Positions 1 to 64,000 of a stretch of DNA of 64,000 bases are shown piece after piece. A program made the position numbers and the translations under genes. Below the pieces are notes generated by a model. The model was given only the letters and a program-made list of their open reading frames with translations, did no database searches and was not told the origin of the DNA. The stretch is from the NCBI RefSeq assembly GCF_000255135.1, contig NC_016751.1, forward strand, positions 1,240,001 through 1,304,000, read 5' to 3'. Position 1 is the first letter of the stretch, and every line of letters begins with the position of its first letter. Source of the DNA: Marinitoga piezophila KA3 (GTDB lineage Bacteria; Thermotogota; Thermotogae; Petrotogales; Petrotogaceae).

Positions 1-809
1 ATTATTCTTCTGAAATCTCCAATTTCACGACGTGAAAGAACTATCATTAATACGTTTTTGTCCTGATATGTGTATCCGCCTTTTCCCTGAAGTATTGTTA
101 CTCCACGGTCGAGTTCTTTTAATACTCTTTCTTTTATTTTATCATATTTTTCGCTGATTACAAATACTGTTCTGGTTGATTCGAAACCTTCTACCACTGT
201 GTCTATCATTTTTGAGGTTACAAAGATGGTGATTATACCATACATTGGAACCAATGGGTTTATTAAAAATGCTGAAGCGGTAACCATTGTATCCACTATT
301 AATAGCCCTTTTCCTGTTGATATATGGAAGTATTTGTTTATTATTAATGCAAGTATATCTGTTCCTCCTGTTGATGCGTTTCGCCAGATTACAAGCCCCA
401 ATCCTATTCCTGATAGGACCCCACCGTATATTGCACTCAATAGGTATGGATCTATTGCCATTTGTGAATTGAGCATTATTTCTTTCATCATTGAGTCTAA
501 ATGCAATGCCTGTTCAAAGAAGTCTATTTGAAACGATAATAGTGTTGCTGCATATATGCTTTTGAAACCAAAGCCAATTCCAAGTAGCCAGAATCCAAGC
601 GCAAAGAGGAATATGTTGTAAATGAACATTTGAAGACCGAGCCACCAGCCAAATAGGTTTTTGAGAACAATGGCAAGACCGCTAACTCCACCAGCAACTA
701 TTGCAAATGGGTCAAGGAATAATACTATTCCCAATGCTGTTAATGTTGTTCCTGCTGTGATGATGATGTAATTCACTGTTTCTTTTTTGATGTCGATTTT
801 TGTTTTCAA
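1..809 (-). CDS. YitT family membrane protein (partial, C-terminus beyond window)
   Basis: Reading the minus strand from 809 gives one open frame to the window edge (269 codons, no stop). It encodes several hydrophobic segments, a central RNASTGGTD motif typical of the YitT family, and a soluble C-terminal part resembling DUF2179. The start is TTG at 809, preceded by a good GGAGGT site lying inside the end of dnaJ; only 2 bases separate the dnaJ stop from this start, so the two are translationally linked. YitT proteins are poorly characterised inner-membrane proteins. The placement at the end of a heat-shock operon is probably simple cotranscription. The family call is fairly secure; substrate and role are unknown. 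Confidence 0.82.
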   Translation of the reverse strand, partial: MKTKIDIKKETVNYIIITAGTTLTALGIVLFLDPFAIVAGGVSGLAIVLKNLFGWWLGLQMFIYNIFLFALGFWLLGIGFGFKSIYAATLLSFQIDFFEQALHLDSMMKEIMLNSQMAIDPYLLSAIYGGVLSGIGLGLVIWRNASTGGTDILALIINKYFHISTGKGLLIVDTMVTASAFLINPLVPMYGIITIFVTSKMIDTVVEGFESTRTVFVISEKYDKIKERVLKELDRGVTILQGKGGYTYQDKNVLMIVLSRREIGDFRRI

Positions 810-811
810 CC

Positions 812-1945
812 CTATACCTCCAATCCCTTAAGTTTTGCTATTTGTTTTAGCAATCTTTTTTCTCTGAGTCCAGGTTTTTTTAATTCTACGTCTATTTTAA
901 CATATAGGTCGCCATATTTTCCAGTTCTGAAATCTGGAAGTCCGTGACCTTTTAAGACGATTATTGTGCCTGGGTTTGTTCCTTCTGGGATTTTCAGGGT
1001 TGTACTACCGTTTAAGAGTTCGAGGTTTATTGTTGTACCGAGTAATGCCTGGATATAATCGATTTTTACTGTTGTTTCAAGATGATTACCTTTTCGTTTA
1101 AAATTAGGGTGTGGTCTTACATTTACTTTTATGATTAAGTCTCCTGCTGGACCGCCATTTTTACCGTCGTTACCTTTTCCAGGAATTTTAAATGTGTAGC
1201 CATCTTCAACGCCAGCTGGAATTGTGATTTCAATGCTTTCTCTTTTTAGTTGTTTTCCTGAGCCATGACAAACATCACATCTTTCGTTTATTATCCTTCC
1301 TTCGCCATTACATGTTGGACATGGATATGTTCTTACGAATACACCAAAGAATGTTCTTTCTTCTTCCTGAACTTTTCCTGTTCCGTTACAACGAGGACAT
1401 GTTGTGAAGCTGGTTCCATTTTTTGCTCCTGTTCCGTTACAAGCATAACAGGTTACATATCTATCGTATTCTATTCGCTTTTTTACGTCTTTTAATATGT
1501 CTTTGAGGTCAACTGTTATTGCAAAATATTTGTCTTCTCCTTTTACAGGAGGTCTTGATGTTCTGGTTTTTTTTCTTGATGTTGTTCCGCCGCCCATGAA
1601 CATGTCAAAGATGTCGGAGAATGTTCCACCAAAGTCTCCTATGTTGCCAAAGAGGTCTTCAAATAAATCTTCGAAACCTCCACCTGCTCTCTGGCCACCG
1701 TTTGGTGGCATTCCTCCTTCGGGGACGAAACCAAATTTATCATAAAGTGCTTTTTTCTGTGGATCGCTAAGCACTTCATATGCTTCCTGGATTTCTTTAA
1801 ATTTTTCTTCTGCGTATTGTTTGTTTTCCTGATGTCTATCTGGATGCCATTGTTTTACTAATTTTCTATATGCTTTTTTTATTTCTTCTGGTGTTGCGTT
1901 TTTGCTGACACCTAGTATGCCGTAATAGTCTTTTTTCTGGTTCAT
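812..1945 (-). CDS. dnaJ: Chaperone DnaJ (Hsp40)
   Basis: Co-chaperone that delivers unfolded clients to DnaK and stimulates its ATPase. The 377-residue protein has the full type I layout: a J domain with HPD at residues 34-36, a Gly/Phe-rich stretch (about 75-120), four CxxCxGxG-type zinc-binding repeats ([32 protein letters not shown], roughly 160-230), and the C-terminal substrate-binding domains. It starts 2 bases after the grpE stop and is followed at 2 bases by the YitT-like gene, so it sits in the hrcA-grpE-dnaJ-yitT operon. dnaK itself is not in this window. Confidence 0.97.
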
Positions 1946-1947
1946 GT

Positions 1948-2586
1948 TTATTCACCTCCATTTGTTTCTTCGTTTTCTGTTTTGTCTTCCTGTTTTGTTT
2001 CTGGTTTTTCCTGTTTTACCGGTTTTATTGCAACTTTTACTTTTGCGGGTTCTATTATTTTTCCTTCGAGTTTTATTCCTGGTGATACGAGTTCGTATAC
2101 GTGATATTCTTCTACTTCGTCTGTTTCTACTCTTTCTATTGCGTCGTGTTCAAACGGGTCGAATTTTTGATTTTTTTCTGGTTTTATGAATTCTACTCCT
2201 ACGTTTTCTATTGTTGAGACGAATGATTTGTATATCATTTCAACTCCTTTGGCAAAGCTTTCAAGGTTTTGTTGATTTGCCATGACTATTGAGAAGTTTT
2301 TGTATAATGGAATTAGTTGTTTGATGACGCTTTCTTTTGCTTCTTTTTTGATTCTGTTTTTTTCTTTTTGGACTAAGTCTTTGTAGTTTTCGAAATCGAC
2401 TTTGAGGTTTATTGCGTAGGATTTGATTTTGTCGTATTCTTCCATGAGTTTTTTGTTTTCGGATTCTTTGGTTTCGAGGTCTTTTTTGAGTTGTTCTATT
2501 TCATTTTTTAATTGTTCCATTTCTTTAGTGATTTTTTGTTCTTTTTTCTTGGATGTTGTTGTTTTTTTTGTGTTTTTTTCTGCCAT
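1948..2586 (-). CDS. grpE: Nucleotide exchange factor GrpE
   Basis: GrpE releases ADP from DnaK. The 212-residue product has a Lys/Glu-rich N-terminus, a long coiled coil (about 15-75), then the conserved GrpE core containing [21 protein letters not shown], which matches the family's FDPNxHEAV region. A strong AAGGAGG site precedes ATG at 2586. It lies between hrcA and dnaJ, but is separated from hrcA by 476 bases that contain a palindromic repeat, so it may have its own promoter or depend on read-through (inference). Immediately upstream is a short TTG-repeat tract (about 2606-2630) of no obvious function. Confidence 0.95.
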
Positions 2587-3062
2587 GCTGATCCCTCCTT
2601 GAGGCTATTGTTGTTGTTATTGTTGTTGATTGAGAAAACATTCATAAAAAGGTTCGTTCATGTGGTTTGAGTATCGTTTTTTGAAAGTAGAAAAATAATA
2701 TTCTCTCAGACGGCAAGAATTTCTAATCCTTGCTCCATTTGAAAATTCGGGCACGCTCAGATTCCCCTTCCCTGGGGAAGCTTCGCTTTCCAAAACTTCC
2801 TGTTTTTCCAACCCGAATTTTCTGCATTCCGCTTCGGGAAATTCTTAGTCTTCGTTCATATTATTTTTCTACTTTCTTTCATATAATCCGACACTCTGCG
2901 AGTATTCATTCACTTTTATTTTTTAAATCGTTTGTAATTTTACCTTGGACACTCTGCGAGCCTTCACTCGCTTTTATTTTTTCCAATCATCATTATTTCT
3001 CCTTGGGAATTTTCAAGTTTTCGCTCACATTATTTTCCGCATTACATCCAAGAAAAAAGTTT
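2587..3062. other. Non-coding 476-base gap in the heat-shock operon, filled with repeats
   Basis: The gap between hrcA and grpE holds a 194-base palindromic repeat (2683-2876), then two direct copies of GACACTCTGCGAG (2890-2902 and 2948-2960), each followed by a similar CACTT/CGCTTTTATTTTTT stretch, then a segment of about 50 bases (2983-3031) that recurs at about 12137-12175. Short open frames across it have no ribosome binding site and follow the repeat, so I do not call them genes. Confidence 0.7.
2683..2876. repeat. 194-base multi-stem palindromic repeat, copy 1
   Basis: The ends are inverted (GAAAGTAGAAAAATAATAT against its reverse complement). Further inward the sequence pairs again: AAGAATTTC with GAAATTCTT, AAAATTCGGG with CCCGAATTTT, and TTCCCC with GGGGAA at the tip. 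The element could therefore fold into one long interrupted hairpin in either strand's transcript. A closely similar copy of the same length is at 11897-12090. It encodes no protein and resembles a MITE or other palindromic intergenic repeat. Confidence 0.85.
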
Positions 3063-4073
3063 TTATAAGTTCTTGGATATAATTTCTGATAATCGGGAGG
3101 TGTATTCACCGAGGATTGAGTAGATTTGCTTGTAATCCGAATATTTGAATGTTAGCAATGCCACTTTGCCAAGTGGGTTTGAGTTGTAGCTATATGCTGT
3201 TTCGAACATTATGAAGTTTTTGAGTTCTGGAATTTCAAAGTCACTTCCTATTGTTGCTTTTATTTCTGATGTGAATGGTTTTTTTGAAAGTAGTTCTACT
3301 TTTAATTTGTCTTCTTCTACGATTTTTGATAGATATAGTATTTCTTCTGGTGTGTGATATCCTGTTGATATTATTTTTGCCAGACCACTGATTATGAATT
3401 TGTTTCTAAAGAATTCTTCAACCAGGAGATATACGAGTTTATATAGGTTTATGAGCCTTATGTCTCTTTCCTGTTCGATTTTATTTGTTTTTATGATGTT
3501 TATTATTTCATGCATGGATTTTCCAACGAGTCCTGTTTCCAGGATTTTTTCCAGTTCTTTTGGTGACGGGAATCCATAATTTTCAACGGTTCTTGTTATT
3601 GATAATCCCAGATTTGTCATTAATGTGATTTGATAGAAATCATTTGTCAGGTCGGATACAACTGCCCTGGTTATGTATATGTATTTTGAGTCTGGGAGCT
3701 CCAGAATTACAAGGCTGTTTGTTGTTTCTGAGAGCATTTTTGAGAATTTGTCGAACATTATGTTTATGTCATAGAATTTATATTCATGAGGTAATTCTAT
3801 GTTTTTGCTTTTTACCGAAAAGCTTTCTTTTATGGCTTCAAAATATAATCTTAAAGCCATATCAGTTGGAATTCTTCCGGCGCTGGAATGTGGCTGGAAG
3901 ATGAGTTTTAGATGCTGTAATTTTTGCATGTCGTTTCTAATGGTTGCTGAGCTAACATTCAGGTTTGATTTTTTTAAAATTTCCGATGAACTTACCGGTT
4001 TTTTTTCTTTTATAAAATTTTCTATGATTGAGAAAAGTACTTTTTTTTGCCTATTGCTCAGTTCTCTGGGCAT
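3063..4073 (-). CDS. hrcA: Heat-inducible transcription repressor HrcA
   Basis: Repressor of class I heat-shock genes that binds CIRCE operators and depends on GroEL for activity in well-studied bacteria. The 336-residue length is normal. The N-terminus carries a winged-helix domain (NRQKKVLFSIIENFI, then SSATIRNDMQKLQHLKLI with the recognition helix, and the typical HSSAGRIPTD motif near residue 60). The rest matches the HrcA GAF-like and dimerisation regions. It is the first gene of the operon, and a CIRCE element lies directly over its promoter and Shine-Dalgarno site, which indicates autoregulation. Confidence 0.96.
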   Translation of the reverse strand: MPRELSNRQKKVLFSIIENFIKEKKPVSSSEILKKSNLNVSSATIRNDMQKLQHLKLIFQPHSSAGRIPTDMALRLYFEAIKESFSVKSKNIELPHEYKFYDINIMFDKFSKMLSETTNSLVILELPDSKYIYITRAVVSDLTNDFYQITLMTNLGLSITRTVENYGFPSPKELEKILETGLVGKSMHEIINIIKTNKIEQERDIRLINLYKLVYLLVEEFFRNKFIISGLAKIISTGYHTPEEILYLSKIVEEDKLKVELLSKKPFTSEIKATIGSDFEIPELKNFIMFETAYSYNSNPLGKVALLTFKYSDYKQIYSILGEYTSRLSEIISKNL

Positions 4074-4074
4074 T

Positions 4075-4101
4075 TTATCACTCCTTTTTTTTGAGTGCTA
4101 A
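4075..4101 (-). promoter_or_regulatory. CIRCE operator (HrcA binding site)
   Basis: On the plus strand the site is TTATCACTC, nine bases, GAGTGCTAA. Against the consensus TTAGCACTC-N9-GAGTGCTAA one half is perfect and the other has one mismatch, with exactly the canonical 9-base spacer. On the minus strand the distal half contains the GGAG Shine-Dalgarno of hrcA, and the proximal half begins at the last base of a TATAAT box (4106-4101). HrcA binding would thus cover both transcription start and ribosome site. Confidence 0.93.
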
Positions 4102-4106
4102 TTATA
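4101..4106 (-). promoter_or_regulatory. Probable -10 box of the hrcA promoter
   Basis: Perfect TATAAT on the minus strand, abutting CIRCE. The best -35 candidate (TTTACA) is 20 bases upstream, longer than ideal; an overlapping TATCAT would give 15. The -10 call rests mainly on its position relative to CIRCE. Confidence 0.5.
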
Positions 4107-4125
4107 TGATAACATAAAAAAAGGG

Positions 4126-4154
4126 TTGTAAAAAATTAAATATTAGTGTAAAAT
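4126..4154 (+). promoter_or_regulatory. Candidate promoter for murE-murF-mraY
   Basis: TTGTAA (4126-4131), a 17-base spacer and TAAAAT (4149-4154) lie about 40 bases before the murE start, divergent from the hrcA promoter. The spacing is ideal and the hexamers are close to consensus. Confidence 0.55.
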
Positions 4155-4191
4155 TAGTTAAGAAATGAAATAATATAAGGGGTGTGGTTAA

Positions 4192-5679
4192 ATGCTGGGA
4201 CATGAGATTGTTGAGATTTTAGACGACCTGATTATTGAGTATAATTTTCCGCTTGATAAGAACTATACGTTTTTTACCAACAATACAAACAAGATTAAGC
4301 CTGGATCGGTTTTCGTTTGTATTAAAGGTACTTTTTTTGATGGGCATGATTTTATCAAGACCGCTATTGAATTTAATGCATCTTTAATTATTTCTGAGGA
4401 TGCTAAGAAAACACAATTTGATTTTCCTTATATTCTTGTAAGCGATACTAAACAGGCTTATGCCCTGCTTAATTATGCATATTATAACATAGACTTTAAT
4501 GATTTTAACTTTATTGGCGTTACCGGAACTAATGGAAAAACTACTGTTATTTCTTTAATCCATTATGTTCTGACGCAAGCTGAAAAAAATAGTTCTCTTA
4601 TTAGCACTGTGGGTATTAAATTGAATAATGAATTATTGTATGAACCGTATAATACTACACCAGGAGTTGATGAGATTGCCAGAATCTTAAATCTATCAAA
4701 GGAACGGAATATTGAAAATATCTGTCTTGAGGTTTCTTCTCATGCTCTTGCACAGAATAGGGTTTATAAGATTCCGTTTTCTATTGCTATTTTAACCAAT
4801 ATTACCAGGGACCATCTGGATTATCATAAGGATTTTGAAGAGTACAAAGAAATTAAGATGTCTTTATTCAGACATCTTAAGGATGATGGTATTGGAATCA
4901 TTAATTTAGACTGCAATAATGTAGATGAAGTTCCATTGGAAAGAGACAGAATTGTTACATATGGGTTTACTAATGTTGCAGATTATGTTATTTCTGATGT
5001 GGAATATAATAATTCGCAAATGGTGTTTACCATTAAGGAGCCTGATGGAACTGAGAATAAGATACACACGCATTTAATAGGAGAATATAATGCTCAGAAT
5101 CTTACAGCAGCTTTTGTTGCTTTGAGAAATATGGGAATAGATAGAGAAATAATTCGTCATGGTTTTCTTGAATTTCCCGGTGTTCCAGGAAGGTTTCAGC
5201 TTGTTGAGAATACCCGCGATGTGGAGTATAAGGTTTATATTGATTTTGCTCACACTCCAGATGCTCTTGAAAAGGTTTTGACAAGTGCCAGGAAGATTAC
5301 AAAGGGAAGAATTATTCTGGTTTTCGGCGCAGGTGGCGCTGCGGATATTGGAAAACGAAAGATTATGGGTGAAATTGCCTCTAAATATAGTGATTTAATT
5401 GTTATTACAGATGATGATCCCAAGAATGATGATCCTGATGAGATTATTGAGCATATTCTTGAAGGAATTGATAAGAGTAAGCCGTATATTGTGATAAGGA
5501 ATAGACGCACTGCTATTAAGGCTGCTGTTAGTTTTGCTTCAAGGGATGATATTGTGATTATTGCCGGAAGAGGGCATGAGAAGTTCCAGTTGTATGAAAA
5601 TGGAAAAAAGATACCTTTTAACGATTATGAGGTGGCTTATGAGATTGTGCAAAAGTTTAGAAAGGTGATGAAGCGATGA
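4192..5679 (+). CDS. murE: UDP-N-acetylmuramoyl-tripeptide synthetase MurE
   Basis: Cytoplasmic ATP-dependent ligase that adds the third amino acid to UDP-MurNAc-L-Ala-D-Glu in peptidoglycan synthesis. The 495-residue protein has the Mur ligase N-terminal domain, a P-loop TGTNGKTT at 111-118, the central LEVSSHAL motif and the HTPDALEKVL region. At about residue 407 it reads DDPKNDDPDEI where diaminopimelate-specific enzymes have DNPR. Thermotoga MurE, known to add L- and D-lysine, also has a DDP motif, so lysine is the likely substrate (inference). It overlaps murF by 4 bases. Confidence 0.95.
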   Translation: MLGHEIVEILDDLIIEYNFPLDKNYTFFTNNTNKIKPGSVFVCIKGTFFDGHDFIKTAIEFNASLIISEDAKKTQFDFPYILVSDTKQAYALLNYAYYNIDFNDFNFIGVTGTNGKTTVISLIHYVLTQAEKNSSLISTVGIKLNNELLYEPYNTTPGVDEIARILNLSKERNIENICLEVSSHALAQNRVYKIPFSIAILTNITRDHLDYHKDFEEYKEIKMSLFRHLKDDGIGIINLDCNNVDEVPLERDRIVTYGFTNVADYVISDVEYNNSQMVFTIKEPDGTENKIHTHLIGEYNAQNLTAAFVALRNMGIDREIIRHGFLEFPGVPGRFQLVENTRDVEYKVYIDFAHTPDALEKVLTSARKITKGRIILVFGAGGAADIGKRKIMGEIASKYSDLIVITDDDPKNDDPDEIIEHILEGIDKSKPYIVIRNRRTAIKAAVSFASRDDIVIIAGRGHEKFQLYENGKKIPFNDYEVAYEIVQKFRKVMKR

Positions 5680-6929
5680 GCAAATTTGTTTTTGATTCTC
5701 GCCAGGTTGAAGATGGGGATATTTTTGTGGCTATTAAAGGCGAAAGGAATAATGGCCATGATTTTGTCAATGAAGCTTTTAAAAAAGGTGCCGTTAAGGC
5801 TATTGTTGAGGAAGAAAGGGATTATAATGGCGAGGTTTTGCTTGTTGATAATGTAATTGATTTTTTAAATAGAGAGGCTTCTAAGATTCTCGTTGATAAT
5901 TCAAAGATTCGTATAGGTATTACCGGTTCAAATGGAAAGACTACCACAAAGAATTTTCTTGCTCATTTGCTGGCCTATGGATTTAAGGTTTTTAAAACAG
6001 AGAAGAATTATAATACAGAGATTGGAATTCCTTTAAGTATTTTGAATAATTATTCAGGCGAACCTGTTTCCATTGTTGAGATGGGGTTGAGAAAAGAGGA
6101 TGATATAGGCTTTTTGACGAGATTGTATAAGCCCAATGTTTCTATTTTGTTGAATATAGGCACTGCACATCTTCAATTTTTTGAAAAGCGAGAAAAAATT
6201 GCTTCTGAAAAGTTGAAAATTGTTTTTGAGATGGAGAAACCCGGCATTGTTTTTGTTAATGGCGATGAGGAGTTGCTCAATATTGATTATCCTGAAGATG
6301 TAAAGGTTTTTAGATTTGGAGAAAATGAAAATAATGATGGCGTTTTAATTGATTTTGATTATTTAAACGGCAATACGCGTGTTTTTTATAATATTTATAA
6401 TGAAGATGTGATGCGCACATTACAGGGAATCTGGAGTAAAGGACAGTTAATTGATGCACTTGCAGCTTTACTGGTTTCCCTTTATTTTGAGATTCCTTTA
6501 GATCCATTTTATATTTTTTCTTTTAAATTGCCTGAAAAACGATTTGAGTTGAAGGAATATAATGGTAAAATTGTTATTAATGATGCTTATAATGCTTCAA
6601 AGGAATCTTTTTTCAGTGCTTTTGAGAGTATTGAAAAGATGGATGTTGATAGGAAGGTTTTGATTATGGGGAGGGTTTTAGAAATTACTGATGAAGTTGA
6701 GTATCACATGGAAATTATTAATGAGGCTAAAAAGGTTTTTGATAAGATTTATTTTTATGATCCTGAAGAGTTTTTTGATTTTGAGGGTATTGAATATTTG
6801 AGAAATAGCGATGATGTGTTAAATGTTTTAAATGCAGAAAGCGGTTTGATTTATGTAAAAGCATCTAATGGCACAGGTTTAGGAGCTATTGTGGAAAAGA
6901 TTTTAAATGAAAAGAATAATAAGCAGTAA
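5676..6929 (+). CDS. murF: UDP-N-acetylmuramoyl-tripeptide--D-alanyl-D-alanine ligase MurF
   Basis: Adds D-Ala-D-Ala to complete the UDP-MurNAc-pentapeptide. The 417-residue protein starts with the substrate-binding segment (FDSRQVEDGDIFVAIKGERNNGHDFV) and has the ATP loop TGSNGKTTTKN near residue 85, followed by NYNTEIGIPL and MGLRKEDDIGFL, all typical of MurF. The C-terminal domain (INDAYNASKESFFSAFES) fits the family's NDxYNANPxSM region. ATGA coupling links it to murE, and mraY follows directly. Confidence 0.94.
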   Translation: MSKFVFDSRQVEDGDIFVAIKGERNNGHDFVNEAFKKGAVKAIVEEERDYNGEVLLVDNVIDFLNREASKILVDNSKIRIGITGSNGKTTTKNFLAHLLAYGFKVFKTEKNYNTEIGIPLSILNNYSGEPVSIVEMGLRKEDDIGFLTRLYKPNVSILLNIGTAHLQFFEKREKIASEKLKIVFEMEKPGIVFVNGDEELLNIDYPEDVKVFRFGENENNDGVLIDFDYLNGNTRVFYNIYNEDVMRTLQGIWSKGQLIDALAALLVSLYFEIPLDPFYIFSFKLPEKRFELKEYNGKIVINDAYNASKESFFSAFESIEKMDVDRKVLIMGRVLEITDEVEYHMEIINEAKKVFDKIYFYDPEEFFDFEGIEYLRNSDDVLNVLNAESGLIYVKASNGTGLGAIVEKILNEKNNKQ

Positions 6930-6940
6930 TGGAGGTTGTT

Positions 6941-7888
6941 ATGGAGATTTTTTATGGAATTTTAATACTTGGAATTGAGTTTTTCTTATTTCCAATTTTT
7001 ATAGGCTGGGCAAGAAGGAAACAATTTGGTCAGTATATCAGACCAGAAGGTCCTGATTTGCATGGTTATAAGCAAGGAACCCCTACTGCAGGGGGTATTA
7101 TTTTTGTTCCCACTGTTGCTGTTTTGAATTTAGTGGGATTTCTGTTTTTAAGGGATTTTGTTTTTGTTTATGTTGCCATAGCTGCTTTGCTTTTTGGTTT
7201 AATAGGTTTTTTTGATGATTTTAGCTCTATTTTGAAGAAGGAGGCTATGGGATTAACTGCAAAGAGGAAGTTTATGCTACAGTTGTTGCTTTCTGTGGTT
7301 TTGCTTTTGTTTTTTGAGAATGCTGTTAATGGCAATTTTTTCTGGTATGTTCCGGGAAGCGATTTTATTTTAAGATTTAATAGATATTTTTATTTTTTTG
7401 TATATGTTTTTCTTTTTACTGGATTTTCAAATGCAACTAATTTAACCGATGGGCTTGATGGGCTTGCTGGTGGGAATTTTATTGTTTCTGCAGCTTTTAC
7501 TATTTTAATTGCTGTTTTGAAGTTTAATGCGCCTGTTTATTTGATTTTTGCTGTTGTTTTGCCTGTTGTTGTTTTTTTGTTTTTTAATGCAAAACCGGCG
7601 CAGGTGTTTATGGGAGATACTGGTTCTTTAGCGCTTGGAGGGATTTTAAGTGCTATTGCAACTTATTATCATATTGAGTTGTTTTTGATTTTTACTGGAA
7701 TTGTGTTTATTGTTGAGACGTTGAGTGTTATTATTCAGGTTTCCTCATTTAAATTGAGAGGAAAAAGGGTGTTTTTGATGTCGCCGATTCATCATCATTT
7801 TGAGTTGAAGAAGTGGCCGGAGGAGAATATTACTTTCAGGTTTATACTGGTGGGCTTTTTTTTCTCTGTTGTTGCATTAATGTTGTGA
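6941..7888 (+). CDS. mraY: Phospho-N-acetylmuramoyl-pentapeptide-transferase MraY
   Basis: Integral membrane enzyme that transfers phospho-MurNAc-pentapeptide to undecaprenyl phosphate, forming lipid I. It has about ten hydrophobic segments and the diagnostic motifs FFDDFSSI, NATNLTDGLDGLAGG (about residue 165), MGDTGSLALGG and SPIHHHFELKKW. I chose ATG at 6941 because GGAGG at 6931-6935 sits at proper distance; the ATG at 6929 overlaps the murF stop and lacks a site. That gives 315 residues. murD, ftsW and murG, which often follow in this cluster, are absent; a toxin-antitoxin module comes next. Confidence 0.94.
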   Translation: MEIFYGILILGIEFFLFPIFIGWARRKQFGQYIRPEGPDLHGYKQGTPTAGGIIFVPTVAVLNLVGFLFLRDFVFVYVAIAALLFGLIGFFDDFSSILKKEAMGLTAKRKFMLQLLLSVVLLLFFENAVNGNFFWYVPGSDFILRFNRYFYFFVYVFLFTGFSNATNLTDGLDGLAGGNFIVSAAFTILIAVLKFNAPVYLIFAVVLPVVVFLFFNAKPAQVFMGDTGSLALGGILSAIATYYHIELFLIFTGIVFIVETLSVIIQVSSFKLRGKRVFLMSPIHHHFELKKWPEENITFRFILVGFFFSVVALML

Positions 7889-7899
7889 GCCCGGTTTAA

Positions 7900-7928
7900 T
7901 TGACATTAAATTATTATCATGATATACT
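7900..7928 (+). promoter_or_regulatory. Sigma-70-type promoter of the toxin-antitoxin operon
   Basis: TTGACA (7900-7905), a spacer of exactly 17 bases, and TATACT (7923-7928). Both hexamers are close to consensus, and the -10 overlaps the first arm of the operator palindrome. Confidence 0.85.
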
Positions 7929-7962
7929 AATAATGGTACAACAAAAAGTACTATTATTAGTA
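7925..7962. promoter_or_regulatory. Inverted-repeat operator of the toxin-antitoxin module
   Basis: Two 15-base arms, TACTAATAATGGTAC (7925-7939) and GTACTATTATTAGTA (7948-7962), are reverse complements with one mismatch and flank an 8-base loop. The left arm overlaps the -10 box, as expected for autorepression by the antitoxin (inference from the family). Confidence 0.8.
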
Positions 7963-7981
7963 CTAAAAAGAGGTGATTTTA

Positions 7982-8263
7982 ATGTATAATAACCTGGTTA
8001 GTGCAACAGAAATAAAAAAGAGTGGAGTTTCTATTTTAGCTAAGATAATAAAAAAAACAGGTGAAGCTGTAATAAGTGTCAGAGGAAAAGGAAAGTATGT
8101 TGTTCTGCCAATAGAAACATATAATTATTTAAGAGAATGTGAGTTAGAAGCTGCTTTGTTAGAAGTAAATAATGATATAAAAAACAAGAAATATCATACA
8201 TCAATAGATAAGCACATTGAAGAAATTAAAAATGCTCTTCATGAGGACGATGAAAATGTATGA
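7982..8263 (+). CDS. Type II antitoxin, Phd/YefM family
   Basis: Small (93-residue) antitoxin expected to bind and neutralise the downstream toxin and to repress the operon. The N-terminal part, with SATEIKKSGVSILAKIIKKTGEAVISVRGKGKYVVLPIETY, matches the Phd/YefM DNA-binding fold (beta strand KYVVLPIETYNYLRE). The charged C-terminus would be the toxin-binding tail. ATG at 7982 is chosen over GTG at 7973, because that GTG is part of the AGAGGTG ribosome site. The stop overlaps the toxin start by 8 bases, giving coupled translation. Confidence 0.85.
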   Translation: MYNNLVSATEIKKSGVSILAKIIKKTGEAVISVRGKGKYVVLPIETYNYLRECELEAALLEVNNDIKNKKYHTSIDKHIEEIKNALHEDDENV

Positions 8264-8528
8264 AATAGTATTTACAGATTCATACGTGAAACGAGCAAAA
8301 AAATTTTTCAAAAAACATTCGGATTTAATATCTCGATATGAAAAAGTGCTAAGATTAATGGAGTATAATCCTTTTCATCCTTCATTAAGACTCCACAAAT
8401 TAGAAGGTAAATTATCCCATTTTTACTCAGTTTCTATAAATATGAATTATAGAATAATCATTGAATTAATTATTGATAATGAAAAAATAATTTTAATAAA
8501 TATAGGTTCTCATGATGAGATATATTAA
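8256..8528 (+). CDS. Type II toxin, RelE/YafQ family
   Basis: A 90-residue basic protein matching the RelE/ParE superfamily, closest to YafQ-type mRNA endonucleases: MYEIVFTDSYVKRAKKFFKKH at the start, a central HPSLRLHKLEGKLSHFYSVSINMNYRIII core, and the ending ILINIGSHDEIY with the C-terminal histidine typical of YafQ-type toxins. These enzymes usually cleave mRNA on the ribosome. I chose ATG at 8256 because a GAGGA site lies 8 bases upstream; the ATG at 8250 is too close to it. It is downstream of, and overlaps, its antitoxin. Confidence 0.85.
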   Translation: MYEIVFTDSYVKRAKKFFKKHSDLISRYEKVLRLMEYNPFHPSLRLHKLEGKLSHFYSVSINMNYRIIIELIIDNEKIILINIGSHDEIY

Positions 8529-8535
8529 TAAAAAT

Positions 8536-9729
8536 TTATTTTTTTAGAAAAAAAAGCTTTATGATGGTGCCGCGACCTTTGAGGGAGTTGACTGAGAGCT
8601 GGGCGTTTTGGAAGATGATGAATCTTTCGAGGAAGATGCTTCCAAGTCCTGTGCCGTTTTCTTTTGTGGTAAAGAATGGTTTTAAGAATCTGGCTTTTTC
8701 TTCTTCTGTCATGCCAATTCCATTATCACAGAACAACAATTTATAACCGTCTTTTTTTTCGTAAATGCCGACGGTTATATTTTTTTTGCTTTTTTTCATG
8801 AGAACGGCATCAACAGAGTTTTGAATTATATTCGCTACTGCTGATTTAAATAAGGCTATATCGCTCTGTATATATATATCAGCTTTTTCTTTAATGGTAA
8901 AAGTTATTTCTGGATAGGTATTCTGAAAGATTTTTAAGGTATCTTTTATTATTTTGTTTATGTTTATTTCTTCTATAACTTCTTCCATTTTAAATAATTC
9001 CAGCGTTTCTTTTATGATGTTTTGTATGTTGTTTATTTCGTTTTCGAGTTTTTTTAGATATTTTTCGTCTTTTGTAATTTCATACATTTGAAAGACCATT
9101 TTTAGTCTGGCTATAGGTGTTTTTAAGCCGTGCGAAGCATCTGCTAATATTTCACCAAGTCTCGCAAAGTGTCTGGAGTCTTCAAGGGTTTTTTTCATTT
9201 TTTTGTAATCTGTTATGTCATTAATTACAAGGATTATAAAATTGTTTTTTTTGCTGACGATAATTTGAAGGTTTTTCTTTAGCTTTTTTGAATATACGTC
9301 ATATATTCCTGTTATTGCTGGAATTTTTATTCCTGATTTTATTAATATTTTTGATAATGGCATTCCGTATTTTAGGGTTACACTATGAAATATTTCCCTG
9401 GCTTTTAGATTTGTTTTTTGAAGAATTGCTTCGTTATCAAATACGAGAATTCCTGCCCCCATTGTGTCGAATATGGCATTGAATTTGTCATAATACTCTT
9501 TTAACCCTTCTCTTTCTTTGGTTAATAGTATTGAATATGTTCTAACCATTTCATCAAGCTCTCTGAATATTCCTGAATACTGGAGATTATAATTTTTGTA
9601 ATTATATGCATTTCCTTTGTGAAGTATTCTTAACAGGCGTTTTTCAACGAATATTGCGATAAGCACATATAACGCAAAAAAGCTTATTGGTATTAAATAC
9701 CAATAAGCCATTAATTTAAATATATACAT
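8536..9729 (-). CDS. Sensor histidine kinase
   Basis: Membrane-associated two-component sensor kinase. From the N-terminus: a hydrophobic segment (about 6-28), a linker and PAS-like region (about 60-175), the HisKA dimerisation helix with phospho-acceptor DASHGLKTPIARL (His near 200), and an ATPase domain with NIIQNSVDAV (N box), DNGIGMTEEE (G1) and ENGTGLG (G2). No response regulator is nearby. The start is uncertain. ATG 9729 has no ribosome site, and the frame stays open upstream with another hydrophobic stretch (ISVIHTVILIIF), reaching ATT at 9825, which has AGGGG 10 bases before it. The true N-terminus may therefore be about 32 residues longer. Confidence 0.88.
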   Translation of the reverse strand: MYIFKLMAYWYLIPISFFALYVLIAIFVEKRLLRILHKGNAYNYKNYNLQYSGIFRELDEMVRTYSILLTKEREGLKEYYDKFNAIFDTMGAGILVFDNEAILQKTNLKAREIFHSVTLKYGMPLSKILIKSGIKIPAITGIYDVYSKKLKKNLQIIVSKKNNFIILVINDITDYKKMKKTLEDSRHFARLGEILADASHGLKTPIARLKMVFQMYEITKDEKYLKKLENEINNIQNIIKETLELFKMEEVIEEININKIIKDTLKIFQNTYPEITFTIKEKADIYIQSDIALFKSAVANIIQNSVDAVLMKKSKKNITVGIYEKKDGYKLLFCDNGIGMTEEEKARFLKPFFTTKENGTGLGSIFLERFIIFQNAQLSVNSLKGRGTIIKLFFLKK

Positions 9730-9803
9730 GAATATTATTAATATTACTGTATGAATAACAGAGATTTTTTCGGCTATATCCCAGCCAAGCAGTTTACGGT
9801 ATT

Positions 9804-10607
9804 TTATTCTTCTTTTCTTTTTAATGTTATTTCTACCCCTTCTGTATCAAGTTTCATGTATTCTTTAGCATTTCCCTGATTTATTGCTATTTCGAGATGA
9901 CCTGAGCTTTCCGGGTGTATTAATAATTCCCCTGGCAATACATCTGAGAATACTCTTTCATAATATGCTTCGAATTTCTGATCTTCTATCTGTATTATTA
10001 TTTTATCGTCTTTTTTGAATAATGTATCGCCCATTTCTGCTGGAATATTTGTTTGAACGTTTCCAAATGTGTCCCAGAATACTATTTCGCCTTCAAGATA
10101 ATCATTTTTTATTTCTGGCTTTTTGTATCTAAATAGATTGATGTCTTCAAGTTCTGGACCGAATTCTTCTATTGGCACACCTTTTGATAGATATGCAGCT
10201 GCCGGTGAGAATATGTCTCTTCCGTGGAATGTTGTAGAATAGTTTTTTCTAAAGAAATATTTTTCGTTGCTAATTTCCACAAGTTTGTCTATTCCATATT
10301 CCTGAGCTACTAATGTGAGTAATCCGTTGTCCGGTGCTACAAAGTAATAGTTTCTTTCTTTTGTTTTCATGATTACCGGTTTTCTGCTGCCGCCAACGCC
10401 AGCATCTATTACACAGAGAAATATTGTTCCTTCAGGAAAATCTCCGGCAAATCTATGTAAGATATGAGCATTTACTTTTGGATCGAATTTTTTTGTGTCA
10501 TGCAAAACATCTATTATTTCCGCTTTTCTGTTTATTGTTTTTATTACGCCTTTGCACACTCCCACGTAATAACTGTCATTTCCCCAATCTGTAAAAAAGG
10601 CTATCAT
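9804..10607 (-). CDS. SAM hydroxide adenosyltransferase (DUF62 / SAM-dependent halogenase superfamily)
   Basis: The family hydrolyses S-adenosylmethionine to adenosine and methionine by activating water; relatives include the fluorinase and chlorinase. The 267-residue protein begins FFTDWGNDSYYVG (family LTDFG..D.YVG). The family's catalytic Asp-Arg-His triad is visible as D68 and R75 in VIDAGVGGSRKPV and H128 in FHGRDIF, which favours the hydrolase rather than the halogenase. The physiological role of these enzymes is uncertain. It starts 2 bases after glpX and precedes the histidine kinase, so the three genes probably form an operon. Confidence 0.9.
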   Translation of the reverse strand: MIAFFTDWGNDSYYVGVCKGVIKTINRKAEIIDVLHDTKKFDPKVNAHILHRFAGDFPEGTIFLCVIDAGVGGSRKPVIMKTKERNYYFVAPDNGLLTLVAQEYGIDKLVEISNEKYFFRKNYSTTFHGRDIFSPAAAYLSKGVPIEEFGPELEDINLFRYKKPEIKNDYLEGEIVFWDTFGNVQTNIPAEMGDTLFKKDDKIIIQIEDQKFEAYYERVFSDVLPGELLIHPESSGHLEIAINQGNAKEYMKLDTEGVEITLKRKEE

Positions 10608-10609
10608 TA

Positions 10610-11659
10610 TTAGATTCCTCCCCCTAAGCCAAACTCCCTTCTATTTCCAATGCTTAATAATTTTGAATCTCCCTCTGTTGATTTAAGTCTTATTGTTTTG
10701 TGTTGTAAATCGTGGAATGTTGTTATTCTTCTTATTGTTCTTGTTTTGGTTCTCATTACTATACTTTCTGTTATGGCTTTTCCTTTGTGGAATTTTACTC
10801 CTTTTAGGAATTCGCCATTTGTAACGCCTGTTGCTGAGAATATTACATTTTCTCCACCTGCAAGGTCTTCGGTAAAGTAGACTTTTTCAAGATCCCAGCC
10901 TTCTTCTATTAATTTTTCTTTTTCTTCTTCTGTTTGTGGCCAGAGTTGTACCTGCAATTCACCGCCTAATGTTCTTAATGCACCTGCTGCAAGTACTGCT
11001 TCTGGGGAACCACCTATACCGATATAGATATCAACGCCGCTTTCTGGCATTGCTGTTGCTATTGCTGCTGCAATATCGCCATCGCCTATTAATTTTATTC
11101 TTGCCCCAACTTCCCTTATTTCTTCAATTATTTTTTTGTGCCTGTCTCTGTTTAAGACTACTACTGTTATTTCGCTTACAGGCACTTTTAATGCTGCTGC
11201 TGCTACTCTTAAATTTTCTCTAATTGAACTTCTAATGTCAAGAATTCCTTTTAATTCTGGTCCTACTGCTAATTTGTATGAATAGAATGTTGGGAGATAC
11301 GCTAATTTTCCCTTTTCAGCAAGAAGCATTACACTTATTGCGTTTGGAAGACCGTATGCTACAAGTCGTGTTCCGTCTATTGGGTCTACTGCTATATCAA
11401 ATTCTTCATCGTCTTCATTCCATGTTCCAACTTTTTCACCAATGTAAAGCATAGGAGCTTCGTCTTTTTCACCTTCTCCGATTATAACGGTTCCTTTTAT
11501 TTCTATGTAATCGAGCATTCCTCTCATTGCGTCAACTGCAGCCTGATCTACTGCGTTTTTGTCTCCTCTACCGAGGTATAAACTGCTGGTTAATGCTGCT
11601 GCTTCTGTTACTCTTACGAGGTCTAGTGTTATTTCTCTGTCGAAATTGTTTTCTGGCAA
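10610..11659 (-). CDS. glpX: Fructose-1,6-bisphosphatase, class II (GlpX)
   Basis: Hydrolyses fructose-1,6-bisphosphate to fructose-6-phosphate in gluconeogenesis, using a divalent metal. The 349-residue product is collinear with GlpX: GEGEKDEAPMLYIGE at about 61-75 and the metal-binding DPIDGT at 92-97, then GDGDIAAAI and GIGGSPEAVLAAGALR. The start is TTG at 11659 with an AAGGGGG site 7 bases upstream. A TATAAT box lies at 11696-11691 on the minus strand, although no good -35 was found. It heads the glpX, SAM hydrolase, histidine kinase group. Confidence 0.95.
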   Translation of the reverse strand: MPENNFDREITLDLVRVTEAAALTSSLYLGRGDKNAVDQAAVDAMRGMLDYIEIKGTVIIGEGEKDEAPMLYIGEKVGTWNEDDEEFDIAVDPIDGTRLVAYGLPNAISVMLLAEKGKLAYLPTFYSYKLAVGPELKGILDIRSSIRENLRVAAAALKVPVSEITVVVLNRDRHKKIIEEIREVGARIKLIGDGDIAAAIATAMPESGVDIYIGIGGSPEAVLAAGALRTLGGELQVQLWPQTEEEKEKLIEEGWDLEKVYFTEDLAGGENVIFSATGVTNGEFLKGVKFHKGKAITESIVMRTKTRTIRRITTFHDLQHKTIRLKSTEGDSKLLSIGNRREFGLGGGI

Positions 11660-11832
11660 CGCAATTCCCCCTTTTCTCTTTGTTATTTTAATTATACTAA
11701 ATTTTGCAAAATTTTAAAACTTTGAATATTTGTTGTATTTGTTGAATAATTGTTTTTAGCGATTGTGAAACTGATTAAAAGAGAGTATATTCAGTGAGGT
11801 AATACAATACGAAGATATTTAAATTTTATCTT

Positions 11833-12191
11833 AGAAAATAGAAATAATAATATTCGCTCAACAGGTAGAAAATTCTAATCCTCAAAAATTTTCTTTGAAA
11901 GTAGAAAAATAATATTCTCTCAGACAGCAAGAATTTCTGATCCTTGCTCCATTTGAAAATTCGGGCACACTCAGATTCCCCTTCCCTGGGGAAGCTTCGC
12001 TTTTCGAAACATCCTGTTTCTCCAACCCGAATTTTCTGCATTCCGCTGCGGGAAATTCTTAGTCTTCGTTCATATTATTTTTCTACTTTCTTCTATACAA
12101 CAGATAATTTATGAGTTTTTATTTTTTCAATCATCATTGTTTCTCCTTGGAAATTTTCAAGCCTTCGCTCACATTATTATTTCTATTTTCT
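11833..12191. repeat. Outer palindromic element interrupted by the 194-base repeat
   Basis: A 19-base arm AGAAAATAGAAATAATAAT (11833-11851) is the perfect reverse complement of 12173-12191. Inside these arms TTCGCTCA and CGCTCACATT also recur near both ends. The 194-base repeat (copy 2) lies between the two halves, so it appears to have inserted into, or to be nested within, a second palindromic element. The right half shares about 45 bases with 2983-3031. Confidence 0.75.
11897..12090. repeat. 194-base multi-stem palindromic repeat, copy 2
   Basis: Same length and nearly the same sequence as 2683-2876, with scattered substitutions (for example CAGACAGC for CAGACGGC and GCTGCGG for GCTTCGG). 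The same nested inverted arms are kept: GAAAGTAGAA at the ends, AAGAATTTC/GAAATTCTT, AAAATTCGGG/CCCGAATTTT and a TTCCCC/GGGGAA tip. Confidence 0.85.
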
Positions 12192-12283
12192 TTTATTTTT
12201 TCCATTCTAAACAATTATTCATAATTTTTGGGGTTATTCCCCCGGGAAAATTGATGAGCATTGCTAACTATTTGGTTTGGGTT

Positions 12284-12312
12284 TTGCTTTTTTGCAATAG
12301 GTATGATAAAAT
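12284..12312 (+). promoter_or_regulatory. Candidate promoter for the M18 aminopeptidase
   Basis: TTGCTT (12284-12289), a 17-base spacer, and TAAAAT (12307-12312) with TG one base upstream of the -10 (TGaTAAAAT), as in an extended -10 promoter. The start codon follows about 38 bases downstream. Confidence 0.6.
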
Positions 12313-12349
12313 TTAAATAGAAAATATAATATCGGAGGTGTGGACGGCG

Positions 12350-13750
12350 ATGGAATTAAAGGATTTAAAGGAAAAATTAACCAGAAAAAAGGTTTCTGTG
12401 TGGGAAAAAAGGGATAGAAAGGTTATAGATGAGTATTCAAAGGGTTATAAGAAGTTTATAGACTATGCAAAGACAGAAAGAAGAGCTGTTGAATATGCTG
12501 TTAAGGAACTTGAAAAAGAAGGATTTAAACCTCTTTCTTATTATCTTGAAAAAGGTAAAATAGAAGATGGCGATAAGGTTTATTATGTTAATAATTTTAA
12601 ATCATTGTTTGCCATAAAGATTAAAGGAGATTTGACTAATGGTATAAATATTGTAGGAGCGCATGTTGATGCTCCAAGATTGGATTTAAAACCTGAGCCA
12701 ATTGTTGAAGACAGCGGCGTTGCTATGGCTAAAACTCATTACTATGGCGGAGTTAAAAAATACCAATGGTTGAATATTCCTCTTGAATTACATGGTGTTG
12801 TTATTAAAAATGATGGAACTAAAGTTAATGTTTCTATTGGAGATTCAGAAGATGACCCTGTTTTTGTTATTTCAGACCTTTTACCTCATTTAGATAGGAG
12901 AAAAGGTGATGTTGCAGAAGTATTTAAAGGAGAAGCTTTAAACTTATTATTAGGAACAATTTCTATTTCATATGATGAAGAAATAAAGGATTCTGTAAAA
13001 TTAAATGTACTTAATATATTATATGAAAAATATGGTATTGTGGAAGAAGATTTTATTTCTGCTGAACTTGAGGTTGTTCCTTCATTACCAGCAAGAGATG
13101 TTGGTCTTGATAGATCATTGATAGCAGCATATGGCCATGATGATAGAATTTGTTCATATACAGGTTTAACTGCATTAATTGAAGCTGAACCAGAAAATAA
13201 GAGTGCTGCTTTGTTATTAACAGATAAGGAAGAGATCGGTAGTGACGGAAATACCGGCGCAAAACATCATTTCTGGATTACTGTAATGAAGAAGTTATTA
13301 AAATTACAGGGAAGCACTAATATTGAACTTGATATAGACGATTTATTATTAAATTCCACATTATTGTCAGCAGATGTTTCAGCTGCATATGATCCAAACT
13401 TTAAGGATGTTCATGATCCAGCAAATGCTCCAAGATTAGGTTATGGCGTGGCTATTTCTAAATATACTGGTGCAAGAGGTAAGGCTGCAACAAATGATGC
13501 AAATGCTGAATTCTTTGGAAAATTAAGAAAGGTATTTAATGAAAATGGTGTTATCTGGCAATCTGGTGAATTGGGTAAGGTTGACCAGGGTGGTGGAGGA
13601 ACTATTGCTAAGTTCTTCGCCGAAAAAGGTTTAAATGTTATTGATGCCGGAGTTGCATTATATGGAATGCATTCACCATATGAAATTGCTTCAAAAGGCG
13701 ATTTATATGAAACATATTATGCTTACAAGGTGTATTTGAATAAAATGTAG
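12350..13750 (+). CDS. M18 family aminopeptidase
   Basis: Cytoplasmic metallo-aminopeptidase of the aspartyl aminopeptidase family, removing N-terminal residues from peptides. Visible features are VGAHVDAPRLDLKP (metal-binding His/Asp near residue 105), DKEEIGSDGNTGA (Glu/Glu catalytic pair near 295), LSADVSAAYDP, and the C-terminal GMHSPYEIASKGDLYETYYAY, with a metal-binding His. The length of 466 residues is normal. I use ATG at 12350; the in-frame GTG at 12338 overlaps the GGAGGTG ribosome site. It is followed after about 10 bases by an unknown gene. Confidence 0.93.
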   Translation: MELKDLKEKLTRKKVSVWEKRDRKVIDEYSKGYKKFIDYAKTERRAVEYAVKELEKEGFKPLSYYLEKGKIEDGDKVYYVNNFKSLFAIKIKGDLTNGINIVGAHVDAPRLDLKPEPIVEDSGVAMAKTHYYGGVKKYQWLNIPLELHGVVIKNDGTKVNVSIGDSEDDPVFVISDLLPHLDRRKGDVAEVFKGEALNLLLGTISISYDEEIKDSVKLNVLNILYEKYGIVEEDFISAELEVVPSLPARDVGLDRSLIAAYGHDDRICSYTGLTALIEAEPENKSAALLLTDKEEIGSDGNTGAKHHFWITVMKKLLKLQGSTNIELDIDDLLLNSTLLSADVSAAYDPNFKDVHDPANAPRLGYGVAISKYTGARGKAATNDANAEFFGKLRKVFNENGVIWQSGELGKVDQGGGGTIAKFFAEKGLNVIDAGVALYGMHSPYEIASKGDLYETYYAYKVYLNKM

Positions 13751-13761
13751 GGAGTGAAAAT

Positions 13762-14349
13762 TTGAAGGTTTTTGCCGGTAGCCCTATACATTTAATGGAA
13801 TTTGAAAATGATAATATAAATATTAATATTACAACCCACTCATGGTCCTTTTTGGGCCAGAGTGGTTTTTCTGTTATTTTGAATAAGGATAGTTTAACGA
13901 TGTATAATGGGCTGGTGGAAGATACTGTTGTTTCTTTTGAAAGAAGAATGATAAATATTGAAGATAAGAGCAGAATTATGTTTATGCTTCAACAGGAAGG
14001 TTTTAAATTTGAAAATTATTTTTATGCCAAAATTCAAAAGAGTGATTTAATTGTTTTGCGAGTTGATTTGTTGAATAAATCTTCCTATGATTATTTATTA
14101 AATATCATTTTATCTAATATGTTTCTGGTGAAAATTCCCGTGTTATTTTTTAAGGTTTATAATGATTCACATGAGATTTCGTATTTTTATCCTGATAAAA
14201 AGGATTACGTTATTTTCAAGGATTCACCTTATGCGTATTTTAATGTGGTTGAGAAAAACGAGCATGTTATTATGCTTCATGGAAAATACAGAGATAAAGT
14301 AAAGAATAAGCTGGTTTCTTTTTTGAAAAAAGTTGGTGATTTTAAATGA
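13762..14349 (+). CDS. Unknown protein, 195 residues
   Basis: I do not recognise a family. The start is TTG at 13762 with GGAG upstream; the ORF ends by overlapping the next gene by 4 bases. The protein is soluble-looking and begins MKVFAGSPIHLMEFEN, with many aromatic and hydrophobic beta-like stretches and no signal peptide or clear membrane helix. It shares the short string IHLME with the next protein, which could be chance. The tight spacing with the aminopeptidase upstream and the unknown gene downstream suggests one transcript. Confidence 0.7.
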   Translation: MKVFAGSPIHLMEFENDNININITTHSWSFLGQSGFSVILNKDSLTMYNGLVEDTVVSFERRMINIEDKSRIMFMLQQEGFKFENYFYAKIQKSDLIVLRVDLLNKSSYDYLLNIILSNMFLVKIPVLFFKVYNDSHEISYFYPDKKDYVIFKDSPYAYFNVVEKNEHVIMLHGKYRDKVKNKLVSFLKKVGDFK

Positions 14350-15059
14350 AAAAGATTCTTGACTTTATTTCAAAGAAGATTTTGTTTGAAAATTTAAAAC
14401 GTATTTTTTATTCTATTCCTTCAAAAAAAGGATATGCAGATAATAAGAAGTTTTATGTTATAAACTTTGGGTTTGTTCATTTTGGTTTTTTTAAACTGGG
14501 TGGATATATTCATTTAATGGAACAGTTTAAAGATGTTCAAAAGTTTAATAATAAGATTGGGATTGTTTCTGTTAATAATATTTCAAAAACCGGAATTCGA
14601 TATATTTCTGAAATTGCAGAGATTTTTGGAATACCATTGATTATGCGTTATGAAGGAAATTGTTATTATTTTAAAGAAAATACTATTACTCCGCTTGATA
14701 ATGGAAGCACTTTTAGAATTAAGAACTTTAAGTTTTATTTTTTTAATCAATCAAGTGAATTTTTATTCCAGATTTTAGATTCTCGAATTGAAAATCCAGA
14801 ATTTATTATTGTTGATAATTTTAATGCTAAAATACCAGATATTGAGCTAAATTCTTTATCTACTGTTATATCTTCATATCTTTTGTCTGTTGATCAATCT
14901 GTTTTGAAATTGTATAAACCTGAAAATAATAGAAGTTATGATTATAAATTAAGAGATCATTTTGTTTTAAAGTTTGATATGCAGATTCTTGAAAAATTGA
15001 AAAATGGAATTACTAAAATTGATCCCAGAAAGCTGGAAAATCTTGTGAAATATATATAA
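14346..15059 (+). CDS. Unknown protein, 237 residues
   Basis: No family recognised. It begins MKKILDFISKKILFENLKR, then a KFYVINFGFVHFGFF segment and GGYIHLMEQF near residue 57. The rest alternates short beta-like and helical stretches, without obvious catalytic motifs or membrane spans. It overlaps the preceding unknown gene by ATGA and ends about 160 bases before polysaccharide locus A, from which it is separated by a promoter and hairpin. Confidence 0.7.
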   Translation: MKKILDFISKKILFENLKRIFYSIPSKKGYADNKKFYVINFGFVHFGFFKLGGYIHLMEQFKDVQKFNNKIGIVSVNNISKTGIRYISEIAEIFGIPLIMRYEGNCYYFKENTITPLDNGSTFRIKNFKFYFFNQSSEFLFQILDSRIENPEFIIVDNFNAKIPDIELNSLSTVISSYLLSVDQSVLKLYKPENNRSYDYKLRDHFVLKFDMQILEKLKNGITKIDPRKLENLVKYI

Positions 15060-15110
15060 CTCTGTTACTAAAAATTAAACTAAGTGTTGTTATATTTCAT
15101 TTTTAATGTA

Positions 15111-15138
15111 TTGACATTTTATGAAATTATAGTAAAAT
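15111..15138 (+). promoter_or_regulatory. Promoter of polysaccharide locus A
   Basis: TTGACA (15111-15116), a 16-base spacer and TAAAAT (15133-15138). Predicted transcription begins near 15145, just before a hairpin, and the first gene starts at 15218. Confidence 0.7.
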
Positions 15139-15149
15139 ATAAAATGCGT

Positions 15150-15174
15150 ATGCCATTTTGGTATGGCATTTTTT
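15150..15174 (+). terminator. Hairpin plus T-tract in the leader of locus A
   Basis: ATGCCAT (15150-15156) pairs with ATGGCAT (15163-15169) across a 6-base loop, followed by a run of T to 15174. It has intrinsic-terminator form but lies downstream of the predicted promoter and upstream of the first gene. It could act as an attenuator in the leader, or terminate transcripts from the upstream unknown genes. Confidence 0.6.
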
Positions 15175-15217
15175 GTTATATAATAACAAAAAATAAACAT
15201 ATGAATGGAGGAAGAAA

Positions 15218-17377
15218 ATGGAACCAGAAATATATGAGGATGAGTTAACGCTAGAAGATATTATCCATATTTTCAAAAAACGGTTTTGGTGGTTTTTTGC
15301 TACTGTCGTTGTAGTTGTTGCACTGACAATTGCTTATTTATTTGTGACCACTCCTATATACGAAGCCAATGTAACCTTAAAAATAGAATCCGGAAAAAGC
15401 AATTCCATTTCCGATCTTTTTTCTACACAACTTTCTTCTTCCAGACCGGAAATATCCACGGAAATCGAATTAATAAAAAGTAGAACCAATATTGAAAAGG
15501 TTATAGATGATCTCAATCTTATTGAATATTTCAGTAATAAATCAGAAGATAAAAAAGTAGAAATTACAAAGACTTCTGTTGTAAGAACTTTAAATAATAT
15601 GATTTCTGTTTCACCTATAAAAGATACAAATATTGTAAAAATTTCTGTTCAAAGTGATGATCCGGAATTAGCAAAGGATATTGCCAATAAGCTCGCCGAA
15701 GTATATAATGAATTTTTAAAAACATTATCAAAAAATGAGTATACTGTAAAAAGAGAGTTTATTGAAGAACAAATTCCAAAAGTTGAAAAGGATTTAAAGG
15801 CTGCTGAGGAAAGAATTAGAAAATTCAAAGAGGAAAATCAGGTCTTTTTATTAGATGAAGAAGCAAAAAATATTTTATCCTTTACACTTGAATACGATAG
15901 ACAAATTAATCAATATAGCCTTCAACTCGAAGAAACAAAATCAAAAATTAAAGCTTTTAATGACTTGTTAAAAAAACTAGATGAAAAGATTATTTCTTCA
16001 GAAACAATATCTACTAATCCGCTAGTTAGTCAGTTAAAATCCAAGCTTATAAATTACAGAGTTGAATTGGCTGGATTGGTTAATGTTTATTCCGAAACAG
16101 ATCCAAAGGTTAAGGAATTAAAGGATAAAATAGCTGAAACAGAAAAACTTTTAAAAGATGAAGTTTCAAAGGTTGTTTCTTCTCAGGTTCAAACTGTTAA
16201 TCCAGCGTATCAGGATATTTATTTGCAATTAATCGAAGCACAATATCAAGCAGAAGTTTTAAAAGCAACTATAACTGCTCTTCAAAAATTAAAAGATTCA
16301 TATAATAGAAAGTTTTCAAGATTACCTCTCTTAGAACAACAATTATTGGAATTGGAAAGGGATATTAAAGTAAAAGAAAATCTATATACCCTTCTTCTTG
16401 AGAAATTGGAAGAAACAAGAATAGCAGAAGCAGGTGTAATTGGAACTGCAAAATTAATAGATTCCGCTATTGTTCCAGATAAACCTATAAAACCAAATAA
16501 AAAATTAACCGCTGCTATTGGGTTAGTTTTGGGATTTTTCCTTGGAATTTTGGTTATATTTATTATTGAATATGCCGATAAGAGTATTAAGGACGAAGAA
16601 GAAATTAAGAGAATGGCTAAAAATAAGATTATTCTTGGTAGAATTCCTACTTTTGAACAAAATAAAGAATTTGATAATCCGGAACTTATTGTTTTAAATT
16701 CGCCAACTTCACCTATTTCTGAATCTATTAAATTAACGGCAGCTAATATTAATTATTCAACTTCACCAGAACCAAAAGTAATTGCTATTACAAGTTCTGG
16801 ACCAGGTGAAGGTAAAACTGTAAGTTCTGCTAATCTGGCTATTTCATATGCTCAAAATGGTTTAAAAACATTGTTAATCGATATTGACATGAGAAAGCCA
16901 AGAATTGAAAAGGCTTTAGGTTTAGAAAGATTTAATATTGGGCTTGTAAACCATATTTTAAAAGATGTTCCTATTGAAAGAATTACACAGAATTATATGG
17001 AAAATCTTGATATTATACCGGTTGGTCCTATTCCACCTAATCCAACAGCATTATTAACCTCGAAAAAGTTTAGAGAATTTTTTAATGTATTAAGGCAAAA
17101 ATATGACAAAATTATTATCGATTTGCCACCTATACTCGCGGCAGCTGATGCGCTTATTGTTTCAAAACATACTGATGGTCTAATTCTGGTTGTTAGAGCT
17201 GGAAAAACTCAGAAACATTCTTTAAAAGTTACACTTGAAAATATCACAACATCAGGAAATAATATTTTAGGTTTAATTATTAATGATATTAACGAAAAAT
17301 CTTCAAATTATTACTATTATTATTACTATTATTATCAAGACGGTGAAAAAAAGAAAAGACGAAAGCATAAAAAGTAA
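15218..17377 (+). CDS. Wzz chain-length regulator fused to a BY-family tyrosine kinase
   Basis: Inner-membrane polysaccharide co-polymerase with a cytoplasmic autophosphorylating kinase, controlling polymer length and export. The 719 residues run: Wzz domain with TM1 about 23-45, long coiled coils (about 170-415), TM2 about 433-455, then a kinase domain with Walker A SSGPGEGKT (about 525), Walker A' LLIDIDMRKPR and Walker B IIIDLPPI. The C-terminus is a tyrosine cluster of nine consecutive Tyr followed by a Lys/Arg tail. The phosphatase gene follows directly. It is the only intact kinase of this type in the window. Confidence 0.95.
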   Translation: MEPEIYEDELTLEDIIHIFKKRFWWFFATVVVVVALTIAYLFVTTPIYEANVTLKIESGKSNSISDLFSTQLSSSRPEISTEIELIKSRTNIEKVIDDLNLIEYFSNKSEDKKVEITKTSVVRTLNNMISVSPIKDTNIVKISVQSDDPELAKDIANKLAEVYNEFLKTLSKNEYTVKREFIEEQIPKVEKDLKAAEERIRKFKEENQVFLLDEEAKNILSFTLEYDRQINQYSLQLEETKSKIKAFNDLLKKLDEKIISSETISTNPLVSQLKSKLINYRVELAGLVNVYSETDPKVKELKDKIAETEKLLKDEVSKVVSSQVQTVNPAYQDIYLQLIEAQYQAEVLKATITALQKLKDSYNRKFSRLPLLEQQLLELERDIKVKENLYTLLLEKLEETRIAEAGVIGTAKLIDSAIVPDKPIKPNKKLTAAIGLVLGFFLGILVIFIIEYADKSIKDEEEIKRMAKNKIILGRIPTFEQNKEFDNPELIVLNSPTSPISESIKLTAANINYSTSPEPKVIAITSSGPGEGKTVSSANLAISYAQNGLKTLLIDIDMRKPRIEKALGLERFNIGLVNHILKDVPIERITQNYMENLDIIPVGPIPPNPTALLTSKKFREFFNVLRQKYDKIIIDLPPILAAADALIVSKHTDGLILVVRAGKTQKHSLKVTLENITTSGNNILGLIINDINEKSSNYYYYYYYYYQDGEKKKRRKHKK

Positions 17378-17405
17378 GATTATACAAAGAAAAGGATGGG
17401 GAGCT

Positions 17406-18038
17406 ATGAGTGAATATTTAGATGTTCATAATCATATATTATTTGGTGTAGACGATGGTATTAAAACAATAGAAGAATCTATTGAAACTCTAAAAAAATA
17501 TAAAGAAAACGGAATAGATACTATATTCCTAACGCCGCATGTTGAGCATCCAACTGTAAAAACCGATATTAATAAGATTAAAGAAAATTTCGAGATTTTA
17601 AAGGATGCAACAAAAGATTTAAATATAAACCTTTTCCTTGGAAGCGAATTATATTTGCAGACTAATAAAAAACAACAATTTATTCCTTTAAAAGATTGGT
17701 TTATTTTAATTGAATTACCAACAACTCTTTATCCAATGTATTTACTCGATAGAATCTTCGATTTACAACTGGAAGGTTATGAAGTAATTTTAGCTCACGT
17801 GGAAAGATACCCGTGGTTACTGGATAATGAAAAGTTAATTGATAAATTAAAGACAATGAATGTATACTTTCAAATGAATTTAGAATCACTCCACGAAAAA
17901 AATTATTACATAAAAAATGATTTAATCGATTTTATCGCAACCGATTATCATGGAAAAAAAAGAAAACCTTTAGATTTATCACTATTTAAAAAGTTTGATT
18001 ATATAGTAGAAAAAAGCAAAAAAATTTTGAAACTTTGA
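17406..18038 (+). CDS. PHP-type tyrosine-protein phosphatase, CpsB/YwqE family
   Basis: Metal-dependent phosphatase that removes phosphate from the tyrosine tail of BY-kinases. The 210-residue protein has the PHP metal-binding motifs DVHNHILFGVDDG at the N-terminus, TPHVEHP, GSELYL, LAHVERYPW and ATDYHG near the end, where relatives commonly have SDAH. A GGGGAGCT site precedes ATG at 17406; the frame is open further upstream into the kinase gene, but without a ribosome site there. It lies between the kinase and the second Wzz gene, the standard arrangement. Confidence 0.92.
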   Translation: MSEYLDVHNHILFGVDDGIKTIEESIETLKKYKENGIDTIFLTPHVEHPTVKTDINKIKENFEILKDATKDLNINLFLGSELYLQTNKKQQFIPLKDWFILIELPTTLYPMYLLDRIFDLQLEGYEVILAHVERYPWLLDNEKLIDKLKTMNVYFQMNLESLHEKNYYIKNDLIDFIATDYHGKKRKPLDLSLFKKFDYIVEKSKKILKL

Positions 18039-18064
18039 TAACCTAAATTGAATGGAGGATTAAA

Positions 18065-19864
18065 ATGGAGCCAAACAACAATCCAAATGTGCTTACTTTA
18101 GGCGATGTATTTAGAATCTTAAAAAGACGAAAAATTACATTTATAGTTGTTTTTTTAATAACCGTATTGCTTTCAATTGCATATATAAAAATTACACCAA
18201 AAGTTTATGAAGCATCTTTAACTTTTGAGATGAAAAATGTTTCAACTGCATCTTCCTTATTATCCCAATATGGTAGCCTAGCTTCCATGGTTGGAATTAA
18301 TCTTGGAGGAAGCGGCGGAAGTTCCATTAATAACACAATAGAAAAAATGAAATCAGATAAAATTTTAACTCGGGTTATAGAAAAAAATAATTTAGTTGAA
18401 TATTATAATTCAAACAAAAATCCTTCTTTAATTGATAAAATATTAGGTAGAGATAAAGAAATAAAATTAAGAGATATTATTGAAAGTTTAAAAAATGATA
18501 TTTCAATAAATCAACAAAACGGCACATCATTTTTAAAAATTTCATATCAATCCACAAATCCAACCCTTGCAGCATCTATTGTCAAATCTCTATATACAGA
18601 ATACTTAGATTATGATAAAGAAGAGTATTTTAAAGATTCAAATTCATATCTTTCAAATTTAAAAAAGCTTTATAATCCTATTGAGAAACAATATATGCAA
18701 ATTCAAAAAAAAATCTTGGATTTTCAGGTAAATAACAAAATTTTAAATGAAGAATCTATAACTCCGTATATAGACCAATATTCCAAACTTTATTTTTCAT
18801 TAATAGATATAGATTCACAGAAAAAGCAGCTTGAAGCAGGAATTAAATCCATTGAAGAGTCAATAACATCATTAAATCCTGAAATGAAGAAATTCTTTAT
18901 CGAAAATACAGGAACTATTTCAACTTTAAAACAACAATTAATTAACTTAAAGATAGAATATGAAACATTAAAACTTACCTCTTCACAAAATCCAAAATTG
19001 TTGGAATTAGAATCAAAAATTAATGTTATTGAAAATAATTTAAAAAAACAAATAAATGATATTTTAAGCAATAATTTAAAATTCTTAGCAACCACAGATC
19101 CAGAAACATATAAAGAATACATATCCAAAAAGATCCAACTCGAGTTATTTGACGTAATGAAACAATCAACATTAGCTATACTCAACAAAATAGATTCAGA
19201 TATAAAATCCAAATCTCCATTATTATATGAATATTTTCAATTAAAAAAGAATTCTAAAATATTGGAAGAAAAATTTACCAGATTAAAAACATTAATAGAA
19301 ACAGAAGAATTAAAACAACAATTTTATAAACCATCATTAAGTATTATTAATGATGTTTATATTCCTTACAAATCAATTAAACCGAATAAGAAAATAATCT
19401 TCTTAGGAGGAATATTCTTAGGATTTTTCTTAGCAATATTTTCAAGTTTTATAAAAGACGCTAAAGACCATACAATTAAAGATATATATGAATTTATAAG
19501 ATATATAAAAAATCCAGAATTTATAATCACTAAATCAAATTATAAAAACGAAATCAAGAAAATAGCAAACTACATATATATAAATGAATATTACAAAGCA
19601 AAAATAGGATTTACATCTGTAGATTATGATGATTTCACTGAAATTGTAGAACAAATTAAAAATAGGTTGAAAAAATTATCTGGGGAAAAAGAGATTGATA
19701 TATCAATTCTTCCAGAAATAGACAATCCTGACTTTATTTTACATGAAAATGAAATTGAACATCTTTTTATTTTCATAGTAAAAGGATATTCTTCTTTGGA
19801 AAATATTGAAAAATATAAAGAGGTATTAAAAGAAAATCATATTATCTACGTAGAAAATGTTTAA
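18065..19864 (+). CDS. Wzz-type chain-length protein with a degenerate, P-loop-less kinase-like domain
   Basis: 599 residues: short cytoplasmic start, TM1 about 25-45, a long periplasmic coiled-coil region, TM2 about 440-460 (KSIKPNKKIIFLGGIFLGFFLAIF, the Wzz proline-rich TM2 signature), and a C-terminal cytoplasmic domain of about 130 residues. That last part lines up by position with the BY-kinase domain (AKIGFTSVDYDD in place of the P-loop strand, LFIFIVKGYSSLENI in place of the strand after Walker B), but has no GKT, no Walker motifs and no Tyr tail. I infer a structural or scaffolding role in chain-length control. A similar protein occurs at 43232-45019. Confidence 0.88.
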   Translation: MEPNNNPNVLTLGDVFRILKRRKITFIVVFLITVLLSIAYIKITPKVYEASLTFEMKNVSTASSLLSQYGSLASMVGINLGGSGGSSINNTIEKMKSDKILTRVIEKNNLVEYYNSNKNPSLIDKILGRDKEIKLRDIIESLKNDISINQQNGTSFLKISYQSTNPTLAASIVKSLYTEYLDYDKEEYFKDSNSYLSNLKKLYNPIEKQYMQIQKKILDFQVNNKILNEESITPYIDQYSKLYFSLIDIDSQKKQLEAGIKSIEESITSLNPEMKKFFIENTGTISTLKQQLINLKIEYETLKLTSSQNPKLLELESKINVIENNLKKQINDILSNNLKFLATTDPETYKEYISKKIQLELFDVMKQSTLAILNKIDSDIKSKSPLLYEYFQLKKNSKILEEKFTRLKTLIETEELKQQFYKPSLSIINDVYIPYKSIKPNKKIIFLGGIFLGFFLAIFSSFIKDAKDHTIKDIYEFIRYIKNPEFIITKSNYKNEIKKIANYIYINEYYKAKIGFTSVDYDDFTEIVEQIKNRLKKLSGEKEIDISILPEIDNPDFILHENEIEHLFIFIVKGYSSLENIEKYKEVLKENHIIYVENV

Positions 19865-19967
19865 TATTTCTTTTGTAATTAAAAAGTTGTTGATATATTA
19901 ATCAGTTGTTAAAAAACAAAAAAAAGATTGTGTATTTATTGAAATTCAGAAATAAACATGGTAAAAT

Positions 19968-19998
19968 AAATTTGCGGAGTTAAAAACTCCGCAAATTT
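19968..19998 (+). terminator. Strong hairpin, probable terminator after the Wzz/kinase genes
   Basis: AAATTTGCGGAGTT and AACTCCGCAAATTT form a perfect 14-base stem with a 3-base loop. The T-run after it is weak (TTTCT), so it could terminate transcription or serve as an RNA-stability or processing hairpin between the first three genes and the initiating transferase. Confidence 0.6.
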
Positions 19999-20042
19999 CT
20001 ATGAAATAACGTCAATATAAAATTCATAAAGTATTGTTATTA

Positions 20043-20051
20043 TGGTATAAT
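20043..20051 (+). promoter_or_regulatory. Extended -10 promoter before the initiating transferase
   Basis: TGgTATAAT, with no strong -35 (TTCATA, 17 bases upstream). The start codon is at 20090. The same TGnTATAAT form appears at 38254, 63843 (minus) and 63878. Confidence 0.5.
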
Positions 20052-20089
20052 ATATATATACAAAATATATACTAAAAAGGTGGTACCCG

Positions 20090-21412
20090 ATGAAAAAATT
20101 ACCTAAGATCATTGATATTTTAATTCTCTTTTTAATTAATGTTTTTCTATTGAAATACTCATATTTCTTCTCCGCATTTATATCCCTTTTCCTATTTTTA
20201 GGCTTCTATGCATTTAGAACCTATGAATTGGATACAATGAATTCTTTAAATGAATCTATAATAAGAATATTTTCCGGATTCATGATGGGTTCTATGATGC
20301 TTCTTGTATTCTACCCTTTTTTTGAAAATCAAATGTGCAGATATACATTTATTTATAACCTTCTTTTTTCAATCGTTATTTTTCCTTTAATACATAAAAT
20401 TGAATATATACTATATGAAAAACATGTTTCGCCGAAAAAATACCTCGTTATCGGAAAAAAGAATGAAATAGGGCATATATTAGACGAAATCCAGCAAAAA
20501 ACATTAAACAAATTACAATTTATAGATTACATAAATCCATCTCCGATAAAGTTAGAAGAGTTAGTAAATGACGGGTTCTCAAAAAAGGAAAAAAGTCGAA
20601 TAGAAAAGATAATAAATTTCACGTATAGAAATAACCAAACAAAATATGATGCAATAATTGTTACTGACCCTAAATTAGAAAAAATAGTAAAAGACAAATT
20701 GGAAGAATATAAAAAAGCCGGAATTCCTATAGAATATTTGCCAAACATAGCAGAAAAATATTTAAAAAGAATTCCTTTAGAAGTGATAGAGCGCTTTGAA
20801 TATTATTACTCTGTTATTTTCGATGAAGAAAAAGAGTCCCCAGCAAAGAGAATTGTTGATGTAACCTTTGGAATAATGTTATCTATATTATTTTTCCCAA
20901 TAAATTTAATTTTTTCAATTTTAATATTTTTAGAGGATGGAAGACCTATAATCTTCAAACAAGAACGCGTTGGAAAAAATGAAAAAATATTTATTCTAAA
21001 AAAACTTAGATCATTAAAAAACACAAAGATAGATCCAGATAATCCAAATAAAAAAATTGATCAAAGCGTATTAAAAGTTGGGAAAATAATAAGAAAATTT
21101 AGAATAGATGAATCGATGCAGTTTATAAATGTAATCCAGGGAACAATGAGTCTAGTTGGTCCTAGACCAGAAATGATAGAATTTCACGAAAAAATGAAGA
21201 AACAAATACCGTATTATTTATATAGACTAAAAACAAATCCTGGAATAACAGGTTGGGCACAAATAAATTATAAACATACAACCACTTTGGAAGATTATAT
21301 TAAAAAAACAGAATATGACCTTTATTATATAAAAAACAGAAGCTCATTATTAGACTTTAGGATTATGTTATTAACACTTGAAACTATGTTAGGAATGAGA
21401 GGGGCAAGATGA
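20090..21412 (+). CDS. Polyprenyl-phosphate sugar-1-phosphate transferase (initiating phosphoglycosyltransferase, locus A)
   Basis: Starts repeat-unit synthesis by moving a sugar phosphate from a nucleotide sugar to undecaprenyl phosphate at the inner membrane. The 440 residues have N-terminal hydrophobic helices (about 10-110), a nucleotide-binding-like middle (KKYLVIGKKNEIGHI) and a C-terminal bacterial sugar transferase domain with KRIVDVTFGIMLS, the re-entrant hydrophobic stretch, EDGRPIIFKQERVGKN, KLRSLKNT, MSLVGPRPE and NPGITGWAQINY. It matches monotopic WcaJ/WbaP-type enzymes. The sugar cannot be told from sequence. It has an AAGGTGG ribosome site and a 4-base overlap with the next gene. 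Confidence 0.92.
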   Translation: MKKLPKIIDILILFLINVFLLKYSYFFSAFISLFLFLGFYAFRTYELDTMNSLNESIIRIFSGFMMGSMMLLVFYPFFENQMCRYTFIYNLLFSIVIFPLIHKIEYILYEKHVSPKKYLVIGKKNEIGHILDEIQQKTLNKLQFIDYINPSPIKLEELVNDGFSKKEKSRIEKIINFTYRNNQTKYDAIIVTDPKLEKIVKDKLEEYKKAGIPIEYLPNIAEKYLKRIPLEVIERFEYYYSVIFDEEKESPAKRIVDVTFGIMLSILFFPINLIFSILIFLEDGRPIIFKQERVGKNEKIFILKKLRSLKNTKIDPDNPNKKIDQSVLKVGKIIRKFRIDESMQFINVIQGTMSLVGPRPEMIEFHEKMKKQIPYYLYRLKTNPGITGWAQINYKHTTTLEDYIKKTEYDLYYIKNRSSLLDFRIMLLTLETMLGMRGAR

Positions 21413-22494
21413 AAGAAAAACATAAAAAAAAGGTTTTAATATTTACTGATATAAGAAGTAAAAATAAAGAATTAGATGTTATTATTCCAACATATAATTC
21501 CCAAAAGACTATAATAAGGACACTAAAAAGCTTAGATTATACCGTTATAAAAAATATTATTATTATAGATGATAATTCCTCTGATAATACATATGAAATA
21601 ATAAAATCCTTTTTTAAAAATATTAAATGGAAGATGGTTAAAAAAGAAAAAATAAATGCCAAGAAAGGAGTTGCTTCTTCAAGAAATATAGGAATGAATC
21701 TTGCATCTGCTAAATATGTACATTTTCTTGATTCTGATGATTGGTTAGAAAATAATATGCAAAAAATAATGTTAAAAAAGATAAAAGAAACCAAAAGTGA
21801 TATAGTATTTTGTGGTTTCAAACGAATATCAGAGAAAGGAAAAATATTATGGAATTATGAAGAAAGTTATTCATATTTTGAAGGTATTAAAAATGGAAAA
21901 GATGTTGTGAAAGATTTTTTGTTGTCTAAAATTTGGCTACATACTATTACAACAATATATAAAAAAGATCTATTAATAAAAAACCAAATTTCTTATCCTG
22001 AAGAGTACAAACATGGAGAAGATCAATTTTTTGAAATTTTAGCTTTATTAAATAGCGAAAAAGTAGTAAGTGTAAGTATGACCTTAGCTAATTATTATAT
22101 AAATCAAAATTCTATCACAAGAAATGTTGGAATAGAGATCATAGATTCTGTAAAAATATTTTGGGAACTAAAAAAATATTTGGATAATATTAAACAAGAA
22201 GATAATAAAATAATAGAAATATTAAATATAATTGAAAATTATAAAATTCCATATTTAACAGTAAGAGCAATGATAAAGCTTTCTCCTAAAAATGAAGAAT
22301 ATTATAAAGCTTTAAGCTTTTTGTATAGAGAAGAATTGATATTAAAAAATATTTCTATTCTGGATAAAACACATAAAAAACGAATTGTATACTTTTTATA
22401 TCAACTATTAAAAAAGCATCCTAAATTGTTTAAATTGTTTTTTTCATTATTAATATCTTTATTCGGTGAAAAAATTTTTTATAAGTATATTTAG
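21409..22494 (+). CDS. Glycosyltransferase family 2
   Basis: Cytoplasmic-face sugar transferase of the GT-A fold. The 361-residue protein has LDVIIPTYNSQKTIIRTLKSL near residue 24, IIIDDNSSDNT, GVASSRNIGMNLASAKYVHFLDSDDWLENN (nucleotide and metal-binding DxD-like SDD), and GEDQFFEIL later on. The C-terminal 120 residues are helical and basic. It overlaps the initiating transferase by 4 bases, and so may add an early sugar (inference). An IS3 remnant follows. Confidence 0.9.
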   Translation: MKEKHKKKVLIFTDIRSKNKELDVIIPTYNSQKTIIRTLKSLDYTVIKNIIIIDDNSSDNTYEIIKSFFKNIKWKMVKKEKINAKKGVASSRNIGMNLASAKYVHFLDSDDWLENNMQKIMLKKIKETKSDIVFCGFKRISEKGKILWNYEESYSYFEGIKNGKDVVKDFLLSKIWLHTITTIYKKDLLIKNQISYPEEYKHGEDQFFEILALLNSEKVVSVSMTLANYYINQNSITRNVGIEIIDSVKIFWELKKYLDNIKQEDNKIIEILNIIENYKIPYLTVRAMIKLSPKNEEYYKALSFLYREELILKNISILDKTHKKRIVYFLYQLLKKHPKLFKLFFSLLISLFGEKIFYKYI

Positions 22495-22518
22495 ATATAA
22501 GAATTAGATTTAATTGGA

Positions 22519-22905
22519 TTTGACCGCTAAAAGTGGGCACCAAAAAGTTAACAAAGGAATAGTATAATAAAACCAGAAAGAAGGTGACCACATGAGTAAA
22601 AATGGGAAAAGGTATAATGCTGAATTTAAAGAGCAAATAGTAAAAATTACATGAAATCATTTTTCCTTTCATTCAATAATAAAGAAAGAAGAAATATATG
22701 TAAAAAACTATAAAACCTTTGAAGAAGCAAAAATAAGAATCTTTGAATATATAGAATCATTCTACAACAGAAAAAGAATACACAGTTCAATAAATTATCT
22801 GACTTCACAGGAAAAAGAAGATGAAGCTCTAAAATCGTTAAAAAAAGTAACATTAAAATGCTATTTTTTAGTTAAACTTAGACTGTCCACTATTTTGGGG
22901 TAAGT
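22519..22905 (+). mobile_element. Internally deleted IS3-family element (remnant 1)
   Basis: The ends form an imperfect inverted repeat: left TTGACCGCTAAAAGTGGGCA at about 22518, and right ..TGTCCACTATTTTGGGGTAA ending at 22905. Inside are only the first 20 codons of an OrfA-like protein (22592-22654, MSKNGKRYNAEFKEQIVKIT then stop) and the last 80 or so codons of the OrfB integrase (about 22668-22905, with FYNRKRIHSSINYLT, typical of the IS3 C-terminus). The catalytic core is gone, so it cannot move by itself. A second remnant is at about 32717-32926. Confidence 0.85.
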
Positions 22906-23033
22906 GTAAGTAATATTAAAAATTAGCTACATATATTTTATTAATTTTAATTGTAAAAATCTGAATAGGATGATTTTAAAACTGACAATAAAAATTCTTA
23001 TTTATACATAACTTATTACGTGAGGGAGTTAAA
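22906..23033. other. Short non-coding stretch before the fucosyltransferase
   Basis: About 130 very AT-rich bases between the IS remnant and the GT11 gene. It contains a GTGAGGGAG-type ribosome site just before ATG 23034 and no clear promoter. Confidence 0.4.
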
Positions 23034-23951
23034 ATGAAAAAAAGAGCAACTATAAAAATTTTTGGTGGTTTAGGCAATCAATTATTTCAATATTTTTTTA
23101 GTAAATATTTAAAAAATAAATACCAGTTTGATATAGATTATGACTTTAAATGGTTTCTAAGAAAAGAATTTGGGAATATCAAACAAAATTTATTATTAAA
23201 AAAATTAGTAAATGAAAATTTTGAAGATACACAAATATATCCATTATTTAATTTAAGATATTTAAATAGAATGTCATATCCAATAAAAAAATTTTTTAAT
23301 TTTTTCGATTTTAATTATAAATATATTTTTGAAAATGATTTTGAAATTAAAAATATAAAGTCCATAAATATTAATAAAAAAGTATATTTCTATGGATATT
23401 GGCAAAAAAAAGAATATGTTGATTCACAAAAAAATATAATTAAAGAAATAGGTAAAAACTTGCTTAGATATGCGTATAATAAAAATATATACGAAGAAAT
23501 CATAGAATCCAATTCAATTTTTATTCATATTAGACGAGGAGATTACTTAAATAAAAAAAATTATAGAAGATTTGGTAATATTTGTACAGAAGATTATTAT
23601 TTACAAGCAATAAAATTTTTCTTAAAAAATTATTATTTCAGCAATCTTCAATTTTTTATTTTTAGTAATGATAAAGAATGGAGTAAAAATTTTATAATGC
23701 AAAATTTTAGCAAAGTTCAAGGAAAATTTAAAATTATATATGGGAAAGATCCTCTTGAAGATTTAGCTTTAATGTCTATATGTAAAAATTCTATAATTGC
23801 AAATAGTTCTTTTAGTTGGTGGGGAGTAAAATTAAATGAAAAAAAAGAAATAGTAATTTCACCTTCGAAATGGATTAACAAAAATATAAAAAATATAGAT
23901 TTAATTTATGATTCATGGCTTAAGATAAACAATAAAGGAGAGATCATATGA
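23034..23951 (+). CDS. Glycosyltransferase family 11, probable alpha-1,2-fucosyltransferase
   Basis: Uses GDP-L-fucose to fucosylate the growing repeat unit. The 305-residue protein starts with [20 protein letters not shown], the GT11 N-terminal signature, has the GDP-fucose-binding HIRRGDYL near residue 165 and ends with [25 protein letters not shown], all hallmarks of this family. The donor fits the neighbouring gmd and fcl genes, which make GDP-L-fucose. It overlaps gmd by 4 bases. Strongly A+T-rich codons, like neighbouring glycosyltransferases and unlike gmd. Confidence 0.92.
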
Positions 23952-25108
23952 AAACCGCAATAATAACCGGAATAACAGGACAGGATGGAAGCTATCTAGC
24001 AGAGTATTTATTAGAAAAAGGATATGAAGTGCATGGCTTTATCAGAAGATCAAGTAGTTTCAATACAAAAAGAATAGACCATTTATATAAAGACCCACAT
24101 GAAAAAAATACAAAATTATTTCTTCATTATAATGACTTAACGGACTCAACAAATATAATAAGATTAATACAACAAATTCAACCAGATGAAATATATAATT
24201 TAGCAGCACAAAGTCATGTAAAAGTAAGTTTTGAATTACCAGAATATACAGCAAATTCAGATGCTCTTGGAACATTAAGAATATTAGAAGCAATACATTT
24301 ACTTGGATTAGAAAAAAAAGTAAAGTTCTATCAAGCAAGTACATCTGAATTATATGGAAAAGTACAGGAAATCCCTCAAAACGAAAAAACACCTTTTTAT
24401 CCAAGAAGTCCATATGCAGCAGCGAAATTATATGCATATTGGATAACAGTAAATTACAGAGAAGCATATAACATGTTTGCATGTAATGGAATACTATTTA
24501 ATCATGAGTCAGAAAGAAGAGGAGAAACATTTGTAACAAGAAAAATAACAAGAGCAGCAACAAGGATATTAGTAGGAAATCAGAAAAAACTATACCTTGG
24601 TAATTTAAGTGCCAAAAGAGACTGGGGATATGCAAAAGATTATGTAAAAGGAATGTGGATGATACTACAACAAGAAAGACCAGATGATTATGTATTAGCC
24701 ACAGGAGAAACACATGAAGTAAGGGAATTCTGTGAAAAAACATTTGAAAACCTTGGAATAGAAATAAAATGGCAAGGCGAAGGAATAAACGAAAAGGGAA
24801 TAATCAAAAAAATAGATAGAAACAAAACAAAAGAAATAATAGAGAAACTAAAAGAAAAACATCCAGATTTAAAAGAATTTGAAATAAATACAGAACATCT
24901 AAAAGAAGGACAGGAAATAATAGCAGTAGATCCAAAATACTTCAGGCCAACAGAAGTAGATATATTACTTGGAGATCCAACAAAAGCAAAAAAACAATTA
25001 GACTGGAAACCAGAAACAAGCTTTGAAGAATTGGTAAAAATAATGACAGAATATGATTTAGGATTGGCAATAAAAGAAAAGCACAGAAACGAATGGATAA
25101 AAGAATAA
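23948..25108 (+). CDS. gmd: GDP-mannose 4,6-dehydratase
   Basis: First step from GDP-mannose to GDP-L-fucose, an NADP-dependent short-chain dehydrogenase. The 386-residue protein has the Rossmann GxxGxxG as [30 protein letters not shown], the catalytic TSELYG and [12 protein letters not shown] (Tyr-x3-Lys), and [17 protein letters not shown], specific for Gmd. It is slightly longer than usual owing to a charged insertion around residues 280-320. Codons are strongly biased to A in third position. It is followed by fcl. Confidence 0.95.
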
Positions 25109-25182
25109 TAACAAAATAAAAAATAGAAAAAATAACAAATAATAATCAATAACAACTAAAATAAACTAAGGGGATGAATGAG

Positions 25183-26262
25183 TTGGAAAAACATGCAAAA
25201 ATATACGTAGCTGGTCATAGGGGATTAGTAGGATCGGCAATAATGAAAAAACTAAAAGAAAAAGGATATACAAACATAATAACAAGAACACATAAAGAAT
25301 TAGATTTAACAGACCAAAAAGCTACAAAAGAATTCTTTGAAAAAGAAAAACCAGAATACGTATTCCTAGCAGCAGCAAAAGTAGGAGGGATACTTGCAAA
25401 TGACACATACAAAGCAGATTTTATATATCAAAACATAATGATAGCAGCAAACGTAATAGAAGCATCATATAAATATGGAGTAAAAAAACTACTAAATCTT
25501 GGCTCATCATGTATATATCCAAAATATGCAAAACAACCAATGAAAGAAGAATATCTATTAACAGGAGAACTAGAACCAACAAACGAACCATATGCAATAG
25601 CAAAAATATCAGCAATAAAAATGGTAAGATATTTCAACGAACAATATGGAACAAACTTCATGAGCGTAATGCCAACAAATCTATATGGACCAAATGACAA
25701 CTTCAACCTAGAAACATCACATGTATTACCAGCATTAATAAGAAAATTCTATTTAGGGAAACAATTAGAAGAAGAAAACTATGAAAAAATAAAAGAAAAC
25801 ATAAAAAAATATCCATTAGGATTTGGATTAGATAAAACAATAGATTTAGATAATAAAGAATCAATAATAAAAACATTAAAACAATTGGGAATAACAAAAG
25901 AAAGTATAACCTTATGGGGAACAGGAGAAGTATATAGAGAGTTTTTATATGTAGAAGACATGGCAGACGCATGTGTATATTTAATGGAAAAGATAGAAGC
26001 AGAAGAAATGAAAAAAATATCACCAGATTATTTCGTAAACATAGGAACAGGAAAAGATATAACAATAAAAGAATTGGCAGAGTTAATAAAAGAAACAGTA
26101 GGATACACTGGAAAAATAATCCACGACACAACAAAACCAGATGGAACACCAAGAAAGTTGCTTGATGTTTCAAAACTTCATGAATTAGGTTGGAAGCATA
26201 GTGTGGAATTAAGTGAAGGGATTGGGAGAGTTTTGGAAAAGATTGAGAGGAGTAATAAATGA
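25183..26262 (+). CDS. fcl: GDP-L-fucose synthase
   Basis: Epimerase/reductase that turns GDP-4-keto-6-deoxymannose into GDP-L-fucose. [15 protein letters not shown] is the NADP-binding loop, [15 protein letters not shown] and [13 protein letters not shown] the Ser/Tyr/Lys catalytic set, and LYGPNDNFN and [20 protein letters not shown] are typical. An insertion around residues 195-240 makes it longer (about 359) than the usual 310-320. I favour TTG 25183, because AAGGGG directly abuts ATG 25174 but is well spaced for the TTG. Codon usage shifts abruptly in the last 100 bases (see findings). It overlaps the next gene by 4 bases. Confidence 0.94.
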
Positions 26263-27482
26263 AAAAAAAACTTTTGTATATAACTCGTGAATTTAATCCA
26301 ACTAAAAAAGACGGATTATCTATAAGATTTTCAAATACTTTAGATGCATTAACTAAAGAGTATGAAGTTCATTTATTGTATATTGGAAACAAAGAAAACG
26401 AATATATAATGAAAGAAAGTTTTGACATAAAAAAAATCTCTGTGTTTAATTTAAAAAAACAAAAGAAAATTTTTTCTTTTCTCAAAACTTTAACATTTGG
26501 AGCAAATTATTATAAGAATTTATATGGTGGAAAATTTAATGATTATGTAATTAATTATATACTAGAAAATGATATAGATATTGTATACGTTAACTATTTT
26601 TATTTGACATCTTTTTTTACAGACAAAAGATTGATTCATATTAAAAAGATAGTTGATCTTATTGATGCTATATCTTTGCATATGAAGGAAGCAAAAGATG
26701 TCTCTTTTTTTAGAAAACTATTTTATAAATTGCAGAGAGATTCAGTATTGAAAAGCGAATTAGAAGCTGTAAAAATTTCAGATTTGGCTTTTATAACCAC
26801 TGAAACAGAAAAAAAATACTTATTAGAAAAAAATAACAATATCAAAAGTGGTAAAATAAAAATTCTTTGGAATGGAGTAGATAAAGAAATTTTTGATATA
26901 GGAGAAGCAAAGATTAAAAATATTAAAACAAAAGAAAATCATTACAAGAAAAAAATAGCTTTTTTAGGGTCAATGGACTATTATCCTAATCAAATAGCAG
27001 TAAGAAGATTAATTAAAAATATTTTTCCTAAAATAACTGATAAAATTAAAAATATCGAATTAATAATTTTAGGTAAAAATCCTCCACAAGATATTATAAA
27101 TATGTGCAAAGAAAATCATAATATATCATTGTTGGGTTATGTCGAAGATTTATCAGAAGTATTATTAAATATCGATGTATTAATTCTACCTATGACAATA
27201 GCAAGTGGAATTCAAAATAAATTTTTAACTGGACTGGCTTCAGCAACACCAACTATAATTACCAAACGCGCATTGTTTACTAACAAGCTAAAACCTAAGA
27301 TACACGTAATAACTGCTGAAAGCGATGAAGACTATATCGAGGAAATACTTAATATATATATAAATAAACAAAATATTAAAAATATATCTTTAAATGCGTA
27401 TACATTTGCAAAGGAGTATTTAGATTGGAATAGTGTTAAAAAAAGATTTATTCAACAAATAAATGAAGTAAGTGAGGGTTAG
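26259..27482 (+). CDS. Glycosyltransferase, GT4-like
   Basis: A GT-B fold transferase of about 407 residues. The C-terminal half has [41 protein letters not shown], and [29 protein letters not shown], which corresponds to the donor-binding E-rich region of family 4 enzymes that act on a poly-sugar lipid. The N-terminal acceptor domain has [10 protein letters not shown]. Acceptor and donor cannot be assigned from sequence. It is coupled to fcl by a 4-base overlap, and its last codons overlap the ribosome site of the polymerase gene. Confidence 0.88.
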
Positions 27483-27483
27483 A

Positions 27484-28641
27484 ATGATTTATTTAATCCC
27501 TAGTATTATCGTAATTTTATTAAATTCTTTTATTTATAAAAAATATTATGCTAAAAATTATTACAAAAAAGCAGTTTTATTTTTTGGAAGTAGTATATTT
27601 GTGTTTATTTCTAGTTTGAGATATAAAACAGGAACTGATTGGACTGCATATTATGATTTTTTTAATAAAATTACCAATGATAATTATTATAGCTTTTATT
27701 TTGAGCCACTTTTTAAAGTGTTTTCCATTTTAATAAAAAATATAAATTCAAACTTTAATTTTTATTTGTTTTGTATTTCTATAAATTTCGTTTTTTTGAT
27801 CTTAATCATAGATAAAATCTTAAGTATGACAAACATGTATTATAATAAATCTATTTTGTTTTTATCGGTTTATTTATATACATTTTCATATTATATGGGC
27901 GGAATTCGACAACAAATATCTTTTTTCTTTTCAACTGTATCCTTGTTTTATTTATTAAAAAATAAAAAAATACTATCTTTAATTTTCTTTATTATAGGAT
28001 TTTTATTTCATTATTCAGCAATTTTATTTTTGGTTAATTATATCATTTATCATTATACATCAGATAAAAAGAATACTTTTCTAACAATTTCTTTTAAAAA
28101 AGGAGTTTTAATTTTAATCATTTTTTTTATATTAATTTATGGCATATTCGAAACACCAATATTTACTCTTTCATTTGGAAATTCTAATCTGATAAAAAAA
28201 TATATAATTTCTTATCGAGGTAATTCTTCTATAAACTCAATATTAAATTATTCATTAAGAAATTTTATTTTAATCTTTGAAAGAGTCATTATTTTAATAA
28301 TAATTTTTCTTGTTAGAAAAAATTATACCTGTAATAAAATATCTAAATTTTTCTTTATTATGTATATTTTTGGTTCTATATTTTATATATTTTTTATGTT
28401 TATAGCTCGAAATATTGCCGGAAGAGGCATTTTATATTTTAGATATGCAGATATTTTTTTCTTTTCTACATTATCTGAACCTATAGCAAAAACTTTTTTT
28501 AACAAAAATTCTATTAAACATCAGAATTTATCAAAATTTATATCTACTTTAATATTGTTATATTTACTTATTAGATTTTATGTTACTATTTTAGTTGCAA
28601 ATAAAATTTTTTATTATCCATATAAAAATATAGTATTTTAG
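27484..28641 (+). CDS. EpsG/Wzy-like polysaccharide polymerase (locus A)
   Basis: Polytopic membrane protein of about 385 residues with roughly ten hydrophobic segments. SLRYKTGTDWTAYYDFF near residue 45 is the EpsG family signature, and YYMGGIRQQISFFFSTVSLFYLL a following loop. EpsG proteins are thought to polymerise repeat units at the outer face of the inner membrane. I start at ATG 27484, just after the stop of the preceding gene, with GAGGG upstream. It is the only polymerase candidate in locus A. Confidence 0.85.
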   Translation: MIYLIPSIIVILLNSFIYKKYYAKNYYKKAVLFFGSSIFVFISSLRYKTGTDWTAYYDFFNKITNDNYYSFYFEPLFKVFSILIKNINSNFNFYLFCISINFVFLILIIDKILSMTNMYYNKSILFLSVYLYTFSYYMGGIRQQISFFFSTVSLFYLLKNKKILSLIFFIIGFLFHYSAILFLVNYIIYHYTSDKKNTFLTISFKKGVLILIIFFILIYGIFETPIFTLSFGNSNLIKKYIISYRGNSSINSILNYSLRNFILIFERVIILIIIFLVRKNYTCNKISKFFFIMYIFGSIFYIFFMFIARNIAGRGILYFRYADIFFFSTLSEPIAKTFFNKNSIKHQNLSKFISTLILLYLLIRFYVTILVANKIFYYPYKNIVF

Positions 28642-28661
28642 TTAATTGAAAGGGGTTAATA

Positions 28662-29918
28662 ATGAAAATTTTAATTATTAGTTCTAACTATTTATGTGAG
28701 TTTTCTGGTGGAGGGTTAGGGTTACGAAAAATAATAGAAGGGCTAAATAATATAGATTTTATTGATGAGATTGGATTGATTAATAGGGAAGAAATTAATA
28801 CAAGTAAATGTCCTATATTTTTCCATAAGCTTAAAAAAATTTATTTTTTTAAAAATAATAAGTTTATAAATTTAAAAAGTAAAATTTATGGTGAAGCAAC
28901 ATTTTTAAATTTATATTGGGAAAAAATTAAAAAAATTATAGATGAGTACGATATTCTTTTTTTTCAAGGAACTAGATTTGGGTCAATTGTAAAAAATGTA
29001 AAAAGCATATTTAGAAATAAAAAAATAATTGTTCAAGTTGAAAATTTTGAATATAAATATTCTAAAATATATTATAATAATAAATTTTTCTTAAAAATTA
29101 TACAACCAATTGAAATGTTAAATGTGAAAAAAAATGAATATTTATCCCTTTATTATAGTGATATTATTTTATTTTTGACAAAGTTAGATAGGGATGAAAT
29201 TATACAGTTTTATTCTTTAGATAAAGAATTATTGTTTAAAGAAAAATCTTTTATAGTGCCTCATGCCCAAAAACAAAAGGTTTCGTTAAAAAAAATAGAA
29301 GTTAATTTACATAAAAAAATTAAAAATATCATATATAATAAAGAATTACGAATTTTATTTACTGGAAGTTTTGATTATAAACCGAATATTGAAGCTGCAA
29401 ATTTTCTTCTAAAGGTTTTTAATAAAATACCCAATATAAATAAAAAGTATAAATTTATTTTAATTTTTGCAGGTAGAAATGCAAATAAATTAAATATTAA
29501 AAAATCAAAAAATATAGAAATTTATAATAATTTAAATGATGAGGAAATGTCAAAAATCTTTTTGTCTAGCGATATTTATATATCACCTGTTTTTAAAGGA
29601 AGTGGAATGAAAACTAAAATAGCAGAAGCCATGTCTTATGGACTTCCAATATTATCTAGTTATCATTCTATAATAGGATATGATTATATTATAGAAAATT
29701 TAAAAAACATAAACTTTATTAAACTTTTTAATGATAATGATATAGAAGATTTTTTGGATAATTTTTCTTTCTTGTTAAATTTAATAGAAAATAATTATGC
29801 CGAGTTATCATATGAAGCATATAATACATTTTCTGAAAAATATTCTATAGAATATTTTTCAGAAAATTTAAAGCGTATTTTAGATACCCTTATCTATAAT
29901 AAGGAGATGAATGAGTAA
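28662..29918 (+). CDS. Glycosyltransferase family 4
   Basis: A 418-residue GT-B transferase. It has a glycine-rich N-terminal loop (FSGGGLGLRKIIEGL, near residue 13), ILFTGSFDYKPNIEAANFLLKVF and FAGRNANKLNIKKS in the C-terminal domain, and SPVFKGSGMKTKIAEAMSYGLPILSS, the EX7E-like donor region. It overlaps the heptose kinase gene by 8 bases. Specificity is unknown; as it is next to the heptose genes, a heptosyltransferase role is possible. Confidence 0.88.
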   Translation: MKILIISSNYLCEFSGGGLGLRKIIEGLNNIDFIDEIGLINREEINTSKCPIFFHKLKKIYFFKNNKFINLKSKIYGEATFLNLYWEKIKKIIDEYDILFFQGTRFGSIVKNVKSIFRNKKIIVQVENFEYKYSKIYYNNKFFLKIIQPIEMLNVKKNEYLSLYYSDIILFLTKLDRDEIIQFYSLDKELLFKEKSFIVPHAQKQKVSLKKIEVNLHKKIKNIIYNKELRILFTGSFDYKPNIEAANFLLKVFNKIPNINKKYKFILIFAGRNANKLNIKKSKNIEIYNNLNDEEMSKIFLSSDIYISPVFKGSGMKTKIAEAMSYGLPILSSYHSIIGYDYIIENLKNINFIKLFNDNDIEDFLDNFSFLLNLIENNYAELSYEAYNTFSEKYSIEYFSENLKRILDTLIYNKEMNE

Positions 29919-30942
29919 AATGCAAATCCGATCCCGAGTTCCATTAAGAATAAGCTTTGGAGGTGGTGGAACAGATGTTTCACCATATTGTGATAAATAT
30001 GGAGGATATGTAATTAATACAACAATAAATAGATATGCCACAGTAACCTTAAAACCAACAGAAAATAAAGATATTATTATAAAAAGTATTGATTATGATA
30101 AAACAATAAAATTTGATATAGACCAATTTTTAGCATATGATGGTCAATTAGATTTAATAAAAGGTGTAATCAATTATATGAAAGAAAATTATAACATAAA
30201 TCAAGGATTTGAATTATATATTCAAAACGATGCACCTCCTGGTTCTGGATTAGGTTCATCATCAGCAATATGTGTTGCATTAATAGGCGCATTTCAAGAA
30301 TGGCTGAATTTACCATTAACTCCATATGATATTGCAGAACTTGCATTTAAAATAGAAAGAATAGACTTAAGAATAAGAGGTGGAAGACAAGATCAATATG
30401 CAGCAGCATTTGGTGGATTTAACTTCATGGAATTTTATGATTCCAAAACAATAGTAAATCCATTAAAATTAAGGGAAGAAATAATAAATGAATTAAATCA
30501 TAGTTTAGTAATTGCATATGTAGGTGGAAGTCATAATTCATCAGAAATACTTGAAAAGCAAATAAAAAATGTAAAAAGCAAAAATAAAAAATCAGTTGAA
30601 GCAATGCATGAAATAAAAGAAATAGCTGTTGAAATGAAAAATGCTTTGGTAATAGGAAAATTAGGTAAATTTGGATTATTAATGGATAAAGCATGGAATT
30701 ATAAAAAACAAATGGCAGATGGAATAACAAATGAAAAAATTGACAGAATATATGAAGAAGCAAAAAAAGCTGGTGCATTAGGTGGAAAAATATCCGGAGC
30801 AGGTGGAGGAGGATTCATGTTCTTCTTTGCAGATATAGATAAAAGATATGAAGTAATAAAAACATTAAAAAATGAAGGAGCGGAAATAATAAACTATACC
30901 TTTGAAGATAAAGGATTACATACCTGGAAAGTAGAAAGGTAG
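29911..30942 (+). CDS. hddA: D-glycero-alpha-D-manno-heptose-7-phosphate kinase
   Basis: GHMP-family kinase that phosphorylates C1 of heptose-7-phosphate. The 343-residue protein begins RSRVPLRISFGGGGTDVSPY, has the ATP-binding PPGSGLGSSSAICVALIGAF near residue 110 and KISGAGGGGFMFFF near residue 292. The context (gmhA next, then an hddC-gmhB fusion) fits GDP-heptose synthesis and separates it from galactokinase or fucokinase. Codons resemble gmd/fcl, rich in AGA/ATA, and differ from the T-rich glycosyltransferases alongside. Confidence 0.92.
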   Translation: MSKMQIRSRVPLRISFGGGGTDVSPYCDKYGGYVINTTINRYATVTLKPTENKDIIIKSIDYDKTIKFDIDQFLAYDGQLDLIKGVINYMKENYNINQGFELYIQNDAPPGSGLGSSSAICVALIGAFQEWLNLPLTPYDIAELAFKIERIDLRIRGGRQDQYAAAFGGFNFMEFYDSKTIVNPLKLREEIINELNHSLVIAYVGGSHNSSEILEKQIKNVKSKNKKSVEAMHEIKEIAVEMKNALVIGKLGKFGLLMDKAWNYKKQMADGITNEKIDRIYEEAKKAGALGGKISGAGGGGFMFFFADIDKRYEVIKTLKNEGAEIINYTFEDKGLHTWKVER

Positions 30943-30951
30943 GAAATAAAA

Positions 30952-31536
30952 ATGGAAAATCTAATAAAAGAAAGAATCAAACAATCAGTAGAAATAAAAA
31001 ATAAAATATTGGAAAATGAAAAATTATTAAAAAAAATAGAATCAGCAAGTAAAATAATAACAGATACAATAAAAAAAGGAAACAAAGTAATCTTTTGTGG
31101 AAATGGCGGAAGTGCAGCAGATGCTCAGCATTTAGCAGCAGAATTAATGGGGAAATTTTATCTAAATAGAAAACCAATGCCAGCGATATCTTTAACAGTT
31201 AATACTTCAGTATTAACCGCAATAGGAAACGATTTTGGATATGATGAAGTATTTGTTAGACAGTTAGAGGGGATTGCAAAAAATGGTGATATAATAGTTG
31301 GAATAAGCACAAGTGGAAATTCAAAAAATATAATAGAAGCATTTAAATATGCAAAAGAAAATAATATAAAAATAATAGCCTTTACAGGAGAAACTGGTGG
31401 AAAAATGAAAGAATATGCAGATATACTGATAAATATTCCATCAAATGATACACCAAGAATACAAGAATCACATATAACAATAGGTCATATAATCTGTGAA
31501 ATAGTAGAAAAAGAAATATTCGGAGAGGAAAAATAA
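30952..31536 (+). CDS. gmhA: Sedoheptulose-7-phosphate isomerase
   Basis: Converts sedoheptulose-7-phosphate to D-glycero-D-manno-heptose-7-phosphate, the first committed step to heptose. The 194-residue length is typical, with the SIS-domain motifs FCGNGGSAADAQHLAAELMGKF, GISTSGNSKNIIEA and the C-terminal QESHITIGHIICEIVE carrying catalytic Glu/His residues. It overlaps the next gene by one base (TAATG). Confidence 0.95.
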   Translation: MENLIKERIKQSVEIKNKILENEKLLKKIESASKIITDTIKKGNKVIFCGNGGSAADAQHLAAELMGKFYLNRKPMPAISLTVNTSVLTAIGNDFGYDEVFVRQLEGIAKNGDIIVGISTSGNSKNIIEAFKYAKENNIKIIAFTGETGGKMKEYADILINIPSNDTPRIQESHITIGHIICEIVEKEIFGEEK

Positions 31537-32717
31537 TGATAAAACAAGCTGTAATATTAGCTGGAGGATTAGGAACAAGATTAAAAAGTGTTGTAAAAGA
31601 TATTCCTAAACCAATGGCATTAATTGGAGATAAACCTTTTTTAGAATATCAAATAAACATATTAAAAGAAAATGGATTTGAAAAAGTATTATTACTAACA
31701 GGATATAAAGGTGAAATAATAGAAGATTATTTCAAAGATGGAAAAGAATTTGGAATAAAAATAGAATATTCAAAGGAACAAGAACCCTTAGGAACAGGTG
31801 GAGCAGTATTTAATGCATGGAATAAATTAGACGAAGAATTTATATTATTAAATGGTGATACATTTTTTGATATTCAATATGAGATATTGTTCGATTTCAT
31901 AAATAAAAAAAAAGCAGATGCATTAATAGTTTTGAGATTTAGTGAAGATATCTCAAGATATGGATTTGTTGAAATAGATGAAAATTATAAAATAACAAAT
32001 TTTATTGAAAAAGGTAAATTACCAGAAAATAGAATAGATGGATATATAAACGGTGGAATATATTATTTCAAAAAAGATACTTTAAAAAAATATTATGAAC
32101 AATACAAAAATCAGAAAATCTCAATAGAAACCAATATATTTCCTGAATTAATAAAAGAAGGTAATTTATATGGATTACCAACAGGTGGAAAATTTATAGA
32201 TATAGGAATACCAGAAGATTATCAAAAAGCACAAAAAATAATTCCAGAATGGATAAAAAAAGAAAGAAAACCAGCATTATTTATAGATAGAGATGGAACA
32301 ATAATAGAGGATCCAGGATATATTCACGGAACGAATTTAAAATTTATAGACAAAACATTTGATATAATAAAAAAAGCAAAAGAAGAAGGAAAATACGTAA
32401 TAATAATAACAAATCAAGCTGGTATAGCTAAAGGAAAATTTACAGAAGAAGAATCAATAAAAACAACAGAATATATAATAGAATATTATAGAAAAAAAGG
32501 AATAACAATAGACGATTATTACTATTGTCCATATCATCCAGAAGGAACTATAGAAAAATACAAAAAATATTCATTAGCAAGAAAACCAAATCCAGGAATG
32601 ATATTAAAAGCTTGTGAAGATTATAGGATTGATTTAAGAAATTCTATGATGATTGGGGATAATGAGAAAGTTGATAGTATTTTTTTATGGCAAATCACGA
32701 TTAAAATCCAAAAATAG
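31536..32717 (+). CDS. HddC-GmhB fusion: heptose-1-phosphate guanylyltransferase plus truncated heptose-bisphosphate phosphatase
   Basis: A two-domain enzyme. Residues 1 to about 235 are a nucleotidyltransferase (LAGGLGTRLKSVVKDIPKPMALIGDKPFLEY, LGTGGAVFNAW, LNGDTFFDIQY), expected to make GDP-heptose from heptose-1-phosphate. From about 248 comes a HAD phosphatase (FIDRDGTIIEDPGY, IITNQAGIAKG, YYCPYHPEG), the GmhB role. The final HAD motif MMIGDNEKVDS breaks off into the unrelated tail IFLWQITIKIQK, where GmhB normally continues with another 20-40 residues. The IS3 remnant begins at this point, so the end has probably been lost; phosphatase activity may be impaired. Confidence 0.9.
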   Translation: MIKQAVILAGGLGTRLKSVVKDIPKPMALIGDKPFLEYQINILKENGFEKVLLLTGYKGEIIEDYFKDGKEFGIKIEYSKEQEPLGTGGAVFNAWNKLDEEFILLNGDTFFDIQYEILFDFINKKKADALIVLRFSEDISRYGFVEIDENYKITNFIEKGKLPENRIDGYINGGIYYFKKDTLKKYYEQYKNQKISIETNIFPELIKEGNLYGLPTGGKFIDIGIPEDYQKAQKIIPEWIKKERKPALFIDRDGTIIEDPGYIHGTNLKFIDKTFDIIKKAKEEGKYVIIITNQAGIAKGKFTEEESIKTTEYIIEYYRKKGITIDDYYYCPYHPEGTIEKYKKYSLARKPNPGMILKACEDYRIDLRNSMMIGDNEKVDSIFLWQITIKIQK

Positions 32718-32926
32718 AATCATTCCATTCAATAATAAAAAAGAAGAAATATATGTAAAAAACTATAAAAGCTCTGAAGAGCAAAAATGAAAATTTTTAA
32801 ATATATAGAATCATTCTACAACAAAAAAAGAAGAGGAAATTCTAAAATTGTTAAAAAAGCAACATATCTTAAAATACTATTTTTTTAGTTAAACTTAGGC
32901 TGTCTGCTGATTTTGGGTAAGTGCAA
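32717..32926 (+). mobile_element. IS3-family OrfB 3' fragment (remnant 2)
   Basis: The sequence from about 32717 to 32926 matches the right part of remnant 1: the reading EEIYVKNYK.., ESFYNKKR, and a right end TTAAACTTAGGCTGTCTGCTGATTTTGGGTAA. It has frameshifts and small deletions (for example AGAGCAAAAATGAAAA for the intact GAAGCAAAAATAAGAA) and no left end. It lies between the truncated gmhB domain and the next glycosyltransferase, whose ribosome site is just downstream. Confidence 0.8.
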
Positions 32927-32947
32927 TTATTTAGGAGGTTTTATAGG

Positions 32948-34132
32948 TTGAAAATAGTTTTAGTTGGAAATAAAAAATTTAATGTTTATGGTGGATATGA
33001 AAAAGTAATTTTAACTATTTTTAATTATCTAAAAAATAATTTAGATGATTTTACTTTTTATTTTTTAATTTCGTTATCTCACAATCAAAAGTTTGAAATA
33101 ATTAAAGATTTTTCTAAATTTAATATTGAAAAATTTTCTGATTATAACAGTAAATATATTTACAAGTTTTTCTATTATTCTAAATTAATGAAAAATTTTA
33201 TTCTGAATACAGAATTTTTGTTAAATTTTAACAGTACAAAACTTTATTTTAAAAAATATCATAAAGAAGAACCAGATATTATATTAGTAACCAATCCTTT
33301 TTACATTAATACTATTTATAAAATAAGAAATGAATTTTTCATCAATACTAAAATTATTTATTGGGACCATGGAGATTTAAATTTTTATGTAAAAAGATTT
33401 GAAAAAGATATATTCAGAAGAATATTATTGGAAAGAATTCTTATTAATAATATTAAAAAAGCTGATGCACATTTTGCTATTTCTACAGGAATTAAAAATT
33501 ATATACAATCATATGATCCTTATTCAAAAGTTTATACAATCTTTAATCCCAGTTCTGTTAATAATAACAGAATCATAAAAAAATCTAAAACACCTATATT
33601 TACTTATATTGGAAGACTTGATGATAAAGTTAAAAATTTAAGTTTTATGTTTAAAGGATTATCTTTAATAAAAAAGAAATGGAAATTAAAAATTATTGGA
33701 ACAGGACCTGATGAAAGAAAATTAAAAAAAATTGCTAAAAAACTTAAAATAGATTCTAAAATTGAGTGGTATGGATTTCAAAAAGATCCTTACTCTATTT
33801 TAGAGAATGAAGGTGTTTCTGCATTGTTATTAACTTCAAAATCTGAAGGATTACCTATGGTTCTTATTGAAGCTATATCAAATGGAATACCTGTTATTTC
33901 ATCAAATTGTAAAACAGGGCCAGAGGATATAATTATTAATGGTGTAAACGGTTATTTATTTGAAGAAGGAAATTTAGATGATTTTGTAAACTTACTTTCT
34001 AAAGTAATAACTGATAAAATAAAAATAGCATCAAGAGATAAAATAAAAGAAACTGCAAAGAAATTTTCTGAAGAATTAGTCTGTAAAAATTTTTTAAATA
34101 TATTGAAAGATATTTCAAATAAAAATTGTTAA
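32948..34132 (+). CDS. Glycosyltransferase family 4
   Basis: A GT-B transferase of about 394 residues. KIVLVGNKKFNVYGGYEKV forms the N-terminal acceptor-side loop; the donor domain has FTYIGRLDDKVKNLSFMFKGLSLIKKKWKLKIIGTGPDERKLKKIAKKL and SKSEGLPMVLIEAISNGIPVISSNCKTGPEDII, the GT4 EX7E motif. I use TTG at 32948 with AGGAGGT upstream; the nearest in-frame ATG (32921) lies inside the IS remnant before the ribosome site. Confidence 0.9.
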   Translation: MKIVLVGNKKFNVYGGYEKVILTIFNYLKNNLDDFTFYFLISLSHNQKFEIIKDFSKFNIEKFSDYNSKYIYKFFYYSKLMKNFILNTEFLLNFNSTKLYFKKYHKEEPDIILVTNPFYINTIYKIRNEFFINTKIIYWDHGDLNFYVKRFEKDIFRRILLERILINNIKKADAHFAISTGIKNYIQSYDPYSKVYTIFNPSSVNNNRIIKKSKTPIFTYIGRLDDKVKNLSFMFKGLSLIKKKWKLKIIGTGPDERKLKKIAKKLKIDSKIEWYGFQKDPYSILENEGVSALLLTSKSEGLPMVLIEAISNGIPVISSNCKTGPEDIIINGVNGYLFEEGNLDDFVNLLSKVITDKIKIASRDKIKETAKKFSEELVCKNFLNILKDISNKNC

Positions 34133-34159
34133 TAAAAAATTTCCTTAGGGAGGAGTCTA

Positions 34160-35200
34160 ATGGATTTATCAATAATAATTCCTGCTTATAACTTAGAAAA
34201 TTATATCGAAAATACGTTAAATTCTATAATTAATCAAAATGATAATTATTTAGATTTATTTGAAATTATTGTTGTAGATGATGGTTCTAAAGATAAAACT
34301 TATGATCGTGCTTTAAATTTATTATCTAAAAAAAACAATATTAATTATAAAATTTTTAAAAAACAAAATGGTGGAGTTAGTTCTGCCAGAAATTTTGGTT
34401 TGAAAAAAGCTTCTGGTAAATATGTTATGTTTTTAGATGGTGATGATTATATTGCTACTGATTTTTTGGAAAAAATTTTTAAAACTTTCAATTATGACGA
34501 TTACGATATTATATTCTGGAAATATGATATTGTCGATGAGAAAAATAATATTGTGTTAAAATATGATGATGTTTATACTTTTCCAAAAAATTCTTCTATG
34601 CTCGATGGATTAAATATTCTTAATGAAATTTTGATAAATAAAAATTTATGGATTTGGACAGGAAGTATAATATATAAAAAGGACTTTTTATTACAAAATA
34701 ATTTAAAGTTTTTTGAAAATTGCATTTATGGTGAAGATTTAGAATTTATTTTTAAATCTTTAACTCATGCAAAAAGGGGTTTTTTTATTAATTCAGTTCT
34801 TTCTTATTATCTTCAAAGAAAAAATTCAATAACAAAATCCTATAATATTAGGAGATTTGATAATATATATGCATTTCTAAGAACAGCAGAATATATGGAA
34901 AAAGTAAACAACAACAAATTCAAAAAAATTATTAAATATTTAAAATATGATCTTCTTATTGAACATTTTTTTCAAAATTATGATTTATTATATTATAGCT
35001 TTTTAAAAAATAAAGAAAGCAAATCTTTTTTTTCGATAATAAAAAAAGAATATAATAACTTATTTGATATTACATTAAAAATAATCCCATATTATATTGG
35101 TGATAAAAAAAGAATAAAATTTAGATCTTTTTTATATAGTAAATCAATAAAATTATATACTTTATTACTTAGAATTAATTTTTATATAAAAAAATATTAA
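34160..35200 (+). CDS. Glycosyltransferase family 2
   Basis: A GT-A transferase of 346 residues: LSIIIPAYNLENYIENTLNSI, EIIVVDDGSKDKTYDRAL, GGVSSARNFGLKKASGKYVMFLDGDDYI (metal-binding DGDD) and YGEDLEFIFKSL. The last 110 residues are basic and hydrophobic. Donor unknown. It is between a GT4 gene and the flippase at the end of locus A. Confidence 0.91.
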   Translation: MDLSIIIPAYNLENYIENTLNSIINQNDNYLDLFEIIVVDDGSKDKTYDRALNLLSKKNNINYKIFKKQNGGVSSARNFGLKKASGKYVMFLDGDDYIATDFLEKIFKTFNYDDYDIIFWKYDIVDEKNNIVLKYDDVYTFPKNSSMLDGLNILNEILINKNLWIWTGSIIYKKDFLLQNNLKFFENCIYGEDLEFIFKSLTHAKRGFFINSVLSYYLQRKNSITKSYNIRRFDNIYAFLRTAEYMEKVNNNKFKKIIKYLKYDLLIEHFFQNYDLLYYSFLKNKESKSFFSIIKKEYNNLFDITLKIIPYYIGDKKRIKFRSFLYSKSIKLYTLLLRINFYIKKY

Positions 35201-35243
35201 ATTTTATTTTTGTTTATTGAAGATTTTATAAAGGAGAATTTTA

Positions 35244-36686
35244 ATGGGAAAGTCTATTAAAAAAAATTATTTTTATAATTTATCATATCAAATTTTTTCT
35301 ATAATAGCTCCTTTAATTACGGCACCTTATATTGCAAGAATATTTGGACCAGAAAAAGTAGGAATATATGCTTTTATAAATACGGTTGTTAATTATTTTA
35401 TATTATTTGGAAGTTTTAGTATAAATCTTTTTGCCTCTAGAGAATTAGCTTATTATAAAAATGATATCAAAAAACGAAGTCAAATTTTTTGGAATCTTGT
35501 ATTACTAAATTTTATAAATATTTCTGCTTCATTATCTTTATTTTATTTATATTTATTTATAAAAAAACCTGAATATATAAGTTATTATTTCATACAATCT
35601 TTATTGTTTTTTTCATATATGTTTGATATAACATGGTTGTTTTCTTCTCAAGAAGAATTTGGAAAGATTGCTTTGAGAAATTTTGTTGTCAGAATTATAT
35701 CCATAATTTTACTTTTTACTTTGATAAAGGAGCAAAGTGATTTATGGAAGTATTTTTTGATAAATTCTTTGACGCCTGTGATTGCTAATATTTCTTTATG
35801 GGGATTTATAAAAAAATATATTATTTTTGTAAAACCACATATTAAAAAAGCTTATAGTTATTTTCCACGAGTGATAAAAGTATTTCTTCCAACAATTGCA
35901 ATATCTATTTATTCTATGCTTGATAAATTGATGTTAGGTATTTTTAGTACTAAAACACAAGTTGGATATTATGATTATTCACAAAAATTAGTGAGAATTC
36001 CATTAGCTATTATTACAAGTATTACACCTATAATAATGGTGAGAATGGCTGCAGAATTTAAAAATAATGATATTAATTCTGTTAAAATATATTTTTACAA
36101 ATCTTTTAAATTTGCTACTTTTCTTTCTTTTTATCTTTTCTCTATGATGTATTCAGTTGTTCCAGAATTTATACCTTGGTTTTTTGGAAATAATTTTTTT
36201 GCAACTATAAAATTAATTCAAATTATATCTCCTATTATAATAGCAATTGCGCTTGGAACAACTGCAGGACATCAATTTTTGTTATCAATAGGAGAAGAAA
36301 ACAAATTAACTTTAGCCTTATTTATAGGGGCAGGAATTAATTTTACTCTAAATTTATTTTTGATTCCAAAATATCAAGCAATTGGTGTTTCCTTAGCTTC
36401 AGTAATAGCAGAATGTTCTATAACCATAATTTTATATTTATTTGTTTCTAAATACTTAAACGTCTTGAATTTAATAAAAAATAACTGGTATTATTTAGTA
36501 TTTTCTATTTTCACAATAATAGTTGTAAGATTTATAGGAAACAAAATGGGAGTTTCTATAATCACTAATATAATTCAAGTTTTTGTGGGAAGTTTAATAT
36601 ACATAGTTTTTGTTATTTTAGTTGATAAAGAAATTAGGAATTATTTTATTCAATTTTATAATACTAGGTTTAAAAATAAGTTATGA
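35244..36686 (+). CDS. Wzx-type oligosaccharide flippase (locus A)
   Basis: Moves the undecaprenyl-linked repeat unit across the inner membrane. The 480-residue protein has about 12-14 hydrophobic segments, with the MOP/Wzx N-terminus YNLSYQIFSIIAPLITAPYIARIFGPEKVGIYAF and YSMLDKLMLGIFSTKTQVGYYDYSQKL in the middle. It is the last gene of locus A and is followed by a terminator-like hairpin about 230 bases downstream. Confidence 0.92.
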   Translation: MGKSIKKNYFYNLSYQIFSIIAPLITAPYIARIFGPEKVGIYAFINTVVNYFILFGSFSINLFASRELAYYKNDIKKRSQIFWNLVLLNFINISASLSLFYLYLFIKKPEYISYYFIQSLLFFSYMFDITWLFSSQEEFGKIALRNFVVRIISIILLFTLIKEQSDLWKYFLINSLTPVIANISLWGFIKKYIIFVKPHIKKAYSYFPRVIKVFLPTIAISIYSMLDKLMLGIFSTKTQVGYYDYSQKLVRIPLAIITSITPIIMVRMAAEFKNNDINSVKIYFYKSFKFATFLSFYLFSMMYSVVPEFIPWFFGNNFFATIKLIQIISPIIIAIALGTTAGHQFLLSIGEENKLTLALFIGAGINFTLNLFLIPKYQAIGVSLASVIAECSITIILYLFVSKYLNVLNLIKNNWYYLVFSIFTIIVVRFIGNKMGVSIITNIIQVFVGSLIYIVFVILVDKEIRNYFIQFYNTRFKNKL

Positions 36687-36989
36687 ATTTGCCCAACAAA
36701 AATAAATACAGAAAAGTTTCAATAACTTATTATAATACAAATTATAATACAAAAATAAAATTACACACAATATTTCATCGCCAAAAAATTTAGAATGTTT
36801 TCAGTGGTTGAAAGAACTTCTAGAATTGTAATTTTTGGTTCTTCAAGAATCATCGTCTCAATTAATCTGTACAAAAACCTCAAACATCAATTGTAAAAGT
36901 AGAAACTATATAAAAATCACCGTGGATTGTTCTAATAAGAATTAGAAACTAATCCACGGTTTTTTAATCCCCATCCTGTATTTGTTTGA
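36687..36989. other. 303-base gap between locus A and the small minus-strand genes
   Basis: AT-rich, with no supportable gene. It has a terminator hairpin at its right end (36919-36965). A weak open stretch at about 36780-36880 could be the decayed edge of some older gene, but I recognise no family. Confidence 0.5.
36919..36965 (+). terminator. Intrinsic terminator at the end of locus A
   Basis: ACCGTGGATT (36919-36928) pairs with AATCCACGGT (36951-36960) around a 22-base partly paired loop, followed by TTTTT. The reverse strand also has some T after the stem, so it may act on the converging gene at 36990 as well. Confidence 0.75.
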
Positions 36990-37184
36990 TTATTGTTGTA
37001 AGTTTTTGGGGAATGTGTTTATAAATGTGTTGTAAATATGGAATAGGTCTTTTTCATTGTAAAAGCGCATGCCGCGCGTTTGAAGGTCTCCTGTTATAGG
37101 TTGAACATTAAGGTATTTTACAAGCTTTCTAAGTAGATCAGGATCAAAATTATATTTTTGACAAAAATAGGGTATGGTTATCAC
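36990..37184 (-). CDS. Small protein with a possible DNA-binding helix-turn-helix, 64 residues
   Basis: I do not recognise the family for certain. The sequence IPYFCQKYNFDPDLLRKLVKYLNVQPITGD..RGMRFYNEKDLFHIYNTF looks like a short winged-helix of the MerR/excisionase type (helices, then a beta wing with RFYNEKDL). The AAGGAGG site abuts the ATG at 37193 with no spacing but is well placed for GTG at 37184, which I prefer. It is in the minus-strand island with three other small genes and may be a regulator. Confidence 0.55.
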   Translation of the reverse strand: MITIPYFCQKYNFDPDLLRKLVKYLNVQPITGDLQTRGMRFYNEKDLFHIYNTFINTFPKNLQQ

Positions 37185-37317
37185 TATCCCCATCCTCCTT
37201 TTTCTACTTTTTTGTTTTTTTACAGATATATTTTACTACAAAATAGAGCTGATGTAAAGAGGTGTTTTTTAATTTTTTGAGTCAATTTTTTGAATGTTAT
37301 TTTTAATTTTTATGATT

Positions 37318-37539
37318 TTAATTTTCAATTTCTTCTATTTCATCTTTTATTTCTTCTAATTTTTCGTCAAGTTCTGCAGATAGTAATTTTAGCTGTTTAT
37401 CGAGCTCTTTGTTGAAATTTTTCTGTAATTCTTTTAATTCCTGAATTTTTTCTTTATCCTTTTCTTTTGATATTTCTGTTAGCATTTTAAAAAATTGATC
37501 CATTATGTTCAGGAGTAATATTTTTAAAAAATCCCACAT
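37318..37539 (-). CDS. Small coiled-coil protein with a hydrophobic N-terminus, 73 residues
   Basis: Begins MWDFLKILLLNIMDQFFKML, an amphipathic or membrane-binding helix, followed by about 50 residues of heptad-like coiled coil rich in Glu and Lys (KIQELKELQKNFNKELDKQLKLL). Family unknown. A ribosome-site-like AAAGGGG lies before the ATG. It is downstream of the DUF2922 gene, after a terminator-like hairpin. In Firmicutes, DUF1659/DUF2922 pairs are often accompanied by a small membrane protein (YvrJ), but this sequence does not resemble it. Confidence 0.6.
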   Translation of the reverse strand: MWDFLKILLLNIMDQFFKMLTEISKEKDKEKIQELKELQKNFNKELDKQLKLLSAELDEKLEEIKDEIEEIEN

Positions 37540-37569
37540 AACATATCCCCTTTCATGGTATTTTTTAAA

Positions 37570-37596
37570 ACAACCGGGCTTTTAATGCCCGGTTGT
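37570..37596 (-). terminator. GC-rich hairpin after the DUF2922 gene
   Basis: ACAACCGGGC and GCCCGGTTGT form a perfect 10-base stem with a 7-base loop, directly after the DUF2922 stop on the minus strand and followed by only three to four T. It may be a partial terminator giving reduced expression of the coiled-coil gene. Confidence 0.65.
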
Positions 37597-37599
37597 ATG

Positions 37600-37812
37600 T
37601 TATTGAATTAAATCAAAGAGTTCATTGGTTGTTGTATCAACTATTGTTGCGCTGTCTTTTTCGTATCCTGAAGGAATAAATACTCCAACAAATGAGTCCA
37701 TTGCATTTTGTACTTCTGTATCTGTTAAGTCTGCTTTTGGATCATTGAGATAAATTGTTTTTCTTTTTCCGTCTGTACTATTTACAAATGACATTCTTAA
37801 TTTTTTTGCCAT
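37600..37812 (-). CDS. DUF2922 family protein
   Basis: 70 residues: KKLRMSFVNSTDGKRKTIYLNDPKADLTDTEVQNAMDSFVGVFIP, matching the DUF2922 pattern of a small beta-rich protein in which LxFxxxxGKxxxxxxxxPKxDLT is followed by a helix. Function unknown. A GGAGGTG site precedes the ATG. It is immediately downstream of a DUF1659 gene, the usual pairing in Firmicutes, where the two are almost always adjacent. Confidence 0.85.
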   Translation of the reverse strand: MAKKLRMSFVNSTDGKRKTIYLNDPKADLTDTEVQNAMDSFVGVFIPSGYEKDSATIVDTTTNELFDLIQ

Positions 37813-37827
37813 GCCACATCACCTCCA

Positions 37828-38043
37828 TTAAGCCTGTAATTCGTAATTTTCTATTTTTTCAATTTTAAGTAATGGTTTTTCACATAATGATGCAAAGTTG
37901 TTTGATGCTGTGTAAACCTGATCATCTGTTGCTCCTGGCATTATGGTAAATGATTTTCTTTTAATAATCTTTTTTCCGTTTGCGTCTAATCCATAGTCAA
38001 ACCCTATTCTAACTTTTTCCCCTGCACTTAATTTTGTTGCCAT
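37828..38043 (-). CDS. DUF1659 family protein
   Basis: 71 residues, starting MATKLSAGEKVRIGFDYGLDANGKKIIKRKSFTIMPGATDDQVYTASNNFASL, in line with DUF1659 (small, beta-hairpin-rich, unknown function). The ATG at 38043 has AAAGGAG at the right distance, so I do not use the in-frame ATG at 38061, which overlaps that site. It pairs with the DUF2922 gene 15 bases downstream, and is first in the minus-strand island. Confidence 0.85.
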   Translation of the reverse strand: MATKLSAGEKVRIGFDYGLDANGKKIIKRKSFTIMPGATDDQVYTASNNFASLCEKPLLKIEKIENYELQA

Positions 38044-38084
38044 ACTTTCATCTCCTTTCATTTTTTTGTTTTTATTTTTTCTCT

Positions 38085-38096
38085 GTCAGCGCTGAC
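38085..38096. promoter_or_regulatory. 12-base GC-rich palindrome upstream of the DUF1659 gene
   Basis: GTCAGCGCTGAC is a perfect palindrome, rare in such AT-rich DNA. It lies between the divergent DUF1659 gene and locus B and could be an operator. No regulator is known for it. Confidence 0.4.
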
Positions 38097-38253
38097 GATT
38101 GTAGTATATCCCATTGTTTTTGCAGGGGAATATTCAGCAATTTATTGGCAAATTTCGTTACTAACGCGTAACATTATCCGGCGTAAAAAAAGAAATTTTT
38201 CATTTAATTTCAAAATATTGATTGCTAATTTTAATTTTGGGAGAATGGTTTTA

Positions 38254-38262
38254 TGCTATAAT
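38254..38262 (+). promoter_or_regulatory. Extended -10 promoter of polysaccharide locus B
   Basis: TGcTATAAT, about 63 bases before the first gene, without a convincing -35. A leader follows, ending with AAAGGAGG before ATG 38325. Confidence 0.55.
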
Positions 38263-38324
38263 TATAATGCAATGTTTATACTTGATAATAATTGGTTAAT
38301 AGCGCTTAATATAAAGGAGGCTTT

Positions 38325-39746
38325 ATGGATAATATAAATATAATTCAAAAAAGAACTGTAAGAAGAGGCTTCAAAAAATCAATATATGGTTTAATATTGA
38401 TGGTTATTGATTTTTTAATCCTAACTTCTTTACATTTTATTCCTAAAATTTCAATATTTGACAGAACAGATCCTTATCTTATTTTTATTTCTTCAGGAAT
38501 ATTGATTGTAATATATATATTTAAAAAGATGTATTATTTTGAGAGTTATTTATTCTGGGATGAACTTGTTAATATTATCCATTCTGTAACTATATATTTT
38601 TTTATTATGTTGCTATTAGCAATAGCAAAAAATAGTTATATGGACTTGTTTAGTTTATTTACTATTTCAATATTTTTTGTACTTGTAGATTCAGTTATTA
38701 GATATATATATAGAAAAATTCTCAAAAAATTTAATCTTTTAAAAACTAATGTGATTATTTTAGGTACTGGAGAATTAGCTCAAATTGTATACGACAAAAT
38801 AAAAGAACATCCTTTTACCATGTATAATTTTTTAGGATTCTTAAAAACAGATTTTGATAAAAATAACATTGTAAATGAAAATAAAGTTTTAGGTTATATC
38901 GATGAAATAAATACTTTAATTTTTAATAATGAAGTTGAAGAAATACTTATAGCTATTCCAAATTTATCAAAGAAAGAACTTTCTAATATTGTTGCCAAAT
39001 TAGAGAGAAATGTTAGAAAAATAAAATATATTCCTGACTTATATGGTTTAATGAGTTTTTCAACACATATTCAAGATTTGGATGGAATTCTTGCAATTAC
39101 TGCAGTTCAGGAATTATTAAATCCTTTAAATTTAATGATTAAAAGAATTTTTGATATTGTTTTATCAATAATTGGCATTATATTAACTTCTCCGATTTTT
39201 TTAATTATCGCTTTTTTGATTAAAAAAGAAGATGGTGGGCCAATATTTTTTAAACATAAAAGAATTGGTAAGGATTTAAAGGAATTTGAAATGTATAAAT
39301 TCCGTTCTATGTATCCTGATGCTGAAAAAAGACTTCAAGAATTATTAGCCAGTGATGAAAAAATTAGAGAAGAATGGTTTAAACATTTTAAATTAAAGAA
39401 TGATCCAAGAATTACAAAAATAGGAAAATTTTTAAGAAAAACTTCTCTTGATGAGTTACCTCAATTGTTTAATGTTTTGAAAGGTGATATGAGTTTAGTT
39501 GGACCAAGACCTGTAGTAAGAAAAGAAGTTGAACTGTATTATGGAGAAGAGGTTGCCAAAGAAGTTTTTTCTATAAAACCTGGAATTACTGGAATGTGGC
39601 AGGCAAACGGAAGAAGTGATGTCGAAGATTACAGTGAAAGAATTGCTCTTGATTTATATTATTTAAGAAATTGGTCTCTGGAATTAGATTTTATAATTCT
39701 CTTGAAGACTATAAAAATAGTGATTGATAAGAAAGGAGCATATTAA
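38325..39746 (+). CDS. Undecaprenyl-phosphate sugar phosphotransferase (WbaP-like initiating enzyme, locus B)
   Basis: Transfers sugar-1-phosphate to the lipid carrier, beginning a second polysaccharide. The 473 residues have four N-terminal membrane helices (about 15-135), a CoA-binding-like domain (TNVIILGTGELAQIVYDKI), a hydrophobic hinge and the catalytic domain: KRIFDIVLSIIGIIL, EDGGPIFFKHKRIG, YKFRSMYPDAE, MSLVGPRPV and KPGITGMWQANGRS. It is longer and differs from the enzyme at 20090, so the two loci have independent start enzymes. The next gene starts right after the stop. Confidence 0.94.
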   Translation: MDNINIIQKRTVRRGFKKSIYGLILMVIDFLILTSLHFIPKISIFDRTDPYLIFISSGILIVIYIFKKMYYFESYLFWDELVNIIHSVTIYFFIMLLLAIAKNSYMDLFSLFTISIFFVLVDSVIRYIYRKILKKFNLLKTNVIILGTGELAQIVYDKIKEHPFTMYNFLGFLKTDFDKNNIVNENKVLGYIDEINTLIFNNEVEEILIAIPNLSKKELSNIVAKLERNVRKIKYIPDLYGLMSFSTHIQDLDGILAITAVQELLNPLNLMIKRIFDIVLSIIGIILTSPIFLIIAFLIKKEDGGPIFFKHKRIGKDLKEFEMYKFRSMYPDAEKRLQELLASDEKIREEWFKHFKLKNDPRITKIGKFLRKTSLDELPQLFNVLKGDMSLVGPRPVVRKEVELYYGEEVAKEVFSIKPGITGMWQANGRSDVEDYSERIALDLYYLRNWSLELDFIILLKTIKIVIDKKGAY

Positions 39747-40844
39747 TTGAAATTATTATCTATATCCAGAAATTATTTTCCAGAAATTGGCGGAATTCAA
39801 ATTGTCGCAAAAGAAATAAACAAATGTTTTGATTCTATCGCTTTAACATATAACTATACTAATGAAAAAATATATAAAGTAGACAACATTGAGGGAACGA
39901 TCGTGCATAGAGTTCCCATTTTTTTTGAGAAAGGTTCTGTAAGAATTTCTCTAAATTATAGAAAGGCTCTTGATAAATTATCAAAAGATGTTGATATGAT
40001 TCTATATCATTTTGCCTCAGGACAGCCTGAATTAGATATTTTTATAAATGGTAAAATCCAAAATAAACCAAATATATGTTTTTATCATATGGATATTGCA
40101 GGAAGAGGAACTTTTGGAAATCTATATAATCATATAATAGTCAAAACTTTTCTTAAAAATATGGATAAAATAATAGTAACTTCTCCAAATATAATTAAGA
40201 CTTCTCCAGTTTTAAGGGATTTTAAAGACAAGATAGAAGTTGTTCCTTTATTTGTTGATACAAATCATTTTTATCCTAGAAAAGATAATGTTAGAAATAA
40301 ATTTATTAATAATGATGAAAAATTGATTTTGTATGTTGGAAGGTTTGGTAGATATAAAGGGCTTGAATATTTAATTGAATCTTTAAGATTTTTACCTGAA
40401 AATTATAAATTACTTTTAGTTGGTAAAGGTAAGAAAGAAAAAGAATTAAAGGATTTAGTAAAAAAGTATAATTTTAATAATAGAGTTATTTTTCTAAATC
40501 ATGTTAAGTATCAGGATTTACCGTTTTATTATTCTGCGGCTGATGTTTTTGTTTTACCTTCTATTGATAGAGGTGAAGCTTTTGGATTAGTCGCACTTGA
40601 AGCAATGGCATGTGGAATACCTGTAATAACTACAGAATTAGGTACAGGAACTACATATCATAATATAAACGGAGAAACAGGTATTCATGTTCCTCCAAAA
40701 AACTCAAAAGAAATTGCAAACGCTGTAAATACAATTGTTTCACAGGACTGGAAAAATAAAAAAAATGATATAATAATTAATAGAGCTAAAGATTTTGATA
40801 TTAAAGTGTTTCAAAGAAAAATTAAAAAAATATTAGAGGTGTAA
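39747..40844 (+). CDS. Glycosyltransferase family 4
   Basis: A 365-residue GT-B transferase. Start TTG at 39747 with AAAGGAG upstream. KLLSISRNYFPEIGGIQIVAKEI, LILYVGRFGRYKGLEYLIESLRFLP, LLVGKGKKEKELKDL and PSIDRGEAFGLVALEAMACGIPVITTELGTGT (the EX7E catalytic region) make a confident GT4 call. It directly follows the initiating transferase, so it may add the second sugar (inference). Confidence 0.92.
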   Translation: MKLLSISRNYFPEIGGIQIVAKEINKCFDSIALTYNYTNEKIYKVDNIEGTIVHRVPIFFEKGSVRISLNYRKALDKLSKDVDMILYHFASGQPELDIFINGKIQNKPNICFYHMDIAGRGTFGNLYNHIIVKTFLKNMDKIIVTSPNIIKTSPVLRDFKDKIEVVPLFVDTNHFYPRKDNVRNKFINNDEKLILYVGRFGRYKGLEYLIESLRFLPENYKLLLVGKGKKEKELKDLVKKYNFNNRVIFLNHVKYQDLPFYYSAADVFVLPSIDRGEAFGLVALEAMACGIPVITTELGTGTTYHNINGETGIHVPPKNSKEIANAVNTIVSQDWKNKKNDIIINRAKDFDIKVFQRKIKKILEV

Positions 40845-40846
40845 TA

Positions 40847-41980
40847 ATGAAAAAAATTCTGATCTTAGATCATGCTTATTGGTATGGTGGAGCAGAAAAA
40901 GTTCTTGTTGAATTTCTAAAAGGATACAATAGAAATAAATATGATATAACTGTTGGTGTGACATGTGAAAGTGAATTTACAGAAAAATTAAACGAAACAA
41001 ACGTTAAATATGAAGTTTTTCCACTAAGTAGAGATGTACTTGAAATGAGCAGATCAAAATTATCTGCTAAATTACTTCCAAAATATATTGAATACAAAAA
41101 AATGATAAAATCTATAGAAAAATTCATAAAAAAAGAAAAAATAGATTTAATTTTTACGAATTCTATGAAAGCTCATATTTATGGAGGGCAACTTTCAAGA
41201 AAACTAGGTATTAAAGCTGTTGCAAGAGTACATGATCATATAAATGATGAGTTCATAAAACCTTTAAAACTACTTTTAAAAAATACTTTTAATAATGATT
41301 TTTATCATATTTCATGTGTTTCAAATGCTGTGAAAAATTCCCTTATTGAAATTGGAATAAATAAAAATAAATTATCTGTTTTATATAACGGAATTACACT
41401 TAATCCATCTCTTAAAAGCATGGATTTTTACAAAAATTTATATAAAATATCTGAAGATGATTTTATTATTGGAACTGTTGGATGGATCCATCCAAATAAG
41501 AATCAATTACTGATTTTACAAGGGTTACATGAAATTTTAAAAGATAATATAAAATTAATGATTGTAGGGGGATATACCCCACCAAATAAAAATTATTATA
41601 TGAGTATTAAAAATTATATTAATTCAAATAACCTGGAAAACAATGTTATTTTAACGGGACATACTAAAGATATTTCCGGTCATTATTCTATTATGGATAC
41701 TTTAATTCATTTTCCTGAAACCGATTCTCTTCCAACAGTATTAATTGAAGGTATTATATCCGGAAAAACTGTGGTTGCAAGAAACATTAGCGGAATTCCT
41801 GAAATTTTAAATAATAAAAATGGATATCTTGTTGATTCAATTGAAGAAGCAAAAGATATTATTTTTAATATATATAAATATCCTGAAAAATATAAATTAA
41901 ACGTAGATATGGAAGATTTTGAAAAAAAATTCTCTTATGATAATTATATAAAAGGAATAGAGGAGCTTTTGGAAAAATGA
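40847..41980 (+). CDS. Glycosyltransferase family 4
   Basis: A 377-residue GT-B transferase. ILDHAYWYGGAEKVLVEFLKGY is the N-terminal loop; SVLYNGITLN, GTVGWIHPNKNQLLILQGLHEIL, LMIVGGYTPPNKN and PTVLIEGIISGKTVVARNISGIPEIL mark the donor domain. It overlaps the polymerase/ligase gene by 4 bases. Specificity is unknown. Confidence 0.91.
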   Translation: MKKILILDHAYWYGGAEKVLVEFLKGYNRNKYDITVGVTCESEFTEKLNETNVKYEVFPLSRDVLEMSRSKLSAKLLPKYIEYKKMIKSIEKFIKKEKIDLIFTNSMKAHIYGGQLSRKLGIKAVARVHDHINDEFIKPLKLLLKNTFNNDFYHISCVSNAVKNSLIEIGINKNKLSVLYNGITLNPSLKSMDFYKNLYKISEDDFIIGTVGWIHPNKNQLLILQGLHEILKDNIKLMIVGGYTPPNKNYYMSIKNYINSNNLENNVILTGHTKDISGHYSIMDTLIHFPETDSLPTVLIEGIISGKTVVARNISGIPEILNNKNGYLVDSIEEAKDIIFNIYKYPEKYKLNVDMEDFEKKFSYDNYIKGIEELLEK

Positions 41981-43242
41981 TATTTAATCTAAAAGATATT
42001 GTACTTTTAAGTTTTCATTTTGGATTTCTTTTTTCATTTTTTAATATTGTTCCTGCATATCCTATTTTTATTGTACTAGGAATAGTTTTTTTAATATTAT
42101 ATGTATACATCCCAGAAAAGTTAGTTTTTTCAAGAACAAATAAACTATTTTATATTATAGGATTTTTTTACTTTTCTAGCGCTTTGATTTCAGGTGTTAA
42201 ACTTTCAGAATTTTTTTCTTATAATAATTTTAGACATGATGGAAATTTTTATATTACTTATATGCCGCTTTTTTTACCTTTTTTACATGGTTATTTTAGA
42301 TCAAAAATAAATTATAAACAATTACTAATAAAAATATACGTTTTTATTAGTTTTATTACTTTATTATTGACTCTATCTTTTTTATTAAATCATCCTATAG
42401 GGATTTCCGCAGATGGAATATATCATTATCTATTTAAAGCACATAATGCAGCTGGTGGATATTATTTAATGATTTCTTTATTTGGTTTGTTTTTGTTTTT
42501 TGAAAAAAAATCGTTTTTTTATGGTTTTCTTTTTGTTTCTAATGCTGTAGCTTTATATTTTACCAAATCTCGTGGTTCATTATTGGCCTTTTTGTGGGTA
42601 ATGGGACTATTAATAATTGACTTTTTATTTAAAAATAAAAAGCTTAAAAAAGCTTATTATATTTTAACAATAATTGGTTCTATTTTGATTATAGGTGGAG
42701 CTTATTATTTGTCAAAAGAACATGGAGTTTATAATTTACAACCTACTAATGCTGAAGTTTTTGATTTAAATAATCCTAACCGAACTGCTAATATTTCAGA
42801 CAGACTTTTTGTACTCTGGCCAAGAGCTATAGATGATTTTTTAAGAAGTCCTTTATTTGGTATTGGATTTACACGTTATAATGATTTGCCTTATCGTTTT
42901 ATCGGTATTGAACATATTTTTATGATTAATACATCAAAAGTCTTTTTCTCTGATGCACATGCACATAATTCTTTTTTACATATACTAGCTGAAACAGGAA
43001 TAATAGGTTTTATTTTTTTAATCTTATTATTAAAAGAGCTGTTTTTTATTGCAAAAAAAATACCTGATAAATTCTTTTCTCAATATGTTTATTATTCAAT
43101 ATTTGCTATAATGATAGCCGGACTTACTGAACATAGAATATATACTCCTGCTCAGGTTATGCCTTTTACCATTATTTTAGAGATAATCATTTATATATAT
43201 TATAATCAAATTTATGCGGAGGATGAAATAGATGAGAACTGA
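41977..43242 (+). CDS. O-antigen ligase/polymerase-like membrane protein (Wzy_C type, locus B)
   Basis: 421 residues with about 11 hydrophobic segments. TKSRGSLLAFLWVMGLL is the Wzy/WaaL loop pattern; the large periplasmic loop holds ISDRLFVLWPRAIDDFLRSPLFGIGFTRYND and FSDAHAHNSFLHILAETGIIGFIF, with the His that marks the Wzy_C/WaaL superfamily. In this position, together with Wzx and Wzz, polymerase is the better choice than ligase. Confidence 0.86.
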   Translation: MIFNLKDIVLLSFHFGFLFSFFNIVPAYPIFIVLGIVFLILYVYIPEKLVFSRTNKLFYIIGFFYFSSALISGVKLSEFFSYNNFRHDGNFYITYMPLFLPFLHGYFRSKINYKQLLIKIYVFISFITLLLTLSFLLNHPIGISADGIYHYLFKAHNAAGGYYLMISLFGLFLFFEKKSFFYGFLFVSNAVALYFTKSRGSLLAFLWVMGLLIIDFLFKNKKLKKAYYILTIIGSILIIGGAYYLSKEHGVYNLQPTNAEVFDLNNPNRTANISDRLFVLWPRAIDDFLRSPLFGIGFTRYNDLPYRFIGIEHIFMINTSKVFFSDAHAHNSFLHILAETGIIGFIFLILLLKELFFIAKKIPDKFFSQYVYYSIFAIMIAGLTEHRIYTPAQVMPFTIILEIIIYIYYNQIYAEDEIDEN

Positions 43243-45019
43243 AATTACTTTACGAGATATTATTAATACATTAAAAAGACGATTTTATATTTTAATTATA
43301 GTTTTTATTTTAGTTTTTTGGGGAGTTATGTATATTTATAATATTCTCCCAAAATCATATGAATCATATATGGAAATTGAATTAAATTTAAATCAAAATA
43401 ATTCTTCAAGTCAGATTGAATCTCTTTTTAATTTAGGAGGTTCTAATACTGAATTAAAAGCTGAAATTGAAAAAATGAAAACAGATGAAATTTTAAGAAA
43501 TATTGTTAGAGATTTTAATTTAGTTGAATCAAAAAACAAATCGCGTCATATTATAGATAGGTTAAGAGGCAAGATATACTATGAAAGAGATTTAATAGAA
43601 ATTCTTAAAGATCAATTGAAAATAGAGCCTGTTGAAGGAACAAATATTTTGAAAATCTCTATCCAAAAATCTTCTCCTGACTATGCAAAAAGGTTTATTG
43701 ATTCATGGTTTAAATATTATAAATTATATAGAGAAAATTATCAAAAAAAGGTTAATGCTGAAAAACTTGAATATTTAAATCCTATTCTGAAAAAAGTTGA
43801 AAATGATTTAGATGAAATTTCCAAAAAGGTTTTAGATTTTGAATTAAAAAATAAAATTACAGAAAATAATCCTTTAATGGATAAGTATTATGAAATAGTG
43901 AAAGAATTATATCAGTATGAAGAAGAAAAAAATACTTTAGATATTAAAGTTAAAAACTTTGAAAATGTGTATTTGAATATCGATCCTCAAATGAAAGAAA
44001 TTTATCTTACAGAAAAAAATCAGCAAATTAAAAACATAAAATTAGAATTAGAAAATACACAATACGAATATGAAACTGTTAAAATTTTATCTCCAAATTC
44101 GCCAAAAGCTATTGAATTAAAAACAAAGATAGATGTGTTAAAAGCACAATTAGAAAAGAAATTAAATGTGATTATTAATAATAAAGATATTTATCTTAGT
44201 TCTATATCGCCCGATTTATTAAGTCAGTATAAGGAATTAAAGTATTCATATGAGGTATTGGATACAAGATATCAGATGCTTAAAAACCTTGAAAAAGACT
44301 TGAGCAAAAAAATTATAGATCAATCTCCTGTTATGTATGAATATTTAAAATTAAAAAAAGAACAAAAGATTTTAGAGGAAAAATATGAAATTATAAAAAA
44401 TACTATTGAACAAATTACTATTAACAACCTTTTAAATACAGAAAAAATTAAAATCATAAATGCATCATTTACTCCAACAAGAGCCATTTTTCCATCTTTT
44501 AAAATGTTTTTTGTTGGTGGATTTTTATTTGCATTTTTTATTGGGTCCATTGTTGCTTTAAGATTTGAATTGAAGGATAATAAAATTCATTCACTAAAGG
44601 ATTTTGAATATAATTTTAAAAGTCCTGAAGTTGTAATAAATAGCCAAAAAGATATACATGATATTTCTAAGTATATTTATGGATTAAATAAAAATAATAT
44701 TTTAATTTTAAATACGATAACTAAAAAAGATATACTTGAAAAAATTGAAAATATGTTGAATGAAGAACTTAAAATTTTAGACTATAATTTTATTTCTATT
44801 TCTAATCTTGATATTTCAAAAATTAAAGAATTAGAAAAAAAGATAAATTCCGAAAATAATATTGTTTTCTTAAAAGAATTTGATAAGAATGATCTTGCTA
44901 TTTTAAGTAACAAAATTGATTTTGTTATTACTATTGTTTCAGAGAAATATTCTGTTATTAAAAATACTGATATTGCAGAAAACTCTATTATCTTTTTTAA
45001 GAAAGGTATATTAAAATGA
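43232..45019 (+). CDS. Wzz-type chain-length protein with a degenerate kinase-like domain (locus B)
   Basis: 595 residues. TM1 about 20-38, long coiled coils, TM2 with PTRAIFPSFKMFFVGGFLFAFFIGSIVAL near residue 420, and about 150 C-terminal cytoplasmic residues. As at 18065, the tail keeps the order of the BY-kinase fold (NNILILNTITKKDILEKIENML in place of the P-loop segment near 487, IDFVITIVSEKYSVIKNT near the end), but has no Walker A, Walker B or Tyr tail. It overlaps the polymerase gene by 11 bases and is likely to pair with it for chain-length control. No intact kinase accompanies it. Confidence 0.87.
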   Translation: MRTEITLRDIINTLKRRFYILIIVFILVFWGVMYIYNILPKSYESYMEIELNLNQNNSSSQIESLFNLGGSNTELKAEIEKMKTDEILRNIVRDFNLVESKNKSRHIIDRLRGKIYYERDLIEILKDQLKIEPVEGTNILKISIQKSSPDYAKRFIDSWFKYYKLYRENYQKKVNAEKLEYLNPILKKVENDLDEISKKVLDFELKNKITENNPLMDKYYEIVKELYQYEEEKNTLDIKVKNFENVYLNIDPQMKEIYLTEKNQQIKNIKLELENTQYEYETVKILSPNSPKAIELKTKIDVLKAQLEKKLNVIINNKDIYLSSISPDLLSQYKELKYSYEVLDTRYQMLKNLEKDLSKKIIDQSPVMYEYLKLKKEQKILEEKYEIIKNTIEQITINNLLNTEKIKIINASFTPTRAIFPSFKMFFVGGFLFAFFIGSIVALRFELKDNKIHSLKDFEYNFKSPEVVINSQKDIHDISKYIYGLNKNNILILNTITKKDILEKIENMLNEELKILDYNFISISNLDISKIKELEKKINSENNIVFLKEFDKNDLAILSNKIDFVITIVSEKYSVIKNTDIAENSIIFFKKGILK

Positions 45020-46125
45020 AAGGACTTTATATTACTAAAGAGGATATTTTAAATCCTGAAATGAATGGTGTATTTAGAAAAATCTATGGTCAAATTTCTG
45101 CATTTAAAAAATCAGAAATTAATATTGATTTTGTTTATTTTAAAGGTAGTAAAATGGTTATAAACAATGATTCAAAAAAATCTTATTCTTCTAAATTCAA
45201 AAGGAATTTATCTATGTTCTCTGATATATTAAAGTTTACAGATATAACAAATTATGATTTTTTATATATACGATATCCTTTTTCTACTAAAGATTTCATC
45301 TCTTTTTTAAAAAAAATAAAAAGCTATAATTTAAAGGTTTTTGTTGAAATCCCAACTTTTCCATATGATGATGAAATCCATAATTTTAAACAAAAATTAA
45401 AATTATATAATGATAAAATTTATAGAAATTTCCTCAAGAAATTTGTTGATTATATTGTTACTTATTCAGAACACGATGAAATTTTGGGAATAAAAACTAT
45501 AAAAATTGTTAATGGAATAGATGTTGATAAAATTCCCGTTAGAAGCCCGCTACCTAAAAATAAAAATAGAATTGATTTAATCGGTGTGGCAAATGTTAGC
45601 AAATGGCATGGCTACGATAGATTAATTAAAGGATTAGAAGAATATTATAAAAACAAATATGAAAAAGAGGTTTATTTTCATATCGTTGGTGAAGGGCCTG
45701 AATTGGAAAATCTAAAATTATTAACTCAAAATTTAAAATTAGATAAATTTGTTATTTTCCACGGTTTTAAAACCGGAAAAGATTTAGATGAATTATTTAA
45801 TTTAGCTGATGTTGGAATTGGGAGTCTAGGAATGTATAGAATAGGATTAAAAAAAGGGGCTATTTTAAAATTAAGAGAATATTGTTCAAGAGGTTTGCCT
45901 TTTATTTATGGATATGATGATTCAGATTTTGATAGTTTTAAATATGCATTTAAAGTTCCAAATAATAGTTCTATTATACATATCAATGAGATTATTGATT
46001 TTTACGAAAAATTTAAAGATAGAGATTACATAAATGAGATACGAAAATATGCAGAAAAGAATTTGAGCTGGGCAGTGAAGTTAAAACCTATCATAGAAAA
46101 ATTATCTATAGGTGATTTTTTATGA
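45016..46125 (+). CDS. Glycosyltransferase family 4
   Basis: A 369-residue GT-B transferase: GLYITKEDILNPEMNGVFRKIYGQI at the start, IVNGIDVDKIPVR, IDLIGVANVSKWHGYDRLIKGLEEYY and FHIVGEGPELENLKLLTQNL in the donor domain, then LGMYRIGLKKGAILKLREYCSRGLPFIY as the E-containing loop. It overlaps its neighbours by 4 bases on both sides, so it is tightly embedded in the operon. Confidence 0.9.
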   Translation: MKGLYITKEDILNPEMNGVFRKIYGQISAFKKSEINIDFVYFKGSKMVINNDSKKSYSSKFKRNLSMFSDILKFTDITNYDFLYIRYPFSTKDFISFLKKIKSYNLKVFVEIPTFPYDDEIHNFKQKLKLYNDKIYRNFLKKFVDYIVTYSEHDEILGIKTIKIVNGIDVDKIPVRSPLPKNKNRIDLIGVANVSKWHGYDRLIKGLEEYYKNKYEKEVYFHIVGEGPELENLKLLTQNLKLDKFVIFHGFKTGKDLDELFNLADVGIGSLGMYRIGLKKGAILKLREYCSRGLPFIYGYDDSDFDSFKYAFKVPNNSSIIHINEIIDFYEKFKDRDYINEIRKYAEKNLSWAVKLKPIIEKLSIGDFL

Positions 46126-47378
46126 ATTTAAATATTCAGGATATTAAAATTTATGTAGAAAGATTTTTAAACAGCATTTTCAAAGGAGAAATAAAAATAA
46201 ATGTTGTAAACGATTATTATGTATTAAATAATATATTAGATTTTAGAATTTATAAATTCTGGGAAAAATCCGATGAAGAACTATTAAATGACTTTGAAGA
46301 TTGTTCCTTTAAGAATGATTATATTGGAACAATATTTTTCTTTTTATCTGGATATTGGGAATATATTCATAATGATAAAAAGGATCAATATGGAAGATTT
46401 ATTTATAATGAAAGCTTTCAATATAAAAAGAATATTATCGAAGTACCTATTGTTGATATTCTTGTTGATAATATAAAAGAAGAATTAAACCTGGAATATA
46501 AAGCAAATAAATCTTTACTTTTTTTGACACATGATGTAGATCATTTATCTTTTTTAAAACAAAAGATTTTTTATAGAAAGTTATTTGGAGATATTATAAA
46601 ACGAAGAAATTTCAAAGATGCTCTGGATAAAATTTTAAGAAAAATTAAAAATAATGATCCTTACGATTTAAAATATCTATTATTTACACATAAAAAATTA
46701 AATATTAAAGGTACCTTTTTTTTTCTTCCTAAAAAGCAAGAAAAAAATATTGATGGTGGCTATAATTTATTGAAAAATCAGGAATACTTAAAAAGAATAT
46801 TTAATGAAATAATTAAGAGTAATGGAAATATCGGTATACACTATGATGCTAAATATCTAATGAATAAAGACATGAAAAAAGATATATCTGATATAAAAAG
46901 TATTTTTAATGTAAATATTTTTTCTGGAAGAGCACATTATTTGATTTTTGATATAACAAAAACTTTTGATATTTTAGAAAAATCTGGAATTATATTAGAT
47001 ACAACAGGTGGTTATGCAGAAAATATTGGTTTTAGATTTGGGACATCGAAACCTTTTAAACCTTATAATTTTAATGAAAAACGAGAATATAATTTAATCG
47101 AAGTTCCTTTAATTGTTATGGAAGGAACTTTGCAAAATAAAAATTATATGAATTTAACTCCCGATGATGGATTTAATAAAATAAAAAAGATGATTGATAA
47201 AATTGAAAAATACAACGGAATTTTTACTTTTTTATGGCATAATTCGTCTTTTTATACCATTGATTGGAAAGACTGGGAATGGATATATGTAGAAAGCGTT
47301 AAATACGCACTAAATAAAGGCTTTTTAAGCGTTAACGCTCAGGATATTTTAAATATATGGAGTGAAAATGATGAGTAA
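46122..47378 (+). CDS. Polysaccharide deacetylase-like protein (NodB homology)
   Basis: A 418-residue protein with an N-terminal region of unknown fold (about 130 residues) and a NodB-type barrel: LLFLTHDVDHLSF (near 135, the His/Asp metal-binding motif), KGTFFFLPKK, NGNIGIHYDAKYL (second His motif) and a C-terminal FTFLWHNSSFYTIDW with another His. Such enzymes remove N- or O-acetyl groups from sugars. There is no signal peptide, so it may act in the cytoplasm or be a non-exported variant. It overlaps the FemAB-like gene by 11 bases. Confidence 0.83.
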   Translation: MNLNIQDIKIYVERFLNSIFKGEIKINVVNDYYVLNNILDFRIYKFWEKSDEELLNDFEDCSFKNDYIGTIFFFLSGYWEYIHNDKKDQYGRFIYNESFQYKKNIIEVPIVDILVDNIKEELNLEYKANKSLLFLTHDVDHLSFLKQKIFYRKLFGDIIKRRNFKDALDKILRKIKNNDPYDLKYLLFTHKKLNIKGTFFFLPKKQEKNIDGGYNLLKNQEYLKRIFNEIIKSNGNIGIHYDAKYLMNKDMKKDISDIKSIFNVNIFSGRAHYLIFDITKTFDILEKSGIILDTTGGYAENIGFRFGTSKPFKPYNFNEKREYNLIEVPLIVMEGTLQNKNYMNLTPDDGFNKIKKMIDKIEKYNGIFTFLWHNSSFYTIDWKDWEWIYVESVKYALNKGFLSVNAQDILNIWSENDE

Positions 47379-48309
47379 TAAAGATTTATATAAAAACTTT
47401 TGTGAAAAAGAACCTATTCCTGTATTTAGCCAATATTGGTGGTTAGATGCTGTTTGTGGAGAAAATAATTGGGATGTTATTCTGGTAGAAAAAGGTGGAG
47501 AAATATGGGCAAGTATGCCTTTTTTTAAAAAGAAAAAATTGTTTTTTTCGCTTCTTTCTATGCCACCTTTAACACAAAAATTAGGTCCTTATATAAGATA
47601 CCCAAAAAACCAGGGATATTATAAAAAACTTTCATGGGAAAAAGAGATTATGAATGAATTAATTTCAAAATTACCAAAATTTGATAAGTTTTATCAAAAG
47701 TGGGATTATAAATATCAAAATTGGTTACCTTTTTATTGGAAAGGATTTAAACAAACAACACTATATACTTATGTAATAAAAAAAGGAAAGTCTATAGATG
47801 ATATTTATAATAATTTTCATTCTTCAGTAAAACGTAGATTGAAAAAAGCTGAAAAGTTAAATTTGAAAGTTATAGAAAGTGATGATTATAAGTCATTTTA
47901 TGATATAAATAAAAGAACTTTTGAGCGAAAAAATCAAAGAATTCAGCATTCATTAGATTTAGTTGAAAAAATCTTTTTTGCGGCTAAAAAACATAATTCT
48001 TTAAAACTTTACTTTGCTGTTGATCAATATGATGAAATATATGCTGCTGGCTTTTTTGTATATGATAAAGATAGTGTTTATTATTTATTAGGAGGTATAA
48101 ATCCCGAAAAAAAGGATTCTGGAGCAATGAATTTGGTAATATATGAAGGAATAAAATTTGCTATTGAAAATAATTTGAATTTTGATTTTGAGGGAAGTAT
48201 GGTAGAACCTATAGAAAAATATTTTAGAAGTTTTGGGGCTGTTCAAAAGAGGTATTTTTTAATATTTGCTACCAATAATAAATTGCTTAAAATTTTTACA
48301 AAATTATAA
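47368..48309 (+). CDS. FemAB/GNAT-like (BioF2-type) transferase
   Basis: A roughly 313-residue protein with an N-terminal YWWLDAVCGENNWDVILVEKGGEIWASMPFFKKKK segment and a later NNFHSSVKRRLKKAEKLNLKVIESDDYKSFYDINKRTFERKNQ, then DKDSVYYLLGGINPEKKDSGAMNLVIYEGIKFA. This is the pattern of the FemAB-like acetyltransferase superfamily, members of which move acyl or aminoacyl groups. The substrate is unknown. I choose ATG 47368 (or the adjacent ATG 47371) because GGAG lies 5-8 bases upstream; the in-frame GTG at 47362 overlaps it. Confidence 0.78.
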   Translation: MMSNKDLYKNFCEKEPIPVFSQYWWLDAVCGENNWDVILVEKGGEIWASMPFFKKKKLFFSLLSMPPLTQKLGPYIRYPKNQGYYKKLSWEKEIMNELISKLPKFDKFYQKWDYKYQNWLPFYWKGFKQTTLYTYVIKKGKSIDDIYNNFHSSVKRRLKKAEKLNLKVIESDDYKSFYDINKRTFERKNQRIQHSLDLVEKIFFAAKKHNSLKLYFAVDQYDEIYAAGFFVYDKDSVYYLLGGINPEKKDSGAMNLVIYEGIKFAIENNLNFDFEGSMVEPIEKYFRSFGAVQKRYFLIFATNNKLLKIFTKL

Positions 48310-48324
48310 AACAGGAGGATTTTA

Positions 48325-49554
48325 ATGAATCGCAGAAAACTTTTTTTATTTACCAATAAATTTCCATATGATAAAGATGAGGAATTTTTAGAAACAGAAA
48401 TCCCTATTCTGGCCAATTATTTTGATATAATTATTGTTCCAAGATATCCACTTGGAAATATTCGTCCTATTCCTGAAAATGTTGAAATTGATAATTTTTT
48501 TATAGACTATTTGAGTAATCGAAAAATTTCCATATTAGGATTGACCAGATTTCATAAGTTTATAAAGGAATTCATCAATTCTAAAAAAATTATTTCATAT
48601 AAAAGCTTAGAATATTTTGGAATGGAATTTTTATTAAAAAAATGGTATAAAAAATACTCTATCGATTCAACTGTTATTTTTTACTCATATTGGCTGGCTT
48701 CTCAAGCATATGGTTTAACTCAATTAAATAAAAATTCAAATTATAAACATATTGTAATTTCCAGAACTCATCGATGGGACTTATATGAAGACGCAAATAT
48801 ATACCATTATTTGCCATTAAGAAAGGAAATTTTAAAAGATATTGATAAAGTTTTTTGTATTTCTGATGATGGAAAAAATTATTTAACAAAAAAATATCCA
48901 GAATATTCAGATAAATTTGAAGTTTCACGTTTAGGAGTATTACCTCAAACTAATTTAAATAAAGGCAGTAAAGACGATATGTTCAGAATAGTTACCTGTT
49001 CTGATCTGGTCCCTTTTAAAAGAGTTCATCTTGTTGTTGAAGCATTAAGCATTCTTGGTAAAAAAGTTAATAAGAGGATTTTATGGTCTCATATTGGTAA
49101 AGGTCCCTTAAAAGAAGAAATAGAAGAACTTGCAAATAAATTATTATCTAAAACCAATATCGAATATAAATTTTTAGGTTATCTAAAAAATAAAGATGTA
49201 TTAAACTTTTATGCTAATAATCCTATAGATTTATTTATCAATGTTAGCGAATCTGAAGGATTACCTGTATCAATTATGGAAGCTTTGAGTTTTGGTATTC
49301 CGGTTATGGCAACAAATGTTGGAGGAACAAGAGAATTGGTCGATGAAAATATTGGAAAATTACTTCCTTCTGATTTAACTGCTAATATATTAGCTGACCA
49401 TATCGAACAATTTATAAACCTTTCAGAAAAAGATAAACTTTTCAAACGAAAAAATGCATTAAAAAGATGGAACGAAAAAGTCAATGCTCTTAAAAATTAT
49501 GAGGATTTTTCAAAAAGAATTTTAAAATTACTTAATAATAAAAAATATCATTAA
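48325..49554 (+). CDS. Glycosyltransferase family 4
   Basis: A 409-residue GT-B transferase. RKLFLFTNKFPYDKDEEFLETEIPIL is typical of one GT4 branch; the donor side has MFRIVTCSDLVPFKRVHLVVEALSIL, WSHIGKGPLKEEIEELA, and VSESEGLPVSIMEALSFGIPVMATNVGGTREL (complete EX7E motif). An AGGAGG site precedes ATG 48325. Confidence 0.91.
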   Translation: MNRRKLFLFTNKFPYDKDEEFLETEIPILANYFDIIIVPRYPLGNIRPIPENVEIDNFFIDYLSNRKISILGLTRFHKFIKEFINSKKIISYKSLEYFGMEFLLKKWYKKYSIDSTVIFYSYWLASQAYGLTQLNKNSNYKHIVISRTHRWDLYEDANIYHYLPLRKEILKDIDKVFCISDDGKNYLTKKYPEYSDKFEVSRLGVLPQTNLNKGSKDDMFRIVTCSDLVPFKRVHLVVEALSILGKKVNKRILWSHIGKGPLKEEIEELANKLLSKTNIEYKFLGYLKNKDVLNFYANNPIDLFINVSESEGLPVSIMEALSFGIPVMATNVGGTRELVDENIGKLLPSDLTANILADHIEQFINLSEKDKLFKRKNALKRWNEKVNALKNYEDFSKRILKLLNNKKYH

Positions 49555-49575
49555 ATTGAAAAGAGGTTTTTTAAA

Positions 49576-51321
49576 ATGCCTGGTTTTTTTGGTTTAATAT
49601 CAAATAATAGAATTATAGATAAAATTAATATAACGCAAAGAAGAAATGATTTTCTCAAAGAAATATATAAAAATGAAAATTTATATATTGAGAGACAAAC
49701 TATAAATAAGTTTTTAAGAGATAAACCTTTTTATAAAGGTGAAGATTATGTTTTTTTGATTGAAGGAGTAATTTTAAATAAGGTTGAGTTAATTAATAAA
49801 TATAACTTAGAGAATTTTGAAAAAACTATTATAGAAATGTATAAAAGGTTAGGAGAAACTTTTTTTAATGATTTTCGCGGTAGTTTCTCCGGATTTTTTT
49901 ATGATAAAAAGAATAATAGATATCTAATTTTTACAAATCATTTTGGAGATAAACAGATATTTTATTATACACATGAAAATGAATTTATTATAGGTTCTGA
50001 GATTAATTATATTGTTGATTATTTAAGACAAAAAAACTATTCCTATAATCCCGACATTGAGTCTGCATATATGCTTTTAACTTATGGCTTTATGATAGAG
50101 GATCATACTCTTATTAATGAAATAAAAAAATTAATTGCCGGACATTATATTAAAATTGAGAATGGAAATTTTGAAATAAAACAGTATTATAAATTGGATA
50201 ATACTCCTGATAAAACTTTATCAGAAAATGAGATAATAGAAAATATAGACTCTTTATTCAAAACTGCAATAAGATATGAATTTGAAAAGGATAAAGAATA
50301 TAATTATAATCACATTGCAAGTTTAAGCGGTGGTCTGGATTCACGAATGACAGTCTGGATTGGAACAAAAATGGGATATAATATGCTTAATTATACTTTC
50401 TCGGAATCTGATTATCTAGATGAAACTATTTCAAAGGAAATAGCAAGAGATTTAAAAAATGAGTTTTTGTTTAAATCTCTCGATAACGGATTATATCTTA
50501 TAAAAGATAATATAATAAGAAAACAAATCGAAATTAATTCTGGAAATGTGTTGTATGCTGGAAATGCTCATGCTAAATCATTTGCTGATATTTTTAATTT
50601 TTCTAATTTTGGTGTTGTTCATACCGGGCAATTAGGTGATGTAATAATTGGAAGTTATATGAAAAAAGCTGTTTATAATAAAGAATTTAATATAGTAACC
50701 GGTGCCTATTCTGAAAAATTAAGCGAAAAGATTAAAAATATAAAATTGAAATTTGATTATCCAAATGAAGAAATTTTTAAATTATATAATAGAGGTTTTA
50801 ATGGTATCCTTCTGGGAAATCTTCCTTTTCAAGAATATACTGAAGTAATTTCTCCATTTTTATATAAAGAATTCATTGATTATTGTTTAAAAATCCCTCT
50901 TGATTTAAGAGTTAATCATAAAATTTATTTTAAATGGATACTAAAAAAGCATCCACAAGCTGCAAAATATAAGTGGGAAGCTATTGGAGCAAAAATAAAT
51001 ATACCTCAAATAAAGGTTTTAGGTAGACAAATCGCTATTACACAAATTCCTCATAAAATTATAAGGAAAATCTTAAATAAAAAAACTATAATGACAAGAC
51101 ATCATATGAATCCTTTGGAATACTGGTATAAAAATAATCATATGTTAAAAAGTTTTTTTGAAAAAACATTTAATGAAAAAATTAAAAACTTCGATATTTC
51201 AAAAGAATTAAAAACAGATGTTCAAAATATGTTTGAAAGTGGAAAAGTTATTGAGAAAACTCAGGTATTAACTTTATTAGAAGCTTATGATTATTTTTGG
51301 GGAGAATATCAAAATGAATAA
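49576..51321 (+). CDS. Asparagine synthetase-like protein lacking the glutaminase cysteine
   Basis: 581 residues with the architecture of AsnB: an N-terminal Ntn-type glutaminase fold (residues 1 to about 200: RGSFSGFFYDKKNNRYLIFTNHFGDKQIFYY, GSEINYIVDYL) and an ATP-pyrophosphatase domain with the PP-loop SLSGGLDSRMTVW near 250. Residue 2, the catalytic Cys of AsnB (MCGI), is Pro here (MPGFFG), so hydrolysis of glutamine by this domain is not expected. An amidation or amino-acid ligation reaction using another nitrogen donor, perhaps on a sugar carboxylate, is inferred. A second, shorter relative is at 58299. Confidence 0.87.
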   Translation: MPGFFGLISNNRIIDKINITQRRNDFLKEIYKNENLYIERQTINKFLRDKPFYKGEDYVFLIEGVILNKVELINKYNLENFEKTIIEMYKRLGETFFNDFRGSFSGFFYDKKNNRYLIFTNHFGDKQIFYYTHENEFIIGSEINYIVDYLRQKNYSYNPDIESAYMLLTYGFMIEDHTLINEIKKLIAGHYIKIENGNFEIKQYYKLDNTPDKTLSENEIIENIDSLFKTAIRYEFEKDKEYNYNHIASLSGGLDSRMTVWIGTKMGYNMLNYTFSESDYLDETISKEIARDLKNEFLFKSLDNGLYLIKDNIIRKQIEINSGNVLYAGNAHAKSFADIFNFSNFGVVHTGQLGDVIIGSYMKKAVYNKEFNIVTGAYSEKLSEKIKNIKLKFDYPNEEIFKLYNRGFNGILLGNLPFQEYTEVISPFLYKEFIDYCLKIPLDLRVNHKIYFKWILKKHPQAAKYKWEAIGAKINIPQIKVLGRQIAITQIPHKIIRKILNKKTIMTRHHMNPLEYWYKNNHMLKSFFEKTFNEKIKNFDISKELKTDVQNMFESGKVIEKTQVLTLLEAYDYFWGEYQNE

Positions 51322-52573
51322 AGCATTTATAAATAAACTTTCTAAAAAAGGTTTTTTTCATATTTTTTTCTCAAATGTTTTTAATAAGATTATTCAGTTT
51401 CTCACTTCAATTGTAATAGTAAAGTTTTTAACCAAAGAAGAATATGGTATTTTTTCATATGCGATGAATATTTTAAGCTTGTTTTTAATTTTAAATGGTT
51501 TAGGGGTAACTTCAGGTTTTTTGCAATTTGGAAGTGAATCGTATAAAGATAAAAATTTGCAGAAATCATATTTTAAATATGCTTTAACTGTAGGAATACT
51601 TTTTAATTTTCTTATCTCTTTTGCTATTTTTATATATTCACAATTTTTTTCATTACCAATTAAAGGCAGTATTGTTGTTTTAAAATACATGTCTCTCATA
51701 CCAATAATAACTATAATATATGAATTGATACAAACATATTATAGGGTGAACTTAAGAAATAAAATATATTCTTATACATATTCTTTAAATACGTTTTTAT
51801 ATTTTATTCTTTCTATAATTGGAGCATATTATCTAAAGATTAATGGTATTATTCTTGGGAGATATTTTGCTTATATTATTGCAATATTATTTTCTATATG
51901 GTATTTAAAAGATGATATAAGAGATATTTTTTATATTAAATATCCACAAAAAAATTTAAGAGTTGATTTTTTTAAATACTCTTTTGTTTCTTCTTTAACG
52001 AATTCTATATCCTCTATATTATATTTAATAGATACTTTTCTTGTTGGATTAATTATTAAAAATGCTGAAATTACTGCCTCATATAAGGCGGCAACATTGA
52101 TTCCTTTTGCTTTAAATTTTATTCCACTTTCTGTAATGACATTTGCATATCCTTATATTGTTCAAAATAATAAAGATAAAGCATATTTAAAGAAATATTA
52201 TTTTAAATTAAAAAAATATCTGCTTTTACTTAATTCACTAATAAGTTTATTTTTGATATTATTTGCACCATTTATTATAAAAATAATGTTTAGAAGTGAT
52301 TATACAGATTCTGTTTTACCGTTTCAGATATTATCTTTTGGATATTTCATAGCTGGAAGTTTTAGAATTCCAAATGGTAATTTTATTGCTGCAATAAAAA
52401 AGCTTAAAGTTAATCTAATTGTTTCCATAATTTCCGGAAGTGCTAATATTATATTGGATATTATATTAATTTATTATTATGGTTCCACAGGTGCCGCTGT
52501 TGCTACAGTTGGAGTATTTGTTATTTCTTCACTTCTTTCTGAATTATATCTATGGAGGTATTTTAAAAAATGA
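51314..52573 (+). CDS. Wzx-type oligosaccharide flippase (locus B)
   Basis: A polytopic membrane protein of about 419 residues with 12 or more hydrophobic segments; NVFNKIIQFLTSIVIVKFLTKEEYGIFSYAMNIL is the Wzx/MATE N-terminus and ASYKAATLIPFALNFIPLSVMTFAYPYIVQNN a mid-protein signature. ATG 51314 has GGGGAG upstream and is preferred to 51287, which lies within the preceding gene. It overlaps that gene by 8 bases. Confidence 0.9.
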   Translation: MNKAFINKLSKKGFFHIFFSNVFNKIIQFLTSIVIVKFLTKEEYGIFSYAMNILSLFLILNGLGVTSGFLQFGSESYKDKNLQKSYFKYALTVGILFNFLISFAIFIYSQFFSLPIKGSIVVLKYMSLIPIITIIYELIQTYYRVNLRNKIYSYTYSLNTFLYFILSIIGAYYLKINGIILGRYFAYIIAILFSIWYLKDDIRDIFYIKYPQKNLRVDFFKYSFVSSLTNSISSILYLIDTFLVGLIIKNAEITASYKAATLIPFALNFIPLSVMTFAYPYIVQNNKDKAYLKKYYFKLKKYLLLLNSLISLFLILFAPFIIKIMFRSDYTDSVLPFQILSFGYFIAGSFRIPNGNFIAAIKKLKVNLIVSIISGSANIILDIILIYYYGSTGAAVATVGVFVISSLLSELYLWRYFKK

Positions 52574-53625
52574 AAATAATAAGCTTAATAGGAGCAAGAC
52601 CACAGTTTATAAAAGAAGCTGTTTTGCATAAGGAATTGAAAAAAAGGGGAATTGATGAAATACTTGTTCATTCTGGACAGCATTATGATAAGAATATGTC
52701 TGATATATTTTTTCAAACATTGAATATTAAAGATCCTGATTATTATTTAAATGTTGGTTCTGGTAATCATGGTGAGATGACTGGAAAAATAATGATAGAA
52801 TTTGAAAAGATTGTTTTGAAAGAAAAGCCTGATATAATTTTAGTATATGGAGATACAAACACAACTCTTGCTGGTGCATTAGTTGCAAGTAAATTAAAGA
52901 TACCTGTAGCTCATGTAGAGGCTGGAATAAGGCAGGAACCAAAGGATATGCCAGAAGAGATAAACAGGGTATTAACAGATAGAATTTCAAATTATCTATT
53001 CTGTCCAAGTGAATTGGCTGTTGAGAATTTAAAGAAGGAAAATATAACTTCAGGTGTTTATTTTGTAGGAGATATAATGTATGATTTATATAAGATAATG
53101 GAAAAGGATTTTAAATATGAAATATTTGAAGAGTTAAAATTGAAAGAGAATGATTATATTCTTATGACAATGCACAGAGATTTTAATGTTGATAAGAAAG
53201 AAAAATTGGAAAAGATATTAATGCAGATAGAGAAAATATCAAATGAAAAAACTATTGTTTTTCCAATACATCCAAGAACAAGAAAAAGAGTAAAAGAATT
53301 TAATTTTGAAAAGTATCTAAAGAATGTTATATTGCTTGAACCAATAGATTATTTAAATTTAATGGGATTGGTAAAAAAATCATGGAAAGTGATAACAGAT
53401 AGCGGCGGACTACAAAAAGAAGCATATTTTGCAAAGAAACAGGCTATTGTGGTAATGCCTGATACAGGATGGAGAGAGCTAATAAAATTAAAATGGAATA
53501 TTTTAGCCGATGAAAATAATCTTTACGAAAAGACTTTTGAAGTAATAAACACAGCATATCCTGAAAATGTTTATGGCGATGGATATTGCGGAGAGAAGAT
53601 TGTGGAAATTATAAATAATCTTTAA
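52570..53625 (+). CDS. UDP-N-acetylglucosamine 2-epimerase (non-hydrolysing, WecB/WbpI family)
   Basis: Expected to interconvert UDP-GlcNAc and UDP-ManNAc, or an analogous diacetamido-uronate substrate. The 351-residue protein has GARPQFIKEAVLHKELKKR, LVHSGQHYDKNMSDIFF, VYGDTNTTLAGALVASKLKIPVAHVEAGIR, PEEINRVLTDRIS and DSGGLQKEAYFAKKQAIV, all typical. No WecC-like dehydrogenase is nearby. The long MSDIFF.., GSGNHGEMTGKIM stretch resembles the WbpI branch, so the exact substrate is open. It overlaps the flippase gene by 4 bases. Confidence 0.9.
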   Translation: MKIISLIGARPQFIKEAVLHKELKKRGIDEILVHSGQHYDKNMSDIFFQTLNIKDPDYYLNVGSGNHGEMTGKIMIEFEKIVLKEKPDIILVYGDTNTTLAGALVASKLKIPVAHVEAGIRQEPKDMPEEINRVLTDRISNYLFCPSELAVENLKKENITSGVYFVGDIMYDLYKIMEKDFKYEIFEELKLKENDYILMTMHRDFNVDKKEKLEKILMQIEKISNEKTIVFPIHPRTRKRVKEFNFEKYLKNVILLEPIDYLNLMGLVKKSWKVITDSGGLQKEAYFAKKQAIVVMPDTGWRELIKLKWNILADENNLYEKTFEVINTAYPENVYGDGYCGEKIVEIINNL

Positions 53626-53646
53626 ATTTACAAGGGGATATATTTT

Positions 53647-54774
53647 ATGAAAGATTTATTAATTATCGGAAGTACAACTTCTGTTTTTACAAATCAATTA
53701 GCTGAAAAATTAAAATCTAAACAGGCTTTTGAAAAAGTTGATGTATTATCTTTTAATAAAATTAATAAAATCCAGGATACTCCTTTTGATAATATATATT
53801 TTTTTAATGACGTGAATGGTTATTTTTATAGATTTCAAAAATTTATATATTTTAAAAGGTTATTCAGGAATATTCATAAGTATGATATTGTAAATGTTCA
53901 TTATCTGGATAAGATTATAAAATTTTACTGGAATGATATCAAAAATACAGGAAAAAAAATTGTTATTTCAATCTGGGGAAGCGATTTTTATAAAATAAAT
54001 AATAAGGAAAGAAATTCTTTAAAAAAGATAATATATGAATGTGATGCTTTAACTTTTGCAAACCCAATTGTAGCGAATGATTTTATTAATTATTATGGAA
54101 AAAATTTTCTGGATAAAATTTATATAAATAAATTTGGATTATATGTATTGGATATTATAAAAGGTTATAAACATAATTCTTTAAAAAAGGATTTTTTTAA
54201 AGAATTTTTTAATATTCCAAAAGAAAAAATTGTTTTAACTATTGGATATTCTTCTTCTAATAATCATCAACATTTGAAGATTTTAAATAATTTGAAAAAG
54301 CTAGATCCCAATTTTTTAGATAAGTTTTTCTTTATCTTTCCAATGACATATGGAGATACACAATATAGATCCGAAATCGAAAAGATACTTTTAAATTCAA
54401 ATTTAAATTTTAGAATTTTTAAAGATTTTATGGACTACGATGAAATTGCTAAATTACGGTTGGTTTCAGATATAATGATAAATCTTCCTATTACAGATCA
54501 ATTAAGCGGAAGTATGCAGGAATATATATATGCTGGAAATATTGTAATTACAGGAGAATGGTTACCATATAATATTTTATGGGAAAATGGTATTAAAACT
54601 ATAAACATTAAAAATATAGATGAAATAAATGATGCACTTATTTATGCCGTTGAAAATTTTGATAGCTTAAAAAGTTTGTATGAAAAAGATAATGAAAAAA
54701 TTTATAAAATTTCTTCATGGGAATATACTATAAAAGACTGGATATATATGTATAATAAATTATTTAATAAATAA
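53647..54774 (+). CDS. Glycosyltransferase, GT-B fold
   Basis: A 375-residue protein: LLIIGSTTSVFTNQLAEKLKSK, NVHYLDKIIKFYWNDIKNTGKKIVISIWGSDFYK (the WGSD motif of several GT-B transferases), LTIGYSSSNNHQHLKILNNLKKL, and DQLSGSMQEYIYAGNIVITGEWLPYNIL as donor region. GT4-like but divergent. Specificity unknown. It lies between the 2-epimerase and a nucleotidyltransferase. Confidence 0.8.
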   Translation: MKDLLIIGSTTSVFTNQLAEKLKSKQAFEKVDVLSFNKINKIQDTPFDNIYFFNDVNGYFYRFQKFIYFKRLFRNIHKYDIVNVHYLDKIIKFYWNDIKNTGKKIVISIWGSDFYKINNKERNSLKKIIYECDALTFANPIVANDFINYYGKNFLDKIYINKFGLYVLDIIKGYKHNSLKKDFFKEFFNIPKEKIVLTIGYSSSNNHQHLKILNNLKKLDPNFLDKFFFIFPMTYGDTQYRSEIEKILLNSNLNFRIFKDFMDYDEIAKLRLVSDIMINLPITDQLSGSMQEYIYAGNIVITGEWLPYNILWENGIKTINIKNIDEINDALIYAVENFDSLKSLYEKDNEKIYKISSWEYTIKDWIYMYNKLFNK

Positions 54775-54807
54775 TTTTATTGTTCAATAATATGGGGTGG
54801 TGAAAAT

Positions 54808-55506
54808 ATGGATGCGGTTATTTTAGCAGGAGGACTTGGAACAAGACTTAAACCTTTTACAGATATTATACCAAAACCTTTATTACCTCTTGGGGAAAAA
54901 TCATTAATGGAAATTCAAATTGAACATTTAAAAAAATGCGGATTTAATAATATATATATTGCTGTAAATTATAAATCTGACTATATAAAAGCTTTTTTTG
55001 GAGATGGATCAAAATATGGAGTTAATATATATTATAGTGAAGAAGAAAAACCACTAGGAACAGCAGGGCCTTTAAAATTATTAGAAAAAAAATTATTAGA
55101 TCCATTTTTGGTTATAAATGGTGATATATTAACAAATTTTGATTTAAGAAAAATTTATGAATTTTCCTTAAATTATCCAGAATCACCACTTACTCTTGGA
55201 ACAAAAATCATAACAACACCTTTTAGATTTGGAAAAATTTATTCTGAAGGAGATATTGTAAAGGATATTGAAGAAAAACCGGAATTAAAATTTGAAATTT
55301 TAGCAGGTATTTATATAATGAAACCAAAAATTTTTGAATATATTCCATACAATGAATATTTTGGAATTGATCTTTTAATAAAAAAATTGTTGTCTAAAAA
55401 TATTCAGGTTACCAAATATATAATCAATGATTATTGGATTGATATTGGTGTTGTAGAAGATTATTCTAAAGCAAAAGAATTGTATGAAAATATGAAAAAT
55501 AATTAA
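54808..55506 (+). CDS. Sugar-phosphate nucleotidyltransferase
   Basis: 232 residues with AVILAGGLGTRLKPFTDIIPKPLLPLGEKSLMEI (nucleotide-binding loop and Lys), FGDGSKYGVNIYYSEEEKPLGTAGPLKLL, and VINGDILTNFDLRKIYEF (metal-binding GD). It activates a sugar-1-phosphate with an NTP. Being next to legB and legC, it may act like the PtmE-type enzyme that makes GDP-GlcNAc in some legionaminate pathways (inference); mannose-1-phosphate guanylyltransferase is the alternative. Confidence 0.88.
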   Translation: MDAVILAGGLGTRLKPFTDIIPKPLLPLGEKSLMEIQIEHLKKCGFNNIYIAVNYKSDYIKAFFGDGSKYGVNIYYSEEEKPLGTAGPLKLLEKKLLDPFLVINGDILTNFDLRKIYEFSLNYPESPLTLGTKIITTPFRFGKIYSEGDIVKDIEEKPELKFEILAGIYIMKPKIFEYIPYNEYFGIDLLIKKLLSKNIQVTKYIINDYWIDIGVVEDYSKAKELYENMKNN

Positions 55507-55527
55507 TGTTATTTATGAGGTGAAAAA

Positions 55528-56499
55528 ATGAAAGTATTGGTAACAGGAGCAGAAGGGTTTATAGGATCGCATTTAACAGAAATGTTAGTTGAAAAAGGAT
55601 ATAATGTAAAGGCTTTTGTAAGATATAACTTTCAAAATGATTGGGGCTGGCTTGAAAAATCTAAATATTTAAAAGATATTGAAATATATACAGGAGACAT
55701 AAGGGATTATGATAGTGTATATGATTCAATGAAGGATGTTGATGTTGTATTTCATCTTGCGGCATTAATTGGAATTCCATATTCATATATTTCACCTCTT
55801 GCATATATTAAAACCAATACAGAAGGTACATATAATGTATTGGAAGCTGCAAGAAAACTGGATATTCAAAGAGTTATTCATACATCAACAAGTGAAATAT
55901 ATGGAACTGCGCAATATGTACCAATTGATGAAAAACATCCATATAATCCACAATCGCCTTATGCAGCTTCTAAAGCTGGAGCTGATCATTTAGCTTTAAG
56001 TTATTATAGATCATTTGAATTACCGATAACTATAATAAGACCATTTAATACGTATGGTCCAAGGCAATCAGCAAGAGCTATAATACCCACAATAATATCT
56101 CAAATATTAGCAGGTAAAAAACAAATAAAATTAGGAAATCTTACACCTACCAGAGATTTAAATTATGTAAAAGACACAGCCAATGGTTTTATAACCGTAG
56201 GATTGCACGAAAAGACAATTGGTGATGTATATAATCTCGGAACAGGAAAGGAAATATCTATAGGTGATTTAGCAAAAAAAATAATAGAATTAACTGGAAA
56301 AGATGTTGAAATAGTAACAGATAAACAAAGATTAAGACCAAAAAAATCAGAAGTTGAAAGATTATTATCCAATCCGGAAAAAGCTATGAAATTAACTGGT
56401 TGGAAACCACAATATTCATTAGATGAAGGATTAAAAGAAACCATAGAATGGATAAAAGAAAATCTTCAATATTTTAAAGTTGATATATATAATGTGTGA
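55528..56499 (+). CDS. NAD-dependent 4,6-dehydratase, LegB family
   Basis: An extended short-chain dehydrogenase (323 residues) that makes a 4-keto-6-deoxy sugar. LVTGAEGFIGSHLTEMLVEKGYNVKAFVRYNFQNDWGWLEKS carries the NAD loop and the FN..WGWLE string typical of LegB; TSTSEIYGTAQYVPIDEKHPYNPQSPYAASKAGADHL has the catalytic residues, and NTYGPRQSARAIIPTIISQIL is conserved. It precedes a LegC aminotransferase and a PglD acyltransferase, which use its product. Confidence 0.9.
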   Translation: MKVLVTGAEGFIGSHLTEMLVEKGYNVKAFVRYNFQNDWGWLEKSKYLKDIEIYTGDIRDYDSVYDSMKDVDVVFHLAALIGIPYSYISPLAYIKTNTEGTYNVLEAARKLDIQRVIHTSTSEIYGTAQYVPIDEKHPYNPQSPYAASKAGADHLALSYYRSFELPITIIRPFNTYGPRQSARAIIPTIISQILAGKKQIKLGNLTPTRDLNYVKDTANGFITVGLHEKTIGDVYNLGTGKEISIGDLAKKIIELTGKDVEIVTDKQRLRPKKSEVERLLSNPEKAMKLTGWKPQYSLDEGLKETIEWIKENLQYFKVDIYNV

Positions 56500-56508
56500 G
56501 GCGAAAAA

Positions 56509-57606
56509 ATGAAAAATGAAATATTATTAGATGCACCTAATTTGGGAGAATTGGAAAAGGAATATTTGATAAAATGTATAGATAGCACCTTTGTTTCAAC
56601 TGCAGGACCTTTTATTCCAGAATTTGAAGAAAAGTTTGCTAAATATGTTGGTACAAAAAGAGCTGTTTCTGTTCAATCAGGAACAGCCGCATTATATATG
56701 GCATTATATGAACTTGGTATTGGTCCAGGAGATGAAGTAATAGTACCTGTAATTACATTCATAGCCTCTGTAAATCCAATAATGTATTTAGGGGCAACAC
56801 CTGTTTTTGTCGACGTTGATCCAGAAACCTGGAATATAGATCCAAAAGAAGTTGAAAAAGCTATAACAAAAAATACAAAAGCTATAATACCTGTTCATTT
56901 ATATGGAAATCCTTGTGATATGGATGGGTTAATGTATATATCAAAAAAATATGGAATTCCTATAATTGAAGATGCAACAGAAAGTTTAGGTGCAACATAT
57001 AATGGAAAAATGACAGGAACCTTTGGAATATTAAATGCATTTAGTTTTAATGGAAATAAAATAATGACCACCGGTGGTGGAGGAATGATAACTACAAACG
57101 ATGAAGAAAAAGCAGAACATATAAAATTTTTAATAAATCAGGCAAGAGATGCGAGCAGAGGATATTACCATCCAGAGATAGGATTTAACTATAGAATGAC
57201 TAATTTAGAAGCTTCGTTAGGTTTAGCTCAATTAGAGAGATTGGAAGAATTCTTAAATAAAAAAAGAAGGTTCGCTAAAATTTATATGGAAAATCTTCAA
57301 GATGTAAAAGAAATAAAATTTCAAAAAGAATATGAAAATGCAGAAAGTTCATGGTGGTTAACTTCAATTAAAATAAATTCAGATAAATCTATATCTGAAA
57401 TTCAAAGCGAATTAAAAGAAAAAGGTATTCCAACAAGAAGAATATTTGTTCCTATTGTTGAATTTCCGCCATATCAAAAATTTAAGACTTCTAATTATAA
57501 AAATGCATATGAAATATATGAAAGAGGTTTAAATTTACCAAGTTCTACTGTTAATGGTTATGATTCGATAAAATTTGTAGCGGAGGAATTGAAAAATGTC
57601 ATCTAA
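56509..57606 (+). CDS. LegC-family PLP-dependent sugar aminotransferase
   Basis: DegT/DnrJ/EryC1-type aminotransferase (365 residues) that puts an amino group on C4 of the 4-keto sugar. LIKCIDSTFVSTAGPFIPEFE is the LegC signature; VSVQSGTAALYMALYELGIGPGDEVIVPVITFIAS, PIIEDATESLGATYNGKMTG and the PLP-lysine motif SFNGNKIMTTGGGGM follow. It overlaps the PglD gene by 11 bases and comes right after the dehydratase. Confidence 0.92.
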   Translation: MKNEILLDAPNLGELEKEYLIKCIDSTFVSTAGPFIPEFEEKFAKYVGTKRAVSVQSGTAALYMALYELGIGPGDEVIVPVITFIASVNPIMYLGATPVFVDVDPETWNIDPKEVEKAITKNTKAIIPVHLYGNPCDMDGLMYISKKYGIPIIEDATESLGATYNGKMTGTFGILNAFSFNGNKIMTTGGGGMITTNDEEKAEHIKFLINQARDASRGYYHPEIGFNYRMTNLEASLGLAQLERLEEFLNKKRRFAKIYMENLQDVKEIKFQKEYENAESSWWLTSIKINSDKSISEIQSELKEKGIPTRRIFVPIVEFPPYQKFKTSNYKNAYEIYERGLNLPSSTVNGYDSIKFVAEELKNVI

Positions 57607-58252
57607 AGAAAAAATTATTCTTGTTGGCGGTGGAGGTCATTGTAAAGTAGTTGCTTCTATAATATTTGAAAAAAATGAATATGAAATAATAGGAATTTCA
57701 GATTTAAAAACTGAAATTGGAAAAGAAATAATGGGAATAAAAATTAATTATATTGATGAACAATTAGAAGAACTGTATAAAACTGGAATTAAAAATGCAT
57801 TTGTTACTGTTGGTAGTGTTGGAAATCCTGATTTGCGAATAAAATTATTCAAAAAATTGAAAGATATAGGTTTTAATCTTCCTGTTATTATTTCAAAACA
57901 TACAATAATTAGTAAAGATGTAAGTATAGGAGAGGGAACTGTAATTATGCCTGGAGTTATTGTAAATCCTGGAGTTAAAATTGAAAGAAATTGTATTATT
58001 AATACAGGAGCAATAATTGAACACGACTGTATAATAGAAGATAATGTTCATATTGCACCTGGTGTTACGTTAAGTGGTGGAGTTAAAATAGGAGAAAATA
58101 GCCATATAGGAACTGGAACTTCTATTATTCAAAATATTGAAATCGGTAAAAATGTTCTTATTGGTGCTGGTTCTGTGGTTGTTAATAATATCCCTGATAA
58201 TACTAAGGCTTTTGGTGTTCCGGCTAAAATTAAAAGTGTTATTGATAATTAA
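57596..58252 (+). CDS. Sugar O/N-acyltransferase, PglD/NeuD family
   Basis: 218 residues: an N-terminal Rossmann-like domain (IILVGGGGHCKVVASIIFEKN) and a left-handed beta-helix of hexapeptide repeats (about 100-210) with INTGAIIEHDCIIEDNVHIAPG, which includes the family's catalytic histidine (EHDC). It N-acetylates the 4-amino sugar made by the two preceding enzymes. The three together give a 2,4-diacetamido-trideoxy hexose such as diacetylbacillosamine (inference). ATG 57596 has GGAGG upstream. Confidence 0.92.
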   Translation: MSSKEKIILVGGGGHCKVVASIIFEKNEYEIIGISDLKTEIGKEIMGIKINYIDEQLEELYKTGIKNAFVTVGSVGNPDLRIKLFKKLKDIGFNLPVIISKHTIISKDVSIGEGTVIMPGVIVNPGVKIERNCIINTGAIIEHDCIIEDNVHIAPGVTLSGGVKIGENSHIGTGTSIIQNIEIGKNVLIGAGSVVVNNIPDNTKAFGVPAKIKSVIDN

Positions 58253-58298
58253 ATATAAATAGCAATAAAATTTAATTAACAAAACTGGATGGTGGAAA

Positions 58299-59735
58299 AT
58301 GAAAGATATTAGTTTTAGGTTTTCTAAATCTTTTTCCAGACTTCAAAATAAAATATTTTATAATTACGGTTTTTTTGATGAACCAATTGTTGAGATATAT
58401 GATGATTATATTATTTTTAAAGGGAATGCTGTGAGAAGCGTTCCGTTATTTTTTATTGTTTTGCCAGATAAGATTATACTTACTGATAGGATAAATAAAA
58501 ATTATAAAGTTTCTTTAAATAATGATTTTTTAGATGAATTAAGGCATTTTAAATATACTCTCGGAAATGATACTATCTGGAATAATGTTTTTCAATTATT
58601 GCCAGGTCAGGTATTAAAAGTCTGGAAATCAGGTGAATACGAATTATTTACTGATTATGTTTTTAGAAATGAAAATAAGGTCAAAAAAACTCCGAAAGAA
58701 TTAATAGAGATATTATATAAAATCTTTGAAAGTTTTTTTAACAGAATTGAATCTGATAAGAAAATACTGATTCCTCTCAGTGGCGGTTTTGATTCAAGAA
58801 TAATTGCTTTTATGATAAAAGAATTTGGATTTGAAAATAGAGCTTTTGCTTTTTGTTATGGTCAAAAAAATGCTGAAGAGGTTAATGTAAGTAAAAATGT
58901 AGCAAAAAGATTGGGATTAGACTGGTATTTTATTGAATATAATGAACAGTTTATAAATGATATTATATTTAGTGATCTTTTCAATAAATATATAGACTTT
59001 TATAAAGCTTTTGGAGTAACTCCGCATATTCAGGATCTTTTCTCTCTTGTCTGGTTAAAAGATAATGGATTATTAAATAGCGGTGATGTAGTTATTCCAG
59101 GACATTCTGGAGATTTTTTAGCTGGTAGTAGATTGGTATATACAAAGAATATTAATAGTTTATCTTCTTTGAAAAAGGCGATTTTAGGTTATCATGTACA
59201 GATTTTTAGAATAAAGAAAGATGTAAAGATTCATCTGGAAAATCGAATTGATGAAATTCATAAAAATTTCGATATGGGTTATTCAGATATTTTTGAGATT
59301 TTTGACTGGCAAGAACGTCAATCAAAGTATATTGCTAATTCTGTTAGAAATTATGAATTTTTTGATTTAAACTGGTTTTTGCCTTTATGGGAAAAATCTT
59401 TATTTGATTTTTTTTCTTCTCTTGATAATTCACAACGCTTTCATGAAAAGTTATATCGCGAATCTTTAAATTTGCTTTTCACAAAATATGATATTGATAT
59501 TAAAACAAGTGATACAGGAACGTCAAAAAGTAGAGAGACACTGAAAAAATTTGTTTCCCCGGAAATGATTATTTTTGCAAAAAGAATTGAAGCCATTTTA
59601 AAGAATAAAGGGAATAAACATAATTTATACGGAATTTTTGATTTTGGAAAAATTGAAAATAGTGAAAATAGATATATTGAAATAGTTGGGCATATAACAG
59701 AATTATTGATTAATTCTTTAAGAAGGGAAGAATAA
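58299..59735 (+). CDS. Asparagine synthetase-like ATP-pyrophosphatase with a reduced glutaminase domain
   Basis: 478 residues. The first 120 look like the back half of an Ntn glutaminase (VRSVPLFFIVLPDKIILTDRINKNYKVSLNN, LLPGQVLKVWKSGEYELF), without an N-terminal Cys. The ATP-PPase domain has the PP-loop IPLSGGFDSRIIAFMIKEF near 158, FCYGQKNAEEVNVSKNVAKRLGLDWYFIEYN, and GHSGDFLAGSRL. It is expected to adenylate a carboxylate and join an amine, but not to hydrolyse glutamine. The true substrate is unknown. It follows the LegB/LegC/PglD set and precedes a CapA-like gene. Confidence 0.84.
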   Translation: MKDISFRFSKSFSRLQNKIFYNYGFFDEPIVEIYDDYIIFKGNAVRSVPLFFIVLPDKIILTDRINKNYKVSLNNDFLDELRHFKYTLGNDTIWNNVFQLLPGQVLKVWKSGEYELFTDYVFRNENKVKKTPKELIEILYKIFESFFNRIESDKKILIPLSGGFDSRIIAFMIKEFGFENRAFAFCYGQKNAEEVNVSKNVAKRLGLDWYFIEYNEQFINDIIFSDLFNKYIDFYKAFGVTPHIQDLFSLVWLKDNGLLNSGDVVIPGHSGDFLAGSRLVYTKNINSLSSLKKAILGYHVQIFRIKKDVKIHLENRIDEIHKNFDMGYSDIFEIFDWQERQSKYIANSVRNYEFFDLNWFLPLWEKSLFDFFSSLDNSQRFHEKLYRESLNLLFTKYDIDIKTSDTGTSKSRETLKKFVSPEMIIFAKRIEAILKNKGNKHNLYGIFDFGKIENSENRYIEIVGHITELLINSLRREE

Positions 59736-59737
59736 AT

Positions 59738-60688
59738 ATGAATTTAGTTTTTGGCGGAGATTTTTGCCCACAAAATATAATTAATATTGATAGAAATATA
59801 ATAGAAATGACTAATAATTCCGATGGAATGGTTATTAATCTTGAAGGTTATATTTCAAAGAATTGTGATACAAAAAATACTCTTTGTATCCCGGAAGAAG
59901 TAATAAAAGAGTTAATAGAAAAATTGAATATAAAATATGTTTCTTTAGCTAATAATCACTCTATGGATAATGGAGAAGAAGGATTTAAATATACAATTAA
60001 GGTTTTAAATGATTGTGAAGTAAAGGTTTTTGGTACAAAGGAAACTCCTTTTATTGAATTAAATGATACTTTAATTTATTCTGCTGTTTGGGAGAAAACA
60101 GGTGTAAATAATAAACATTTAAATGTCTTGAAAAAAAATGAATTTTTAAATTTAACCTTTCCTGAGGACAAATTTGTTATTTTCTTTCCACATTGGGGCA
60201 TTGATCTTGAAAATCTTCCTTTACCATGGCAATATGAATTTGCTTTGAGTTTCCACAAAAAATATAATGGAATTATTATTGGTCATCATTCACATGTACT
60301 ACATCCTGTTTTGAAATATAGAAACAAATATTCTTTTTTTTCTATTGGTAATTTTTATATGCCTTTTAATAATATTACGTATTATTATCCTGATTTTACA
60401 AGAGATAGTATTCTTGTATTATTCGAAGATAATAAAATTGATTATGTAAATACTCAATATAATGAAAATCTAATAAAATTATCTGAAAAAAAGGATCTGA
60501 CATATCTGGATAATATTGATAAAAAAGATTATATTACTTTTTTTAATAATAATCGAAGAAAAAAACATTATCCTAATTATGAGAATCCTATAACGGATTT
60601 TTTTAAGGAAAATATGCTAAAATTAATAGGAAGATTTATTAATTCAAAAATTGGTACAATGTTATGGAAATGGGTGAAAAAGAAATGA
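59738..60688 (+). CDS. CapA-family protein (poly-gamma-glutamate synthesis / metallophosphatase-like)
   Basis: 316 residues: NLVFGGDFCPQNII (metal-binding GD), VINLEGYISKN, YVSLANNHSMDNGEEGFKYTI (NNH motif), FFPHWGID, and IIGHHSHVLHPVLKYRNKYSFFSIGNFYMPF, the CapA/PgsA signature. In Bacillus capsules this protein takes part in polyglutamate synthesis; in other polysaccharide loci its role is unclear. No signal peptide is visible. It lies two bases after the asparagine-synthetase-like gene and overlaps the next GT. Confidence 0.88.
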   Translation: MNLVFGGDFCPQNIINIDRNIIEMTNNSDGMVINLEGYISKNCDTKNTLCIPEEVIKELIEKLNIKYVSLANNHSMDNGEEGFKYTIKVLNDCEVKVFGTKETPFIELNDTLIYSAVWEKTGVNNKHLNVLKKNEFLNLTFPEDKFVIFFPHWGIDLENLPLPWQYEFALSFHKKYNGIIIGHHSHVLHPVLKYRNKYSFFSIGNFYMPFNNITYYYPDFTRDSILVLFEDNKIDYVNTQYNENLIKLSEKKDLTYLDNIDKKDYITFFNNNRRKKHYPNYENPITDFFKENMLKLIGRFINSKIGTMLWKWVKKK

Positions 60689-61782
60689 ATCAGATAATTG
60701 TTGTTGGATATATGCATAAGTTTAAAGATAAAAGAGTATGGAAAACTGTAGAAATATTGTCTAAAGAATTTTTTGTTCATTATGTTTTTTGGGAGGATAA
60801 ACCTTTTAAATATGAAGAGATAAAAAATGTTAAATTATATCCACTAAAATATAATTATGATAAAAATAATCAAATAAAGGATATTTTTAATAGAATTGAA
60901 TATGAAAAAAATATTTGTAAAACGGTTAAGAGAATTTTCACTAAGAATAATATAAAATATTTGTATATACATCATTTTGGATATTTTAAACCTTTTTGTC
61001 TATATAAAATCGCAAAAGCAAAGAATATAAAAGTAATTACAGATTTTCATGAATATGTCGCTGAAGAATATATGTTTAGCTTGAGGAATAAATTGCCGAT
61101 TATACCCCTTATCGGTAAATTTATTGATAAAAAGATAATTGAATATTCAGATAAAGGTATTTTCGTAAGCAACGGAATTGCTGAACATGCAAAGAATATA
61201 AAATCAAATTTAAAAATACAGATTATTCCAAATTATGCAACAAATAGTGTAAATACATTTTCTCAAAAACAAAAAAAGATTGTTTTTGTTGGTGGTAACG
61301 CTAAGAGAATGAAAAAAGAATTAGAAATTTTGAAAGAATTAAATAATCAAGGTTTTGAAATTGAGAGTATTGGAGTTAATTTAAATGAGAAGTTTATAAA
61401 TTATATTCCATTTTTACAATATGAAGATATGTTAAAAAAACTTTCTGAAAGTGCATTTTCAATTGTATCTTATAGTCCTTATGATCAAAAAGGAAATCTA
61501 TTAAAAAATTATGTATATTCCATGCCAAATAAATTTTTCGATTCTATAGCAGCCAATACTCCAGTTATAATACGGGAAGAATTTTTAGAAATGAAAAATT
61601 TTGTGGATAAATTCGGTGTTGGTATTGTAATTAATCCAGATAATTTAAGAGAATCTACTGAAAAAATAATATCTGCATATGAAAAATACGATCAATTAAT
61701 AGAAAATATCAAAAAACATAAAAGTGGATTTGTATGGAATATGGAAAAGGAAAAAACATTTATTGATTTTGTGGTTTCTTAA
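60685..61782 (+). CDS. Glycosyltransferase, GT4-like
   Basis: A GT-B transferase of about 365 residues: IIVVGYMHKFKDKRVWKTVEIL at the start, YIHHFGYFKPFCLYKIAKAKNIKVITDFHEYVAEEY, IVFVGGNAKRMKKELEIL, and NYVYSMPNKFFDSIAANTPVIIREEF as the donor-binding E region. I start at ATG 60685 (overlapping the CapA stop as ATGA) rather than 60664, which is inside that gene. It is near the end of locus B. Confidence 0.85.
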   Translation: MNQIIVVGYMHKFKDKRVWKTVEILSKEFFVHYVFWEDKPFKYEEIKNVKLYPLKYNYDKNNQIKDIFNRIEYEKNICKTVKRIFTKNNIKYLYIHHFGYFKPFCLYKIAKAKNIKVITDFHEYVAEEYMFSLRNKLPIIPLIGKFIDKKIIEYSDKGIFVSNGIAEHAKNIKSNLKIQIIPNYATNSVNTFSQKQKKIVFVGGNAKRMKKELEILKELNNQGFEIESIGVNLNEKFINYIPFLQYEDMLKKLSESAFSIVSYSPYDQKGNLLKNYVYSMPNKFFDSIAANTPVIIREEFLEMKNFVDKFGVGIVINPDNLRESTEKIISAYEKYDQLIENIKKHKSGFVWNMEKEKTFIDFVVS

Positions 61783-61796
61783 TTGGGGGGGAAATT

Positions 61797-62768
61797 ATGG
61801 AAGAAAAAAAAGTTTCAATTATAATTCCTGTTTTAAATGAAGAAAAACATATAGAAAAATGTATTGATTCATTGATTAATAATGATTATGAAAATAAGGA
61901 AATTATTGTTGTGGATGGAATGAGTGAGGATAGAACTCGTGATATTTTAAGAAAATATGAGAATATCAGGATTATTGATAATCCTGATAAGACAACTCCT
62001 ATTGCTTTAAATATTGGTTTGAAAAATGCAACTGGTGATTATATAATGATTGCCGGAGCACATACTACTTATTCTAAAAATTATATTTCAGCTTGTGTTA
62101 GACGACTTGATGAAGATAAATGTGATGTTGCTGGAGGAAAGATGGTAACTATTCAGGGAAAAGATACACCTGTAGCGAAAGCTATTTCTATAGTTTTATC
62201 TCATCCGTTTGGAATTGGAGGGGCAAAGTATAGATTGGAAAGCGATAAAGAAGAGTATGTTGATACTGTTGCATACGGTGTTTATAAGCGAGAAGTTTTT
62301 GAAAAATTGGGAGGTTTTGTTGAAAAGCTCAGAAGAAATCAGGATATTGAGATGAATTTAAGAATTAAAAATGCAGGATTCAGGATAATGCTGGTTCCTG
62401 AAGCAGAAGCTTATTATTATGCTAGAGATAATTTTAAGGATTTGTGGAAGAATAATTTTAATAATGGGTTATGGGTAATTTTAAGTACTCATTATGCAAG
62501 AAAGGCTTTTTCTTTAAGACATCTTGTGCCTTTGTTTTTTGTGTTATTTTTGGTTTTAGGTGGTGTTTTTTCTATTTTTTATCCTATTGTGAGAATTCCT
62601 TATTTTTCAATTTTAGGGCTTTATTTGATTTTGAGTTTGTATTTTTCTTTTGATATTTCGAGAAAAAATAAGGATTTTAAGTTGTTTTTCCCAACGTTAT
62701 TTTCTTTCTGGACTTTACATGTTTCATATGGTTTAGGTTCATTATATGGATTATTTATTATATTATGA
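61797..62768 (+). CDS. Glycosyltransferase family 2, ExoA-like
   Basis: 323 residues: SIIIPVLNEEKHIEKCIDSLINNDY, EIIVVDGMSEDRTRDIL, NPDKTTPIALNIGLKNATGDYIMIAGAHTTY (DxD-like GAH variant), VAYGVYKREVFEKLGGF, and LRRNQDIEMNLRIKNAGFRIML, followed by three to four C-terminal membrane helices (about 240-320). It resembles ExoA, a membrane-anchored succinoglycan glucosyltransferase. It is the last gene of locus B, before a bidirectional terminator. Confidence 0.9.
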   Translation: MEEKKVSIIIPVLNEEKHIEKCIDSLINNDYENKEIIVVDGMSEDRTRDILRKYENIRIIDNPDKTTPIALNIGLKNATGDYIMIAGAHTTYSKNYISACVRRLDEDKCDVAGGKMVTIQGKDTPVAKAISIVLSHPFGIGGAKYRLESDKEEYVDTVAYGVYKREVFEKLGGFVEKLRRNQDIEMNLRIKNAGFRIMLVPEAEAYYYARDNFKDLWKNNFNNGLWVILSTHYARKAFSLRHLVPLFFVLFLVLGGVFSIFYPIVRIPYFSILGLYLILSLYFSFDISRKNKDFKLFFPTLFSFWTLHVSYGLGSLYGLFIIL

Positions 62769-62794
62769 AAAAAGCTCCCTTTTTGGGAGCTTTT
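62768..62794. terminator. Bidirectional terminator between locus B and galE
   Basis: AAAAAAGCTCCC (62768-62779), a TTTTT loop (62780-62784) and GGGAGCTTTT (62785-62794) pair through the stem. A-runs on one side and T-runs on the other suit termination from both the plus-strand locus B and the minus-strand galE. Confidence 0.9.
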
Positions 62795-62797
62795 GTT

Positions 62798-63811
62798 TTA
62801 ATCTTCATATCCATTTGGATTTTTCTTTTGCCAATTCCATGAGTCTTTACACATGTCGTATAAATCTTTTTCTGCTTTCCAGCCTAATTCTTTTAATGCC
62901 TTTGTAGGGTCTGCATATATTTTATCTACATCTCCAGGTCTTCTATCAACTATCTCATATGGAATTTTAACCCCACTTGCTTTTTCAAATGCTTTTACTA
63001 CATCTAAAACGCTATATCCTGTTCCTGTTCCGAGGTTATATATTTTTACTCCTGTGGTTTCCATTATTTTTTCAAGTGCTTTTATATGTCCTTTTACTAA
63101 ATCTACAACATGGATATAATCTCTTACGCCTGTACCATCATGTGTATCGTAATCATTTCCAAATACATATAATTTTTCTCTTTTTCCAACGGCAACTTGA
63201 GTGATATATGGCATTAGATTATTTGGTATTCCGTTTGGATCTTCACCGATCATTCCGCTTTCATGTGCTCCTATTGGGTTGAAGTATCTTAATAATGATA
63301 TGCTCCAATTTTTGTCTGAGATATATAAATCTTTTAATATTTCTTCTATGAATAATTTTGTTCTTCCATATGGATTTGTTGCTCCAGTTGGAAAGTCTTC
63401 TGTTATTGGAACCTTATGTGGGTTTCCATATACTGTTGCTGATGAGCTGAATACTATTTTTTTTACATTTTTTTCTTTCATTACTTCTAAAAGATTAAGA
63501 GTGCCTGTGATGTTATTGTGATAATATAATAATGGTTTTTCCACTGATTCACCAACTGCTTTTAAACCTGCAAAATGTATAACCGCTTCTATTTCATTTT
63601 CGTCGAAAATTTCTTTTATTTTATTTTTGTCCAACAAATCTGCTTCATAGAATTTGAAATCTTTTCCTGTTATTTCTTTTATTCTTTTTAAAACTGCAGG
63701 TTTGCTATTTGAAAAATTATCCAGTACAATTATTTCATATCCGGCATTTAAGAATTCAATACATGCATGACTTCCTATATATCCAGTTCCGCCTGTTATG
63801 AGTATTGACAT
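62798..63811 (-). CDS. galE: UDP-glucose 4-epimerase
   Basis: NAD-dependent interconversion of UDP-glucose and UDP-galactose (and often the GlcNAc forms). The 337-residue protein begins [35 protein letters not shown], has [34 protein letters not shown], catalytic SSSATVYG and [13 protein letters not shown] (Tyr-x3-Lys), and [29 protein letters not shown], unmistakable for GalE. It has its own extended -10 promoter and faces locus B, sharing the terminator. It can supply UDP-Gal or UDP-GalNAc to the polysaccharide loci. Confidence 0.96.
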
Positions 63812-63842
63812 TTTTTCACTCTCCTTTTTAATTTTTCAATAT

Positions 63843-63851
63843 ATTATATCA
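63843..63851 (-). promoter_or_regulatory. Extended -10 promoter of galE
   Basis: On the minus strand TGaTATAAT reads from 63851 to 63843, about 32 bases before the ATG, with AGGAGAG before the start codon. No good -35 hexamer. Confidence 0.5.
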
Positions 63852-63877
63852 TAATTTTATTTTTCCCGGGTAAATTA

Positions 63878-63886
63878 TGGTATAAT
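63878..63886 (+). promoter_or_regulatory. Extended -10 promoter of the prepilin-like gene
   Basis: TGgTATAAT, about 35 bases before the start codon and back-to-back with the galE promoter. CCCGGG, a 6-base palindrome at 63865-63870, lies between the two. Confidence 0.5.
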
Positions 63887-63920
63887 TATAATTGAATTTG
63901 TAACAAAGGGGGAGATGGAT

Positions 63921-64000
63921 TTGGCGTTTAAGAAGCATGATGGTTTTAGTCTTTATGAGGTTTTAATTGTACTTGCTGTTATTGCTATTATTGGCGCTTT
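63921..64000 (+). CDS. Type IV prepilin-like protein (partial, N-terminus only)
   Basis: The window ends after about 26 codons, read as MAFKKHDGFSLYEVLIVLAVIAIIGA. This is a classical type III signal: short basic leader, Gly before the cleavage site, then F, E at position +5 and a hydrophobic helix, as in type IV pilins and pseudopilins. TTG at 63921 is preferred because GGGGGAG sits 6 bases upstream; ATG 63915 abuts that site. Pilin or pseudopilin cannot be told without the rest. Confidence 0.85.
   Translation, partial: MAFKKHDGFSLYEVLIVLAVIAIIGA

Follow-up and report, generated by a model that had tools for sequence, protein, structure and literature searches.

The 64,000-nucleotide stretch of the Marinitoga piezophila KA3 genome analysed here (the window) contains a Wzx/Wzy-type polysaccharide locus at 38325–62768, and the genes of this locus described below are all on the forward strand. 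The gene at 49576..51321 is flanked by genes for a glycosyltransferase and for a Wzx flippase, and encodes a protein of 581 residues, which the open-reading frame, Pfam, alignment and a predicted model identify as a glutaminase-dead asparagine-synthetase-B-like protein. An initiating sugar-phosphate transferase, glycosyltransferases, and Wzy-type and Wzz-type genes occupy 38325..45019. Three genes upstream of the AsnB-like gene is a VimE-like deacetylase (DUF7033, 46122..47378), which scores 139 bits against NCBIfam VimE, under the cut-off of 440, and two genes upstream is a FemAB/VimA-like GNAT protein (Acetyltransf_6, 47362..48309), a possible aminoacyl transferase that is called VimA-type by analogy with PMC7468200. 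A group-1-type glycosyltransferase (48325..49554) is located immediately upstream. On the other side, the Wzx-type flippase (Polysacc_synt, 51287..52573), a conserved neighbour, overlaps the 3′ end of the gene. Two genes downstream is a WbpI-type UDP-2,3-diacetamido-2,3-dideoxy-glucuronate 2-epimerase (52570..53625), a marker of acetamido-uronic acid, whose product scores 353 bits to WbpI-type chains versus 143 bits to E. coli WecB (1f6d). The nucleotidyltransferase, LegB, LegC and NeuD genes at 54808..58252 make up a 4-amino-4,6-dideoxy sugar module.

A second AsnB-like gene (58299–59735) follows NeuD and precedes a CapA/PGA_cap gene. Its 478-residue product is missing the initial portion of the glutaminase domain and has no Cys2, and forms a clade with L014:12169–13833 and L107:688–2394 (support 100/99). 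The adjoining PGA_cap/CapA-type protein (59738–60688) matches the lasso peptide epimerase MslH weakly, with 22 bits. Two polysaccharide loci in the window are separated by 1.6 kb (36687–38324) in which no ORF reaches 120 aa. Near-identical copies of GDP-mannose 4,6-dehydratase, one of them partial, are found in two polysaccharide loci of this genome (window 23948–25108, L141:410–1570 and L141:7633–8088).

The N-terminus of the 581-residue protein is MPGFFGLIS, starting with an ATG that is preceded by a Shine-Dalgarno-like stretch (gaaaagagg, 49558..49566, forward strand), placed similarly in the Thermotogota homologues. An earlier note on this DNA had read Pro at position 2 in place of the Cys nucleophile of AsnB, and had pointed out that a different start codon might bring a Cys to this position. 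This ATG is the only usable start, as there is an in-frame TAA at 49552 with no ATG, GTG or TTG in between. Moreover, C437 is the sole Cys of the protein, so that no start codon is able to place a Cys at position 2. An alternative start is thereby excluded and the reading of Pro2 is confirmed.

The protein belongs to the asparagine synthetase B superfamily, which combines an Ntn-type glutaminase fold with a PP-loop domain, as judged from the predicted model, Pfam and profile alignment. Pfam scores are 46.1 bits for GATase_7 (cut-off 25), 34.2 bits for GATase_6 and 22.0 bits for Asn_synthase (cut-off 21). A degenerate Ntn-type N-terminal domain comprises residues about 1–200, and the synthetase domain, with the PP-loop S251-G-G-L-D-S-R257 and D355, residues about 210–581. 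The AlphaFold model (pLDDT 91.9) is closest to TsnB9 (Z 28.9), human ASNS (Z 27.9) and E. coli AsnB (PDB code 1ct9, Z 27.8) among the solved structures compared, and beta-lactam synthetase (1m1z, Z 27.1) and carbapenam synthetase (1q15, Z 24.6) follow. The superposition on 1ct9 covers 444 residues and places Pro2 of the model on Cys1 of AsnB. The scores for more narrowly defined families are low: 83 bits against a cut-off of 267.1 for TIGR01536, the glutamine-hydrolysing asparagine synthases (68–110 bits in four relatives); 69.1 bits against 816.9 for TIGR03108 (WbpS/eps_aminotran_1); and 59.1 bits against 525 for the lasso peptide cyclases (NF033535).

Intact homologues with 49–53% sequence identity are found in six other Thermotogota genomes besides that of M. 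piezophila; altogether the family occurs in nine of the 103 Thermotogota genomes searched, two of which carry broken copies. All eight intact Thermotogota homologues begin with MPGF and have a ribosome-binding site close 5′. In G102 the gene (L059:8847–10579) is split into two overlapping frames of 204 and 385 aa, remote from any Wzx, and is a decaying copy. In G015 (L014:12169–15643) an AsnB-like gene of the second type is followed by what remains of an MPGF-family gene, 100 aa of its C-terminus, and then by the same Wzx, an arrangement that is the trace of a gene replacement at this site. When an alignment was used as the query, a profile scan of the genomes of 84,980 species returned 20 loci, in part the Thermotogota already known; scans of genome contigs and viral contigs with a single sequence gave no homologue. 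Matches outside the Thermotogota show 34–44% identity, with one outlier (L050) at 24%. The hosts belong to at least five phyla and include Thermotogota, Bacillota, Bacteroidota, Planctomycetota, Actinomycetota, one deltaproteobacterium and others. There are at most three copies per genome, the three being found in G069, and one locus contains a tandem pair of members that both start with MPGF (L045:8248–11737), together with homologues of WbpA, B, D, E and I.

In the maximum-likelihood tree, 24 members form a single clade (100/100), separate from the Cys2 AsnB relatives (100/100), and L050 is placed outside it. Two further Cys-less proteins, L011 and L013, nest within the Cys2 clade, which indicates that the nucleophile has been lost more than once. 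In the literature searched, mostly freely accessible papers, AsnB-like uronamide synthases are described and no account of the present Cys-less family was located; the Cys-less MPGF-type clade is apparently a family so far undescribed.

The earlier note had proposed an alignment around residue 2 with relatives from other polysaccharide loci. Among 25 aligned sequences (alignment A2) this position holds Pro in 15, Ser in five, Ala in three, Arg in one and a gap in one, and Cys, the catalytic residue 1 of mature glutamine-hydrolysing synthases, in none. Judged by the aligned sequences, the missing nucleophile is a family-wide trait of the 24-member clade. Correspondence to the residues of AsnB was taken from a full-length profile-profile alignment (probability 100, E 1.4e-53). 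The oxyanion Asn of NGEIYN is replaced by Glu or Asp in 22 of the 25 sequences (Glu 13, Asp 9; Asn, Thr and Gln once each), and the family conserves no equivalent of the Asp in the SDxE motif. The motif NGEIYN is present in every Cys2 homologue examined, but reads DGKIYN in L011 and DGEILN in L013, which became Cys-less independently, so the two losses travel together. The earlier claim that the rest of the glutaminase fold is kept is therefore only partly borne out: the fold is retained in the model, but the pocket is not. The PP-loop is kept, as had been stated: SGGLDSR is present, S251, G253, L254, D255 and R257 are invariant in all 25 sequences, D355 is retained in 24, and residues of the ATP site belong to the best-conserved positions in the family. 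Judged from alignment and model, the glutaminase half is inactive and the synthetase half appears functional. Two candidates for a replacement residue were discarded. Pro2 gives way to Ser, Ala or Arg in other clade members, and L036–L038 have a shorter N-terminal part. Gln352, at the position of AsnB E348, is shared by the Cys2 homologues L004, L006–L008 and L029.

Of the 24 loci whose family gene is intact, 20 have a Wzx-type flippase gene immediately next to it, on one side or the other and in one case divergent. Pfam flippase families were confirmed in the ten adjacent Wzx proteins checked, weakly in one of them (L046). The subtypes differ, with a short type in Thermotogota and in Clostridium and its relatives, for which the best match in a control locus is at most 68 bits, and longer types in Bacteroidota. 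The distances between the enzymes and between their Wzx partners, compared over 19 pairs of which one is the outlier L050, correlate with r = 0.64, a value reached in none of 2000 permutations, although shared ancestry of the loci inflates both this statistic and the co-occurrence. At L046:6148–8550 a flippase is fused to a group-1-type glycosyltransferase in a single frame of 800 aa.

Across the family loci, the genes point most consistently to a uronic acid as the source of the carboxylate. In Thermotogota, a WbpI-type epimerase is present in all eight distinct family loci versus 10 of 53 control Wzx loci, from which L128 was left out since it has no Wzx (Fisher p 1.5e-5, made optimistic by kinship). 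Outside this phylum, Wbp or WecB/WecC-type genes are found in 10 of 15 intact loci, among them homologues of WbpA, B, D, E and I in L049 as in L045, of A, D and I in L046, of B, D and E in L035, and a WecB-type epimerase with a dehydrogenase in L034, L036 and L038. A clear uronic-acid gene is absent from the flanks examined of the intact loci L033, L041, L043, L044 and L047. In M. piezophila itself, WbpE-, WbpA- and WbpB-like genes, named by family type and grouping, are clustered at C2:1522671–1527223, while a search of the genome for WbpD gave only weak or LpxA-like matches. Together with the WbpI-type epimerase of the window, this cluster supports the uronic-acid acceptor that had been suggested from the polysaccharide context. 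A family-wide link to VimA and VimE was rejected, as both lie near a family gene only in the window and in L054, and the control locus L087 has both without a family gene.

The closest functional precedents are the uronamide synthases. In Porphyromonas gingivalis an AsnB-like WbpS encoded beside wzx makes a uronamide, and its deletion leaves the acid (PMC7468200); WbpS of H. pullorum is another precedent (PMC6025236). The suggestion of an undescribed glycan decoration was thus too strong, as uronamides made by the AsnB-like WbpS and WbqG are already known (PMC7468200, PMC6025236). The chemistry itself is not new, and what differs is an enzyme without its own glutaminase. The M. piezophila protein shares with WbpS, WbqG and PGN_1234 the AsnB-like nature of the enzyme, a glycan locus with Wbp genes, the wzx neighbour seen in P. 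gingivalis and, in the window, VimE-like and VimA-like genes, and the locus genes provide the association with acetamido-uronic-acid biosynthesis that is typical of TIGR03108. However, the protein is far under the TIGR03108 cut-off, the 24-member clade is separate, and the family lacks the Cys2 seen in the single XrtA-type member (start MCGISG) by which TIGR03108-type proteins were compared.

With AsnB the protein shares the two-domain fold over its full length and the SGGLDS loop, but Cys1, the oxyanion Asn and the SDxE Asp of AsnB are not conserved in the family, and it scores under the TIGR01536 cut-off. In beta-lactam and carbapenam synthetases the glutaminase domain is dead and the PP-loop synthetase is active, and the same combination of a lost nucleophile and a kept PP-loop is found in the family alignment. 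These enzymes have the AsnB fold in common with the M. piezophila protein, though with only 11–14% identity, and the present gene lies in a polysaccharide locus. The latter also separates it from the lasso peptide cyclases, which are of the same fold class and match it weakly. In the characterised members of these three Cys-less groups the amine comes from within the substrate, and they are not known to use ammonia.

The reading considered best, with a probability of about one half, is that of an ATP-dependent synthetase of the AsnB fold without a glutaminase, which would amidate a uronic acid of the repeat unit before export by Wzx. Having lost the glutamine-hydrolysing half-reaction, the enzyme would adenylate an acetamido-uronic acid, probably a 2,3-diacetamido-uronic acid of a Wbp-type pathway, at its C6 carboxylate, as part of a nucleotide- or lipid-linked repeat unit. 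Externally supplied ammonia or a small amine would then attack to give the uronamide, and the adjacent Wzx flippase would export the amidated unit. By analogy the enzyme probably performs the task of WbpS, with the difference that its ammonia source is not its own and ammonia or an amine is supplied from outside. Its substrate and nitrogen donor are inferred, as are the point in the pathway at which it acts and the link to flipping. This reading is supported by the loss of the nucleophile and pocket, the retained PP-loop and modelled fold, the Wzx adjacency and the uronic-acid genes in most loci. It is weakened by the five loci without a clear uronic-acid gene, by the WbpD not identified, by the 69 versus 817 bits for TIGR03108, and by the use of a substrate amine in Cys-less relatives.

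This last point is central to a tentative alternative, clearly less probable, in which the uronic-acid carboxylate is joined to an amine other than ammonia, such as an amino acid, a polyamine or an amino-sugar. The ammonia-generating site has been lost family-wide while the synthetase is kept, the model fits beta-lactam and carbapenam synthetases nearly as well as AsnB, and many family loci contain aminodeoxy-sugar genes. However, no conserved amine-donor gene is found beside the family gene, the VimA-like protein of the window is a likelier aminoacyl transferase, and the Gln at the AsnB E348 position is no pointer, being found in Cys2 homologues too. It is rather doubtful that a cross-phylum family couples a lipid-linked uronic-acid carboxylate to a non-ammonia amine as a step that is matched to the Wzx flippase beside it.

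It is unlikely that the enzyme instead activates an amino acid or another small acid and attaches it, within the repeat unit, to a 3- or 4-amino-dideoxy sugar through the sugar's free amino group. DegT aminotransferases occur in 15 of the loci examined and the LegB/LegC/NeuD module in the window, L051 and L058, but LegB and LegC are likewise present in control loci without the family, and hexapeptide acyltransferases are already encoded in the same loci. A catalytically inactive relic that partners Wzx structurally or acts as its specificity factor would account for the conserved adjacency and co-variation, and is made very improbable by the conservation of the ATP site. Least probable, at long odds, is an ordinary ammonia-dependent asparagine synthetase that substitutes for AsnB in its hosts: the Thermotogota carriers do lack any TIGR01536 protein above the cut-off, but the family is patchy, present in up to three copies per genome and found in polysaccharide loci, and with 83 versus 267 bits its sequence indicates that the product of 49576..51321 is probably not such an enzyme.

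Many bacterial surface glycans contain uronamides or amino-acid-substituted uronic acids, and to our knowledge few of the responsible enzymes have been characterised. A coherent family that has given up the glutaminase half-reaction, and whose hosts include thermophilic Thermotogota as well as Clostridium and marine Bacteroidota, raises the question of the nitrogen donor directly, and gives database curators grounds against naming such proteins asparagine synthases. Its pairing with Wzx raises the further question of whether amidation is a checkpoint ahead of flipping. If a non-ammonia amine is indeed used in a step matched to Wzx, the family would stand for a form of glycan amidation that is paired with a flippase and has gone unrecognised.
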